NCBI GenBank assembly: GCA_002773845.1
Contig: PEZZ01000035.1
Location: forward strand, 1 to 50,555
Reading direction: 5' to 3'
Length of the DNA stretch: 50,555 nucleotides
Source: Candidatus Buchananbacteria bacterium CG10_big_fil_rev_8_21_14_0_10_42_9
Lineage (GTDB): Bacteria > Patescibacteriota > Patescibacteriia > Buchananbacterales > 21-14-0-10-42-9
The position numbers and the translations under genes were made by a program. The number at the start of each line of letters is the position of its first letter. The first letter of the stretch is position 1. The notes under the pieces are model-generated. The model saw only the letters and a list, made by a program, of their open reading frames with translations. It was not told where the DNA came from and searched no databases. Below are positions 1-50,555 of this stretch, in pieces.

Positions 1-2
1 TT

Positions 3-635
3 GGGCATTCGGGCGCTGGCAAATCAACAATCGTAAATTTGTTGTTGCGTAACCATGACTTAGGCCACGGCAATATTAAAATTGATAATCAAAATATCCA
101 GTCTGTCACGCTAGAGAGTTTATGGCAGAACATAGGGTTAGTTTCTCAAGACCCGATTTTATTTCACCGAACCTTGCGCGAAAATATTCGGTACGGCAAG
201 CCAAAAGCCACTGATGGAGAAGTGGAGCGCGCGGCGAAGTTGGCACATAGCCACGAATTTATCATGGAGATGCCCGAAGGGTATGACACATACGTCGGCG
301 AGCGCGGCGTGAAATTATCTGGCGGTGAACGCCAACGCATTGCGATTGCCCGCGCGATATTAAAAAACGCGCCGATTTTGGTATTGGATGAAGCAACGTC
401 AAGTTTGGATTCGGAATCCGAACATTTAATTCAGGAGGCGTTGCAGGTTTTGATGAAAAACAAGACCGTGATTGTCATCGCTCACCGTTTATCAACAATT
501 ATGAAAATGGATAGAATCGTTGTGCTTCAAGAAGGGCAAATAATTGAACAGGGGAGCCACCAGCAATTAATTCGTAAGAAAAAAGGCGTATACAAAGCGC
601 TTTGGGAACGCCAAGTCGGCGGGTTTATAGAATAA
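3..635 (+). CDS. ABC exporter ATP-binding domain, 5' truncated by window edge
   Basis: C-terminal nucleotide-binding domain of an ABC exporter of the MsbA/ABCB type, which couples ATP hydrolysis to export of a lipid or peptide across the inner membrane. The reading frame is open from base 3, so the membrane part lies upstream of the window. Translation from base 3 begins at the Walker A motif GHSGAGKST. It then shows a Q-loop (VSQDP), the signature LSGGERQRIAIARA, Walker B ILVLDEATSSLD and the H-loop AHRLST, in the expected order and spacing, so the domain is intact. Substrate cannot be told from the ATPase alone. The TTG at 39 is internal and is not a start. No terminator is seen after the stop; a palindromic repeat follows directly. 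Confidence 0.95.
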   Translation, partial: GHSGAGKSTIVNLLLRNHDLGHGNIKIDNQNIQSVTLESLWQNIGLVSQDPILFHRTLRENIRYGKPKATDGEVERAAKLAHSHEFIMEMPEGYDTYVGERGVKLSGGERQRIAIARAILKNAPILVLDEATSSLDSESEHLIQEALQVLMKNKTVIVIAHRLSTIMKMDRIVVLQEGQIIEQGSHQQLIRKKKGVYKALWERQVGGFIE

Positions 636-645
636 TGCTCCGATT

Positions 646-751
646 GTCATCCTGAGGAGCCCGCCAGAGGTGGGCGACGTAAGGATCTCAGGCCTGTCTA
701 TTGCCAGAAGAGATTGCCACGTCGTTCGTTTCACTCGCTCCTCGCAATGAC
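646..751. repeat. Palindromic repeat, GTCAT/ATGAC-ended (non-autonomous copy)
   Basis: About 106 bp lying between two convergent genes. The left arm begins GTCATCCTGAGGAGC and the right arm ends GCTCCTCGCAATGAC, giving imperfect inverted repeats with GTCAT and ATGAC termini. Internal short palindromes (GCCCGCC/GGTGGGC) are present. It matches the ends of the GIY-YIG-bearing element at 36789-37140 but carries no gene. It could also act as a bidirectional transcription end for the convergent genes. Confidence 0.75.
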
Positions 752-757
752 CAAGTT

Positions 758-1537
758 TTACTTTAATACATCTAAAAGACGAGAATGAATCCGCGTGCCG
801 TTGCTGGCTATAAATTGCGGGTTAAGGTCATCTAAATCTTCCTGTCCGTCAAAAGTTGTGATTTTAGCGCCGGCTTCGCGGGCAATTAATTTTCCGGCGG
901 CAAAATCATAAATTTCATTGCCGTAGTTTATGATGCCGTCAATTTTTCCAGCCGCGAGCATACCGTAATCTAGCGCCGGCGACCAGTTACTTAAAATACG
1001 TTTAACATCCTGAGCATAAAGAATTGTATGAATTTTTTGGATGGTCGTTTCAGGGGTATCGTAATAAGCTTGCGTCGCAATTGTGGCCCGGGGGATTTCA
1101 ACGGTATTGCTGACAGTAATTTTTGAATTGTTCAAAAATGCACCTTGGCCTTTCACCGCGTAATATGTGTTATTTAAAATAGGCTGGTGCGTGACAGCGT
1201 AATGGGCTGCTTTATTTTTAAGCAATACAATATTGACTGAGAAATGCGGTAGCCCGATGACAAAATTATTGGTGCCGTCAAGCGGGTCAATATAGAAAGT
1301 CCATTCAGAGTTATTGTCATGCAAGCCGTTTTCCTCACCGTGGATATTGTAATTAGGAAAATGCTTTTTTAAAACTTTGGTAACTGCTTCTTCTGATTCC
1401 AAATCAGCTTTAGTTTGAAAATCAGCCGCCATAGATTTTTCTTTCAACTCCAACTCTTGGCCAAAGTATTTTTTCAACACTTTGCCTCCAGCCCCCGCCG
1501 CTTGAATGATATATTTGATTGTGGTACTCTTATCCAT
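758..1537 (-). CDS. Inositol monophosphatase family protein
   Basis: A 259-residue Mg2+-dependent phosphatase of the inositol monophosphatase superfamily, a family that includes inositol-1-phosphatase, some fructose-1,6-bisphosphatases and PAP phosphatase (CysQ). The metal-binding motifs are present: GEENG, then the core IDPLDGTNNF near residues 85-94, and the C-terminal YDFAAGKLIAREAG region. The longer frame beginning at 1627 is rejected: its first 30 residues are the antisense translation of the tRNA-Pro gene. The ATG at 1537 gives the usual family length. The true substrate cannot be told from sequence. The gene is transcribed away from the tRNA and its start overlaps the likely tRNA promoter. 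Confidence 0.92.
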   Translation of the reverse strand: MDKSTTIKYIIQAAGAGGKVLKKYFGQELELKEKSMAADFQTKADLESEEAVTKVLKKHFPNYNIHGEENGLHDNNSEWTFYIDPLDGTNNFVIGLPHFSVNIVLLKNKAAHYAVTHQPILNNTYYAVKGQGAFLNNSKITVSNTVEIPRATIATQAYYDTPETTIQKIHTILYAQDVKRILSNWSPALDYGMLAAGKIDGIINYGNEIYDFAAGKLIAREAGAKITTFDGQEDLDDLNPQFIASNGTRIHSRLLDVLK

Positions 1538-1543
1538 TACTAT
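1515..1543 (+). promoter_or_regulatory. Probable tRNA-Pro promoter
   Basis: TTGATT (1515-1520), 17-nt spacer, TACTAT (1538-1543), placed so that transcription would start about 10 nt before the tRNA. It overlaps the first codons of the divergent phosphatase gene. Confidence 0.45.
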
Positions 1544-1558
1544 TATTGGAGTTTTTGA

Positions 1559-1632
1559 CGGGGTGTAGCGCAGTTGGCTAGCGCGCGTCGTTCGGGACGA
1601 CGAGGTCGCAGGTTCAAGTCCTGTCACCCCGA
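1559..1632 (+). tRNA. tRNA-Pro (anticodon CGG)
   Basis: A 74-nt cloverleaf. The acceptor stem CGGGGTG (1559-1565) pairs with CACCCCG (1625-1631), with discriminator A at 1632. The anticodon stem CGTCG/CGACG encloses the loop TTCGGGA, giving anticodon CGG (codon CCG, proline). The T arm is GCAGG-TTCAAGT-CCTGT. No CCA is encoded; the next bases are CAT, so a tRNA nucleotidyltransferase must add the tail. The antisense strand yields a spurious N-terminal extension on the neighbouring phosphatase frame. Confidence 0.95.
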
Positions 1633-1729
1633 CATACTAATTTAAAAGCAAGATGCGTTTGCCCCATACCAAGCTATGCTTTGGTGTGGGCCACACCCCG
1701 CAAAGGTTATTATAGTATAAGAATAATCT

Positions 1730-1766
1730 AAAAAAGGGAAGCCGCCGGCGCACGGAGTGCCGGCGG
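1730..1766 (-). terminator. Rho-independent terminator
   Basis: On the minus strand a perfect CCGCCGGC/GCCGGCGG stem (1742-1749 with 1759-1766) is followed by CTTCCC and a run of six T (1735-1730). It lies 10 nt after the stop of the small membrane protein at 1777-1977. Confidence 0.8.
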
Positions 1767-1776
1767 ACTGGTGAAC

Positions 1777-1977
1777 TCATTGCCACTTGGCGTTTAAGGC
1801 GCTAAGGGCAGCCACCCCAATGACGCAGCACATTAGTGCTGCGGCCCCAAGCCAAAAACGTTGCCAGTTGGTATGCATCCCAAATGAGCTAGTCATGATG
1901 GACGCAGAAACTAACATGGCTAAAAGCAGAGCGAGCGCCAAGCACCTTATCACCCTCCCTTTGGTTTTGGTACTCAT
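1777..1977 (-). CDS. Small two-helix membrane protein (unit 1)
   Basis: A 66-residue protein with two predicted membrane helices (about residues 12-30 and 42-61) and a basic N-terminus, MSTKTKGR. I recognise no family. The ATG at 1977 is chosen over the GTG at 1983 because AGGGGG (1983-1988) lies 5 nt upstream of this ATG, a strong Shine-Dalgarno. A TTGACA-type promoter lies upstream and a strong terminator follows, so it is a single-gene transcription unit. It is the last of three tandem minus-strand small membrane-protein genes. Its base composition is visibly richer in GC than the neighbouring core genes. Confidence 0.75.
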   Translation of the reverse strand: MSTKTKGRVIRCLALALLLAMLVSASIMTSSFGMHTNWQRFWLGAAALMCCVIGVAALSALNAKWQ

Positions 1978-2001
1978 AGCCACCCCCTAGGTTGGTTTAT
2001 T

Positions 2002-2031
2002 TATTTTCCAGTGATTAAGTGTTTTTGTCAA
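2002..2031 (-). promoter_or_regulatory. Promoter of unit 1
   Basis: On the minus strand TTGACA (2031-2026), 18-nt spacer ending in TGG, then AAAATA (2007-2002), resembling an extended -10. The -35 sits in a 16-nt box (2020-2035) that is identical upstream of unit 2. Confidence 0.5.
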
Positions 2032-2040
2032 TAAATCAGA

Positions 2041-2068
2041 ACGCCGCGCAGCTTGTAGCCGGCGGCGT
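2041..2068 (-). terminator. Hairpin after unit 2, possible terminator
   Basis: ACGCCGC (2041-2047) pairs with GCGGCGT (2062-2068), just downstream of the unit 2 stop. On the minus strand it is followed by TCTGATTTATTG, a weak T tract, so termination is less certain than for the other two units. Confidence 0.4.
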
Positions 2069-2072
2069 AGAC

Positions 2073-2285
2073 CTACCTTTCTATGCTCTCGACTTCTTGC
2101 CGAGTTTTATCGGCTACTTGAGCGCAGCCGATGAAGCATGCAGCAATAACTAGAAAAATTGCCCATCCTCCATGCCCCGTGGCTTTGATGACCACGCAGC
2201 TTATCCAACCTAGTAATGTCAGTCCTAGGCAGGACATAAAACCTGTGATCCACAGACGGATCACTTTCCAGTGTTTGGCATCCAT
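2073..2285 (-). CDS. Small two-helix membrane protein (unit 2)
   Basis: A 70-residue protein with two predicted membrane helices (about residues 9-33 and 40-55) and a charged C-terminal tail rich in Glu, Arg and Lys. No family recognised. The start is firm: GGGAGG (2292-2297) lies 6 nt before the ATG. It has its own promoter (2312-2338) and a hairpin after the stop. It resembles unit 1 in size and topology, but I see no convincing sequence identity between the two. Confidence 0.75.
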   Translation of the reverse strand: MDAKHWKVIRLWITGFMSCLGLTLLGWISCVVIKATGHGGWAIFLVIAACFIGCAQVADKTRQEVESIER

Positions 2286-2311
2286 CTGTGGCCTCCCTTT
2301 GTAGTTTCAGG

Positions 2312-2338
2312 TTTATACTTTTAAATTGTTTTTGTCAA
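2312..2338 (-). promoter_or_regulatory. Promoter of unit 2
   Basis: Minus-strand TTGACA (2338-2333), followed 15 nt later by TATAAA (2317-2312), or 16 nt later by ATAAAC. The short spacer lowers certainty. The -35 box abuts the T run of the unit 3 terminator. Confidence 0.5.
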
Positions 2339-2339
2339 T

Positions 2340-2383
2340 AAAAAGGGAAAGGGCCGTGTCGATCGCAATGAAAGACACGGCCC
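2340..2383 (-). terminator. Rho-independent terminator of unit 3
   Basis: A 10-bp perfect stem GGGCCGTGTC (2351-2360) with GACACGGCCC (2374-2383). On the minus strand it is followed by TTTCCC and TTTTT (2344-2340). Confidence 0.8.
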
Positions 2384-2452
2384 TGGAATCAACCGAAGGA
2401 CAGTGGCTGGCGGGCACGACATACTTGGCCGCCATCCTACGGTTGACCCTGG

Positions 2453-2722
2453 CTACTTGAGCCAGGTTTTGGCAAACTGCTTGTCTCGCGCGCGCGTTAG
2501 CTTGCGCAAGATCCAAATGAGGACTCCCACCACAAGGGCAGGAACAAGCAGCTTGTTGTACGTCTCGTACTGCGCCGTGATGGCACAGAAGGAGCAAGCC
2601 GCCCCTACAAGAAGCACAACGATGAACGCCACGCTGAGAAACGGCGGGTACAACTTAGCTGCCAGCTCCTCTCGGCGGACGTCCTTAATGGTTCGCATTT
2701 GGGCTTTTCGTGATGGGATCAC
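2453..2722 (-). CDS. Small two-helix membrane protein (unit 3)
   Basis: An 89-residue protein with a basic N-terminal segment (MIPSRKAQMRTIKDVRR) and two predicted membrane helices (about 27-48 and 57-73), then a basic tail. No family recognised. The start is a GTG at 2722: a perfect AGGAGG (2730-2735) lies 7 nt upstream. The longer ATG-started frame from 2812 would begin upstream of the promoter and is rejected. It is the first of three tandem single-gene units; all three have strong Shine-Dalgarno sequences, unlike most genes in this window. GC-rich relative to its neighbours. Confidence 0.78.
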   Translation of the reverse strand: MIPSRKAQMRTIKDVRREELAAKLYPPFLSVAFIVVLLVGAACSFCAITAQYETYNKLLVPALVVGVLIWILRKLTRARDKQFAKTWLK

Positions 2723-2753
2723 GATCTTTCCTCCTGCGGGCACCAATAAATAA

Positions 2754-2782
2754 ATCATACCATATTTTTGAGAAAATGTCAA
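2754..2782 (-). promoter_or_regulatory. Promoter of unit 3 (near consensus)
   Basis: Minus-strand TTGACA (2782-2777), 17-nt spacer, TATGAT (2759-2754) preceded by TGG as an extended -10. This is one of the best promoter matches in the window and fixes the GTG start at 2722. Confidence 0.8.
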
Positions 2783-2849
2783 TCCCGTTAGAAGTAAATG
2801 TGAAATTTGCATTTTAATTAGCTTTTTCGACTAAAACTTTTAACGGGAT
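2782..2849. promoter_or_regulatory. Inverted repeat between divergent promoters
   Basis: ATCCCGTTA (2782-2790) and TAACGGGAT (2841-2849) form a perfect 9-bp inverted repeat about 50 nt apart, between the unit 3 promoter and the rarA promoter. The left arm touches the unit 3 -35 box, as an operator might. Confidence 0.35.
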
Positions 2850-2856
2850 CAATAGT

Positions 2857-2885
2857 TTGATAAGAAACTTAAATAGGCGTAAACT
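2857..2885 (+). promoter_or_regulatory. Possible rarA promoter
   Basis: TTGATA (2857-2862), 17-nt spacer, TAAACT (2880-2885). The predicted transcript would start very close to the ATG at 2895, so the mRNA may be almost leaderless. Confidence 0.35.
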
Positions 2886-2894
2886 GTAGAGGTT

Positions 2895-4157
2895 ATGCTC
2901 GATTTATTTGACCACAAATTAGTTCAAAAAAGGGGTGATTTTGCGCCTTTGGCAGACAAGATGAGGCCTACAACCTTTGACGATTTTGTGGGCCAAAAAA
3001 AGGTGGTTGGCCCAGGCACCATGCTTCGCAATGCCATTGAAAAAGACCAAATTCCTTCAATTATATTTTGGGGGCCGCCAGGGGCTGGCAAAACAACTTT
3101 AGCCAGGATTATTGCTGAGGCGACTAACTCAAACTTTGTAAAATTTTCGGCTGTAACTTCCGGCGTAAAAGAACTTCGCGAAGTAATTGCCCAAACCAAA
3201 GAGCGTTTGAAGTTTAAGAGCCAGCGAACGATTTTATTTATCGACGAAATTCATCGCTGGAGTAAGTCTCAGCAAGATGCTTTGTTACCGTACGTGGAAG
3301 ATGGAACGGTTGTACTAATTGGCGCCACAACTGAAAATCCTAGTTTTGAAGTCATTTCAGCCTTACTTTCCCGGAGCCGCGTTTTTGTGTTGGAGCAACT
3401 AACTGAAAAAGATTTAAAAACAATAATCGCACGGGCCATTAAGCATGGATTTGAAAAAATTGAGATAAAAATTGCCGAAGATGATGTAGCGTTTTTAGCC
3501 AAGATGGCAAATGGCGACGCGCGGGTAGCTTTGAACGCGTTGGAGTTTGCGGTTAAATCTGACGGTGGGAATAAAGGAGTAATTACAATTGATCAAAATG
3601 CGATTAAGGAGGCCTTACAAAAATCTCACATGCTGTATGATAAAACCGGCGAGCAGCATTACAACATAATTTCGGCGCTACATAAAAGTTTACGTGGTTC
3701 TGACCCAGATGCTTCTTTGTATTGGTTAGGACGAATGTTGGAGGCCGGCGAAAAGCCAGAATATGTGGCCCGCCGTTTAGTCAGATTTGCCTCTGAAGAT
3801 ATCGGTATGGCGGACCCGAACGCTTTAACACAAGCAGTAGCCGCTTATCAAGCTTGTCATTTTATTGGCATGCCAGAATGCGATGTAATTTTAGCCCAAG
3901 CGGTCGTATATTTAGCTAAGGCGCCAAAATCCAATGCTTTATATTCAGCCTACAAGCAAGTACAAGAAGATGTTAAAACGAGTTTAGATGAACCGGTGCC
4001 GCTTCATCTGCGCAATGCTCCCACAAAATTAATGAAAAATCTTGGCTATGGCAAAAATTATAAATATAATCCCAACTATGAACCTGACGACGAGGAAGTA
4101 TTGGGGCAAGAATATTTGCCGGAAAAATTAGTGGGCAAAATTTATTATGAAGATTAA
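2895..4157 (+). CDS. rarA: Replication-associated recombination protein RarA (MgsA), AAA ATPase
   Basis: A 420-residue clamp-loader-like AAA+ ATPase that acts at stalled replication forks. Domains in order: N-terminal segment [17 protein letters not shown]; Walker [10 protein letters not shown] near residue 60; Walker [10 protein letters not shown] near 115; sensor motif [10 protein letters not shown] near 145; then the C-terminal tetramerisation region with [16 protein letters not shown] and [19 protein letters not shown], typical of RarA/MgsA. Length is close to the E. coli protein. The ATG at 2895 follows AGAGG. Its last 11 bases overlap the start of the NUDIX gene, so the two are probably translated together. 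Confidence 0.95.
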
Positions 4158-4629
4158 AAAACAAACAGCGGTTGGCTTCGTAGTTTATTTACCGACTGAG
4201 CCAGAAATTAAATATTTACTTTTACGCCACGGCGAACAATGGTTAAGAGTGTTAGACCGAGCCGGCATTACCGAATATTGGAATTTTCCCAAGGGTCGCA
4301 TTGACGTTAAGGATGCTGACAATTTATCGACTGCCTACCGTGAGCTGGAAGAAGAAACCGGGCTGACAAAAAATGACGTTGAGCTGGATAAAGATTTTGA
4401 ATATAGGTACGATTATTCGTTCAAGGTACAAGAAGATGAGGGTATTTTCAAAGTTAACAAAACTGCTATTTTTCATATCGCCAAAGCTAAAAGCGATCAC
4501 ATCACCATTTCGCCGGAACATCAAGACTACGGCTGGTTTACTTATGATGAGGCATCTAAAAAGATTAATCGCCCGCAAATTCAGCAATTATTGGACAAGG
4601 CGCGAGATCACATTTTGAAAAAGCAGTAG
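4147..4629 (+). CDS. NUDIX hydrolase
   Basis: A 160-residue pyrophosphohydrolase of the NUDIX family, which cleaves nucleoside diphosphates linked to another moiety (dinucleoside polyphosphates, damaged NTPs, capped RNA). The NUDIX box runs from about residue 50, starting KGRIDVKD and ending YRELEEETGL. The REL-EE-TGL half is exact. The front half has one extra residue and Asp where Glu is usual. The N-terminus (KQTAVGFVVY, LLLRHG) resembles Ap4A-hydrolase-like members. It overlaps rarA by 11 bp. Substrate is undetermined. Confidence 0.88.
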   Translation: MKIKKQTAVGFVVYLPTEPEIKYLLLRHGEQWLRVLDRAGITEYWNFPKGRIDVKDADNLSTAYRELEEETGLTKNDVELDKDFEYRYDYSFKVQEDEGIFKVNKTAIFHIAKAKSDHITISPEHQDYGWFTYDEASKKINRPQIQQLLDKARDHILKKQ

Positions 4630-4688
4630 GATTGGTGTAAGATTAAACGATAAGCCCTCGACTGCGCTTGGGCAACAAATAATTAATA

Positions 4689-4751
4689 TGTCATTTCCGT
4701 GAAAACGGGAATCTAGAAATCTTGGATCCCCGATCGGGGTCGGGGATGACA
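4689..4751. repeat. Palindromic repeat, GTCAT/ATGAC-ended
   Basis: A 63-bp element beginning TGTCATTTCC and ending GGGGATGACA, with inner palindromes CCGTGAAAACGG and CCCCGATCGGGG. It ends one base before the first ATG of the next gene and creates a false in-frame upstream extension for that gene (frame open from 4722). The terminal pentamers match the elements at 646-751 and 36789-37140, though the interior differs. Confidence 0.75.
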
Positions 4752-5090
4752 ATGCGTATGACTGAAGACCGTTGGAAAGAAATTATTGATTTGGTAAACG
4801 AGAAATTTGAACTCACCGCCAGGGAAACTCAAGAACTGCCCGAGGAAGACGGAGGCGGTACGATGGAGTATTTAGAATTCACCGGACCAATGGGGCAGAT
4901 GCGCTTAGAGTTTACCGTTAAGCCTTTAGTGCTGGACAAAAAGGTGATTGGCTCAAAACGCATTGGCAGTGAGTCAACGGTACAGTATACTTATTCAGAT
5001 ACTGAAAAGGCACACATTTTTAAAGTTTACCGTAAACAAGGTGATGAGTGGTCAGAAATGGAGATGCCCAAAGGTGATTTTATATTTTAA
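4752..5090 (+). CDS. Conserved-looking hypothetical protein
   Basis: A 112-residue soluble acidic protein (110 residues if the second ATG at 4758, MTEDRW, is used). I recognise no domain. It looks like one small alpha/beta domain with no signal peptide or membrane helix. Residues upstream of 4752 come from the palindromic repeat and are not part of the gene. It lies 18 nt ahead of the SPFH gene in the same direction, so co-transcription is likely. The repeat's GGGGATGACA lies immediately before the start and may help ribosome binding. Confidence 0.7.
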   Translation: MRMTEDRWKEIIDLVNEKFELTARETQELPEEDGGGTMEYLEFTGPMGQMRLEFTVKPLVLDKKVIGSKRIGSESTVQYTYSDTEKAHIFKVYRKQGDEWSEMEMPKGDFIF

Positions 5091-5108
5091 AATTAAAGAA
5101 ATGAAAAT

Positions 5109-5855
5109 ATGTATTTTGCCCTAGCCATAATTTTAACCATCATTATTGCAAGCATTCGTCAAATTAATGAATACGAACGCGGGGTTAAATTTCAACTCGG
5201 TAAATATAAGCTGATCATGCGTCCTGGTTGGCGGTTGGTTTGGCCGGTTATTCAATCCATGAAGAAGATTGACATGCGCGTGAAGGCGGTCGATGTTCCG
5301 GACCAAGACGCAATTACTAAGGATAATGTTTCGGTTAACGTTAACGCTGTTTTATACTATAAAGTTCAAGACGCTAAACTCGCAGTATTAGAAGTTGAGC
5401 AATACATGTTTGCCGTGTCACAGCTAGCCCAAACTACAATGCGCGACGTAGTGGGTGAAGTATCTTTGGATGAGTTGTTGTCTAGCCGAGATGAAATATC
5501 AAAACGGATTCAAGTTATTATCGACAAGGCGACTGACCCTTGGGGTTTAAAAGTCGTTTCGGTTGATTTAAAACATATTGAACTTCCCGAAGTCATGAAA
5601 CGAACTATCGCTAAACAAGCCGAAGCTGAACGGGAAAAAAGAGCCGTTATAATTAAGGCAGAAGGGGAGTTAGTGGCCGCAAAGAATTTAGCCAAGGCGG
5701 CTGATTTGATGGCCAATTCTTCCGGAGCGTTACATTTACGAACTTTGCAGTCAATTAATGATTTATCTTCAGACCAATCTAACACGGTTATTTTCGCGAT
5801 TCCGCTGGAGGTGCTAAGAGCGCTTGAAGGGTTGGGTAAGAAGATGGGTAGGTAA
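5109..5855 (+). CDS. SPFH/band 7 (stomatin-like slipin) membrane protein
   Basis: A 248-residue stomatin/slipin-type membrane scaffold. It has an N-terminal membrane segment (about residues 2-15), the stomatin-type start EYERGVKFQLGKY, a band-7 core (VDVPDQDAITKDNVSVNVNA), then a long charged coiled coil (KQAEAEREKRAVIIKAEGEL) and a hydrophobic C-terminal tail. Family members form rings or microdomains at the inner membrane, often beside membrane proteases. No NfeD-type partner lies next to it here; a 45-residue membrane protein follows instead. Confidence 0.93.
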   Translation: MYFALAIILTIIIASIRQINEYERGVKFQLGKYKLIMRPGWRLVWPVIQSMKKIDMRVKAVDVPDQDAITKDNVSVNVNAVLYYKVQDAKLAVLEVEQYMFAVSQLAQTTMRDVVGEVSLDELLSSRDEISKRIQVIIDKATDPWGLKVVSVDLKHIELPEVMKRTIAKQAEAEREKRAVIIKAEGELVAAKNLAKAADLMANSSGALHLRTLQSINDLSSDQSNTVIFAIPLEVLRALEGLGKKMGR

Positions 5856-5879
5856 AAAATTTCTACCTTAGTTAAAATT

Positions 5880-5911
5880 CACCTTTGGAACGCCAGGCGT
5901 CCCTTTGGCGG
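5880..5911. repeat. Short hairpin repeat, third family (copy 1)
   Basis: A 32-bp imperfect palindrome built on GGAACGCC-A-GGCGTCCC flanked by CCTTT and TTTGG. Its reverse complement closely matches 12004-12036. It lies between the SPFH gene and the 45-residue membrane protein, and AAAGGAGG follows it at once. Confidence 0.55.
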
Positions 5912-5938
5912 ACAAAGGAGGTAAATTAAAAAGTAAAT

Positions 5939-6076
5939 ATGTTCAAATCAAAAAAAGCTCACCCCAAAGACAAGCTCATGTTGCGTCTGATTGCGCTAGT
6001 TTTAATTTTGCTTTTCTTTATTCACTTTTTTACTGATATTGATTTACTTTCGCCGTACAGTTTCTTTATTAACTAA
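5939..6076 (+). CDS. Tiny single-helix membrane protein (45 aa)
   Basis: A short gene of 45 codons. It has a charged cytoplasmic N-terminus (MFKSKKAHPKDKLMLR), then one strong hydrophobic helix (about residues 17-32) and a short tail ending in SPYSFFIN. AAAGGAGG lies upstream but with a long spacing (about 17 nt from GGAGG to ATG). It sits between the SPFH gene and a secreted-type protein in the same direction. No family recognised; too short for homology to be judged by eye. Confidence 0.55.
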   Translation: MFKSKKAHPKDKLMLRLIALVLILLFFIHFFTDIDLLSPYSFFIN

Positions 6077-6087
6077 ATTCAAAATTT

Positions 6088-6531
6088 ATGGGCAAGAAAA
6101 TTGTCTGGGTGTTGGTAGCTGTTATCGTACTCGCGGCGGCCGCGGCATTCTTTTTTAATCGTTATTATAAAACACAAACCCCTGATACTTCCTTACCAGA
6201 TTCGCTGACCGTAACTTTGGGCGAGCTCAATCAGTCTAACGAGTTTGGCGTGGCCACCATAACTGAGCAAAGTGATAAGACGGTAGTTAATGTCAATTTA
6301 GAAGGTGAAGTACCAAGTGGCGTCGTTCAACTAGCTCATATTCATAATGGCAGTTGTGACAATCTTGGCGATATCTGGCAAGGGTTAACTTCAGTCATTG
6401 ATGGGCAATCACAGTCTAATTTAGAAATATCAATGCTAGATATTGCAAATAATTTACCGCTGGCAATTAATGTCCATAAATCTGCTGAAGAACCGCAAGT
6501 TTTTGTCGCCTGCGGAAATATATCTTTTTAA
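6088..6531 (+). CDS. Membrane-anchored CHRD/Cu-Zn-SOD-like domain protein
   Basis: A 147-residue protein with an uncleaved-looking N-terminal helix (residues 5-24) that puts the rest outside the membrane. The outer part has HIHNGSCDNLGDIW, then INVHKSAEEPQVFVACGNI. These resemble the HIHxGxC and INVHKS-VACG motifs seen in CHRD and SodC-like beta-barrel proteins. The two Cys (in HNGSC and VACG) are placed to form a disulphide. A full Cu/Zn ligand set is not evident, so dismutase activity is not claimed. It lies two bases upstream of the next gene. Confidence 0.65.
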   Translation: MGKKIVWVLVAVIVLAAAAAFFFNRYYKTQTPDTSLPDSLTVTLGELNQSNEFGVATITEQSDKTVVNVNLEGEVPSGVVQLAHIHNGSCDNLGDIWQGLTSVIDGQSQSNLEISMLDIANNLPLAINVHKSAEEPQVFVACGNISF

Positions 6532-6533
6532 AT

Positions 6534-6905
6534 ATGCCCGAAGGTGAAAAACCACATCAACCAAACATAGAAAACCCAGATTTTGATTTTGCTAAAGAAA
6601 GGTCCAATAGGTCTAAAGAAGCCTTTGCTTCAAGCGGTATCTCTACCATAGATGCTTTGCTAGAAGAAGTCAGGGGCATGGATATGTCTGATAGTTTTGA
6701 TCCTGAAGAAATTCCTTCAGAGAATCCAAGTTCTAGATTAAGTCACCCAAGCACCACAGCAAGAATGAGGGGCAAGAATGCACCTGAGGCTCAGCGAGAG
6801 AGCTTAATCATCCGATTGAAGAGCGCAAGGAATGATTTAGTGAGGTTGGCTGCCAGAGTCGAAGGTATTGTCATGTTAATGGAGACCAGCAAGAAAAGAG
6901 AGTAA
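6534..6905 (+). CDS. Hypothetical soluble protein
   Basis: A 123-residue hydrophilic, charged protein. The N-terminal two thirds are rich in Pro, Ser, Asp and Glu and look disordered. The last 35 residues (ESLIIRLKSARNDLVRLAAR onward) form a plausible amphipathic helix. No family recognised. Only two bases separate it from the preceding stop, so it is part of that transcription unit. It converges with the HtrA-like gene, and the two stop codons are one base apart. Confidence 0.65.
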   Translation: MPEGEKPHQPNIENPDFDFAKERSNRSKEAFASSGISTIDALLEEVRGMDMSDSFDPEEIPSENPSSRLSHPSTTARMRGKNAPEAQRESLIIRLKSARNDLVRLAARVEGIVMLMETSKKRE

Positions 6906-6906
6906 A

Positions 6907-7974
6907 TTACAACTTACCTAAAAATATCTCAAGGTTGATTTCTTCGCCGTCGCGTACAACAGTTAAATTAATTTGATCGCCGACGCGGTGATCTTGGACC
7001 AATAAAGCTAAATCGTTTTGGGCGTCAACTTCTACGCCATTAACTTGCGTAACAATGTCATTTATCTCAATGCCGGCTTGGTCGGCGGGCGATCCGCCGG
7101 CAGGACTGCTAGTAATTAAGGCACCTTTGGAGCCAAACTCTAAGAGGCCAATAGTAGTAGCCAAATTTTGGTATTGAACGCCAAGTTCCGGGCGCTCAAT
7201 AATTTTATCTTTTAAGACAGAAGGAATTTTGTTGATAAAGTAATTGGGGGGTATGGCGACAGACCGATTTTGAATCGTAGTCAGTAGGCCAACGACGGTT
7301 CCGCCAAGATTATACACCACAGCACCATCAAAATTTGAATTCGCGTTATCTCTTAAAGCAATATAAACATCAAAGGTTTCAGTATTTCTATTAGTGGCTG
7401 GGTCGCTATCCCACATTTTGTTTTCAATATTGGTGACTAAAGTATCGTTAAATGCGTTTATGGCAACCACAGCCTGACCGGCGAACAAAACTTGCCAGTC
7501 ATTGAAAGTCACGACAGGCAAATTTTGTTTATTTATTTTTAAAAAGGTGGCCCCAGTTAAGCTGTCGCTAGCTAATTCTTCAACCGCGAACGCCTCGTTT
7601 TTATAAATAACTTTTAATTGATCGGTAGCCAAATTGCCAGTTACGTCTTGATGGCTAAGCAGCCAGCCATCGCTAGTCAAGATAGTACCATTACCTAAAA
7701 AGCTAGATCGGCCAAAAGAAGCACTGGCGCGGTAAATTCCGACGGTTGCTTCCTTGGCTTTATTAACGACTTGATTAACTAAAATATCATTATCCGTGCC
7801 GGTAAACTCAGATGACCGCTTAAGTTCCGGAATTGATTTGACTTGATCAGTTGGAGAGTCGGGAAAAATTTCAATCAAAGGTGAGATGTAAGCATCGGCT
7901 AAAATTTGCCCTACCACGCCGCCGATAAGGCCAAAAAGTAAAGCGACTAATGTTACTTTAAAGTAGGTTGTCAT
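6907..7974 (-). CDS. HtrA/DegP-like protein without catalytic triad, with PDZ domain
   Basis: A 355-residue protein with an N-terminal membrane anchor (about residues 6-26), a trypsin-like S1C domain (about 75-250) and a C-terminal PDZ domain (about 260-350; motif SPADQAGIEINDIVTQVNG). By alignment from memory with DegS, the catalytic His region TNKHV reads SHQDV (His to Asp). SLTDLAVL reads SLTGATFL (Asp to Gly), and GNSGGAL reads SNFDGAV (Ser to Phe). All three catalytic residues are replaced while the fold motifs and PDZ remain, so it is probably a non-catalytic periplasmic binding or scaffold protein. It is the last gene of the minus-strand operon led from 10150. Confidence 0.88.
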   Translation of the reverse strand: MTTYFKVTLVALLFGLIGGVVGQILADAYISPLIEIFPDSPTDQVKSIPELKRSSEFTGTDNDILVNQVVNKAKEATVGIYRASASFGRSSFLGNGTILTSDGWLLSHQDVTGNLATDQLKVIYKNEAFAVEELASDSLTGATFLKINKQNLPVVTFNDWQVLFAGQAVVAINAFNDTLVTNIENKMWDSDPATNRNTETFDVYIALRDNANSNFDGAVVYNLGGTVVGLLTTIQNRSVAIPPNYFINKIPSVLKDKIIERPELGVQYQNLATTIGLLEFGSKGALITSSPAGGSPADQAGIEINDIVTQVNGVEVDAQNDLALLVQDHRVGDQINLTVVRDGEEINLEIFLGKL

Positions 7975-8000
7975 AGATATTTACTAAAAGCCATTATACC

Positions 8001-8765
8001 TTAAATCCACTTAGCCGTCACGAGTATAAGGAACAAAGCCGCTAGTGAAATAATTGAATATCGTCTAACAACCTTCTTTTCTAATCGATTAAGCCAAGCA
8101 TTTCTAACTACTCCCATGGTGGTGTAAAAAACTAAACTTAGTATTGCCGCATTAACAAAAATGCTAGTTGGCATAAAGCTTACGGCAATAAAAGCTTGGG
8201 CTAAAATATAAGGCACGGCGATTAAATAACTGGCGCTGTCATCAAATGACATCTCTGTTACCCAAGCTATGTGGTAGGTGGCGGTTAAGGCGAAAAAAAT
8301 AGTCGGTATGATAAACCAAAGTATCGGAGCGTTAAAAAAAATAATGAACCCGAAACCCGCAGAAAATAAGCCATACAAAGCAATCAAGATTATATAAATT
8401 GAAATATTTTGGAGCGAGTAACGTTGAAATTTAGCCGGACGATACAAAAAGACATAGACTTGCTCTAAATAGATGTATAAAAGTAAAGTCGCGCTTATAA
8501 TAATTAGCTGTCTCAAAATCGCGCCCTGAATAAACACTAAAAAAGCGTACGTTGCCCAAATTACCAGTAACGGCACAACAGATAAGGCGCTAGTTTGCCC
8601 CGGTCTAATTTTTTTAATATTTAGCAGCCATACCGAAACAGCAACTATGACTGAAATCGTGGTGGCGATTATAACGATGTGTTTGGGAAAGCGCAGTAGT
8701 AATTCTAAACTTAAGCCAAAAATTACAGGCACGGTGTATGGAATGAACAAGTTAATTACCCTCAT
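8001..8765 (-). CDS. Polytopic membrane protein, unknown function
   Basis: A 254-residue protein with about eight predicted membrane helices spread over its whole length and few charged residues outside the loops. I recognise no family or catalytic motif. Its ATG overlaps the preceding stop as TAATG (8763-8767), indicating translational coupling. It lies 26 nt before the HtrA-like gene. The context suggests a job in envelope assembly, but that is inference only. Confidence 0.8.
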   Translation of the reverse strand: MRVINLFIPYTVPVIFGLSLELLLRFPKHIVIIATTISVIVAVSVWLLNIKKIRPGQTSALSVVPLLVIWATYAFLVFIQGAILRQLIIISATLLLYIYLEQVYVFLYRPAKFQRYSLQNISIYIILIALYGLFSAGFGFIIFFNAPILWFIIPTIFFALTATYHIAWVTEMSFDDSASYLIAVPYILAQAFIAVSFMPTSIFVNAAILSLVFYTTMGVVRNAWLNRLEKKVVRRYSIISLAALFLILVTAKWI

Positions 8766-9448
8766 TAAAGCGTGCGTCCGCTAATAGTTAAGGTGTCTTG
8801 GGAAATTTCAATATTATCTATTTGGGCCGAATCGCCCAACTCATCATTAACTGATTTAAGTTGCTGTTCAATCAGATTATTAACTAGGGCACGGACTAGA
8901 AATGACGGAATCGAAACCTCACCGACGGAAAATTGTTGGACTTCAATTCCTAATTCATTTTCTTTGATAATTGGTATTGCTTCAAGGGTAAAGTTAGTTG
9001 AGAACGGCTTTAGCATCAGCCCTGTAATGCCGATGGTTGATTCTTTGATATCTACTTCGATGTTGGAAAATGACGGGTCAGTTTGACCTTCTGAATAGCC
9101 GCTAGCTAAGTCAGTTAACGTCTGTTCGCTAAAGCTTAAGCTAAACGCATTTTGAGCGTTAGTTTCTGAAGGCGCGGTTGAAGTAGCAGTTTCGGTCGGC
9201 GCTGATCTGGTGCCTTTGTTTAATAACGGTGTCAAAATAGGAATTTGAACTAAATTGCTTTTAGCCAGCACTCCGGCAATGATGAGCAAGATTAAAATCC
9301 AAAATAACAAAAAGCAGGAGCATCTAAACACCATCCAACATCCGTACCGCCGCCGTCTTTTTCGTTTTCTTACCTTATCATTGGATTGGCGCTCTTTAAC
9401 GCGCTGCAACCGCCGGTATTCAGGCGTGTTGGTGATATTATCTGACAT
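8765..9448 (-). CDS. Single-pass membrane protein with extracytoplasmic beta domain
   Basis: A 227-residue protein. It has a very basic cytoplasmic N-terminus (RKRKRRRRYG), one membrane helix (about residues 47-66), a Thr/Ser/Ala-rich linker, then a beta-rich outer domain. In that domain FSLSFSEQTLTDLA, SFLVRALVNNLIEQQLK and ISQDTLTISGRTL resemble lipid-binding LmeA/DUF2993-type proteins, a weak guess. The ATG at 9448 is preferred to the TTG at 9460 because it overlaps the previous stop as TAATG. It has the same coupling to the downstream gene. Confidence 0.78.
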   Translation of the reverse strand: MSDNITNTPEYRRLQRVKERQSNDKVRKRKRRRRYGCWMVFRCSCFLLFWILILLIIAGVLAKSNLVQIPILTPLLNKGTRSAPTETATSTAPSETNAQNAFSLSFSEQTLTDLASGYSEGQTDPSFSNIEVDIKESTIGITGLMLKPFSTNFTLEAIPIIKENELGIEVQQFSVGEVSIPSFLVRALVNNLIEQQLKSVNDELGDSAQIDNIEISQDTLTISGRTL

Positions 9449-9843
9449 TATTGTAGCCAAGAATTTTCAGATCGGATTTGCTGTAAGCGTTCCAAGGCTA
9501 ACTGGGAGCCTGTTTGTTCATATTCCAGCATGGCTTGAACAATCGCTAGATGTAGATTTTGATATTCGAAAGGTAAAGTCAAAGCCAATAAATCATTAAC
9601 TGTGTTTGGCCGATTAGTATTAGCCCAAAATTCGTCGAGTATATTTTTTAAATTATCTTGGTAGTCTTCCGGCCGGTATGACGAAGTCACTCCGTTAATC
9701 GCCGGGGCAGTAGTCACAGTTGTGCCAGGCGCAATTGCGCCATTACGATCAGATATTTTTTGGCGGTTATAAAATAAAAAGAACCCTCCAGATACAGTAA
9801 CTATTAAAATTACGGCCAAGACAATTAATTTTTTTGAGTTCAT
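9448..9843 (-). CDS. Membrane-anchored hypothetical protein
   Basis: A 131-residue protein with an N-terminal helix (about residues 5-24 after MNSKK), a short Thr/Ala linker and a C-terminal alpha-helical domain (LALTLPFEYQNLHLAIVQAM onward). The frame is open from 9951, but the first 36 codons overlap the helix-turn-helix gene and look non-coding. The ATG at 9843 gives a typical signal-anchor N-terminus. No family recognised. It is coupled by TAATG to the next gene. Confidence 0.7.
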   Translation of the reverse strand: MNSKKLIVLAVILIVTVSGGFFLFYNRQKISDRNGAIAPGTTVTTAPAINGVTSSYRPEDYQDNLKNILDEFWANTNRPNTVNDLLALTLPFEYQNLHLAIVQAMLEYEQTGSQLALERLQQIRSENSWLQ

Positions 9844-9877
9844 GATATTATCAAATAGTAGGTTCATTATAGCATAG

Positions 9878-10150
9878 CTAGTTACTTGGCGGCCTGGGTG
9901 AGTAATGTTTGTTAGTAATTTTCCATTTATCCACATACTGTCCAATACCATTATTAGCTAACTTATTGCCAACCTTAACTTTAGTTTGTGACCAGCGCAG
10001 TAAGCTTTCAAAGTTTATTTTGTAACGTCCCCGTACTACAATATAGCGTAGCTCGTCTTGGGCAATTGCCCGACGGATAGTTTTTTGGCTCACACCCATT
10101 AAGCGGGCGGCCTCGTTGACCGATAGACGGATTAAATTTTCATTTGCCAT
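9878..10150 (-). CDS. Small helix-turn-helix DNA-binding protein (excisionase/MerR-like)
   Basis: A 90-residue protein whose first 55 residues match the HTH_17/excisionase fold: LSVNEAARLMGVSQKTIRRA is the helix-turn-helix, followed by the wing RYIVVRGRYKINFESLLRW. The remaining 35 residues have no recognised domain. It leads the minus-strand operon of membrane proteins ending at the HtrA-like gene and lies back to back with the sigma-factor gene. That makes it a candidate regulator of one or both (inference). No integrase or phage gene is nearby, so excisionase activity is unlikely. Confidence 0.85.
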   Translation of the reverse strand: MANENLIRLSVNEAARLMGVSQKTIRRAIAQDELRYIVVRGRYKINFESLLRWSQTKVKVGNKLANNGIGQYVDKWKITNKHYSPRPPSN

Positions 10151-10190
10151 ATAAGTCTAGAAAAGTATGTACATTGCATTAAGAATATTT

Positions 10191-10220
10191 AGTATAGAGC
10201 AAAACTATTACTTTAGGCAA
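10191..10220 (-). promoter_or_regulatory. Possible promoter of the minus-strand envelope operon
   Basis: Minus-strand TTGCCT (10220-10215), 18-nt spacer, TATACT (10196-10191), about 40 nt before the helix-turn-helix gene. Confidence 0.45.
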
Positions 10221-10275
10221 GGTGGCTAATTTTAGCTATATTTATTTAGCAAAATTATATTTACATTAATTACCT

Positions 10276-10305
10276 TTGACAAAAATAGCATAAAATGACT
10301 ATAAT
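10276..10305 (+). promoter_or_regulatory. Consensus promoter of the sigma-factor gene
   Basis: Perfect TTGACA (10276-10281) and perfect TATAAT (10300-10305) with an 18-nt spacer, 45 nt before the ATG. A housekeeping-type promoter drives the alternative sigma gene. Confidence 0.85.
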
Positions 10306-10350
10306 ATGGCCTTAAACTGTAACATTTATAATAAATCAACGTCATAGTAG

Positions 10351-10929
10351 ATGAGCAAGATTAAAGAACAAGTTTTGCTAATTCGGGCGAAAAACGGAGA
10401 CACGGAAGCTTTTGGCGAGATCTACGACCTGTACGTTGATAGAATTTACCGCTTTATCTTTTTTAAGATATCGTCGCATGAGGAAGCCGAAGATTTAACG
10501 GCTGAGGTTTTCCTCAAAGCTTGGCGATACATTCAAGATGAAGCTACCCGGGCAGTTGGAAACTTGAATGCTTTACTGTACCGCACCGCGCGTAACTTAG
10601 TGATTGATCATTACCGTACCAGTAACCGCGAGATCTCACTTGAGGCTGAGGAAGTATTAGATGTCTTAGACACTTCTAGCCAGCCTAGCTTGCTAGACCA
10701 AGTAGAGGTGCTATCCGAAATTGCTCAGCTAGAAAAATATTTAACCCAATTAAAAGACGAATATAGAGAAATTATTATTTTGCGCTATATTGACGAGCTA
10801 GACACAGCTGAAGTAGCCGAAATAATTGAGAAATCTAAAGGAGCCACGCGCGTATTATTACATCGATCACTCGCACAGCTCAAAAAATTGATTGAAGATG
10901 ACCGATCAAAAACTGATTCAAAAACTTAA
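10351..10929 (+). CDS. ECF-like RNA polymerase sigma factor (sigma-70 family)
   Basis: A 192-residue two-domain sigma factor. Region 2 (about residues 20-90) shows AFGEIYDLYVDRIYRFIF, EEAEDLTAEVFLKAW and LLYRTARNLVIDHYR. Region 4 (about 125-185) shows LKDEYREIIILRYIDELDTA and the recognition helix area AEIIEKSKGATRVLLHRSLA. There is no region 1 or 3, as in ECF factors. The promoter is a perfect consensus. The gene overlaps the following DUF5667 membrane-protein gene by 32 bp, the usual arrangement of a sigma with its regulator. Its target promoters are not evident in the window. Confidence 0.93.
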   Translation: MSKIKEQVLLIRAKNGDTEAFGEIYDLYVDRIYRFIFFKISSHEEAEDLTAEVFLKAWRYIQDEATRAVGNLNALLYRTARNLVIDHYRTSNREISLEAEEVLDVLDTSSQPSLLDQVEVLSEIAQLEKYLTQLKDEYREIIILRYIDELDTAEVAEIIEKSKGATRVLLHRSLAQLKKLIEDDRSKTDSKT

Positions 10930-11965
10930 GCAATTACGATCCGTTAAGCCCCGATCTGAATGGGTTCATTTAAATCGGGATTTTTTAATGTCTGAAATTC
11001 AAGTTTCAGCCAAAACCAAAGCCGGCTTGGGCAAATCTTTGGAAGCTATTTTGGAGGGCGTGTTAGGACAATTTCGCCATGTTATTATGCAGCCGGCAGT
11101 AGCAATGTTGGTGATGTTGGCCGTTTTTACCAGTTCAACTTTGGCTGTCAACGGCGCGTTTTACAGTTTGCCGGGGGATAGCCTGTATCCGGTAAAGTTA
11201 GGTTTGGAGAAATTGCAGGTTGCCGTCAACATTGCCGATGAAGAAAAAGCGACACTGCGTTTGGAATTTGCCCGTAACCGTTTAAATGAACTGGATCGTT
11301 TAGTTGCTCAAAATGATAACGGCGAGTTAGATCAACACGTCAACGCGCTTTTGAGCCGTTTCAATCAAGACATTAGTTTGGTGCGCGCGCATGTTGAACG
11401 CCAAAGTGAGCAAGGTAATGTTTTAAAACTAGCGCAATCAGTTGACTCTAACAGCACCGAATTTGCCAAAAAATTAAAAGCAAATAAAAGTAAGATTGCC
11501 AAATCATCCGAATCCAAATCAGTCCTAGACCAAGCTACTGCCGAGGCTGAAAGCACAAGCTTGGCGGCCTTGAGGGCTGTAGTTGACGATTCTAGTGACG
11601 GCACTTTAGCTATCGCGATGGTTGGGGGCCGGATTGATACGGTCGCGGCCGAAATTGAGGCACTGGCGGCGAGCAATAATTCTGCTAGCGCGCAAGCGGA
11701 AATTGACGCGGCGAGATTATTATTGGATGAGGGCGATGTTGACGGCGCGTTGGATAAGTTAGAATCAGCCAGTAAATTAGTTAATCAGCCGGAAGAGGAA
11801 TTGGATGAAGGCGTATCTGAAGGATCAGAAGATGCCGAAACTGAAACAGAAGTTAATCCTGAATTGGAAGCCGCGGCTGATGTTATTCAACAAGCTACCA
11901 GCACCGACATTGAAATTCCGGAGGAAGTAGTTTCTGAAACCACTGAAGAGTTGATTGGTGAATAG
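10898..11965 (+). CDS. DUF5667-type membrane protein, putative sigma regulator
   Basis: A 355-residue protein. A cytoplasmic N-terminal part of about 65 residues (KLIQKLKQLRSVKPRSEW) is followed by one membrane helix (about 68-88). Then comes the DUF5667 signature AFYSLPGDSLYPVKLGLEKL, a long helical region with many charged residues and a very acidic tail (EEELDEGVSEGSEDAETE). There is no zinc anti-sigma motif (HxxxCxxC). ATG 10898 is chosen over TTG 10892. The 32-bp overlap with the sigma gene suggests the cytoplasmic segment binds sigma and the outer part senses the envelope; this is inference, not a known property of the family. Confidence 0.8.
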   Translation: MTDQKLIQKLKQLRSVKPRSEWVHLNRDFLMSEIQVSAKTKAGLGKSLEAILEGVLGQFRHVIMQPAVAMLVMLAVFTSSTLAVNGAFYSLPGDSLYPVKLGLEKLQVAVNIADEEKATLRLEFARNRLNELDRLVAQNDNGELDQHVNALLSRFNQDISLVRAHVERQSEQGNVLKLAQSVDSNSTEFAKKLKANKSKIAKSSESKSVLDQATAEAESTSLAALRAVVDDSSDGTLAIAMVGGRIDTVAAEIEALAASNNSASAQAEIDAARLLLDEGDVDGALDKLESASKLVNQPEEELDEGVSEGSEDAETETEVNPELEAAADVIQQATSTDIEIPEEVVSETTEELIGE

Positions 11966-11975
11966 GCTAGTTTGC

Positions 11976-11994
11976 CCACGCCATGCGTGGTTTT
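11976..11994 (+). terminator. Short terminator-like hairpin
   Basis: CCACGC-CAT-GCGTGG followed by TTTT, 11 nt after the DUF5667 gene. The stem is only 6 bp, so termination may be partial. Confidence 0.55.
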
Positions 11995-12003
11995 GACAAT
12001 TTT

Positions 12004-12036
12004 CGCCCAAAGGGACGTCAGACGTCCCAAAGGGCG
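12004..12036. repeat. Short hairpin repeat, third family (copy 2)
   Basis: CGCCC-AAA-GGGACGTC, one A, GACGTCCC-AAA-GGGCG: an 8-bp inner stem and 5-bp outer stem separated by AAA/AAA. It matches the reverse complement of 5880-5911 with a few paired changes. A second perfect hairpin, CCACCC-TTTGT-GGGTGG, follows at 12038-12054. Confidence 0.6.
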
Positions 12037-12054
12037 ACCACCCTTTGTGGGTGG

Positions 12055-12340
12055 AGTAATCCAGGAAGGGATAGCCTTTAGCTGAACCGGCGGTGAGCCC
12101 AAATTAATTTTGTTATTAGAGTATTGGCCGGCTACTTTGTAAGCAATGCATTGCTAATACTTTAATAAAAACCAAGTTCCTTAACAGTAGTAACTTTGAA
12201 CACTCTTGGGTTAAGCACCTTGAGATTATTTAGGAAAGGTCGAAGCTCATGCGGGCTGGCTAGATAATTTCTAGGTCGTATTAAGCTTATTCAACAGCCA
12301 AAGTCACTCGTTAACGAACTATAATAAGTAACAAAAACAC
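12055..12340 (+). promoter_or_regulatory. Long leader region of the S-layer-like gene
   Basis: There is no gene here. It contains a perfect 14-bp palindrome AGCAATGCATTGCT (12142-12155) bracketed by AGTATT (12120-12125) and AATACT (12156-12161). It also has a longer imperfect fold between AACCAAG and CTTGGGTT, and a -10-like TATAAT (12320-12325) with no good -35. I match it to no known riboswitch. A structured leader is plausible for an abundant surface-protein mRNA, and the palindrome could equally be a protein operator. Confidence 0.45.
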
Positions 12341-15300
12341 ATGGATAGATTAAAAAAGATTATCGGCTACAGCGTGACTGTTACCACAATTATGTGGTCA
12401 GTTGGTTTGTTTGCGATGCCATTAAGTGTGTTTGCCGCCAACCCTGGCGACCTGATTAAAAAGTCAGGCTCTTCGTCAGTCTACTATTTAGGGACTGACA
12501 ACAAGCGCTATGTCTTCCCGTCAGGTGACGTCTTCTTTACGTGGTACGACAACTTTAATGGTGTTAAAACCTTATCCGACGCTGAAGTAGATGGTTATCC
12601 TTTAGGTGGTAACGTTTCTGTCCGCCCTGGTACCAAATTGGTCCAAGCGGTCACGAACGACACCCCTTGGGTTGTGTCAGATCCAAAAGTGTACGCTGTA
12701 TCTAAAAACGGCACCCTTCGACACATTACCTCAGCTTCTTTAGCTGAAACATTGTTCGGAGCCAACTGGGAAACAATGATTGTTCCAGTTGTGGAAACCG
12801 TTTTTGTCGGCTACAACACTGGCAGCGCCGTCAATACTTCGGCCGATTATAATGCGGCTTCAGAAATGAGCGGTGCCACAACGATTAGTGAAGATAAAGG
12901 TTTGGGTTCAGGTTCATCTGTTTCCACCGGTTCTTCATTAACTTTGGCATTAGCTCCTGATACGCCAGCAAGCACGTTGGCTCCTAGCAACGCAGCGCGC
13001 TTACCTTTCACTAAGGTTAACGCGACCGCTTCTTGTGACGGGGACATTGTGATTGACAGCGCGAAAGTTAAATTAGTTGGTGGTATTGGTAATTCTTCCA
13101 AAAACGCCTACAGTGGCGTTGACATTGTTGACGGAAGAACGATGTTGCCGTTTGACACCACCAGCAAGACTTTCAACGCTGACAATATCGCATCCTTTTC
13201 TCGTGACATTACCATTCCATCTTGTACCACGGTACCGTTGTACTTAACCGGTTCGTTTGGTTCAAGCAATGGTTCATACGCGGGTGAAGCGCATGCCTTA
13301 CAGCTTGATTCGGTCGTGTTGAAAGGCGGTGCGGTGATTGGCTCATTGCCAATTGTGGGTAACCCACACACCATTAACGGAACCATTACCATTGCCTCAG
13401 CTACCGTTCAACGCGGAGCTTTCAGTAATGCTACTGATTCTTCGTTAGAAGTCGGCACAACCGACTACACCTTCTTCTCATTCAAGATTACGGCTGGTTC
13501 GTCTGAAGATGTTAGATTCAATAACATTCGCGTTTACCAAGAAGGTACCGCGAGCTTCTCTGACATCGACAATATAAAGTTGTATCAAGACGGCACTTTC
13601 TTGGTCAGTGGAACCGTTGATCCGAATGACAGCAAGTTCATGAATTTTACCTTACCAAGCGGTATTACCATTAATAAGGGTCAGACCGCTCAATTCCAGA
13701 TTAAAGGTGATGTTGTTAGCGGTTCAGCTAGAACTATTCAATTAGCTATTTACCGCACAACTGATCTGTTAGTTCAAGGACTTGATACTGGCTATAACGC
13801 CGTGCCTACTTATACCGGCACAGGTTACATTGGTTCAACTACCGCTAACCCAACCTTGAATGATAATCAATTCACGATTGGTAATGGTACGTTAGTAGTG
13901 TCTAAGAGTAATGATGTCCAGGCAGGTAACATTACTATTGGCGACAGCCAAGCTCTTGGCGCCTTCAAATTTAAAGTCGAAGGTGAGCCAATTGAAGTTA
14001 CCGCTTTGACGTTAACAGTTGCTTCAACTGACGCAACCGACATTACTGTCACTGACGCTACCCGTGGTTACAGGTTAGTCAACTCTAACGGACAAACCGT
14101 GGCTGGCCCAACCGACTTAACCACCCATGCCCTAACCGTGGCTTGGACCGACACCTTTACACTGCCAGTTGGTGAAACTGTGTATAAGGTTGTAGCAGAT
14201 ATTGCCAGCAACTCTGGGTTTAGTTCAAACGACACTTTAACTGTATCGTTTAACCCGGGCTCAGCTTTAACTGCCCGCGGGGAAGTAACCGGTAATACTA
14301 TTACCGCAACTCCATCGGCTAGCATTTCAGCTAACGCTCAAACGATTAAAGCCGCTACCTTGCAGGTGACTCGCGATAGTTCACCTTCATCTAGCACTTT
14401 AATTGCCGGTGCGTCACAAGCAACCTTTGGTTCTTGGACCTTTGACGCCACCGACTCGGGTGAAGATGTCCGGGTGACGTCATTGGCAATTGCCGCTTCA
14501 GCAACCAACGTTAATAACTTAACGTTGTATGTTGACGAAGTCGCGCAAACCCCAATTAACACTGACCCAGCATCAGGCGGCAGCCGTAACACGACAACTT
14601 TCGGCCTTAGTAGCCCAATGGTTGTGACTAAGGGCTCTAAGACAGTAGTTAAGTTGCGCGGTGATATCAGCTCCAGCGCTTCAGCTGGTGAAGTAAGCCA
14701 ATTCGGCATTACTTCTAACGCGGCCGTTACTGCCACTGGCTTATCCACTGGCAATAGCGCCACTGTTACAGTCACCGCTGATGACGGTGCTGAAATCACG
14801 TATGCTGGCCAAGGTACCTTAACGATTGCTAATCACAACACACCTGAACAATCTATTATTTTGTCAGGTACAACTGATGTGACAATCAATAGTTTGCGGC
14901 TATCATCGGTGAACGAAGCAGTCGTCTTAGATGACTTAACTGTTCGTATCGCTAATGGAGGCTTAACTGGTACCGGAACTGGTAACTATGCTGATGTGAC
15001 TAACGTGGCTATCTATAACGGTAGTACAAAGTTAGTTGAATCAAACATTGGTGCTACTGGTAGCTTTAAGTTCAACTTCTCACAAAACTCATCTGCTACG
15101 AACTACGTTAAAGTTCCGAAAGATGGTAATGTGACGTTGACAGTGAAGGTTAATACAGCGGAAATTTCAAGCCAAGGAACCGACAACCCTGGTACCCCAA
15201 ATGCGTCTTTCCAGATTGGATTTGGCGGTGCTAATAGCATTAAAGCTACGGGTGAAGATTCCGGGGCAGCCGCAAGTGAAACTTACAATAGCTCCACTAG

Positions 15301-15961
15301 TACTGCGCACATCCTGCATGCATCTAAACCTACGATTACCTTGCCGTCTACATCAAATCGGCTAGGCGCTTCGTCAAGTTTGAGCAATGGGGATCTAACG
15401 ATTTACGCCTTTGATGTCACTGCTGACTCATCCCAAGGCCGACCGGTTATGTTGTATCGTTTCTCATTCCGTGTCGCCACTTCAGGTTCAGCTACCGTCG
15501 GTAGCCCGCTATACTTGAAGCAGGATGGCGTAAGTAATAAAGTCTCAAGTGCTGACGCTTCCGCCCTAGACCAATACTATGAAGGTGCTGGCGTCGGACG
15601 TGTTTCTTTCATCTTCAATAGCCCTGACTATAGCGAGGGTGATGTCGGTGAACAGCTTGAAGTTTCTTCAGGCAGCACAAAGAGATTCTATCTACATGGT
15701 AATATCTCTGGTGCAGATAGCTCTGACTCGGTGACGGTTAACCTATTAGGTGACACCGCTTCAACGATGACCGGTCAATTGACTGGTACCACTGCCTCAG
15801 CTTTCGGCGCTAATGACTCTGGCTTGTTCGTTTGGTCAGATGACCACACCAACAAGTCTGGTAGCCAAGACGCCACTGCTGAAAGCACTTGGTTTAACGG
15901 CTACTTAGTTGATGGCCTTGAAAAGACCGTGACGACAACTGGTTATACTATTTCTAACTAA
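12341..15961 (+). CDS. Large S-layer-like secreted surface protein
   Basis: A 1206-residue exported protein. A signal peptide (residues 1-32, ending VFAA) is followed by the surface module shared with two other proteins here (about 33-170: YYLGTDNKRYVFPSGD, PLGGNVSVRPGTKLVQAVTN, DPKVYAV, VPVVETVF). After that come about six tandem beta-sandwich repeats rich in Thr, Ser, Gly, Asp and Asn to the C-terminus, with two Cys in the first. No enzyme motif or membrane anchor is present. Size, composition, terminator and codon choice (TTC and AAC used far more than in neighbours) suggest an abundant cell-envelope lattice protein. Its many Thr/Ser are potential glycosylation sites. The long antisense frames inside it are composition artefacts. 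Confidence 0.85.
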   Translation: MDRLKKIIGYSVTVTTIMWSVGLFAMPLSVFAANPGDLIKKSGSSSVYYLGTDNKRYVFPSGDVFFTWYDNFNGVKTLSDAEVDGYPLGGNVSVRPGTKLVQAVTNDTPWVVSDPKVYAVSKNGTLRHITSASLAETLFGANWETMIVPVVETVFVGYNTGSAVNTSADYNAASEMSGATTISEDKGLGSGSSVSTGSSLTLALAPDTPASTLAPSNAARLPFTKVNATASCDGDIVIDSAKVKLVGGIGNSSKNAYSGVDIVDGRTMLPFDTTSKTFNADNIASFSRDITIPSCTTVPLYLTGSFGSSNGSYAGEAHALQLDSVVLKGGAVIGSLPIVGNPHTINGTITIASATVQRGAFSNATDSSLEVGTTDYTFFSFKITAGSSEDVRFNNIRVYQEGTASFSDIDNIKLYQDGTFLVSGTVDPNDSKFMNFTLPSGITINKGQTAQFQIKGDVVSGSARTIQLAIYRTTDLLVQGLDTGYNAVPTYTGTGYIGSTTANPTLNDNQFTIGNGTLVVSKSNDVQAGNITIGDSQALGAFKFKVEGEPIEVTALTLTVASTDATDITVTDATRGYRLVNSNGQTVAGPTDLTTHALTVAWTDTFTLPVGETVYKVVADIASNSGFSSNDTLTVSFNPGSALTARGEVTGNTITATPSASISANAQTIKAATLQVTRDSSPSSSTLIAGASQATFGSWTFDATDSGEDVRVTSLAIAASATNVNNLTLYVDEVAQTPINTDPASGGSRNTTTFGLSSPMVVTKGSKTVVKLRGDISSSASAGEVSQFGITSNAAVTATGLSTGNSATVTVTADDGAEITYAGQGTLTIANHNTPEQSIILSGTTDVTINSLRLSSVNEAVVLDDLTVRIANGGLTGTGTGNYADVTNVAIYNGSTKLVESNIGATGSFKFNFSQNSSATNYVKVPKDGNVTLTVKVNTAEISSQGTDNPGTPNASFQIGFGGANSIKATGEDSGAAASETYNSSTSTAHILHASKPTITLPSTSNRLGASSSLSNGDLTIYAFDVTADSSQGRPVMLYRFSFRVATSGSATVGSPLYLKQDGVSNKVSSADASALDQYYEGAGVGRVSFIFNSPDYSEGDVGEQLEVSSGSTKRFYLHGNISGADSSDSVTVNLLGDTASTMTGQLTGTTASAFGANDSGLFVWSDDHTNKSGSQDATAESTWFNGYLVDGLEKTVTTTGYTISN

Positions 15962-16010
15962 GTTGTTCGTCTAGCTGGACAGGTTTCAAATCTGTCCCTA
16001 CAACTAACGG

Positions 16011-16036
16011 AAAGGCCCCGCTTCGGCGGGGCTTTT
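16011..16036 (+). terminator. Strong rho-independent terminator
   Basis: A perfect GCCCCGC-TTCG-GCGGGGC hairpin (16015-16032) followed by TTTT. A weaker GGACAG/CTGTCC hairpin precedes it (15977-15997). Confidence 0.9.
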
Positions 16037-16039
16037 CTA

Positions 16040-16068
16040 TTGAATTTAATCGATGGTTATGGTATAGT
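16040..16068 (+). promoter_or_regulatory. Promoter of the surface-glycosylation operon
   Basis: TTGAAT (16040-16045), 17-nt spacer ending TGG, TATAGT (16063-16068), an extended -10. It lies just after the terminator of the upstream gene. The expected transcript start (about 16075) lies beyond the ATG at 16072 and supports the ATG at 16093. Confidence 0.65.
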
Positions 16069-16092
16069 TTGATGGCAATTAAATTAAAACTT

Positions 16093-17799
16093 ATGAAAAA
16101 ATTAAGTTACTTTTTAATACTAGTTTTTGCTTTTAATTTCTTAACGGTAGTTAAAAATACAGCCGCCGCCAACTTAGGTTCATTTATCAAACGTCAAAAC
16201 AGCAGTGCAATATATTACCTTGGCCAAGACGGCAAGCGCCATCCTTTTCCGTCAGCGGATATTTTTTTGACTTGGCAAGCTGATTTTTCAAATGTGGTAG
16301 CGGTCAGCGACGCGGAAGCATTAGGCTATCCGTTAGGGGCGAATGTACCGGTTCGCCCAGGCACAAAGTTGATTCAGGCAGTAACCAATGATACTCCATG
16401 GGTCGTTGCCGACCCTAAAGTTTACGCTGTTTCCAACGGTCAAACTTTGCGTCACATCAGTTCCGCTAGCGTTGCCGTTGAACTTTATGGCGCCAATTGG
16501 GAGACAATGATCGTGCCGGTGGTTGAGACTGTTTTTACTAATTATCAAATCGGAGAACGCATTGATTCCAAGGCTGATTTTGACCTAACGAATGTTACTA
16601 ATGTAGCTTCTAGCGTTGAAGCTGAATTGACTTATACTCCAGACCAAACTCCAGAGCCTGCTTTGGAACCAGAGCCAGAACCTGGTCCAGTGGTAACGCC
16701 AGATAATTGGCCACAATTTGAACTAGCCAGCGGCCTTAGCCAAGCCATGCAGCCAACGGTTATAACTTTAGATGATAGTTTTGGCGTGAGTTGGCTTGGC
16801 CAGAATTCATCAACCAATCAATATGATATTTACTACTCCGCTTTTAACATTGCTGGCACTCAAACTGTTAACCCAACTTTAATTGCAACCAGTTCTGATA
16901 CAATTAATGAGGTTACCATGGATAGAGGTAGTGATGATTTGGTTTTGGCTTGGGTAACCGACGATGGCGCAGGGCACGGGACGATAATGACAGCTAGAAT
17001 TGACGCGGCCGGTTCAATTGTCAGTGGGCCGACCGTGGCACTTGATGGCCAATTTGACGTTGTGCCTAATAGTTTATCAGTTCAGTATAATGGAAAGAAT
17101 TATGGTTTATTGTGGTCAGCCCTAAAGACAGATGAGCCATATAGCCAGATTTATTTTTTGCTTTTAAATTCTTCGGCCGAACCGATTCGTGCAGTTTACC
17201 AAGTTAGTGATAGGAGCGAAGATAATATTGAGCCAGACATGACTTGGAACGGATCAAGTTTTGGCGTCGCTTGGAGGTCAGCAAATGAAATAGAATCAAA
17301 TATATTTTTTATCCCCCTTGATGATTTTGGGGAAAAAACTTTGTCTTATAATGAAACGCAAATAAACAACGGAAATTTCTTACACCCCAGTCAACCTTCC
17401 ATTACAGGACATTACAACGAGTTTGTTATCAGCTGGTATGATTTTATCACTATTTCTGGAGGCCAGCGTCAGCAAATTTTATTGGAGAGGGTAGGCGAAA
17501 ATTTGGTTACTTATCTTGATGACTTTGAGCTAACTGACTACGATCAGTCATTTGACGGATTTGAACCGCAAGTTTTTTTGGCTGATGCCAAAAATAATAT
17601 CGTATGGCGCCGTGACGACACTGATATATTCTTTTCAAGTTACGCCGATGATTTGACCTATAGCCGTTTTCGTGAAAAAATTGCCACTGGTAACGGCATT
17701 CACGATTTATCCGTTAGTAATTTAGGTGAAACATATGCCGTCGCTTGGACTGGTAAAGAGGGGAATAATAACCAGGTTTACTATACCTTAGGTAAGTAG
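16093..17799 (+). CDS. Secreted surface-module protein with beta-propeller-like repeats
   Basis: 568 residues. A signal peptide (1-25) is followed by the shared surface module (about 26-164: YYLGQDGKRHPFPSAD, PLGANVPVRPGTKLIQAVTN, DPKVYAV, VPVVETVF), then a Pro/Glu linker (TPEPALEPEPEPGP). The rest, about 360 residues, consists of repeats of the pattern W-x-G-x-x-F-G-V-x-W followed by I-Y-F, as in a beta-propeller. ATG 16093 is preferred over 16072 because of promoter position and a normal signal peptide. It is the first gene of a four-gene operon (gaps of 6, 2 and 3 nt) with a TPR protein and two Wzy-like ligases. It may be an acceptor or recognition partner of that glycosylation machinery (inference). 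Confidence 0.8.
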   Translation: MKKLSYFLILVFAFNFLTVVKNTAAANLGSFIKRQNSSAIYYLGQDGKRHPFPSADIFLTWQADFSNVVAVSDAEALGYPLGANVPVRPGTKLIQAVTNDTPWVVADPKVYAVSNGQTLRHISSASVAVELYGANWETMIVPVVETVFTNYQIGERIDSKADFDLTNVTNVASSVEAELTYTPDQTPEPALEPEPEPGPVVTPDNWPQFELASGLSQAMQPTVITLDDSFGVSWLGQNSSTNQYDIYYSAFNIAGTQTVNPTLIATSSDTINEVTMDRGSDDLVLAWVTDDGAGHGTIMTARIDAAGSIVSGPTVALDGQFDVVPNSLSVQYNGKNYGLLWSALKTDEPYSQIYFLLLNSSAEPIRAVYQVSDRSEDNIEPDMTWNGSSFGVAWRSANEIESNIFFIPLDDFGEKTLSYNETQINNGNFLHPSQPSITGHYNEFVISWYDFITISGGQRQQILLERVGENLVTYLDDFELTDYDQSFDGFEPQVFLADAKNNIVWRRDDTDIFFSSYADDLTYSRFREKIATGNGIHDLSVSNLGETYAVAWTGKEGNNNQVYYTLGK

Positions 17800-17805
17800 T
17801 AAATT

Positions 17806-18507
17806 ATGACAAAACTTAACCAAGTTAAAAATCTAAATACATTAATTTTTATTGCCAGCGTCGTCGTAGCAATTGCTATTGTCGCTGTCGTGTTATTTTT
17901 TTCTGACGCTCAAAAAGCCAGCACTTATACGGTTGCAGATTTTCCTGACGCGGCATCCGTGGTGGGCGATCCTGAGGTTATCCAAACACGGGTGGATAAA
18001 ATTAATGAATATTATTCGCAATTAGGAAGTAATGGGGGCGCCGATGATTTTATTTATTGGATGAATATTGGATTGATGAAAAGAAATTTAGCTGATTACC
18101 GCGGTGCTGAAGGGGCTTGGCAGGAGGCTTTGAATCATGGTCGCAATTCGGTTGTATTTGGCAATTTGGCCAGTCTTTATTTTTATGAATTTAAAGAACC
18201 GGTGAAGGCGATTGAGTATTATAACGAGGCCATTAGAATTAACCCCCACAACTTTAGTTACTATCAAGATTTGGCCGGAGTTTATCGCTATGAGCTTAAT
18301 CAATTTGACAAGGTGGAAGAAGTGATGCTGGAAGCCGCCCAAAGAGACGTCGCCCAAGATAATAATTATTATTTGTATTTAGTTGATTTTTACGATGAGC
18401 AGGGTAATGAGGACAAGTTTCAAGAGTATTTGAATAAAATTTTGAGTAATAATCCAAATCAAAATATTTTAGATTCGCTAGAAAGTAGCGGCTATACCAG
18501 CACATAG
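17806..18507 (+). CDS. Membrane-anchored TPR protein
   Basis: 233 residues. It has one N-terminal membrane helix (about 13-32) and an extracytoplasmic region with about three tetratricopeptide repeats (NIGLMKRNLADYRGAEGAWQ; KAIEYYNEAIRINPHN; a third diverged). TPRs bind partner proteins. It lies 6 nt after the surface protein and 2 nt before the first Wzy-like gene, so it is probably an assembly factor for that system. The paired Wzy-like proteins carry their own TPR tails. Confidence 0.85.
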   Translation: MTKLNQVKNLNTLIFIASVVVAIAIVAVVLFFSDAQKASTYTVADFPDAASVVGDPEVIQTRVDKINEYYSQLGSNGGADDFIYWMNIGLMKRNLADYRGAEGAWQEALNHGRNSVVFGNLASLYFYEFKEPVKAIEYYNEAIRINPHNFSYYQDLAGVYRYELNQFDKVEEVMLEAAQRDVAQDNNYYLYLVDFYDEQGNEDKFQEYLNKILSNNPNQNILDSLESSGYTST

Positions 18508-18509
18508 AG

Positions 18510-20831
18510 ATGACTTCACAGCTTGAGAAAACCTATCTTCGTTTGTTGAATTTAGGTTTTTTTATAATTTTGTTTTTGATGCCACTAGTGGTTACTAATA
18601 AGTTTTATTTTCCATTCACGTTTTCAAAAGCCACCCTGTTCCGCCTTACCGTTGAATTAATGCTTCTTATTTACCTTTTGCTCGCGTATAGCAGCAGGCA
18701 GTATCGGTTAAGAATTACCCCGCTGACGTGGCTGTATGCAATTTGGATAGGATTTACCTTTATATCTTCACTTTTAGGAGCAAATTTTTATTTAAGTTTT
18801 TGGGGTGACTTTGAGCGTAGCGAGGGGATATTATTACATTTACATTTGCTGGTATTTTTAATAATTTTAACCTCGGCCGTTAAAGAAGGGCGGCACTGGA
18901 AGATGCTGCTTAATTTTTTGTTTGGCGCGGGGATTTTGTCGGCATTCATTGCCATGGGGCAGTATTTTAATTTGAGTTTTATTTTAAATACGCAAGGAGA
19001 AAGGTTGTCAGGCGCTATCGGCAATCCAGGATTTTTTGCCGCCTATTTAATATTTAACATATTTTTCGCACTTTATTTGGCCAGCCAGACTGGTAATCGT
19101 TATTTAAAAATTATTTATGTTTTAACTTCTTTAGTTTTTGTCTTTTTAGTTTATGCAACCGCTACCCGCGGCGCGATGGTCGCTTTGATTTTAACTTTTA
19201 TATTAAGTGGGCTGTTTGTCGGTTTTAGCCGCGGCCGCAGTCGTAGGTTTAAGATTGGCTTTAGTGTGCTTTTACTTTTATTTATAGTCACGAGTATTTT
19301 TATCAGGACTCAAAAAGATAGCGATTGGATTACCGCCTACGGCCCTTTGCATAGAATTGCTAGATTATCATTTCAGGAACGTACAGTCCAAACTCGTTTG
19401 ATGGCTTGGGAAATATCAGTCAAGGGCTGGAAGGAGCATCCGGTTTTAGGTAACGGCTTAGAGAATTTTAATATAGTCTTTAATAAATATTTTAACCCTT
19501 TGTTTTATCAAGATGAGGGGTCAGTAGTTTGGTTTGATCGGGCCCACAATGTAGTATTTGAGCGTTTGGTCACCGGTGGTTTAGTTGGATTTATCTCATA
19601 TTTTGCAATCATTGGTTATGCGCTTTACTTTTTAACGTTTAAAGTGTGGCGTGAAAGTCGAGATCGAGATGCTGGCTTGCTCTTAGCGCTGTTAGTTGTT
19701 GCGCATCTGGTCCAAAATTTATTTATTTTTGATTCAGTTGTCACAAATGTGCTGTTTATTTTTACTTTGGGTTTTATTTCGCAGTATGAAAAGGATGACG
19801 TACGATTTGTAAAATTATTTCCTAGTAAAACACTTTACGTAGGGCTATTGGCCGCGTACATAATACTTATTTTGCCAATTTTGAATTTTATTGTAATCAA
19901 GCCGGCTAAAGCGAGTAATTTAGCCGCGCAATCATTTTCAGCCCAAGCCCAACTAAACTACAGTGACAACACAACCTTCCATCTTGCTGAAATAGCGTTT
20001 GATAAGTTAGAGCAAGCTATCAGACTTGGTACATACGGCAATCAGGAATTAAGAGTCCAGTTGGCTCAATATGTTGATACTTTAATTGCAAATAATTACT
20101 CTGACCGCGGGTTGATTGGTGAGGCGGTTATAAAGGTAAACGAAAACATCGCCAGACAATTGCAAGAAGAGCCGCAAAATGTTGCGAATTATTTGCTTGC
20201 TATGCGCCATTATAATTTTGCCAGAGAGATTAACCCTGGATATCTCAACCAAAGCTTATCAATTTTTAAGCAAGCTATCCCTTTGAGTCCGGCCAGAGTT
20301 CATTTATACCAAGAAGCCGGGTATTCAGAGGTGTTTTTAGCTCAAATAGCCGAAGATGGTGGAGACCCGGAGGCGGCGGCTGAGCACTATAAACAAGCAC
20401 TTATTTACTTCCAGCAAACAATTGACCTTAACCCAGCCGTGATTGAGTCATACATTAATAAAGTGATGGCGTACCTATCTTCGGGGCAACTGGAACAAGT
20501 GGATTCCGTGCTGGAAGAGATGGATAGCCAGGGAATCAATTATCATGACCGCATCTATTTACGTAAAATGGCTAGCCTGGCAGTAAAATATGGTCATTAT
20601 AATTACGCTAATCAGTTTTTACAGGAGCTTTTTGCGCTTGACGAAAATAATAAAAAGAACGCCATTGATTTAGCTTTATCGTACGCGTGCATTGGTGAAG
20701 ACGAGAAGGCAATTGAGCTTGCCCAAAGTATCGCTGAACAATTTCCGGAGAACCAAACTGATGCCGATAATTTTATCCAAAGCGTTCAGGGCGGGATATT
20801 TCGTGACGGCGGAAAGGCTTGCCAACAATAA
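18510..20831 (+). CDS. O-antigen ligase/Wzy-like membrane protein with TPR tail (paralogue 1)
   Basis: 773 residues. There are about 12 predicted membrane helices in the first 470 residues and TPR-like repeats in the last 290. The Wzy_C/O-antigen-ligase core is visible: GNPGFFAAYLIFN, YATATRGAMVAL, RTVQTRLMAWEISVKGWKEH, then the large outer loop with DEGSVVWFDRAHNVVFERL and GGLVGF. This family transfers lipid-linked glycans to lipid A, polymer or protein (WaaL, Wzy, PglL). Tail repeats include HLYQEAGYSEVFLAQIAEDG. Without lipopolysaccharide genes in view, glycoprotein synthesis or polymerisation is more likely than lipid A ligation. It is tandem with a paralogue 3 nt downstream. Confidence 0.88.
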   Translation: MTSQLEKTYLRLLNLGFFIILFLMPLVVTNKFYFPFTFSKATLFRLTVELMLLIYLLLAYSSRQYRLRITPLTWLYAIWIGFTFISSLLGANFYLSFWGDFERSEGILLHLHLLVFLIILTSAVKEGRHWKMLLNFLFGAGILSAFIAMGQYFNLSFILNTQGERLSGAIGNPGFFAAYLIFNIFFALYLASQTGNRYLKIIYVLTSLVFVFLVYATATRGAMVALILTFILSGLFVGFSRGRSRRFKIGFSVLLLLFIVTSIFIRTQKDSDWITAYGPLHRIARLSFQERTVQTRLMAWEISVKGWKEHPVLGNGLENFNIVFNKYFNPLFYQDEGSVVWFDRAHNVVFERLVTGGLVGFISYFAIIGYALYFLTFKVWRESRDRDAGLLLALLVVAHLVQNLFIFDSVVTNVLFIFTLGFISQYEKDDVRFVKLFPSKTLYVGLLAAYIILILPILNFIVIKPAKASNLAAQSFSAQAQLNYSDNTTFHLAEIAFDKLEQAIRLGTYGNQELRVQLAQYVDTLIANNYSDRGLIGEAVIKVNENIARQLQEEPQNVANYLLAMRHYNFAREINPGYLNQSLSIFKQAIPLSPARVHLYQEAGYSEVFLAQIAEDGGDPEAAAEHYKQALIYFQQTIDLNPAVIESYINKVMAYLSSGQLEQVDSVLEEMDSQGINYHDRIYLRKMASLAVKYGHYNYANQFLQELFALDENNKKNAIDLALSYACIGEDEKAIELAQSIAEQFPENQTDADNFIQSVQGGIFRDGGKACQQ

Positions 20832-20834
20832 ATT

Positions 20835-23096
20835 ATGAAAGCCACCAAAGTAAATTTGTGGATTATTGCCGCCGGGCTCGCGGTTATTTGCGCCGTGCCG
20901 CTTGTGGTCGGCAGTGGCTATTTATTCCCATACATTTTTCCGAAGAATTTAATTTTTAGAATTGTTACAGAAATTATTTTTTTGGCATATTTACTTTTGG
21001 CGTACCGGGACAAGAATTATAGATTGAAGTTAAGCTGGGTGCATATTATATTTTTTCTTTTTGTGCTGGCCTCTTTTGCGTCTTCAATATTTGGCCCAAA
21101 TTTTTACTTGAGTTTTTGGGGCGATATTGAAAGAAGCGAGGGCCTGATAACTTGGCTGCATTTAGTAATGCTGTTCGTAGTAGTAACTGGCACATTAAAG
21201 CATAAAAAGGAGTGGTTGATGTTGTTGGATGTCTTTGTAGTTTTATCCGTCCCAATTATGACGGTTGGCTTGCTACAATGGCAAGGAGTTGAATGGATTG
21301 CCAATACCACCGGCGATAGAATTTCATCCACTGTCGGCAATGCGGCTTTTTTTGCAGGTTATTTAATTTTTGTACTCGGGTTTGCTTTGTATCTATTTTT
21401 TCAACGGACAAATCTTTTGGCGAGAATTTATTACGGACTTGTTAGTTTTTGGGCCGTGGCGATGATTTTACTTTCTGGAACGCGCGGCGCAGTGTTGGCC
21501 TTATTAGCGGCGGGTTTTTTAAGCTTGCTGACCATCATCGTTTATTCTCAGAGCAAAAAAATAAAGATTGGCTTTTCTGTTGGTACAATCATAATTGTTC
21601 TTTTTTTGGCATGGGTAGTGACTTTTGGTTCATCAAGCGCACTGGTCCAGCAATCAAATGTTTTAAACCGGTTGTCTGGCTTGTCTGTGAAGTCAAGAAC
21701 CGCACAGACGAGGTTGTGGACATGGGGAAGTGCCTGGAAGGGGTTTTTGGATCGCCCTATTTTAGGATACGGTAATGAAAATTTCACCGTCCCGTTTGAT
21801 AAATATTTTGACCCTAGGATAATCGAGGATGAAGGTTCGGTTATATGGTTTGACCGGGCGCATAACATTGTTTTTGATCGTCTGATACCGGGCGGATTGA
21901 TTGGCTTTGGCTTGTATGCCATTCTTTTAGGCTATGCTTTTTTTATTATATGGCGCAAGCATAAAGCCGAAGATGGCCATCCGGAGATTGTTTTATTTAT
22001 TTTGCTGGTCGCCTATGTTGTCCAAAATCTTTTTGTCTTTGACTCTATCAGCACCTTTATTCCGTGGATTTTTATTTTGAGTTGGGTTGCCTATTATTCA
22101 CCCAAATTTGAATACACTATTAGCAAAGAAATACATTTAGGAGTTTTGGCTATTTTTTTCTTGGTTTTTGTTTTCTCGTTTAACGCGGTTAATCTTAAGC
22201 CGGCTAAAGCGGTAAAGTTATCGGCTAAGGCTTTGCGTAGCGTAACGCCGTACGATTACCGCGAAACAATTGATAATTTTAATCAAGCGTTAAATCTTCA
22301 AAGTTACGCAAGCCAAGAGATTAGGGTGCAGATGGTCAATACCATGAACCCGGTGGTGGCTAACGGCTCTAGCAGTGATAGAGAAATTGCTAACCTGGCT
22401 GCTGATTTAGAACAACTGACAGACGAACAGTTAGCCGAAAACGATGTGATGGTTAGAAATTATAAACTTGCCATTGAAGCCTTAGATACCGGTTCGCGCT
22501 TTGCCGCATACCGGCTTGATAAAGCTATTGATTTGGCCAATAAAGCAATTGCATTAAGCCCCAAAAGGATACCGCTGTATTATGACCTCGGATTGCTTCA
22601 CATTAAAAAAGCATTAGATTTTAAAGATAGCGGCGATCTTGACTTGGCGGCAGCAGAATTTCAATTAGCGGAAAAAGCTCAGCTTGAAGCCATTGCCCTT
22701 AATCCGCCAGTTGTTGAATCACATGTCGGATTAGTCGCTTTGTATATAGCTGAAGGTAATGACGACAGGGCAATTCAGGCTTTGGCTGATTTAGAAGGTA
22801 ACGAAACAATTGGTGATAATTATCCTCAGCCCAGGCACCTATTGGCGCTCGGCCAGTGGTCGGAACAGCTGGCAGCTTATCGGTGGATTAAGAAATTTTA
22901 TCAGGACTTATTAGAGTTTGAGCCGCGCAATGTTAACTATATGGTTAAATTAGCTACCGCGCATGCTTTCTTGGGCGAAGACGAGGAAGCTATTAGTTTA
23001 GCCGAACACATTGCCGCTTATAACTTGGAACCATATGTCACCCAATCTCAAAAGTTTATCGAGCAAGTTAAAAATGGTTTTTTCAAGGCGTTGTGA
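20835..23096 (+). CDS. O-antigen ligase/Wzy-like membrane protein with TPR tail (paralogue 2)
   Basis: 753 residues, with the same architecture as the preceding gene. Matching motifs are NFYLSFWGDIERSEGL, GNAAFFAGYLIF, SGTRGAVLALL, RTAQTRLWTWGSAWKGF and DEGSVIWFDRAHNIVFDRL. The TPR tail (about 480-750) has diverged more than the membrane core, as expected if the tails choose different partners. It arose by tandem duplication, but the copies are old enough to differ throughout. It is the last gene of the operon; no clear terminator is visible in the 213 nt after it. Confidence 0.88.
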   Translation: MKATKVNLWIIAAGLAVICAVPLVVGSGYLFPYIFPKNLIFRIVTEIIFLAYLLLAYRDKNYRLKLSWVHIIFFLFVLASFASSIFGPNFYLSFWGDIERSEGLITWLHLVMLFVVVTGTLKHKKEWLMLLDVFVVLSVPIMTVGLLQWQGVEWIANTTGDRISSTVGNAAFFAGYLIFVLGFALYLFFQRTNLLARIYYGLVSFWAVAMILLSGTRGAVLALLAAGFLSLLTIIVYSQSKKIKIGFSVGTIIIVLFLAWVVTFGSSSALVQQSNVLNRLSGLSVKSRTAQTRLWTWGSAWKGFLDRPILGYGNENFTVPFDKYFDPRIIEDEGSVIWFDRAHNIVFDRLIPGGLIGFGLYAILLGYAFFIIWRKHKAEDGHPEIVLFILLVAYVVQNLFVFDSISTFIPWIFILSWVAYYSPKFEYTISKEIHLGVLAIFFLVFVFSFNAVNLKPAKAVKLSAKALRSVTPYDYRETIDNFNQALNLQSYASQEIRVQMVNTMNPVVANGSSSDREIANLAADLEQLTDEQLAENDVMVRNYKLAIEALDTGSRFAAYRLDKAIDLANKAIALSPKRIPLYYDLGLLHIKKALDFKDSGDLDLAAAEFQLAEKAQLEAIALNPPVVESHVGLVALYIAEGNDDRAIQALADLEGNETIGDNYPQPRHLLALGQWSEQLAAYRWIKKFYQDLLEFEPRNVNYMVKLATAHAFLGEDEEAISLAEHIAAYNLEPYVTQSQKFIEQVKNGFFKAL

Positions 23097-23257
23097 TCGG
23101 CAAAGGCAAGGCGGCGAGGCTGGCTGTATACTTATGCACAGGTTGAAATTGAAGAAAAAATGGTTTCTTTTTAAGCAATCGTCCAGTCGCCAGGTAAAAA
23201 ATCACTTATTTTAGCTGAATTTGAAGTGGATAACTTCACGCGCATTCTTTATTTTTA

Positions 23258-23266
23258 TGATATAAT
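23258..23266 (+). promoter_or_regulatory. Extended -10 promoter element
   Basis: TGATATAAT (TG-N-TATAAT) with no clear -35, 44 nt before the ATG at 23310. The rest of the 213-nt gap 23097-23309 holds nothing else I can identify. Confidence 0.6.
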
Positions 23267-23309
23267 ATACCTAGTTTAAAAAATTTCAAAAAATTAACAT
23301 CAAAATCAT

Positions 23310-23945
23310 ATGCGGTATAAAGAGTTTTTCAACGTTCGTAAATCAAACAGAATCAACAAGACGCTTAGCATTCTCGCGGCGTTTATTTCTTTTTTGGTGG
23401 TTGGTAGCGTGTTATACGCGGCAACTACAATTGGCGATAACATTAACACCGGCGGTACATTAGATGTGACTGGTTTGTCCACTTTTAGTCGCGCCACTAG
23501 TACTTCTGCCACTACCACTGACTATTTGTATGTTGGTTCAGATTTTACAGCACCACCGGGCTTGGATTATAGTGGCGACCTTTTTGTCTTTGATGACTTA
23601 GTGGTTAATAGCCAATCAACCTCAACTGTTTCATTGTGGGTAGGCTCGGGCGGAACAGCTGATATTATTAATGTTGCAGGAGGGGACTTATATGTTCAAA
23701 ATGACGGTGAAATTGATGGCAATTTATTTGTCGGCGGAACATCAAGTACGACTGCTAAAATTGTATTAGGCGCCGGTCAAACTGCTGACGCTACCAGTAC
23801 AATTATTTTGGGAGATGAAATCGCTGAATCGGCAACCTGCATTAAACTTAGAACAACTGCAGGTGATTGGGTTTATGCTTACGCCACCTCTAGTAGCGCG
23901 ACGGTGGCACTCGGTTTGACGTGGACCACAACCAGTTGTGAATAG
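23310..23945 (+). CDS. Secreted Thr/Ser-rich repeat protein
   Basis: 211 residues. It has a basic N-terminus, a signal helix (about 18-38, ending VLYAA), then a low-complexity beta-rich region with repeats such as DYLYVGSDF, DLYVQNDGEIDGNLFVGGTS and TSTSATTT. These resemble the collar or fibre-like beta-solenoid proteins common in CPR genomes. Two Cys occur near the C-terminus. No catalytic motif. Its own extended -10 promoter suggests separate expression. A surface or pilus-like role is inferred from export and composition only. Confidence 0.72.
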   Translation: MRYKEFFNVRKSNRINKTLSILAAFISFLVVGSVLYAATTIGDNINTGGTLDVTGLSTFSRATSTSATTTDYLYVGSDFTAPPGLDYSGDLFVFDDLVVNSQSTSTVSLWVGSGGTADIINVAGGDLYVQNDGEIDGNLFVGGTSSTTAKIVLGAGQTADATSTIILGDEIAESATCIKLRTTAGDWVYAYATSSSATVALGLTWTTTSCE

Positions 23946-23972
23946 CTTCAACCAATAATCTCTAATGAAATA

Positions 23973-25466
23973 ATGTTTAGCCTAAACAAGAGGATTACAA
24001 ATTTATTTATTGCGGTACTGTTATTTGCGTTAGCTTTTCCCGCGGCAGTTTTAGCTGAAGTCACGATTAGCGGCAACATTACTATAAATATACCTGATGC
24101 TGGTATTAATCTCACGGTAAGCTCGGCTACTGGAATTGATGATTTTGCTGTTTCTGGCCCATCGGTGACCTTTACACTATCTGCCAATGATACAGTCACC
24201 GTGGTGCCGCCGAATGGATATACTTTGAGTAATGACATAGGTGCAAGTAATAACTGTTCTGGGCAAGTAACTTTTACCGCTACAGTTGTTGTCACACCAA
24301 TCCAATGCACTGGGCCGACCGGTGGCAGCGGTAGTAGCGCAGGGGGAGGCGGCGGCTTATCAGTAGTCATGCCTACCAATGCGGTTGTAGAAATAAACAA
24401 TGGTGCAACTGAAACTCAGGTTCGGACCGTAGCGTTGAGTTTGAATGCTGTCAGTGCGAGTCAAATGATCATCTCAAATAATTCTGATTTTACTGGCGCT
24501 AGTTTTGAAAGTTTTCAAAAGACTAAGACATGGGTACTGAGCGAGGGAGCCGGTGAAAAAACTGTTTATGTTAAATTTCGCAGTGTTAGCGGAGGGGAAT
24601 CCGCAGTTGTAAGTGATAAGATCACTTACTTAGGAGAGTCGGGCGAAACGGTTGCAGTAGTAGTAAATTTGGATGATGTTCCTGCCGTAAAAACTGCCAT
24701 AGGTGCATTAGTAAAATCAACAGTAAGCGCATCAACTTATTTTATAGGCGGCGACGGGAAGCGCTATATTTTTCCCTCTTATGATATTTATAGAACCTGG
24801 TTTGGCGAAAGTTTTTCTGGTTTAATAACTCAGAGTGAAGATGACGTAACGGCTTTTCCTTTGGGTGGTAATGTAAAAGTTAGGCCAGGTTTACGGTTGG
24901 TACAGGCTGTAACTAATGATACGCCTTGGCAAGTTGCTGATCCTAAGGTTTACGCAGTAGCCGGCGGCAGTGTTTTAAGGCATGTATCTAACGCAGAGGT
25001 GGCGGTTGCACTCTATGGCGAAAATTGGGAATCGCTGATCGTTCCGGTGGTGGAAACTGTTTTTACTGGTTATGAGATTGGGGCTCCAATTACGACAGCG
25101 GCAGATTTTGATCCTTTGGCGGAGGCTTTGGCTTACGACAGTATCAACAAAAATTTTGATTTGCCGGAAGAAAATAAAAATTCTAATCCTACGGTAGTGA
25201 ATTCTACTCAGCCCGGGACCAGCTCAGAAAGTAGTTTAGCCGAAGGTAATTTTGTCAGCCTTTTAACCGTTGGCTCAGCCGGTGATGAAGTTAGGCAGTT
25301 ACAGGATGTTTTAAAAGCGGAAGGTTTTTTGGAAACTGACATTGATTCAACTGGGTATTTTGGGCCTTTGACTGAAACGGCGGTTAAAAAATTTCAAGCG
25401 GCCAACGGCATTGACGCGCTGGGTTACGTTGGTCCGGCGACCCGGGCGGCCTTGAACAATTTGTAA
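23973..25466 (+). CDS. Surface-module protein with C-terminal peptidoglycan-binding domain
   Basis: 497 residues. A signal peptide (1-28, ending AVLA) is followed by a beta domain with a Cys pair and a Gly-rich hinge (about 115-130), and an Ig-like region to about 235. The shared surface module is central (about 243-380: YFIGGDGKRYIFPSYD, PLGGNVKVRPGLRLVQAVTN, DPKVYAV, VPVVETVF). A Ser/Asn linker leads to a PG_binding_1 domain (about 429-496: LLTVGSAGDEVRQLQDVLKA, GYFGPLTETAVKKFQ). The last domain should hold the protein on the cell wall. This suggests the shared module works at or near the wall, perhaps anchoring or lattice building (inference). It converges with the glycosyltransferase gene; the stops are 4 nt apart. 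Confidence 0.88.
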   Translation: MFSLNKRITNLFIAVLLFALAFPAAVLAEVTISGNITINIPDAGINLTVSSATGIDDFAVSGPSVTFTLSANDTVTVVPPNGYTLSNDIGASNNCSGQVTFTATVVVTPIQCTGPTGGSGSSAGGGGGLSVVMPTNAVVEINNGATETQVRTVALSLNAVSASQMIISNNSDFTGASFESFQKTKTWVLSEGAGEKTVYVKFRSVSGGESAVVSDKITYLGESGETVAVVVNLDDVPAVKTAIGALVKSTVSASTYFIGGDGKRYIFPSYDIYRTWFGESFSGLITQSEDDVTAFPLGGNVKVRPGLRLVQAVTNDTPWQVADPKVYAVAGGSVLRHVSNAEVAVALYGENWESLIVPVVETVFTGYEIGAPITTAADFDPLAEALAYDSINKNFDLPEENKNSNPTVVNSTQPGTSSESSLAEGNFVSLLTVGSAGDEVRQLQDVLKAEGFLETDIDSTGYFGPLTETAVKKFQAANGIDALGYVGPATRAALNNL

Positions 25467-25470
25467 CAAT

Positions 25471-26583
25471 TTAGTAATAGCTTAAAGTTTCGGTAAGCAT
25501 TTTTTCTAAAGTAAATTTTACACCCACTCGCTTTGTAGCATTGGCACCAAGAGCCAATGCTTTTTGTTTGTCGTTAAGTAGCGCGGAAATGGATTTGGCT
25601 AAGGCTTGCGAATTTTTTGGTTCAACTAAAATTCCAGAATTTTCATCCAGCATTTCAGGTAAGCCGCCAACGTTAGTACTCACAATTGGCAGGCCAGCTG
25701 ACATAGCTTCTAAAACCGAGTAGGGGAATCCTTCTTTGATTGATGAGCAAACATAAATATCAAATGCCTTTAAAACTTTAACGGGAGTTCTTTGGTTAGT
25801 TATTATTTTAACCCGATCCCGCAATTTCATCTGACCAATTTTTTTATTTAATTCGCTTGCCTGCCTTCCATTTCCAATTATTACCAGTAAAATTTCATCA
25901 GCAATGTTTTTTAACGATTCAATTAAAAATTCAAAGCCTTTGTTGGGGTAAAGATAGCCAATTGAACCGATGATTATTTTATCTTGAGGCAAATCTAGCC
26001 TACTTCTGGCTTCCCGTTTGCTTAAAAGTAAATTTTTATCAAAGCTAAGACCATTGCGTACTACACCCATTTGATTTTCGGTCACAATTTTTTTCTCAAG
26101 CGCGGAATTGTAATCAAATTGTGACACGCAAATAATGACGTCTTTAAATTTGGCTGTAGCCCTTTCTGATATTTGGTAAAATTTCTTCTTAACTTTGTTA
26201 AGCGGTTCATTAAATACCCAGCCATGCGCTGTATATACAACTTTAATATTACGGTCGATTGATTTAGCCGCGACTGAGCCAATAACGCCGGCCTTGGAAC
26301 TATTAAGGTGGACAATATGTGGTTGCTCATGCTTGATCACTTTGCGCAATTCAAACAAAGCCTGGACTTCTTTAAGGGCGTTGATTGGTCGAATCAAATG
26401 GTTTAATTTAATAGTTTTGATGTTGGCTTGGGTAAGATTTTTAAAAAGAGAACCATTGCCCCCGGCGGCGACAACAACCTCAAATTGGTCTTTGGGCAAA
26501 TTTGTGGCTAAATCAAAAACATAGCGTTGGGCGCCGCCCATTTCAGATTGGGTTACAACGAATAGAATTTTGCGTTTGTTCAT
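25471..26583 (-). CDS. GT4 family glycosyltransferase
   Basis: 370-residue GT-B fold glycosyltransferase that transfers a sugar from a nucleotide donor. The N-terminal acceptor domain has the start QSEMGGAQRYVFDL and the segment VYTAHGW. The donor domain has GSIGYLYPNKGFEFLI and the GT4 E-x7-E motif as KEGFPYSVLEAM, followed by GLPIVSTNVGGLPEML. It is the only glycosyltransferase in the cluster on the minus strand, divergent from the epimerase at 26773. Donor and acceptor cannot be assigned. Confidence 0.93.
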   Translation of the reverse strand: MNKRKILFVVTQSEMGGAQRYVFDLATNLPKDQFEVVVAAGGNGSLFKNLTQANIKTIKLNHLIRPINALKEVQALFELRKVIKHEQPHIVHLNSSKAGVIGSVAAKSIDRNIKVVYTAHGWVFNEPLNKVKKKFYQISERATAKFKDVIICVSQFDYNSALEKKIVTENQMGVVRNGLSFDKNLLLSKREARSRLDLPQDKIIIGSIGYLYPNKGFEFLIESLKNIADEILLVIIGNGRQASELNKKIGQMKLRDRVKIITNQRTPVKVLKAFDIYVCSSIKEGFPYSVLEAMSAGLPIVSTNVGGLPEMLDENSGILVEPKNSQALAKSISALLNDKQKALALGANATKRVGVKFTLEKMLTETLSYY

Positions 26584-26772
26584 TCAGTAGATTACTTGAC
26601 CTGGTTAGAGATTAATGTGAAAAATTGATTTAAAGCTTTTAATACAGTCAAAGCCATGTGTTGATAACTTTCAATAACTTATGCATCTCTAGCGGGGTTG
26701 ACTAATTAGCCATTTTTTATAATAATAGTACGGTATTATTAGTTAACAGGCAAGGAAGAATTACTCTAAATT
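26584..26772. other. Divergent intergenic region
   Basis: 189 nt without a gene, between the minus-strand glycosyltransferase and the start of the plus-strand glycan cluster. A candidate plus-strand promoter is TTGACT (about 26698-26703) followed 17 nt later by AATAAT. The spacing to an internal TATAAT is too short (14 nt), so the assignment is weak. No hairpin terminator is visible. Confidence 0.35.
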
Positions 26773-27723
26773 ATGATGATTTTAGTAACCGGCTGTGCCG
26801 GTTTTATTGGATACCATGCCACGAGGGCGTTATTAGAGCGCGGCGACACGGTAATTGGCGTAGATAATTTTAACGATTACTATGACACGGGCTTAAAAGA
26901 GGCTCGCATTACCGCTTTGGGCAACCAAAACAAATTCACCCTACACAAAATCAACATTGAAGACAAGCCAGCGCTAGCAAAACTTTTTGCCAAAAACAAA
27001 TTTGATGCAGTCTGCCACTTAGCTGCTCAAGCTGGTGTTCGGTACTCATTAGAAAATCCGGATGTTTATATTAGCACCAATGTTGCTGGCACGCATAACC
27101 TTTTTGAATTAGCCCGTGAGCATAAAGTGCCGAAGTTTATTTTAGCTTCGTCGGCTTCGGTGTATGGCGGTAATACTAAAGTGCCCTTTAGCGAAACCGA
27201 TGCGGTTGATAAGCCACTATCATTATACGCCGCCACTAAACGGTATAACGAACTGGAAGCTCACGCGTATCATTCTTTGTACGGCCTGAACGTATATTGT
27301 TTACGTTTTTTTAACGTCATAGGAACTTGGGGCCGGCCCGACCAGGCGCTGTATAAATTTACCAAAGCGATACTGGCCGATGAACAAATTGACGTATACA
27401 ACAACGGAGAGCACAAGCGAGATTTTACCTATGTGGACGATATTGCAGCCGGAGTGCTTGCCGCAATTGATGGGTGCAATGGTTATGAGATTATAAATTT
27501 AGGCAATCATAAACCAGTTGATTTAGAATATTTTATTTCCCTCATTGAAAAAAGCTTAGGCAAAACCGCTACCAAAAATTATTTGCCGTTGCAGCCTGGG
27601 GACGTGGTAGAAACCTACGCCGACAACAGCAAGGCTAAAAAATTATTAGGATGGCAACCGAGCACAAATATTGAGCAGGGAGTTGAAAAATTTATTGAAT
27701 GGTACAAATCATATGGAGCATAA
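26773..27723 (+). CDS. UDP-glucuronate 4-epimerase-like SDR
   Basis: A 316-residue extended short-chain dehydrogenase/reductase. It has the NAD motif TGCAGFIGYH, the segment VIGVDNFNDYYD typical of UDP-glucuronate 4-epimerases, catalytic Ser in SSASVYGG, and Tyr/Lys in YAATK. The C-terminal part GDVVETYADNSKAKKLLGW is also characteristic of that group. The reaction would make UDP-galacturonate, or a HexNAcA epimer if it follows the dehydrogenase encoded next (as TviC follows TviB). It overlaps the dehydrogenase gene by 11 bp. The ATG at 26776 is an equally good start. Confidence 0.88.
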   Translation: MMILVTGCAGFIGYHATRALLERGDTVIGVDNFNDYYDTGLKEARITALGNQNKFTLHKINIEDKPALAKLFAKNKFDAVCHLAAQAGVRYSLENPDVYISTNVAGTHNLFELAREHKVPKFILASSASVYGGNTKVPFSETDAVDKPLSLYAATKRYNELEAHAYHSLYGLNVYCLRFFNVIGTWGRPDQALYKFTKAILADEQIDVYNNGEHKRDFTYVDDIAAGVLAAIDGCNGYEIINLGNHKPVDLEYFISLIEKSLGKTATKNYLPLQPGDVVETYADNSKAKKLLGWQPSTNIEQGVEKFIEWYKSYGA

Positions 27724-28945
27724 AGTTTGTGTCGTTGGTTTAGGCTATGTCGGTATTCCTTTAGCCGCGCTTTTATCAAAACATTTTACAGTTTACGGTT
27801 ATGACAAAGATAAAAGCAAGATTGAAGAACTAAATAGGGGTTTTGACCGGACCCATGAAGTTGAAAATATTAAAAATTTTAATATTGAGTTTTCCGACGA
27901 TCCAGCCATTATCCAAAAAGCAAATTTTATTATTGTGGCAGTTCCGACCCCGGTTGATGACCGCAAACGGCCAAATTTAAGCTTGATGGAATCGGCGGCA
28001 GAAGCTGTGGGAAAAAATTTACAGCCAGGAAGCGTTGTCGTTTTTGAAAGCACGGTGTATCCAGGTGCGACAGAGGAAGTATGCGTGCCTGTTTTAGAAC
28101 ATCATTCTAAGTTAAAAATAGGGGAAGGTTTTAAAGTCGGGTATTCTCCGGAACGCGTCAATCCGGGCGATAAAACACACACCATTGATAAAATTGTAAA
28201 GATTGTTTCCGGCAATGACGATGAGGCGCTTGAGCGCGTGGCAGAGGTATACGGTGCGATAACCACCCTGCACAAGGCACCGTCAATCAAAGTGGCAGAA
28301 GCGGGTAAGGTTATTGAAAATATTCAACGCGACTTGAACATTGCTTTAATGAATGAATTAGCGTTAATTTTTGACAAAATGGGAATAGACACCAAAGACG
28401 TGGTTGCGGCGGCCGGGACAAAGTGGAACTTTCATAAATACACGCCCGGATTAGTTGGCGGGCATTGCATTGGCGTAGATCCATATTATTTAGCGCATAA
28501 AGCTAAGCAGGTTGGCTACAAACCGCAAGTGATATTAGTTGGGCGAAACGTGAATGAATATATGGCTAAGCATGTGGCAGGAAAATTAAAGGATAAAAAG
28601 AAGGTTTTAATTTTAGGCATTACTTTTAAAGAGAACGTGCCTGATATTCGCAATAGCAAGGCTAAAGAGATTACGGCCATATTGCAAAAAAATGGCAGTG
28701 AAATTTTTTACTATGATCCAGTCGCAGAAGGCCAAGACGGTTTTGGGGAACAAATTAAAGAATGGCCGCCGCAAGAAAAGTTTGACGCTGTTATAGTTTT
28801 TAGCCCGCATGAAGAGTTTAGATCTATCACCCTGGAAGAATTGAAATCACTGACTACCGACGATGCTATTTTATTTGATATTAAAGGTGGCTTATACTCT
28901 CGGGTTGATAGCGAGGCGGCGGGCTTTAGGTATTTGACGCTATAA
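27713..28945 (+). CDS. UDP-HexNAc 6-dehydrogenase (TviB/WbpA-like)
   Basis: A 410-residue nucleotide-sugar dehydrogenase that oxidises C6 of a UDP-sugar to the acid in two NAD+ steps. It shows the NAD motif VGLGYVGIPLA, the central segment YSPERVNPGDK, and the catalytic Cys in PGLVGGHCIGVDPYYLAHKA, a form typical of TviB/WbpA (UDP-GlcNAc or UDP-GalNAc) rather than UDP-glucose dehydrogenases. The C-terminal domain has LGITFKENVPDIRNSK. ATG 27713 is the true start; the frame upstream from 27671 lies within the epimerase gene. With that gene it would supply an acidic amino sugar for the surface glycan. Confidence 0.92.
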   Translation: MEHKVCVVGLGYVGIPLAALLSKHFTVYGYDKDKSKIEELNRGFDRTHEVENIKNFNIEFSDDPAIIQKANFIIVAVPTPVDDRKRPNLSLMESAAEAVGKNLQPGSVVVFESTVYPGATEEVCVPVLEHHSKLKIGEGFKVGYSPERVNPGDKTHTIDKIVKIVSGNDDEALERVAEVYGAITTLHKAPSIKVAEAGKVIENIQRDLNIALMNELALIFDKMGIDTKDVVAAAGTKWNFHKYTPGLVGGHCIGVDPYYLAHKAKQVGYKPQVILVGRNVNEYMAKHVAGKLKDKKKVLILGITFKENVPDIRNSKAKEITAILQKNGSEIFYYDPVAEGQDGFGEQIKEWPPQEKFDAVIVFSPHEEFRSITLEELKSLTTDDAILFDIKGGLYSRVDSEAAGFRYLTL

Positions 28946-30045
28946 TGCCCGTGACAAGACGTAACATTTTAATTTTCTCTTTAACTTTTTATCCCTATGT
29001 GGGTGGAGCAGAAGTAGCGATTAAGGAAATTACTGATCGTCTACCTCATTACAATTGGACGATGATTACGGCTCGCCTAGATAAAAAAAATCCGGCTGAA
29101 GAGCAAATGGGCAATATCAAGGTGATTCGAGTCGGTTGGGGAGGCAAGCTGGATAAATATTTGTTTCCCTGGCTTGCAGTAAAAAAAGCTAAAACATTGC
29201 ATGCCAAAAAAAACTTTAAAGTAGCGTGGGGAATGATGGCGTTTTGGGCTGGATGGGCGGCATTGAAGTTTAAAGAAATGTTTCCTGAAGTTAAATATGT
29301 TTTGACTTTGCAAAGCGGAGACTCCGATGAGTTTATTAGAAGGCGGACCTGGTTTTGGGCTAAGCGTTATGCTCAGATTTATCAAAAACCAGATTACATT
29401 ACGGCTATTAGCAATTATTTAATTGAAAGAGCGAAAAAGTTCGGTTACGCCGGTGATATCACGCGCATTCCGAATGGAGTAGATTTGAAATTATTTATGT
29501 GCCGCCCAGGTGTCCCTCATAAAGATAAGGCCGTGATTGTTACTACCTCTAGACTGGTTGAAAAAAATGGAATTGAGGATTTAATTAAGTCCAGTGAATA
29601 TTTACAGATACCGCATGAAATTAGAATCATCGGGGCCGGGAAATTGGAGAATAGCTTAAAAGCTATGGCAGGTGAGCATGTTAAGTTTTTGGGTAATTTA
29701 AATCATGATGAAATTGTAGATAATTTGTGCGAAGCCGATGTTTTTGCGCGGCCGTCATTGTCTGAAGGATTAGGTAATGCCTTTTTAGAAGCGATGGCTG
29801 TTGGCGTGCCCGTTGTAGGGACAAAAGTAGGGGGTATTCCTGATTTTTTAGAAGACAGGAAGACAGGCTTATTTTGTGAAGTGAGCAATCCCCAAAGCAT
29901 TGCCGAAAAAATTGAAGAGTTACTAAATGACAAAGCTCTGCGCGGAACAATAGTAAAAAGTGCGCGAGAGTTGATTGAAAAATACTATGGTTGGGATCAA
30001 ATTAGCCAATCTATGGATAAGGTGTTTCAGGAAGTAGCTTCATAA
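28945..30045 (+). CDS. GT4 family glycosyltransferase
   Basis: 366-residue GT-B glycosyltransferase. The start FYPYVGGAEVAIKEI is the usual glycine-rich acceptor-side loop. The donor side has TTSRLVEKNGIEDLI and the E-x7-E motif as SEGLGNAFLEAM followed by GVPVVGTKVGGIPDFL. The start overlaps the dehydrogenase stop as TAATG, so the genes are translationally coupled. Specificity unknown. Confidence 0.93.
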   Translation: MPVTRRNILIFSLTFYPYVGGAEVAIKEITDRLPHYNWTMITARLDKKNPAEEQMGNIKVIRVGWGGKLDKYLFPWLAVKKAKTLHAKKNFKVAWGMMAFWAGWAALKFKEMFPEVKYVLTLQSGDSDEFIRRRTWFWAKRYAQIYQKPDYITAISNYLIERAKKFGYAGDITRIPNGVDLKLFMCRPGVPHKDKAVIVTTSRLVEKNGIEDLIKSSEYLQIPHEIRIIGAGKLENSLKAMAGEHVKFLGNLNHDEIVDNLCEADVFARPSLSEGLGNAFLEAMAVGVPVVGTKVGGIPDFLEDRKTGLFCEVSNPQSIAEKIEELLNDKALRGTIVKSARELIEKYYGWDQISQSMDKVFQEVAS

Positions 30046-30084
30046 ATATTTAAAATGGTAAAACGAGTAAAAGTTGAATTAATG

Positions 30085-30184
30085 TTCCCTCTCCTAGCGG
30101 GAGAGGGGCAGGGTGAGGTAGGGAATTGGAATATTTTAACCAACCCTCACCTTAATCTTCTCTCTTTCAAATGGGGAGGAGGGA
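30085..30184. repeat. CCTCTCC/GGTGAGG palindromic repeat (copy A)
   Basis: TTCCCTCTCC-TAGC-GGGAGAGGG hairpin, then AGGGTGAGG, which can pair with CCCTCACCT 40 nt later, ending GGGGAGGAGGGA. The end of the element supplies a GGAGGAGGG ribosome-binding sequence just before the next ATG (30192). A short frame from 30055 runs through the element but is not believed to be a gene. Confidence 0.8.
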
Positions 30185-30191
30185 TGGTGGT

Positions 30192-31325
30192 ATGAAAATA
30201 GTGATTGCGGCTGAAATTTATCCGCCGGACATTGGCGGGCCGGCAACTTATAGCCAAAACTTAGCCGGTGAATTAGTAAGCCGCGGGCACTATGTGTCGT
30301 TGATTTGTTACGGCGAAGCAGCATCGGAGGATAAGGTTTCAAAGTTTTCAATTACTAGAATCACCCGTGAGTTACCAAGGCGAAAACGCTATTCTGAATA
30401 TCGTAAGCAGTTGTCTAGCCTGGCAAAAAATTGCGATATGATTTACGCCATGGGCCCGGTGAGTTCCGGCTGGAACGTGTATAAAGTTGCCAAAAAATTA
30501 CATAAGCCTTTTGTCGTAAAAGTGGTTGGTAATTATGCGTGGGAACAGGCGGCGAATATGGGCGTAACTAAAACTTTACCTGATACTTTTGACGATGAAT
30601 GGCGTTTGCCGTTTAGAATTTGGTTTTTGAAATACATTCAAGCTATCGTGTGCCAAAAAGCCAACAAAATTATTACGCCGAGTGAATACTTAAAAGGTTT
30701 GGTTAAAAATTGGGGTGTGGGCGATGACACGATTGAAGTGATTTACAACGCTGTGCCGGCAATGGCGCACACAGAGCGAATTCCGCGCCATCCGATTATT
30801 TTAGCCGTTGGCCGATTAGTGACGTGGAAAGGTTTTGAAACGCTGATTGAAGTAATGCCAGAAATCATTGAGACAGAACCGCAAATGAAATTGGTAATTG
30901 TTGGCGCAGGCCCTTTGGAACGTGTGCTGGAAGAGAAGATAAAAGACATGCATTTAGAAAAATGTGTCCGCCTAACGGGCAAATTAGAAAAAAATCACGT
31001 AGCTACTCATTATCAGCATGCCATGTTATTTGTGCTTAACAGCGGTTATGAAGGCTTGCCGCATACTGTTTTGGAAGCGATGAGTTTTGGTACGCCGGTG
31101 ATCGTATCTAATATCGGTGGCAATCCGGAAGTTATTGAGAATGAAAAAAACGGCTTATTATTTGAGTACAATAATAAAGCGCAACTAAGGGAGGCAATTT
31201 TAAAATTGATTCGCAGCCCAAAGTTAAGCCGCCGGTTGGCGGCCAACGCGCACGAAACATTGCAGCGATTTAAGCCGGAAATAATGTACGATAAAACAAT
31301 TAAAGTTTTGGAGTCTGTCGTATGA
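30192..31325 (+). CDS. GT4 family glycosyltransferase
   Basis: 377-residue GT-B glycosyltransferase. It begins MKIVIAAEIYPPDIGGPATY, a usual N-terminal loop. The donor domain shows LAVGRLVTWKGFETLI and E-x7-E as YEGLPHTVLEAM, then GTPVIVSNIGGNPEVI. The ATG at 30192 is preferred to the in-frame upstream codon at 30171, which lies in the repeat. GGAGGAGGG from the repeat precedes it. Specificity unknown. Confidence 0.93.
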   Translation: MKIVIAAEIYPPDIGGPATYSQNLAGELVSRGHYVSLICYGEAASEDKVSKFSITRITRELPRRKRYSEYRKQLSSLAKNCDMIYAMGPVSSGWNVYKVAKKLHKPFVVKVVGNYAWEQAANMGVTKTLPDTFDDEWRLPFRIWFLKYIQAIVCQKANKIITPSEYLKGLVKNWGVGDDTIEVIYNAVPAMAHTERIPRHPIILAVGRLVTWKGFETLIEVMPEIIETEPQMKLVIVGAGPLERVLEEKIKDMHLEKCVRLTGKLEKNHVATHYQHAMLFVLNSGYEGLPHTVLEAMSFGTPVIVSNIGGNPEVIENEKNGLLFEYNNKAQLREAILKLIRSPKLSRRLAANAHETLQRFKPEIMYDKTIKVLESVV

Positions 31326-31343
31326 GAATAGATTTACTAAAAA

Positions 31344-31605
31344 TTCCTCTCCCCTTGAGGGAGAGGATGAAATCCGTCAGACGGGGTGAAGGTGAGGGGT
31401 TATTGTTTAACTCACACTGCCAAGGGGGACGCAGGGGGTTTATCCCTCCTTTCCTAAAGGAGGTGGCGAGCTTGCGAGCCGGAGGATTTGTTAACACTAG
31501 CAAATCCCTCCCCCCGACGTACCGTCGGGGTACTCCCTTTAAAAAGGGAGAATTAACCTGTCCGACCCTGCCTACCGGCAGGCATGCTCCCCTTAACAAG
31601 GGAGG
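31344..31605. repeat. Composite palindromic repeat block (copy B)
   Basis: The whole 288-nt gap is made of repeats. A CCTCTCCCC-TTGA-GGGAGAGG hairpin leads into GGTGAAGGTGAGGGG. Then follow CAAGGGGGACGCAGGGGGTT, a CCTCC-TTTCCTAAAGGAGG fold, CCCCGACG-TAC-CGTCGGGG, CTCCCTTTAAAAAGGGAG, and CCTTAACAAGGGAGG at the end. Both strands give long false reading frames here. The last GGGAGG is the ribosome binding site of the next gene. Confidence 0.8.
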
Positions 31606-31613
31606 AATATGAT

Positions 31614-32759
31614 ATGAATGTCTTAATGTTATCAATTGACAGGGGATTGCTTGGGAAAGGGCAGCTTGGCGATGTGGTTGAGCGCCACATTGAATATGGC
31701 AAACGGGTGGAAAGGCTCGATATTATTGTCATGTCTAAAAAAGGTTACGACATAAATAAAATTTCTGACAATGTAACAGCGTACCCGACAAATTCAAACG
31801 GCACGATTGGATTTATTTTAGATGCAATAAAAATAGGCAAGAAGTTTAAAGGCATTGATTTAATTGTTTGCCAAGATCCGATTGTTGGACTAGCCGGGTA
31901 TTTTATTAAAAAGAAAACCGGCGCAAAGCTTTTAATTAATCTTCATGGAGATTACGTTGGAAATAAATTATCGAAAGATAGGCGATACAATTCATGGTGG
32001 GGGAGCTTGATTTCAAAATTTGTACTGAACAGAGCCGATGCTATTAGAGTTATGAGCCAAGGCATGATGGATCGATTAATTAAAATGGGATTTGATTCTA
32101 ATAAAATAAAAGTTATATCAACTCCGGTGGACATAGAAAGGTTTATTCGTTATCCCGACGTTAAACAGGAGAATAAAAAGCAAATAGAAAGTCTTGCTAG
32201 CTCTAAAATGCAGAAGGGTAAAAAGCATATATTAATGGTTGGTAGAAAAGATAAGGTTAAAGATTTTGATACATTATGCAGGGCAATAAATCTGGTGCAT
32301 GATAAATATAAAAATGTTGGATTATGGCTGGTAGGTAATTATCATTTTGGTCCGGAAGGTGTAGGGACTCTGCCCCTTAAGCAAGAAATAAAGGACAGCA
32401 TTGTCGTAAGTTTTAATGAAAAATCGAAAGATTTGCCTGCATATTACTACTCGTCCTATTTAACAGTTTTATCCTCGACCTCAGAAAGCTTTGGAAAAGT
32501 CTTAGTAGAAGCTAACGCGTGCGGAAAGCCGGTGGTGGCAACGGAAACGACTGGCGCGAAAGAAATTGTTCAAGACGGTTATAATGGATTTTTAGTACCA
32601 ATTGGCGATGCCGAAGCGTTAGCTGAAAAGATTTTTGAGTTGTTAAATGATCCAAAGAAAGCCAAAAAGATGGGCGAGGACGGTAGGAAGTTGGTTAAGG
32701 AGAAGTTTAGCAATAACACGCAAAAGATTATCACATATTGGAAGGAGATTGTGGCATGA
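31614..32759 (+). CDS. GT4 family glycosyltransferase
   Basis: 381-residue GT-B glycosyltransferase. The N-terminus MNVLMLSIDRGLLGKG is followed by an acceptor domain with LLINLHGDYVGNKL. The donor domain shows MVGRKDKVKDFDTLC and an E-x7-E variant SESFGKVLVEAN, then GKPVVATETTGAKEIV. ATG 31614 lies 8 nt after GGAGG derived from the repeat block. The last 4 bases overlap the GT-C gene (ATGA). Confidence 0.92.
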   Translation: MNVLMLSIDRGLLGKGQLGDVVERHIEYGKRVERLDIIVMSKKGYDINKISDNVTAYPTNSNGTIGFILDAIKIGKKFKGIDLIVCQDPIVGLAGYFIKKKTGAKLLINLHGDYVGNKLSKDRRYNSWWGSLISKFVLNRADAIRVMSQGMMDRLIKMGFDSNKIKVISTPVDIERFIRYPDVKQENKKQIESLASSKMQKGKKHILMVGRKDKVKDFDTLCRAINLVHDKYKNVGLWLVGNYHFGPEGVGTLPLKQEIKDSIVVSFNEKSKDLPAYYYSSYLTVLSSTSESFGKVLVEANACGKPVVATETTGAKEIVQDGYNGFLVPIGDAEALAEKIFELLNDPKKAKKMGEDGRKLVKEKFSNNTQKIITYWKEIVA

Positions 32760-34351
32760 AATTATTATCGCTAAAAAACATTAACTGGAACCCAGAAACG
32801 GTAACTTTACTTTTACTTGGCTTGAGCTTTTTTGTTGGCATTTGGCACGGACTGCCACAGCTGACTATCATTGCGGATGAAAATTATTTTGTCGGTGGGG
32901 TGTTACGCGCGATGGAGAATAAAACAATTTTGCCGGCGCCCGACGATGTGCCATACGGCACGTTGACCTATTTTTTTAGTTATGTGGCAATTGCGTTTTA
33001 TTTGGTCATATTGTCACCATTTTTTGGGTTTAACTTAGATGCTTTGAAATCCTTTTTAATCCAATCGCCGGAATTTGTGTATATAATCCCGCGGGCGTTA
33101 AGCGCCATATTTGCAATGGGCTATTTATACTTTATTTATAAGTTGTTAAAGCGTGAAGTTGATGATCGGGGCGTGCGCACGGTATTTTTAATTTTGCTAT
33201 TTACCAACATGCTGACTGTTTTGATTTTGCATACGGGCAAGATGTGGGTTTTAAGCACACTTTTGGCTGTGATGTCGTTTTATTATTTGTACCAAACGAT
33301 TATGGCAAATGATGAAATCTCGGCCAAGCGGCACTCTTTAAAAAGTATTGTTTTAGGATTTTTGGCGGCCGCTAATTTCCCACTCAATGCAATTTTTTTA
33401 ATTAATATTCCAGTACTTTTGATTTGGTTTAGAAAAAATAAAAAGTTGTTGGGTAAATTGGTTTTATTCAGTTTAATTGGTTTAATAATTTACGCAGGGA
33501 TTACAGCGCTTAATTTTACGAGTGTCAAAAACCAAGTCATAAGTATTTTTACTAACTACAACCCGGTGCTAGATACTAATACGGCCCCTGAAGCTAGCGT
33601 ACTGCAATCATTTGGCGCACAGCTTACAAAGATCTTTGCTTTTTTCCCATTGTTATTGGCGATGCTGCCATTTGGCATTGCGCGCAGAGTAAAAAACAAA
33701 AAACTTTTGGTTATTTCACTTGTTTATTTTCTGACTTATTTTATAAGTATCAGCGTCGTTGCTAACTGGGCGACTGATTTATACTCATACACACGCTACT
33801 CATTCCCCTTAGTATTTTTTATATTTTTTATAATTTTAAGTTTTAATTATTCGTTTAGCAGATGGTTTTACGGAGTTGCCGCAATTTCAGTACTCTATTT
33901 TGTGTTTACGATTTATTATTTAGCCGCGCCAACAACTTATAACTTAGCTGAAATATACGTGGCCCAAAATCTAAACAAAGAAAACGCAGTCGTTGTTAAC
34001 GAAATTTGGACCTTACAACTGCCAAAAAACAAAGCGTCTTACGAGCTTAACCAAGAATATTTTTGCGCCAGTAAATGCCAAAACGTTATTGCCAATGATT
34101 TATATTCAGATATTAAGCCGTTAATTATTGATAAACATACCCAAGAGACTTTTGAGTTGCCGAAAGATAAAACAATTTATTATCTCAAAAATGAGCTCCA
34201 AGATGAGAAAAATTACAAATTGCTAGCGAGCTTTTCTAACGATGTCGGATTACATTTTGGCGTTGAGGGCCGGATGGCAAATTATTTTGATTGGGATTTA
34301 TTCCTGGCTAAGCATTTTGGGTCTAATATATACATTTATGAACAGTTATAA
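32756..34351 (+). CDS. GT-C membrane glycosyltransferase-like protein
   Basis: 531 residues with about 10 membrane helices over the first 400 and a soluble outer C-terminal domain of about 130 residues. The first outer loop has LTIIADENYFVGGVLRAM, whose acidic residues (Asp, Glu) sit where PMT/ArnT-type GT-C enzymes keep their catalytic Asp. Such enzymes use polyprenyl-phosphate sugars as donors, so the polyprenol-phosphate-mannose synthase-like gene at 49249 is a likely partner (inference). Start ATG 32756 overlaps the upstream stop as ATGA, with GAAGGAG before it. Confidence 0.78.
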   Translation: MKLLSLKNINWNPETVTLLLLGLSFFVGIWHGLPQLTIIADENYFVGGVLRAMENKTILPAPDDVPYGTLTYFFSYVAIAFYLVILSPFFGFNLDALKSFLIQSPEFVYIIPRALSAIFAMGYLYFIYKLLKREVDDRGVRTVFLILLFTNMLTVLILHTGKMWVLSTLLAVMSFYYLYQTIMANDEISAKRHSLKSIVLGFLAAANFPLNAIFLINIPVLLIWFRKNKKLLGKLVLFSLIGLIIYAGITALNFTSVKNQVISIFTNYNPVLDTNTAPEASVLQSFGAQLTKIFAFFPLLLAMLPFGIARRVKNKKLLVISLVYFLTYFISISVVANWATDLYSYTRYSFPLVFFIFFIILSFNYSFSRWFYGVAAISVLYFVFTIYYLAAPTTYNLAEIYVAQNLNKENAVVVNEIWTLQLPKNKASYELNQEYFCASKCQNVIANDLYSDIKPLIIDKHTQETFELPKDKTIYYLKNELQDEKNYKLLASFSNDVGLHFGVEGRMANYFDWDLFLAKHFGSNIYIYEQL

Positions 34352-34357
34352 AAATAA

Positions 34358-34445
34358 TTCCTCTCCCTTGATGGGAGAGGATAAAGATGAGGGTGAAAAT
34401 TTTTCTTTTTCTACCTCACCCAGCCCTCTCCTGCCAGGAGGGTGG
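34358..34445. repeat. CCTCTCC/GGTGAGG palindromic repeat (copy C)
   Basis: TTCCTCTCCC-TTGA-TGGGAGAGGA hairpin, GATGAGGGTGA pairing with CTCACCC, then CCCTCTCCTG-CCAGGAGGG. The last arm gives a CAGGAGGGTGG ribosome-binding-like sequence upstream of the next gene. Confidence 0.8.
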
Positions 34446-34459
34446 TTAAATGTTATCTT

Positions 34460-35509
34460 ATGAAGTTATTAATGGTTACTAGAAAAGTTGACAAAGGCGA
34501 TGCGTTGGCGGGGTTTAGTTATACGTGGGTTAAAAAAATCGCTCAGCATGTGAACGACCTAAAGGTAATTTGTTTAGAAAAGGGCAATACCGAGGGGTTG
34601 CCAGATAATGTTAAAATTTATTCTTTGGGCAAAGAAGGTAACAACTCACGTTTTGCCAGGTTTAAATTATGGAATAAATATTGTTTGAAGCATGTGTCAG
34701 AAGTTGACGGAATTTTTTGCCATCAAAATCCAGAATATACAATCGCCATGTGGCCATATGCGTTATTGCGGCGTAAGAAAATTATTTCTTGGTACACTCA
34801 TCGCGCGGTCACTTGGAAAACTAAGCTTATGGCTATGATGGCTGCTAAAGTGTTGACCGCTTCGGTTGATAGCTTTCGCATCAACACCGCCAAAAAGTTA
34901 GTTGTGGGCCATGGCATTGATTTAGACCGTTTTAAAACCTCAGACACTAAGCACGTTGACGAACGCTTTAATATTGTGACCGTTGGACGCATCTCGCCGA
35001 CTAAAGATTATGAAACGATGATCTTGGCGGTTAAGAAGTTAGTCCAGGAAAACGATTCCAATATTCATCTTTCTATTATAGGCGGGGTACCAATAGAGTC
35101 GCAACGAAGTTATTACGACGCTTTATTAAAAATTGTTGCCAACCACAATTTAAGAGATAATATTTCATTTAAGGGCTGGGTTCCAAACGAGAAAATTGTC
35201 GATGAATTGAAAAAATCTGATTTATTTATCAATTTATCAGGCACAGGCAGTTTAGATAAAGCCATTTTAGAAGCCATGGCCGCCCGTTGCCTGGTTTTGA
35301 CATCCAACGAAGCATTTAAGGATTTTTTACCAGTCACGTTAATGGTTGAAGCTAATAATCCTGAGGCGTTAGCCAGAAAGATATCAGAGCTTATGAGATT
35401 ACCAACCATAGAATTAGAAAATATATTAGACAGTATGTTCCAGGTGGTTTCAAGCCAACATAATTTAGATAACTTGGTAAAAAAGATTATTCAACAATTT
35501 GGGACATGA
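34460..35509 (+). CDS. GT4-like glycosyltransferase with altered E-x7-E motif
   Basis: 349-residue GT-B glycosyltransferase. It has IVTVGRISPTKDYETMI in the donor domain and NLSGTGSLDKAILEAM where the E-x7-E motif should be. The second Glu is kept but the first is replaced by Gly/Ser, so activity or donor choice may differ from its neighbours. ATG 34460 (MKLLMVTRKV) is preferred over the frame start at 34442. It overlaps the next gene by 4 bp (ATGA). Confidence 0.88.
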   Translation: MKLLMVTRKVDKGDALAGFSYTWVKKIAQHVNDLKVICLEKGNTEGLPDNVKIYSLGKEGNNSRFARFKLWNKYCLKHVSEVDGIFCHQNPEYTIAMWPYALLRRKKIISWYTHRAVTWKTKLMAMMAAKVLTASVDSFRINTAKKLVVGHGIDLDRFKTSDTKHVDERFNIVTVGRISPTKDYETMILAVKKLVQENDSNIHLSIIGGVPIESQRSYYDALLKIVANHNLRDNISFKGWVPNEKIVDELKKSDLFINLSGTGSLDKAILEAMAARCLVLTSNEAFKDFLPVTLMVEANNPEALARKISELMRLPTIELENILDSMFQVVSSQHNLDNLVKKIIQQFGT

Positions 35510-36780
35510 CAATTTGTGTTGTGGCATATAAATTTGGCACGGAAAAAGAGATTGGCGAGCATCTTGGTTCGTATCATTATTTTATTCAAAAGATGAGAGT
35601 CTTGGTAGAAAAAGGCCATAAAGTTTTCGTGGTCGCTCCTTGGTTATCATTTACAAAAAAAGGAAGTGAAAATATTGATGGAGTTAAAGTTATTCGATAC
35701 TACCCACCAATGTTAAACAAAGCCAAGGTATTTCCTGTTAATAGGATTATTCGATGGGTATATATAAAACAAACCCAAAGACAAGTTTTAAAATTAGACC
35801 AACAAGAAAATTTAGATGTAGTCTATGTTTGGCAGGCCAGAGAAACCGGATACGCCATATCTAAAATTAAGTCAAAACTCAAAGCCCCGTTTATATTTCG
35901 TCAAATTACTGCTTGGCACTGGCATTTTAATCGCCCAATTCAAGAAATTTTAGCGCATGATACGCTATTCAAGATAATGGCAAAATTGTCCCGGTCTTTG
36001 GCTAATCAATTTGGATTATTTTTGCTAGACCGCAAAACGCATAAGAAATATGCCGATGTAATTTACGAAAAGGCTGATAAAATTGTTTTCTTAAGCCAAG
36101 CCGCAATTGAAGAAGGCAAAAAGTTAGGACTTGATGAATCTAAAGCCGAAATTATTGGAGTCGCGATTGAAGAGGATGAATTTAAGCCCATGCATGACAA
36201 AAGGTCGTTGAGGCAAAAGCTAGGCCTAGACGATAAATTAACGATTTTATTCGTTGGGCGTGTTAACTTCGCTGAAAAAGGCGTAGGTATTTTGCTTGAA
36301 GCATCGACTCAGGCTAGGAAAAAAATAAATGATTTTCAACTAATTTTAATCGGCGGCGGAGAGGACGACAAGATGAAATCAGAGATTGATAAGCTTAGTA
36401 TTATGGAGATAGCCAAGCCTATAGGTAAAAAATCTTTTAGTGAATTAGTAGAATACATAAATGCGGCTGATGCGGTGGTGGTGCCTTCAATTTGGATGGA
36501 AGCTTTTGGTATGATAACGATTGAAGCGATGAGTTGCGGGGTGCCTGTCATTACGTCTGATGCCGGAGCGAGTCCCGAAATTAACATTAACGATGAAACC
36601 GGATTTGTAGTGCCAAAAAATAATGCCGAAGCATTGAGCCAAGCCATTGTTAAAATGTTAAAAGATAAACCAATGAGAGAAAAATTTGGCAAACAGGCGC
36701 GCGAACGAGTATTACAAAATTATACTTACGAAGTTTTAGTTAATAAATTTTTAAATATAGTACAACATACTAGACAGTAA
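35506..36780 (+). CDS. GT4 family glycosyltransferase
   Basis: 424-residue GT-B glycosyltransferase, the longest in the cluster. N-terminal acceptor domain with an extended helical insert (about 120-190, rich in aromatic and basic residues). The donor domain shows LFVGRVNFAEKGVGILLEA and E-x7-E as MEAFGMITIEAM, then GVPVITSDAGASPEIN. ATGA overlap with the upstream gene. A mobile-element-like insert follows 8 nt later. Confidence 0.93.
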   Translation: MTICVVAYKFGTEKEIGEHLGSYHYFIQKMRVLVEKGHKVFVVAPWLSFTKKGSENIDGVKVIRYYPPMLNKAKVFPVNRIIRWVYIKQTQRQVLKLDQQENLDVVYVWQARETGYAISKIKSKLKAPFIFRQITAWHWHFNRPIQEILAHDTLFKIMAKLSRSLANQFGLFLLDRKTHKKYADVIYEKADKIVFLSQAAIEEGKKLGLDESKAEIIGVAIEEDEFKPMHDKRSLRQKLGLDDKLTILFVGRVNFAEKGVGILLEASTQARKKINDFQLILIGGGEDDKMKSEIDKLSIMEIAKPIGKKSFSELVEYINAADAVVVPSIWMEAFGMITIEAMSCGVPVITSDAGASPEININDETGFVVPKNNAEALSQAIVKMLKDKPMREKFGKQARERVLQNYTYEVLVNKFLNIVQHTRQ

Positions 36781-36788
36781 ATAAAATT

Positions 36789-37140
36789 GTCATCGCGAGG
36801 AGCGCTAGCGACGTGGCGATCTCTCGTTATGAAAAAATATTACATATATCTATTAACAAATAAAGTGCATACAGTTCTGTATACTGGAGTTACCAGCAAT
36901 CTAGCAAATAGGGTGTGTCAACATAAAGAAAAAGTCGTTGAAGGCTTTACTAAGAGATATAATGTCGATAAATTGGTTTATTATGAGGAGTATGATAATG
37001 TTCAAGATGCTTTAAGTAGAGAAAAGCAGATAAAAAATTATAGCAGAAAAAGAAAAGAAATTCTTATTAATAGCGTAAATAATCGATGGGAGGATTTAAG
37101 CTATCGATTGTAGAGATTGCGACGCTTCGCTCGCAATGAC
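36789..37140 (+). mobile_element. GIY-YIG element with GTCAT/ATGAC inverted ends
   Basis: A 352-bp unit. The left end is GTCATCGCGAGGAGCGCTAG and the right end is CGACGCTTCGCTCGCAATGAC, which are imperfect inverted repeats of each other. It encloses one gene, a GIY-YIG nuclease, and sits between two glycan genes. The ends match the gene-less element at 646-751. I infer an autonomous palindromic element whose nuclease may act on copies of the repeat, by analogy with REP elements and their RAYT enzymes. Mobility is not shown by this window. Confidence 0.6.
36829..37113 (+). CDS. GIY-YIG nuclease domain protein (YhbQ/UvrC-like)
   Basis: 94 residues, a single GIY-YIG domain. The two motif halves are YYIYLLTN and LYTGVTSNLANRVCQHK, so the second triplet reads YTG instead of YIG. 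The catalytic Arg (in ANRVCQHK) and a downstream Glu (LVYYEEY) are present, followed by SREKQIKNYSRKRKEILI, typical of the small stand-alone group. ATG 36829; the upstream in-frame part lies in the left repeat. It interrupts a run of glycosyl genes and is flanked by inverted repeats. Confidence 0.9.
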   Translation: MKKYYIYLLTNKVHTVLYTGVTSNLANRVCQHKEKVVEGFTKRYNVDKLVYYEEYDNVQDALSREKQIKNYSRKRKEILINSVNNRWEDLSYRL

Positions 37141-37146
37141 AGTAAC

Positions 37147-38115
37147 ATGATAAAAAAAGTTTTAATTACCGGTGTTAACGGTTTTGTTGGCACTCATTTG
37201 GTCAAGTATCTAGCCCAAGAGCATCCTGGAGTGGAAATTTTTGGTCTGGTTTTAAAAGATGTTAACGATGTCATAAAAAAATTGAGTGTTAATATTTTGC
37301 AATGCAATATTTTAGACAAAGACAGATTAAAAACTATTATTAGTGAAATTAGACCGGATGCTATTTTTCATCTGGCGGCTCAAAGTTATGTCAGTACATC
37401 TTGGGAAAATCCGGAAAAAACTCTGGAGACTAATATTATTGGGCAATCTAATTTACTGGAAGCTATTCGGGCAATTAAAGATGATGCCTTTGGTCCAGTT
37501 GTTCTGATTGCCGGTTCTTGCGAAGAGTACGGCACAATCGCCGAAGATGAAAATCCAGTGAGTGAAAATAACCCTCTCAGGCCGCTTTCGCCTTACGCGA
37601 TATCCAAAGTTGCTCAGGATTTTATGGGCTATCAATATTATACAAATTACGGATTAAAAATAATACGCATCCGGGCTTTCCAGCATACCGGACCCGGCCG
37701 CCCACCAGTGTTTGGCATTTCAAATTTTGCTAAGCAAGTAGCCGAAATTGAGGCAGGTAAAAAAGAACCAGAAATAAGAGTACGTGATGACAGCGCGGTG
37801 CGAGATTTTAGCGATGTGCGTGACGTGGTGAGAGCATATTGGCTAGCGGTCAATCAATGCCAGCCGGGCCATGTCTATAACGTTTGTTCGGGCAAAGGCA
37901 CTTCTATCAAAGATATTTTAGAAAAATTGATTTCAATTTCTAAAGTTAAAGATATAAAAATCGTTAGAGATGAAAAAGACAGACGCCCGACAGACGGCGG
38001 AGTGATGATAGGGGATAATGGTAAGTTTATTGCAGCAACGCGCTGGAGACCGGAAATTGATTTTTTAGACGAGACAGTACCTTCTATTTTAGATTATTGG
38101 CGCAAGCAAATGTAA
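37147..38115 (+). CDS. rmd: GDP-6-deoxy-D-mannose reductase (RMD-like SDR)
   Basis: A 322-residue extended SDR that reduces GDP-4-keto-6-deoxy-D-mannose to GDP-D-rhamnose. It has the NAD(P) motif TGVNGFVGTHL, HLAAQSYVSTSWENP, catalytic Ser in AGSCEEYG, and Tyr/Lys in SPYAISKVAQDFMGYQYY. It also has FQHTGPGRPPVFGISNFAKQ and VRDFSDVRDVVRAYW, a combination strongly typical of RMD. The substrate would come from the GMD encoded at 47317. ATG 37147 is chosen; the 10 codons upstream (RRFARND) are the right end of the GIY-YIG element read in frame. Confidence 0.88.
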   Translation: MIKKVLITGVNGFVGTHLVKYLAQEHPGVEIFGLVLKDVNDVIKKLSVNILQCNILDKDRLKTIISEIRPDAIFHLAAQSYVSTSWENPEKTLETNIIGQSNLLEAIRAIKDDAFGPVVLIAGSCEEYGTIAEDENPVSENNPLRPLSPYAISKVAQDFMGYQYYTNYGLKIIRIRAFQHTGPGRPPVFGISNFAKQVAEIEAGKKEPEIRVRDDSAVRDFSDVRDVVRAYWLAVNQCQPGHVYNVCSGKGTSIKDILEKLISISKVKDIKIVRDEKDRRPTDGGVMIGDNGKFIAATRWRPEIDFLDETVPSILDYWRKQM

Positions 38116-38116
38116 T

Positions 38117-39160
38117 ATGACAGTTTGTTACTTTGGCATTTTTGATCCTGATTATCCGCGCAATAGAATTTTATTAGACGGCTTAAAACAAAACGGCGTG
38201 GAAATAATAATGTGTAATTCACGGGCAAAAGGTTTTAAAAAGTATTCGGAATTAATTAATCGGCATAAAGAAATAAAGGATCAGTACGATGTTATGGTGG
38301 TTGGGTATATGGGGCATTTAATTATGCCGTTAGCCAAAGTGTTATCCCGTAAGCCCATTATTTTTGATGCTTTTTTATCGCTTTATAATACAATGGTTTA
38401 TGATCGCCAAGTATGCAGTCCAAAATCGCCAAAAGCATGGTATTATTATGTATTAGATTGGTTGGCATGCCGATTGGCAGATCATGTTGTAATTGATACG
38501 CAAGCGCATATTGATTATTTTGTTAAAACGTTTAAGGCTAAGCCGAAAAGGTTTTCCCGAATATGGATTGGGGCGCACGATAAATTTTATTATTCTGGCA
38601 AAAAGTCATCCGGTAGGTTTAAGGTTTTATGGTGGGGCTGGATGACGCCGCTACACGGGATAGAAACAATGCTCGGAGCAGCCAAAAAGCTTCAGGATAA
38701 AGGTGTGCAATTTGTATTTGTGGGCGGCGGCAAGAAAATGAAAGATGGGAAAAAGTTGCAGCAGGTGCAAAATATTTCTAATGTTGAATGGCATGAGCCA
38801 GCCCAAGGCGATGAATTATTAAAATATATTCATGATGCTGATGTTTGCTTGGGGTTATTTGGCAAGTCATCTAAAGTGCAATTAGTTATACCGAATAAAA
38901 TTTACGAGGCATTTGCCTGCCAAAAGTCGGTGGTGACGGCGCGAAGCCTGGCGGCAGATGAAATTTTAAAAGATGGTGTGCATTGCTTATTTTGCGAGGT
39001 TGATGATGGGACAGATTTGGCAGATAAAATAATGATGTTAAAAAACGATAAGCAGTTATTGGAAAAAATAGCGCAAAATGGTAAAGAATTATATGAACAA
39101 GAATTTAATCCCAACGCATTAGGTAACCAGTTTAAACATATTATAGAAAATTATGTCTAA
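38117..39160 (+). CDS. GT4-like glycosyltransferase
   Basis: 347-residue GT-B type glycosyltransferase. It begins CYFGIFDPDYPRNRILLDGL. The donor side has VLWWGWMTPLHGIETML, then VQLVIPNKIYEAFACQKSVV. This P-x-K-x-x-E-A pattern replaces the usual E-x7-E, as in a subgroup also represented at 40600. One base separates it from the RMD gene, and it overlaps the zinc-ribbon gene by 8 bp. Candidate rhamnosyltransferase by position only. Confidence 0.85.
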   Translation: MTVCYFGIFDPDYPRNRILLDGLKQNGVEIIMCNSRAKGFKKYSELINRHKEIKDQYDVMVVGYMGHLIMPLAKVLSRKPIIFDAFLSLYNTMVYDRQVCSPKSPKAWYYYVLDWLACRLADHVVIDTQAHIDYFVKTFKAKPKRFSRIWIGAHDKFYYSGKKSSGRFKVLWWGWMTPLHGIETMLGAAKKLQDKGVQFVFVGGGKKMKDGKKLQQVQNISNVEWHEPAQGDELLKYIHDADVCLGLFGKSSKVQLVIPNKIYEAFACQKSVVTARSLAADEILKDGVHCLFCEVDDGTDLADKIMMLKNDKQLLEKIAQNGKELYEQEFNPNALGNQFKHIIENYV

Positions 39161-39359
39161 TTGTAATGAGCATCAGTGGGAGCCCTGGGATAGTGACAAG
39201 GGCATTATCTATTGCCGTAAGTGTAATGCCAGGACTACTCAGTATGAACTTTCATATAGGACTGGGCAAGATCGCAAAACTAATATAATAATTGTTATTG
39301 GTTTAGCGACTTTATTAGTAGCTACCTTATCTATAGTTATCCAATTATTTTATGAGTAA
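39153..39359 (+). CDS. Small zinc-ribbon-like membrane protein
   Basis: 68 residues. The N-terminal half has Cys4-x2-His7 and, later, YCRKCNA (Cys-x2-Cys), a possible zinc knuckle. The C-terminal half is one membrane helix (about 45-64) ending in FYE. No family recognised. It overlaps the upstream glycosyltransferase by 8 bp, so it is probably translated with it. The cytoplasmic zinc knuckle plus membrane helix could tether or regulate a glycosyltransferase (inference). Confidence 0.65.
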   Translation: MSNCNEHQWEPWDSDKGIIYCRKCNARTTQYELSYRTGQDRKTNIIIVIGLATLLVATLSIVIQLFYE

Positions 39360-39393
39360 TATATCGAGTATATGCGAGGCGCATGAATCAACG

Positions 39394-39506
39394 TTCCCTC
39401 TCCCTTGGGGAGAGGGGCAGGGTGAGGTAGGGAAATCCCTCTGTCAAGGGGGATATAGGGGGTTAACAAAACCCCTCCACTCTTCCCTTAACAGGGGAGG
39501 ATTACC
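39394..39506. repeat. CCTCTCC/GGTGAGG palindromic repeat (copy D)
   Basis: TTCCCTCTCCC-TTGG-GGAGAGGGGCAGGGTGAGG, nearly identical to copy A. It runs into CCCTCTGTCAAGGGGGATATAGGGGGTT, shared with copy B, and ends CCCTTAACAGGGGAGG, also shared with copy B. The false frame 39352-39552 is its translation. The gap from 39360 to 39548 holds nothing else. Confidence 0.8.
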
Positions 39507-39548
39507 CAATTCCGGGAAAGGGTCTATAGAAATAACTCTTAAATTAAT

Positions 39549-40544
39549 ATGAGCAAAATAATTGTCACCGGTGGAGCGGGGTTTATCGGGTCACATGTTG
39601 TGGACGCATTAATTGAGCGTGGTCACGAAGTTGTGGCTTTGGATGATTTAAGCGGTGGGTTTAAAGAGAATGTGAATCCTAAAGCCGAATTTGTTGAGGG
39701 CAGCGTTAATGATGAGGAATTAATCAATAGATTATTTAATGAGCACAAGTTTGAATACGTTTTTCATTTAGCGGCTTACGCGGCCGAAGGCTTGAGTCAT
39801 TTTATTCGTAAGTTCAATTACAATAACAATGTGTTGGGCAGTATTAATTTGATAAACGCTTCGGTGAATCACAATGTCAAATGTTTTGTGTTTACTTCCT
39901 CAATCGCAGTGTACGGCGCCGGGCAATCGCCGATGACCGAGGATATGAAGCCAGAACCAGAAGACCCGTACGGCATTGCCAAATATGCCGTGGAATTAGA
40001 TTTGCAAAACGCGAAGCGGATGTTTGATTTAAATCATGTGATTTTTCGGCCCCATAATGTGTATGGTGAAAGGCAAAATATTGGTGATAGATATCGTAAT
40101 GTGATCGGAATTTTTATGAACCAAGCCATGCGAGGAGAACCGTTTACAATTTTTGGAGACGGTGAACAACAGCGGGCGTTTAGCTATATTGGCGACGTAG
40201 CACCCGTAATTGCCGATGCGGCATTTAATGAAAAAGCGTATAACCAAATTTTTAATGTCGGCGCTGATGAGCCATTTACTGTAAATCATCTGGCTAATTT
40301 AGTATCCAAAGAGTTTGGCATTAATGCGCCGAACATCACTTACTTGCCGGAACGCAATGAAGTGAAGGTTGCTTTTTCCGACCATTCAAAAATGAATAAT
40401 GTGCTAAGGTTTAAAGCGCAGACTAGTTTTGAAGAGGGGATTAAAAGAATGGCGTCATGGGCAAAAGAAGTTGGCGCCAAACAGAGTAAGAGGTTTGACA
40501 ACATTGAGATACTTAAAAATTTACCGCCATTGTGGAAAGAATGA
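39549..40544 (+). CDS. NAD-dependent sugar epimerase/dehydratase (GalE-like SDR)
   Basis: A 331-residue extended SDR acting on a nucleotide sugar. It shows TGGAGFIGSHVVDALIERGH, HLAAYAAEGL, catalytic Ser in TSSIAVYG and Tyr/Lys in YGIAK. It then has RPHNVYGERQNIGDRYRNVI and FGDGEQQRAFSYIGDVAP, which point to the GalE/WbpP-like epimerase group. The C-terminal extension with LKNLPPLWKE is unusual for GalE. Exact substrate unknown. Start ATG 39549 follows the repeat by about 40 nt. Confidence 0.88.
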   Translation: MSKIIVTGGAGFIGSHVVDALIERGHEVVALDDLSGGFKENVNPKAEFVEGSVNDEELINRLFNEHKFEYVFHLAAYAAEGLSHFIRKFNYNNNVLGSINLINASVNHNVKCFVFTSSIAVYGAGQSPMTEDMKPEPEDPYGIAKYAVELDLQNAKRMFDLNHVIFRPHNVYGERQNIGDRYRNVIGIFMNQAMRGEPFTIFGDGEQQRAFSYIGDVAPVIADAAFNEKAYNQIFNVGADEPFTVNHLANLVSKEFGINAPNITYLPERNEVKVAFSDHSKMNNVLRFKAQTSFEEGIKRMASWAKEVGAKQSKRFDNIEILKNLPPLWKE

Positions 40545-40550
40545 AATAAT

Positions 40551-40588
40551 CACCCTCACCTTATTCCTCTCCCATCAAGGGAGAGGAA
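40551..40588. repeat. CCTCTCC/GGTGAGG palindromic repeat, half copy (E)
   Basis: CACCCTCACC followed by TTCCTCTCCC-ATCA-AGGGAGAGGAA; inverted relative to copies A and C. It supplies GGGAGAGG 12 nt before the next start (ATG 40600). Confidence 0.75.
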
Positions 40589-40599
40589 ATACTACTTTC

Positions 40600-41757
40600 A
40601 TGAATTTATTATATATTGCCAATATCAGAATCCCGACCGAAAAGGCGCACGGCTATCAAATTTTTAAAATGTGCGAAGCTTTTGCTAATGCCGGCTTGTC
40701 GGTAAAACTTATTACGCCAACCAGGCGCAACCCCAACTTTAAAAGTATTGGCCCATTTGAGCATTACCATAGCCAAAAGAATTTTACTTTAATGCAATTA
40801 AAAACTTTTGATCCGCATTGGTTAATAAAGTTACCCAACGGAATTTATATTAAATTTCAGATTTTTTTCTTCCTTTTAATGCTGGTGCCATTTTTACTAA
40901 AGCATCCAAAAACTAATACTGTGGTTTATACTCGGGACGCGTACTTGTTACCGATTTTACAAAAGTTTTTCAAGAAGGTAGTGTGGGAAGGGCATTCGCT
41001 GCCCGGGCGCAAGGACCTGTATTTAAAGTATTATAAACTTTGTCATCACATAATTGTAGTGACCGGGGAGTTAAAGCGTCAATTAGTAAAAATGGGTGTG
41101 GGCGAAGATAAAATCCTAGTAGCCCACGATGGAGTTGATTTAGCAACATTTGCTGTAGACATTAGTCAAGCACAAGCACGACAAGAACTTAAATTACCAG
41201 CCGATAAAATTATTTTAGGATACACCGGCAGTTATCGAACTAAAAATATGGACAAAGGCATTGCCGATATTTTAAAGGCGCTGAAAATTTTAATCCCCAA
41301 TATTCCTAATATACAGTTTGTGGCTGTGGGTGGTGATATTAGAGATATTAGTTTTTATCAAGATGTGGTAAGCCAAATACAAGTTGGCAACCACGTCACT
41401 TTATTACCGCGCGTGGGCCAAGATAAGCTCGCTCAATACCAGCAGGCTTTTGATATTTTAATGATGCCGTTTCCGGACACAACGCATTTTCGTCACTATA
41501 TGTCGCCGATGAAAATGTTTGAGTATATGGCGGCTAAGCGGCCGATTGTAGCGACGACCTTGCCGAGTACGCTTGAAGTTTTAAACGATTCAAACGCGCT
41601 TTTAGTCTCACCGGATAATTCAGAAGAGTTAGCCGAAGGTTTACAAAAACTGATTAAAGATAAACAATTACGAAATAAGCTCGCCCAAAAAGCTTTTGAG
41701 GATGTGCAAGAATATACTTGGGCCAAACGGGCAGCTAGCATTAAAGCAGTTTTATGA
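40600..41757 (+). CDS. GT4-like glycosyltransferase
   Basis: 385-residue GT-B type glycosyltransferase. It begins MNLLYIANIRIPTEKAHGYQ and contains a hydrophobic segment at about 85-105 that may associate with the membrane. The donor side shows LGYTGSYRTKNMDKGI, and FRHYMSPMKMFEYMAAKRPI in place of the E-x7-E motif (same P-x-K-x-x-E subgroup as 38117). ATG 40600 is chosen; the frame upstream to 40429 overlaps the epimerase gene and a repeat. It overlaps the CotH gene by 4 bp (ATGA). Confidence 0.88.
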   Translation: MNLLYIANIRIPTEKAHGYQIFKMCEAFANAGLSVKLITPTRRNPNFKSIGPFEHYHSQKNFTLMQLKTFDPHWLIKLPNGIYIKFQIFFFLLMLVPFLLKHPKTNTVVYTRDAYLLPILQKFFKKVVWEGHSLPGRKDLYLKYYKLCHHIIVVTGELKRQLVKMGVGEDKILVAHDGVDLATFAVDISQAQARQELKLPADKIILGYTGSYRTKNMDKGIADILKALKILIPNIPNIQFVAVGGDIRDISFYQDVVSQIQVGNHVTLLPRVGQDKLAQYQQAFDILMMPFPDTTHFRHYMSPMKMFEYMAAKRPIVATTLPSTLEVLNDSNALLVSPDNSEELAEGLQKLIKDKQLRNKLAQKAFEDVQEYTWAKRAASIKAVL

Positions 41758-44612
41758 ATTTAAAGAGGTTATTCAATCGAATAGTTCGGCGTAAAAATAG
41801 CGGTGTTAAGATTGCGATTGGCATAGTTGTGGTTTTTGTTGGTATTGGCCTAGTTGCCATTCCGATGTTTAAATCATTAACCAGTCCAAGTTATCGCGCC
41901 AAGCTACTGCGGGAGAATCCAGCCCTGGTGCGCCTATTGCCTTTGTATTGGAAGTTACGTAAAGTTTCTGATTTGACTTATTTCGCGTATGCTTTTAAAA
42001 AAGATGAAATTCCAACCTATGATCTTGAAATAAAACCAGAAGATATCCTAACGCTAAATGATAGTTTGCCGGAAGGTTTTGGTAACGTGATTTACACCGA
42101 TCCGGTTTGGGTGCCTGCAAAATTTAGTTACGGCGGCGAGGAGTATGATGTTGACGTAAGGTATAGGGGCGCTAACGCAATTCATTGGAACGCACCAAAG
42201 AAATCGTATTTAGTAAAATTTGATAAAGACAAACTATTTAATGGCATTAGGCGTTTAAGCTTTATCATTGTGGATGACCGTTACTTTGCGATGGAGCAAT
42301 TGAATAATTATCGCGCCGATAAGCTTGGTTTATTGCACCCGCCAAGCAGCTTTGCCAATTTGCATGTTAACGGCCGTAACCATGGCGCCTATTTTGTGAT
42401 AGAAAATTGGAGCCAAGAGATGCTAGCAAAGTGGGAAGTGCCAGACGAAACCAATTTTTATGGAGAGGAAAATTTAGGGGAAGATGGCATAACTCGTTCC
42501 GATACTTTGTGGGATAATTTAGACCGCTGGGAAAAATTGGTTGACGACAGCCAATTCAATTATGATCATTATTCTGAACTTTATACTTTGCTTGATTTGT
42601 TGCATAATGCTTCGGATGAGCAATTTAACCGGCAAATTTTTACATTAGTTGACCAAGAAAATTTTTACAACTGGCAAGTGCATCAAGAATTAATTAATTC
42701 TGCCCATCAAGTCTTTGGCAATGTGCGATTGCTATTTAACAATACGTCCGGCAAATTTTATTTTGTGCCTTGGGATGTGGAGAGTGATTATGCGTATCGC
42801 AATAATGTTGGCTTGTACGGGACTTTAGCTCGCCGTATTTTTAGTAACCCAAAATTTTTACATAAAAAGAATAAACTTTTGTACACCTATGCCAGCGATA
42901 AGGATAACTTGGAAGACGACCTAAATTATTACGACGAAACATACGATAAAATTAAAACCTCGGTTTATAAAGACAGGCTGAAAGTTTACACTAACCGTTT
43001 TGCCGATAGCGTTTACCAAGACCATCGTGAAAAGATAATTAACAATTTTAATCGAGCCAGCGATATTTTTGATGATTTCATAATATTTGTAGATGTCAAT
43101 GTAACGGATGATAATAGCCAAACATTTTTGGGCCAAAGCGTTTTAGCTTATTTTGATGCCCACGTGCAAAGCTTGGCTGATTTTTTTGTGCGGGAAGTTG
43201 ATGTTGAATTTGTTGATGAGGAAGTATTTAGCGATTTCAAACTTTATTATGACTACAATAATAACGGCGAACTTGATAATAGCGACACATTAATTAGTGA
43301 GCCAAGTGATGCTCTTTTATCTACCAAACGTGTATCACCTAATAATAATCAACAATACACAACAGAACTAACACGCCACCGAATTTTTATCGTTAGTCAA
43401 AATATTACAAGCGAACAATTTTCTAGCCGCTTAGCTGATGTCTCATTTAATTTTGTTAATGCGATAACAGACAGAAAAGTTAAAAAAGGAGACGTCAGGG
43501 TGAAAATTATAAATGGCCAAGCTTTGGCAAGGCTTGCAGCTATTACTGACGTTGAGGGCTTTAAGTCTAGCTATCCCCAATTTTTGATTAATGAAAGTAG
43601 TAAAGAAATAATCTTACCGGCTGGAAGCTATTTTTTTACTAACACTGTAATTGTGCCGCAAGGTTACACCTTGCGGTTACTACCCGGGACGGTCATACGA
43701 TTGTCGGGGGGTACATCAATAATCAGTTACAGCAACGTGATTGCTGAAGGCACACCTGTAGCGCCAATTCAAATTATTGGCTTGACAACTGAACCTTGGG
43801 GAGTTTTTGGTGTGTTAAATAGTGATTTAGAGAGCCGATTTCGATATTTTATTGTTGACAATGGCAAGGACGCTTATGTGAATGGCGTGTATATGTCTGG
43901 TATGCTGTCAATTTATCATAACGATGTTGTAATTGAACGCCTTACCGCCTCCCGGGCAAACGCCGATGATGCGCTAAACGTTAAATCAGCTAAAGCTAAA
44001 TTGTCCAATAGCACTTTCACAGTTAATAGCGCCGATGCGGTTGACTTTGATTTTATAAAAGAGGGTGAGATCTCAAACAATTTGTTTGTTAATAACGGAA
44101 ATGATGGCATTGATTTGAGCGGCTCAACGGTTTTGATTAATCAAAATACAATTCACGGCTCTGGTGATAAATGTATTAGCGTGGGAGAGAGATCAGTTGA
44201 TACGGTAATTTACAACAATGTATTAAATGAGTGCTTGATTGGCATAGAAATTAAAGACGCGTCTGATGTACAAATTATAAACAATGTGATTGTCAATAAT
44301 GATATTGGACTGAACGCTTATGTTAAAAAGCCGGTTTTTGGCGGTGGGGTGGGCCGCGTTTATAACAGCATTATTTGGGATAATCAAATTGATGTTCAAG
44401 TTGACGAACAATCTGAAATTAATGTTAATTTTAGCGATATAAAAGATTATGAAGGGGAGGGGAATATAAACATATATCCGGTTTTAAGCCAAGACTTTAC
44501 AATTAGCCCAGCAACCGATACTATATTGTTTGTAAATAGTGGGAATAAACAGGTGCTGAAGGATTGGTTAGGCATAGATTGGGCAGAGGCACCGATTGGT
44601 TTAAATTTATAA
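41754..44612 (+). CDS. CotH-kinase-like protein fused to parallel beta-helix
   Basis: 952 residues. It has an N-terminal membrane helix (about 19-38), then a CotH kinase-like domain (about 90-480). VDVRYRGANAIHWNAPKKSY (134-152) matches the CotH nucleotide-binding region, and VPWDVESD (338-345) matches the catalytic DxxxD segment. An EF-hand-like DYNNNGELDNSD lies near 502-513. The C-terminal 350 residues form a right-handed beta-helix of the NosD/PbH1 type (repeats such as INNVIVNNDIGL). CotH proteins are atypical kinases that phosphorylate spore-coat or secreted proteins. Topology puts kinase and helix outside the cell. It leads the block with the VTC and DUF4956 genes (gaps of 1 and 3 nt). 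Confidence 0.88.
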   Translation: MNLKRLFNRIVRRKNSGVKIAIGIVVVFVGIGLVAIPMFKSLTSPSYRAKLLRENPALVRLLPLYWKLRKVSDLTYFAYAFKKDEIPTYDLEIKPEDILTLNDSLPEGFGNVIYTDPVWVPAKFSYGGEEYDVDVRYRGANAIHWNAPKKSYLVKFDKDKLFNGIRRLSFIIVDDRYFAMEQLNNYRADKLGLLHPPSSFANLHVNGRNHGAYFVIENWSQEMLAKWEVPDETNFYGEENLGEDGITRSDTLWDNLDRWEKLVDDSQFNYDHYSELYTLLDLLHNASDEQFNRQIFTLVDQENFYNWQVHQELINSAHQVFGNVRLLFNNTSGKFYFVPWDVESDYAYRNNVGLYGTLARRIFSNPKFLHKKNKLLYTYASDKDNLEDDLNYYDETYDKIKTSVYKDRLKVYTNRFADSVYQDHREKIINNFNRASDIFDDFIIFVDVNVTDDNSQTFLGQSVLAYFDAHVQSLADFFVREVDVEFVDEEVFSDFKLYYDYNNNGELDNSDTLISEPSDALLSTKRVSPNNNQQYTTELTRHRIFIVSQNITSEQFSSRLADVSFNFVNAITDRKVKKGDVRVKIINGQALARLAAITDVEGFKSSYPQFLINESSKEIILPAGSYFFTNTVIVPQGYTLRLLPGTVIRLSGGTSIISYSNVIAEGTPVAPIQIIGLTTEPWGVFGVLNSDLESRFRYFIVDNGKDAYVNGVYMSGMLSIYHNDVVIERLTASRANADDALNVKSAKAKLSNSTFTVNSADAVDFDFIKEGEISNNLFVNNGNDGIDLSGSTVLINQNTIHGSGDKCISVGERSVDTVIYNNVLNECLIGIEIKDASDVQIINNVIVNNDIGLNAYVKKPVFGGGVGRVYNSIIWDNQIDVQVDEQSEINVNFSDIKDYEGEGNINIYPVLSQDFTISPATDTILFVNSGNKQVLKDWLGIDWAEAPIGLNL

Positions 44613-44613
44613 T

Positions 44614-45366
44614 ATGGAAAAAGCTAAATTACATTTTCAAAGATACGAATTCAAGTATTATTTACCCAAAGCCAAGGCTGACAAGTTGATCCCAACGCTT
44701 TTAAAATACATGGCGTGGGATCCTTATATTCAAGCAACTGACCAGGATTTCTATCAAGTTAATAGCTTGTATTTTGATAGCCCTGATTACGGTTGTTTTT
44801 GGGATAAGGAAAGCGGTATTGTGGATAGGAAAAAATTGCGCTTTCGCTACTACAATAATTTAACTTTAGGCGTTACTCCTATTTTTGCCGAGATAAAAAG
44901 AAAAAATGATGCCCTGGCAATTAAAGACAGAATTAAGCTGACAGCCGACCAAGCCGCTAGGGAGAATTTTGATAATTCATTAAGGCAACTGCTTCGTCAA
45001 GATCCAGAGGATATGTTTTTAAGTGAATTACTTTGGTTCAAGCAACGTAATTCAATGCAACCAAAATTGTTTATAAGCTATGACCGCAAAGCTTTAATTA
45101 GCAAGCGGGATCAAAGATTCAGAGTCACTTTTGATTACAACATTAAAGCCAGACGTCAGCACGATTTAAACGATGTACATGGACGACTGGTTGAAGTTTA
45201 TCCTGAAGGAACTGTGCTGGAATTAAAATATAATAATATCTTGCCTGTTTGGTTTCACAAAATTATTCAAAAATATCAATTGCAACGCCTAGCTTACTCA
45301 AAATATTGTAATGCGCTTAGGCACAATATGCCGCGATTTGATGATAATAATTATAAAGTAACATAA
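44614..45366 (+). CDS. VTC domain protein (polyphosphate polymerase-like)
   Basis: A 250-residue soluble triphosphate-tunnel protein of the VTC family. The eukaryotic homologue Vtc4 makes polyphosphate from ATP. Tunnel residues are present: RYEFKYY (Arg10, Glu12, Lys14), LRFRYY (Arg76, Arg78), FAEIKRK (Glu93, Lys95), ISYDRKA (Arg158), LELKYN (Glu203, Lys205) and SKY (Lys230). The basic and acidic pairs expected for ATP and Mn2+ binding are all kept, so it is probably active. No membrane helix is present; the DUF4956 protein just downstream would be its membrane partner (inference). Confidence 0.9.
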   Translation: MEKAKLHFQRYEFKYYLPKAKADKLIPTLLKYMAWDPYIQATDQDFYQVNSLYFDSPDYGCFWDKESGIVDRKKLRFRYYNNLTLGVTPIFAEIKRKNDALAIKDRIKLTADQAARENFDNSLRQLLRQDPEDMFLSELLWFKQRNSMQPKLFISYDRKALISKRDQRFRVTFDYNIKARRQHDLNDVHGRLVEVYPEGTVLELKYNNILPVWFHKIIQKYQLQRLAYSKYCNALRHNMPRFDDNNYKVT

Positions 45367-45369
45367 CAT

Positions 45370-46056
45370 ATGCCTACTGATTTTTTTACCAGCGGATTAA
45401 CGCTCGAACCAGCTAATTTAACAATTGCGGTATTTAATATTATTTTAGCTTTTATATTATCTTATATTATTGCGTTGACGTATCGGAATACGCATCGAGG
45501 CTTGTCTTATTCGCAAGGGTTTACTTTTACTTTAATTTTAATTGGCGTTTTGATCGCGGTAATTATGATGGTAATTGGCAATAGTGTGGCGCGCGCTTTT
45601 GGGGCATTTGGCGCATTTTCGTTAATTAGATTTAGAACGGCGATTAAAGATAGCAAAGACATTGCTTTTATTTTGTTGGTCGTAGCAATTGGACTTGCCA
45701 CGGGCACGAATAATTACGGCATCGCGATAGTAACAACTATTTTCGCAGTAATTATTATTTATGCATTAACTAAGATGAATTTTGGTTCAATTCGTAAATA
45801 TGATTATGTTTTAAATTTCACAGCCCACTCCGATAGATTTTCTAACGATAAAATGCGTGACATTTTTAATAAATATTTGAAATATGATAATTTGCTTAAT
45901 GTGTCAGCTAAAGAAAGCGGGCGGAGGTTAGAGTACAGTTTTAATGTCAAATTTATCAAGGTGGCCGACATTGATGTTTTTACAAAGTCTTTAAGTGAAC
46001 TTGATGGAATATCAGATGTCGATTTAATCAGTGCCAAAAACGATATTGAGTATTAA
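45370..46056 (+). CDS. DUF4956 membrane protein
   Basis: 228 residues. It has four to five membrane helices in the first 140 and a cytoplasmic C-terminal domain of about 85 residues resembling a ferredoxin-like/ACT fold. The conserved core ARAFGAFGAFSLIRFRT is the hallmark of DUF4956 and recalls MgtC-type membrane proteins. It follows the VTC gene by 3 nt and ends in TAATG with the aminotransferase-like gene. DUF4956 genes often accompany VTC and CotH genes in bacteria. Its function is unknown; a channel or docking site for the polymer is a guess. Confidence 0.9.
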   Translation: MPTDFFTSGLTLEPANLTIAVFNIILAFILSYIIALTYRNTHRGLSYSQGFTFTLILIGVLIAVIMMVIGNSVARAFGAFGAFSLIRFRTAIKDSKDIAFILLVVAIGLATGTNNYGIAIVTTIFAVIIIYALTKMNFGSIRKYDYVLNFTAHSDRFSNDKMRDIFNKYLKYDNLLNVSAKESGRRLEYSFNVKFIKVADIDVFTKSLSELDGISDVDLISAKNDIEY

Positions 46057-47255
46057 TGCCAGTTAATAAGTCACAGCTGGGGGTGGGCAGTCTGGAAATT
46101 AGCCCGCTTGCTAAGCGCTACATCAACCAGGTTTTAAGTTCTAAGCGGCTTTCTTACGGGCCGTTTATTCAGCGTTTTGAAAGGCAGTTCAGCCAAGCCC
46201 ACGGAGCAAAATTTGGCGTGATGGTAAATAGCGGGACCGGCGCATTACGTATAGCTGTGGCTTGCTTGAAGGAGGTAGAAAAGTGGCAAGATGGCGATGA
46301 AGTAATTTGCCCGGCTATTACTTTTGTAGCTACCGCCAATGTAATTGTTGATCATAATTTAAAACCGGTTTTTGTTGATGTTGACTCACAAACATACAAT
46401 ATAGACCCAGACAAAATTGAAGCTAAAATAACTAAGCACACCAAAGCGATTATGGCTGTACATTTGTTTGGCCAGCCAGCCGCAATGGATAAAATTTTAA
46501 AGATTGCCAGCAAGTACAAGTTGAAAGTTATAGAGGATTCGGCAGAAACTATGTATGCTAAATATCAAGGCAAGCGGGTTGGCAGTTTTGGTGATATCGC
46601 TTGCTTTTCAACCTACGTGGCTCATTTAATTGTTACGGGAGTAGGTGGCCTGGCCCTAACAAGCAATAAAAAGTATGCAGAAGTTTTAAGAAGCTTGGCC
46701 AATCACGGCCGGGATAATATTTATATCAGCATTGATGATGATGAAGGTAAGTTTGGCCGAGATTTACAAGAAGTAATTTCTCGGCGATTTAATTTTGTTA
46801 GGCCGGGCTATAGTTTTCGCGTAACCGAATTAGAAGGAGCTTTGGGTTGCGCCCAGCTTAAAACAATTAATAAAACTATAGCTACGCGAAGAAAGAATGC
46901 ATCTTATTTAATCAGCTGCCTAAAAGATCTTGAAAAAGATTTACAATTACCGATTCGGGCGAAAGGGGCGGAGCATTCATTTATGATTTTTCCGATAGCC
47001 ATTAAGAAAGGTAGCCGGGCCAACAAACAGAGTTTAGTCTATGCGTTGGAAAAAAAAGGAATTGAAACACGCGATATGTTTCCCTTAATCACTCAGCCGT
47101 TTTATAAAAAAACTTATAAGTTAAAAGAGAATAATTTTCCGGTGGCCAAATGGATAAATAGCAATGGTTTTTATATAGGATGCCACCAAGGAATGAGAAA
47201 AGCGGAGCTTGACTATATTGTAAAAACAGTTAAAGATTACATAGCTAAACTATGA
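46056..47255 (+). CDS. DegT-family PLP enzyme with His replacing Lys (ColD-like 3-dehydratase)
   Basis: 399 residues, DegT/DnrJ/EryC1 fold. PLP-site features are kept: NSGTGALRIAVA near 58-69 and VIEDSAE with Asp161 for the pyridine nitrogen. At the position of the Schiff-base Lys it has His190 (CFSTYVAHLIVTGVGG). The same replacement defines GDP-4-keto-6-deoxymannose 3-dehydratase (ColD) and related sugar 3-deoxygenases (E1, SpnQ). The C-terminal NGFYIGCHQGM also resembles ColD. The substrate would be made by GMD, encoded next, so I predict C3 deoxygenation toward a 3,6-dideoxyhexose. It could also be an inactive paralogue. A hairpin CCCGC/GCGGG follows the stop. Confidence 0.82.
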   Translation: MPVNKSQLGVGSLEISPLAKRYINQVLSSKRLSYGPFIQRFERQFSQAHGAKFGVMVNSGTGALRIAVACLKEVEKWQDGDEVICPAITFVATANVIVDHNLKPVFVDVDSQTYNIDPDKIEAKITKHTKAIMAVHLFGQPAAMDKILKIASKYKLKVIEDSAETMYAKYQGKRVGSFGDIACFSTYVAHLIVTGVGGLALTSNKKYAEVLRSLANHGRDNIYISIDDDEGKFGRDLQEVISRRFNFVRPGYSFRVTELEGALGCAQLKTINKTIATRRKNASYLISCLKDLEKDLQLPIRAKGAEHSFMIFPIAIKKGSRANKQSLVYALEKKGIETRDMFPLITQPFYKKTYKLKENNFPVAKWINSNGFYIGCHQGMRKAELDYIVKTVKDYIAKL

Positions 47256-47316
47256 CCCGCTAGAAATTGCGGGGTAAAAAAGTGAAGAGTAAATTAACAT
47301 TTATTTCCAATGTGGT

Positions 47317-48375
47317 ATGAAAAAAGCACTTATTACAGGCATTAACGGCCAGGACGGATCATATCTGGCGGAGTTTCTATTAGATAAAGGCTATGAAGTG
47401 CATGGTATAATTCGTCGCTCATCAACGTTTAACCGATGGCGGATTGAGCATTTACACCATCATTTATTTGACCGTAACCCTAATTTCTATCTAGATTACG
47501 GAGACTTAACTGATTCTTCAAGCTTGCTTAGGATTATTAAACGTGTCGCGCCAGATGAAATTTATAATTTAGGTGCCCAGTCCCATGTTCAAGTGTCTTT
47601 TGAAACCCCTGAATACACCGCTAATGTTGATGGCGTTGGCGTATTACGCATGATTGAGGCGGTAAGAATTTTGGGTTTGGAAAAAAAGACCAAATTCTTC
47701 CAAGCCTCAACCAGTGAGATGTTTGGCAAGGCCGTAGAAACGCCACAAAATGAAAACACGCCATTTTATCCCCGCAGTCCTTACGGCGCGGCCAAGGTGT
47801 ATGCGTATTGGATTATAAAAAATTATCGGGAAGCTTATGGTATACACGCAACGAACGCAACGATGTTCAACCATGAATCGCCACGGCGCGGAGAAAATTT
47901 TGTCACCAAGAAAATCACTCAAAGCTTGGCAAAAGTTAAGTTAGGCAAGCAGGAGATTTTAAAGCTTGGCAATCTGGAAGCCAAGCGTGATTGGGGTTAT
48001 GCCAAGGAGTACATGGAAGTGGCTTGGAAAATTATGCAGCAACCAAAGCCAGATGATTACGTTATCGCTACAGGTGAATCACATACGGTTAGGGAGTTTG
48101 TTGAAGAAACCTGCCGGCATATGGACTTTAATTTAGAATGGCAAGGCCAGGGGAGAGACGAAAAGGGAATTGACAAAAAGACAGGTAAAACCATTATTGA
48201 ACTTGATGACAGATATTTGCGGCCGTCAGAGGTTGATCATTTGCAAGGCGATGCCAGCAAGGCTAAAAAAACGCTTAACTGGGAGCCTAAAGTAAAATTT
48301 AAAGAGTTAGTCAAGATGATGGCTGAATACGATTTGAAAAACGAGGAAAATAATAATGCTAAACTAATTGATTAA
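47317..48375 (+). CDS. gmd: GDP-mannose 4,6-dehydratase
   Basis: A 352-residue SDR that converts GDP-D-mannose to GDP-4-keto-6-deoxy-D-mannose using bound NADP+. It shows [19 protein letters not shown], the GMD-specific [26 protein letters not shown], catalytic Thr/Glu in STSEMFG and Tyr/Lys in [12 protein letters not shown], then [14 protein letters not shown] and [14 protein letters not shown]. Length matches bacterial GMDs. It is flanked by the ColD-like gene and a GDP-fucose-synthase-like gene (TAATG overlap). Its product is also the substrate of RMD at 37147, so it is a branch point. Confidence 0.96.
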
Positions 48376-49256
48376 TGGCACGGCGCAAGAAAAAAATATT
48401 GATTACTGGAGCCGCAGGTTTTGTAGGATTGCATTTAATTGAACAGCTGAGAAATATAAACCATCAGCTTTTTTTAACCACCCGGAAAAAAAAATTTACC
48501 GCCCCGGGCGTAAAAGTATATTATGGAAAATTAGAGGATAAACAATTTTGCCAAAAGATATTGAAGGATATTGATGAAGTTTATTATTTAGCTGGCTATA
48601 AGAAGAATATTGCCTATCACACTAAGTATCCATTCGAATTTTTTGATGGTAATGTTAAGCCGTTAATGCAGTTTCTCGCAGCCCTAGGCAAATCAAAAGT
48701 CAAGAAGGTAGTGTATCTAAGTTCGGCGATTGTTAATTATATGGAAGCGCAGGGGAGTAATGACGGTTATATTTTAGGCAAATACGCTAACGAGGTTGCA
48801 ATCAAAGCCTTTAATCAACAATCAAAAATTCCAGTTGTGATAGTGAGGTCAGCCGCTATTTACGGCCCGGGTGATAACTTCGATCCCAAAACAGCTAATT
48901 TTATACCCGCCATTATTGATCGAATTTCTAAAAGCAATAACAGTTTAACAATTTGGGGCAAGGGAATTCGTAAAATGCAATTTGTGTACATTGATGATTT
49001 AGTGTCGAATTTATTGGCGGCTATGCGCGGCAAAAAACTTTTGTATATTGTCGGCAACGCTAAAAGTTACACCGTTAATCAGGTGGTAGCCAAGATTTTG
49101 AAAATTTGCGGCAAGCCTTTAAAGATTGAACATGATTTAAGCAAGCCTGACAAGCCGACAAATAAAATAATTTTTAAAAATGCGGTTAAACCTAAGGTTA
49201 ATTTAGAAAAAGGGTTGGAAAAGGCGGTGGATTATTACATTCAAAAATATGTCTAA
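48375..49256 (+). CDS. GDP-fucose-synthase/ColC-like SDR lacking epimerase residues
   Basis: A 293-residue SDR with LITGAAGFVGLHLIEQL, catalytic Ser in YLSSAIVNY and Tyr132/Lys136 in GYILGKYANE. AIYGPGDNFDPKTANFIPAI is a GDP-fucose-synthase-type signature, as is GIRKMQFVYIDDL. In E. coli GDP-fucose synthase the C3/C5 epimerisation uses Cys109 and His179. By eye those align with Ala118 and Asn175 here, so epimerase chemistry is probably lost and only 4-keto reduction remains. Coupled to gmd by TAATG and overlapping the next gene by 8 bp. With the ColD-like protein and GMD it completes a route to a GDP-3,6-dideoxyhexose (inference). Confidence 0.78.
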   Translation: MARRKKKILITGAAGFVGLHLIEQLRNINHQLFLTTRKKKFTAPGVKVYYGKLEDKQFCQKILKDIDEVYYLAGYKKNIAYHTKYPFEFFDGNVKPLMQFLAALGKSKVKKVVYLSSAIVNYMEAQGSNDGYILGKYANEVAIKAFNQQSKIPVVIVRSAAIYGPGDNFDPKTANFIPAIIDRISKSNNSLTIWGKGIRKMQFVYIDDLVSNLLAAMRGKKLLYIVGNAKSYTVNQVVAKILKICGKPLKIEHDLSKPDKPTNKIIFKNAVKPKVNLEKGLEKAVDYYIQKYV

Positions 49257-49950
49257 GATTTTAGTGATTGTGCCAACTTACAATGAAGAAGGGACAATAG
49301 GTGAATTATTAGATCGGCTTTTAAAGCTTGATTTAGAGTTAGATATTTTGGTGGTGGATGACGGCGATGATTTGACAGGGAATATCGTGAATGAAAAGCA
49401 ACGCCAGCATAAAAATATTTACTTAATAAAGCGCCAATCTAAATCGGGCAGAGGCACAGCTGTGCTGGAAGGGTTGCTATTTGGCTTAAAACAAGATTAT
49501 GATTACTTTGTAGAAATGGATGCGGATTTTTCTCATCCGCCTGAAGAATTGCCAGAACTTATGAAATTAGCCGAACCAAACAAAGTTGTTATTGCCTCAC
49601 GCTATATCAAAGGCAGCCGAATCGAGAATTGGCCAATTAGGCGCAGGCTTTTTAGCCACATGGCAAATTTTTACGCTAAATTGGTTTTAGGTATCCCAAT
49701 CCATGATTACACAACGGGCTACCGGGTGTATGGCCGCACTGCGATTGAAAGCTTGGACTTTGAAAAGTTTAAATCAGCGGGTTATATTGTTTTATCTGAG
49801 ATTGCATACCAGTTATATAAAAATGGGGTGCAGTTTGCTGAACGTAAAACAGTGTTTGTTAATCGTGAAAGAGGGGAGTCCAGCTTTTCTTTGCAAGAAG
49901 TTAAGGAAGCATTTGCGGCTGTATGGAGAATCAAAAAAGAGTTTAAATAA
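49249..49950 (+). CDS. Polyprenol-phosphate mannose synthase-like GT2
   Basis: A 233-residue GT2 glycosyltransferase of the DPM1/Ppm1 type, which moves mannose (or a related sugar) from GDP-mannose to a polyprenyl phosphate at the cytoplasmic membrane face. It shows VIVPTYNEEGTIGELLDRLL, the metal-binding YFVEMDADFSHPPEELPEL, ASRYIKGSRIENWPIRRR and the acceptor segment YTTGYRVY. It lacks a C-terminal membrane helix, like single-domain DPM1. The likely user of its product is the GT-C enzyme at 32756. It overlaps the preceding gene by 8 bp and is the last plus-strand gene of the cluster. Confidence 0.92.
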   Translation: MSKILVIVPTYNEEGTIGELLDRLLKLDLELDILVVDDGDDLTGNIVNEKQRQHKNIYLIKRQSKSGRGTAVLEGLLFGLKQDYDYFVEMDADFSHPPEELPELMKLAEPNKVVIASRYIKGSRIENWPIRRRLFSHMANFYAKLVLGIPIHDYTTGYRVYGRTAIESLDFEKFKSAGYIVLSEIAYQLYKNGVQFAERKTVFVNRERGESSFSLQEVKEAFAAVWRIKKEFK

Positions 49951-49977
49951 GGACAGGCTTTAAGCCTGCCCATGTGG

Positions 49978-50553
49978 TTACTGTTTTTCTACAAAATCTT
50001 TCTCCAAGAATTGCGCGCCAATTGACCATCGATATCGCCCTAAGCGCATAGGCTTGAAACCGTGGTAGAATGGCGCTTTTGAATCGTAAATCAAGCAAGA
50101 ATTTTTCAAGTTAGTTGGTTCAAAAATAACATCGTCTCCCATTGCGTCGTTGGTTAACGTTAGTCCTCCGGCATTTTTACCTCCGTTGCCATTAACAAAG
50201 AAAAATACGTTGATAACGTTTTGAGCTAGATCATTGTTGTATATTCCGTCACGATGGGGCACAACTTGCGTCCCGGGATATGATTTGTGCATCGCGAAAG
50301 AATACGAAACAAAATCTTTATCTTTGCCAATAAAATTTTTAATGCGGTTTTGGAATTTTTCTGTCCGTAAGTAGTCGAGCATTTTTTTCACTGTTGGGTG
50401 GTATTTAAAACTTTCGGGCACAGGCTCACCATACGACCAAGCCATACCTCGGTCGTAATTTTTGGTAATTTTTGTTGGCGGTTCAAGCCAATACCTTTTA
50501 GGCCAATACTTGATTAATTCTTTATAGAAAGATTGGTCAAATATGTTTTCTAC
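49978..50553 (-). CDS. 2-oxoglutarate/Fe(II) oxygenase, 5' end outside window
   Basis: At least 191 residues of a prolyl-4-hydroxylase-type 2OG-Fe(II) dioxygenase. The metal triad is HRD in VVPHRDGIYNN and the distal His in PFYHGFKPM. The 2-oxoglutarate-binding Arg is in GRYRWSIG. The ATG at 50445 is internal: the frame stays open to the window edge with a typical N-terminal segment (VENIFDQSFYKELIKYW), so the true start lies outside. Family members hydroxylate proteins or small molecules. It faces the glycan cluster on the opposite strand; any role there is unproven. Confidence 0.88.
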   Translation of the reverse strand, partial: VENIFDQSFYKELIKYWPKRYWLEPPTKITKNYDRGMAWSYGEPVPESFKYHPTVKKMLDYLRTEKFQNRIKNFIGKDKDFVSYSFAMHKSYPGTQVVPHRDGIYNNDLAQNVINVFFFVNGNGGKNAGGLTLTNDAMGDDVIFEPTNLKNSCLIYDSKAPFYHGFKPMRLGRYRWSIGAQFLEKDFVEKQ

Positions 50554-50555
50554 AA

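Follow-up and report, generated by a model that had tools for sequence, protein, structure and literature searches.

The window, that is, the whole stretch of 50,555 nucleotides that was analysed, carries from 26.8 to 50 kb a series of glycosyltransferase and NDP-sugar enzyme genes. Genes of the CotH, VTC and DUF4956 families lie within this series, and the relevant features are the following:

26773..41757, plus strand, surface-glycan biosynthesis run: NDP-sugar epimerases/dehydratases, a UDP-sugar dehydrogenase and several GT4 glycosyltransferases
40429..41757, plus strand, GT4 glycosyltransferase directly upstream of CotH, with a 4-nt overlap (ATGA)
41754..44612, plus strand, CotH-fold and beta-helix protein of 952 aa, intact open reading frame with Pfam matches
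44614..45366, plus strand, VTC (triphosphate tunnel) protein of 250 aa with a Vtc4-type polyphosphate polymerase domain
45370..46056, plus strand, DUF4956 membrane protein of 228 aa
46056..47255, plus strand, DegT/DnrJ/EryC1 aminotransferase (sugar biosynthesis) directly downstream of DUF4956, with a 1-nt overlap

According to the open reading frame coordinates, 1 nt separates CotH from VTC and 3 nt separate VTC from DUF4956, all on the plus strand, which bears out the compact three-gene block of the original prediction. The true start of the GT4 gene is probably downstream of 40429, since its reading frame overlaps that of an epimerase (39549-40544). The Pfam scan of the window covered the reading frames between 26.8 and 50 kb and gave matches above the curated cut-offs for CotH (6.9e-14), Beta_helix (4.9e-11), VTC (7.2e-42) and DUF4956 (2.5e-14). 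Frameshift or misassembly as the origin of the gene block was ruled out, as the frames are intact and the gene order is repeated in many genomes. A 537-aa reading frame of the glycan operon (window positions 32738-34351) had no Pfam match. Additionally, a GIY-YIG gene (36832-37113) is bracketed by two repeat arms, TGTCATCGCGAGGAGCG and CGCTTCGCTCGCAATGACA, which together make an imperfect palindrome (window positions 36790-37145), as if a small mobile element lay inside the glycan operon; the pairing was judged by eye and the repeat finder did not flag it.

The association of VTC, DUF4956 and CotH is real and very strong. Among 287 CPR genomes VTC is present in 19, DUF4956 in 20 and CotH in 19, and all three occur together in 16, far above the approximately 1.3 joint carriers expected by chance for each family pair (hypergeometric 2e-25 to 1e-20, kinship ignored). 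The carriers are spread over many families and therefore the association is not that of one clone. A second, independent survey, in which named genomes were scanned with a DUF4956 alignment, yielded 80 loci that span CPR, Bacteroidota, Ignavibacteria, KSB1, Zixibacteria, Planctomycetota, Spirochaetes and many Firmicutes. We found that VTC adjoins DUF4956 on the same strand, at no more than 368 nt and with a median gap of 15 nt, in 76 of the 80 loci, which rules out chance adjacency of the three genes; in the remaining four, DUF4956 is near a contig end. CotH lies within 6 kb of DUF4956 in 58/80 loci and within 1.5 kb in 50/80, and 22/80 have VTC-DUF4956 with no CotH nearby, several of them on short contigs. 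Annotated plasmids also carry the gene set, under the names "CotH kinase family", "polyphosphate polymerase domain-containing" and "DUF4956". The placement in a glycan operon, which had been predicted to be unusual, is the usual setting of these genes, both in the loci examined and in published ones (PMC7112168). The triad is a real, widespread and under-studied envelope module, of which the window carries a CPR form whose CotH is altered.

Variation in gene content was also found. Genome G006, which belongs to the order of the window genome, encodes a GT4 glycosyltransferase whose C-terminus is a VTC domain (positions 385-612; L047:8181-10034, minus strand), which suggests a direct link between VTC and glycans; no DUF4956 was detected within this 17-kb locus. 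As some VTC-DUF4956 loci lack CotH and this one lacks DUF4956, the parts are not strictly obligate. VTC-DUF4956 without CotH is also found at L048:6217-11722 (minus strand), in a nonulosonic-acid-type locus with NeuB, UDP-GlcNAc 2-epimerase and a cytidylyltransferase.

The CotH domain of the window protein extends over residues 80-445 approximately, with His318 in the catalytic loop, N323, and the metal Asp341 within a PWD motif. A single N-terminal transmembrane segment (residues 15-44) places the domain outside, in agreement with the outward-facing CotH and beta-helix protein that had been described. A hydrophobic segment precedes the domain in 77 of 78 complete CotHs, the exception being an over-long reading frame call, so CotH would work outside the cell. 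The structural model follows the Bacillus cereus CotH kinase over the whole kinase length (TM 0.79-0.81; Foldseek 5jda, E 8.7e-16, TMt 0.79). Three alignments agree in placing the catalytic D228 of Bacillus subtilis CotH at His318, a change that the original prediction missed. The metal-binding Asp (B. subtilis D251) corresponds to Asp341; Asp341 and Asn323 are retained in most of the His clade. A single branch (SH-aLRT 96) divides the tree of 84 CotHs into 59 with Asp and 25 with His, Gln or Glu, and further CPR CotHs beyond the tree comprise nine with His and five with Asp. Non-redundant proteins fused to a beta-helix (n=23) have His in 20 cases and Gln, Glu and Asp in one each, and the unfused ones (n=71) have Asp in 62 and His in nine. 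The CPR beta-helix-fused CotHs form one clade, in which the catalytic position is His except for one Gln and one Glu. Because of this replacement, the claim that CotH phosphorylates secreted proteins is not transferable to the clade, and the label of protein kinase for the window CotH is not supported. No tested function for a His-type CotH was found in the literature.

The right-handed beta-helix (residues 600-890 approximately) is fused C-terminal to the CotH domain. We found approximately 13 charged positions invariant in 13/13 proteins (D739, D761, D764, D766, D784, D787, D805, K806, E812, K834, D835, K858 and K859), with a spacing of about one coil (D739, D761, D784, D805/K806, K834/D835, K858/K859). 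Foldseek neighbours of the model are GH87, AlgE4, AlgG, PL6 and NosD, at E 1e-5 to 1e-3 and TM to target of only 0.25-0.5 approximately, and the domain appears to be of a sugar-active or sugar-binding type. The fusion is not unique to the source genome, nor unusual as predicted, being instead the common form in CPR. A possible explanation of the altered active site is that the CPR CotH domain serves as a pseudokinase scaffold and the work is done by the beta-helix, in glycan binding or as a lyase or epimerase. The loss of the catalytic Asp would fit, as B. subtilis CotH D228Q is inactive (PMC7821199), and so would the invariant charged positions and the likeness to AlgE4, AlgG, PL6 and GH87. 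However, apart from the two exceptions mentioned, His is fixed and not drifting, which argues against simple decay, and Asp341 and N323 are mostly retained as if the site still works. We find this explanation somewhat doubtful; it is limited to the CotH step and can hold alongside polyphosphate export.

Other CotH architectures were observed. Those at L054:7393-9741 and L086:1666-5871 have lamin-tail and T9SS (Por secretion) sorting domains, and the T9SS tails likewise speak for a CotH outside the cell. A dockerin is also present at L054; L086 has a beta-helix yet keeps the catalytic Asp and is apparently an independent fusion. Outside CPR, a single His-type CotH-beta-helix was seen (L072:1588-4158, a Planctomycetota MAG); it has a very long branch and reflects either transfer or a misbinned contig. 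Tandem CotH pairs with the beta-helix on one copy only occur at L032:8464-13040, at L034:3418-7821 and in genome G219, which encodes four CotHs of both Asp and His types.

The window VTC matches PF09359 with 144 bits (cut-off 23) over profile positions 1-231 of 235. It contains no transmembrane segment and, compared with yeast Vtc4, retains K14, R76, R78, E93, K95, K104, R158, R170, D174, E203, K205, S229 and K230, so the predicted cytoplasmic protein with its ATP and metal residues kept is upheld. A hydrophobic segment of the type tested in CotH was present in only 4/93 VTCs. Mutation of R264, R266 or E426 impairs yeast Vtc4 (PMC9911596). The equivalents of these residues, together with the other tunnel Lys, Arg and Glu, are invariant in 100 bacterial VTCs including that of the window, in an alignment where the Vtc4 reference, taken partly from an E426N mutant PDB entry, shows N at 426. 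A single-sequence search of PDB returned nothing useful; the profile of CPR VTCs did succeed, and retrieved Vtc4 at 2.4e-24 and, more weakly, the non-catalytic Vtc2 and Vtc3 (7.7e-16 and 1e-11), without a match to any further TTM family at E<0.1. Since neither PPK1 nor PPK2 was found in the source genome (95.95% complete), VTC is its only evident polyphosphate synthase. Synthesis of polyphosphate from ATP by VTC is well supported by homology; a measured activity for any bacterial VTC or DUF4956 was not found in the accessible literature.

More than one activity is known among TTM enzymes, which have most catalytic residues in common. VTC could be another triphosphate-tunnel enzyme, one that for example uses ATP to phosphorylate a lipid-linked sugar, and the module would then decorate a glycan with phosphate. 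The location in glycan loci and the GT4-VTC fusion in a relative of the same order are in line with such a role, as are the many activities described for TTM folds (PMC8233210). We regard it as unlikely, since catalytic Vtc4 is the best match in the profile search and all its residues are invariant.

DUF4956 was predicted to be polytopic, and its AlphaFold model (pLDDT 88) indeed has five transmembrane helices followed by a beta-alpha-beta-beta-alpha-beta C-terminal domain. Profile comparison with MgtC by hhalign gave a probability of 96% over 121 columns, the whole transmembrane domain, in contrast to 0.2-0.4% for two controls; the MgtC profile independently finds DUF4956 genes, at 24.1 bits and thus below the Pfam cut-off of 31.4. 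Judged by these profiles, DUF4956 is a distant relative of MgtC and not a member of the MgtC family. Single-sequence and profile searches of PDB with DUF4956 gave nothing useful. Its Foldseek neighbours in PDB, none of them below E 0.001, are ACT/ferredoxin-like and match the C-terminal domain only, the C-terminal domain of MgtC (2lqj) among them, and the transmembrane fold has no solved counterpart. In 63 sequences G81, A82, R87, F88, R89, K93, D97, G108 and G112 are invariant, and the basic loop RFRxxxKxxxD (R87, R89, K93) is specific to the family. On the assumption, made also for MgtC, that the C-terminal domain lies in the cytoplasm, RFRxxxK and the loop between helices 1 and 2 would both point to that side, the one on which VTC would be located. 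To our knowledge, no member of the MgtC family is known as a polymer channel. Yeast VTC makes polyphosphate and moves it across the membrane as coupled steps, by way of a channel with basic residues along its walls (PMC9911596). The basic loops of DUF4956 toward VTC may parallel the basic path from Vtc4 into that channel, and we propose DUF4956 as the translocation partner of VTC.

Twenty loci, belonging to Bacteroidota, Ignavibacteria, KSB1 and relatives, have a protein of approximately 355 aa encoded directly before VTC, with a gap of mostly 0-13 nt. Its profile matches MacA, EmrA and AcrA in PDB (best 2.8e-10), and 7 of 18 such proteins match HlyD_3 or HlyD_D23 in Pfam, where four searched singly gave no match. 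By these similarities it is a HlyD-type membrane-fusion adaptor, and an adaptor before VTC makes sense if the product of the module leaves the cell. In this sense, we may reasonably infer that the module exports polyphosphate.

The best reading, which we hold tentatively, is that VTC and DUF4956 would be a pair that makes and exports polyphosphate in the service of an extracellular protein for phosphate transfer or glycan binding; the module probably makes polyphosphate inside the cell and sends it through the membrane for use at the surface. Gene linkage, residue conservation, topology, folds and the Asp-to-His clade are directly established, and the three genes are the form that an envelope module widespread among bacteria takes in CPR. 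VTC, on strong grounds of homology, would polymerise the gamma-phosphate of ATP into polyphosphate at the cytoplasmic face. The MgtC-like, five-helix DUF4956 may hold VTC at the membrane through its basic cytoplasmic loops and pass the growing chain outward, like the transmembrane subunits of the yeast VTC complex, and in many Gram-negative loci the HlyD-type adaptor would carry it onward. The substrate of the anchored CotH-fold protein outside would be the exported chain or else a phosphate-accepting glycan or protein; in the CPR variant, the sugar-active-type beta-helix may direct the His-type CotH to the glycan made by the surrounding operon. From the joint membrane system that had been suggested, the module and its topology stand, with a polymer enzyme inside and CotH outside, but not protein phosphorylation by CotH. 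Against the best reading stand the several activities of TTM enzymes, the likeness of DUF4956 to a family not known as a polymer channel, and the loci that lack CotH or DUF4956; the change in the CotH active site could also mean a dead kinase.

MgtC relatives are regulators of ATP and phosphate physiology, and DUF4956 ends in an ACT-like domain, typically regulatory. Both features would suit a polyphosphate that stays in the cytoplasm, or a VTC that only senses ATP, with DUF4956 as an MgtC-like regulator or anchor tuning polyphosphate to envelope or phosphate status and CotH linked solely through co-regulation with surface assembly. However, the adaptor whose gene immediately precedes VTC in 20 loci indicates passage across the envelope, and CotH is extracytoplasmic in essentially all loci and frequently within 1.5 kb of DUF4956, so this arrangement seems improbable to us. 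Returning to synthesis and export, a more specific proposal, for which we see a rather low probability, is that VTC and the MgtC-like DUF4956, with the HlyD-type adaptor in Gram-negatives, would form a dedicated polyphosphate exporter and so bring phosphate to the outside of the cell, where ATP is lacking, and that the CotH there would use polyphosphate and not ATP as phosphoryl donor on a surface glycan or protein. In CPR this would proceed via the catalytic-loop His, possibly with a phospho-histidine intermediate, and the beta-helix would choose the target. The gene set, which ranges from CPR to Bacteroidota and Firmicutes, offers a concrete and testable answer to two questions, how bacteria place polyphosphate on the surface and what donates phosphate to an extracytoplasmic kinase, and the Asp-to-His clade is a clear natural experiment on whether a CotH fold stays functional when another residue takes the catalytic position.

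Until now, the triad has been published as a gene grouping, in line with the neighbourhood mentioned in the original prediction, and the literature gave no tested function for it, also as predicted. Gram-positive pelDEADAFG clusters have CotH-PPP-DUF4956(-DUF4832) as accessory genes (Whitfield et al. 2020, PMC7112168); in streptococci, clostridia and bifidobacteria the same three families form an unbroken block next to genes for exopolysaccharides. The window CotH differs by its beta-helix fusion, the His for catalytic Asp and its CPR host, and neither the Pel families nor DUF4832 were found among the reading frames scanned between 26.8 and 50 kb. Clostridium perfringens NELoc-2, with VTC, "tubulin" and CotH genes (PMC2879425), resembles the window in having VTC, a membrane protein at the DUF4956 position, CotH and an adjoining glycosyltransferase, but has two VTC copies, a HEAT-repeat protein and a separate CotH without beta-helix fusion. 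With the yeast VTC complex (Vtc1/Vtc3/Vtc4; PDB 3G3Q, 7YTJ, 8I6V) the module shares all Vtc4 catalytic residues and a polymerase beside a membrane partner; in contrast, the window VTC has no SPX, and the transmembrane part is the separate MgtC-like DUF4956, in which no similarity to the Vtc transmembrane domain was detected. The Bacillus CotH spore-coat kinase (PDB 5JD9/5JDA) shares the fold, metal Asp and Asn, but has neither the His nor the outside membrane anchor and beta-helix fusion. MgtC/SapB has a homologous transmembrane domain and, like DUF4956, an ACT-like C-terminal domain; DUF4956 is distinguished by scoring under the Pfam cut-off, its own RFRxxxKxxxD loop and its tie to VTC. What is new here is a VTC with every Vtc4 catalytic residue kept, DUF4956 as a distant five-helix MgtC relative with an ACT-like domain, the HlyD-type adaptor directly before VTC in 20 Gram-negative loci, the N-terminal membrane segment in nearly all CotHs, and the Asp-to-His beta-helix CPR clade.

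A surface beta-helix is a recurring partner of the module, either fused or as a separate Cthe_2159 protein (PF14262), a carbohydrate-binding beta-helix whose gene adjoins VTC-DUF4956 in some CPR and Paenibacillus. Unlike the domain fused to the window CotH, it belongs to another Pfam family and is encoded separately. Three CPR genomes without an adjacent CotH (L035 among them) have Cthe_2159 next to DUF4956, and only those three of the 287 carry it over the cut-off. It does not always follow DUF4956 when CotH is absent, as L133 has a phospholipase-D-type protein at this position, and the DUF4956-Cthe_2159 link holds in some lineages only.
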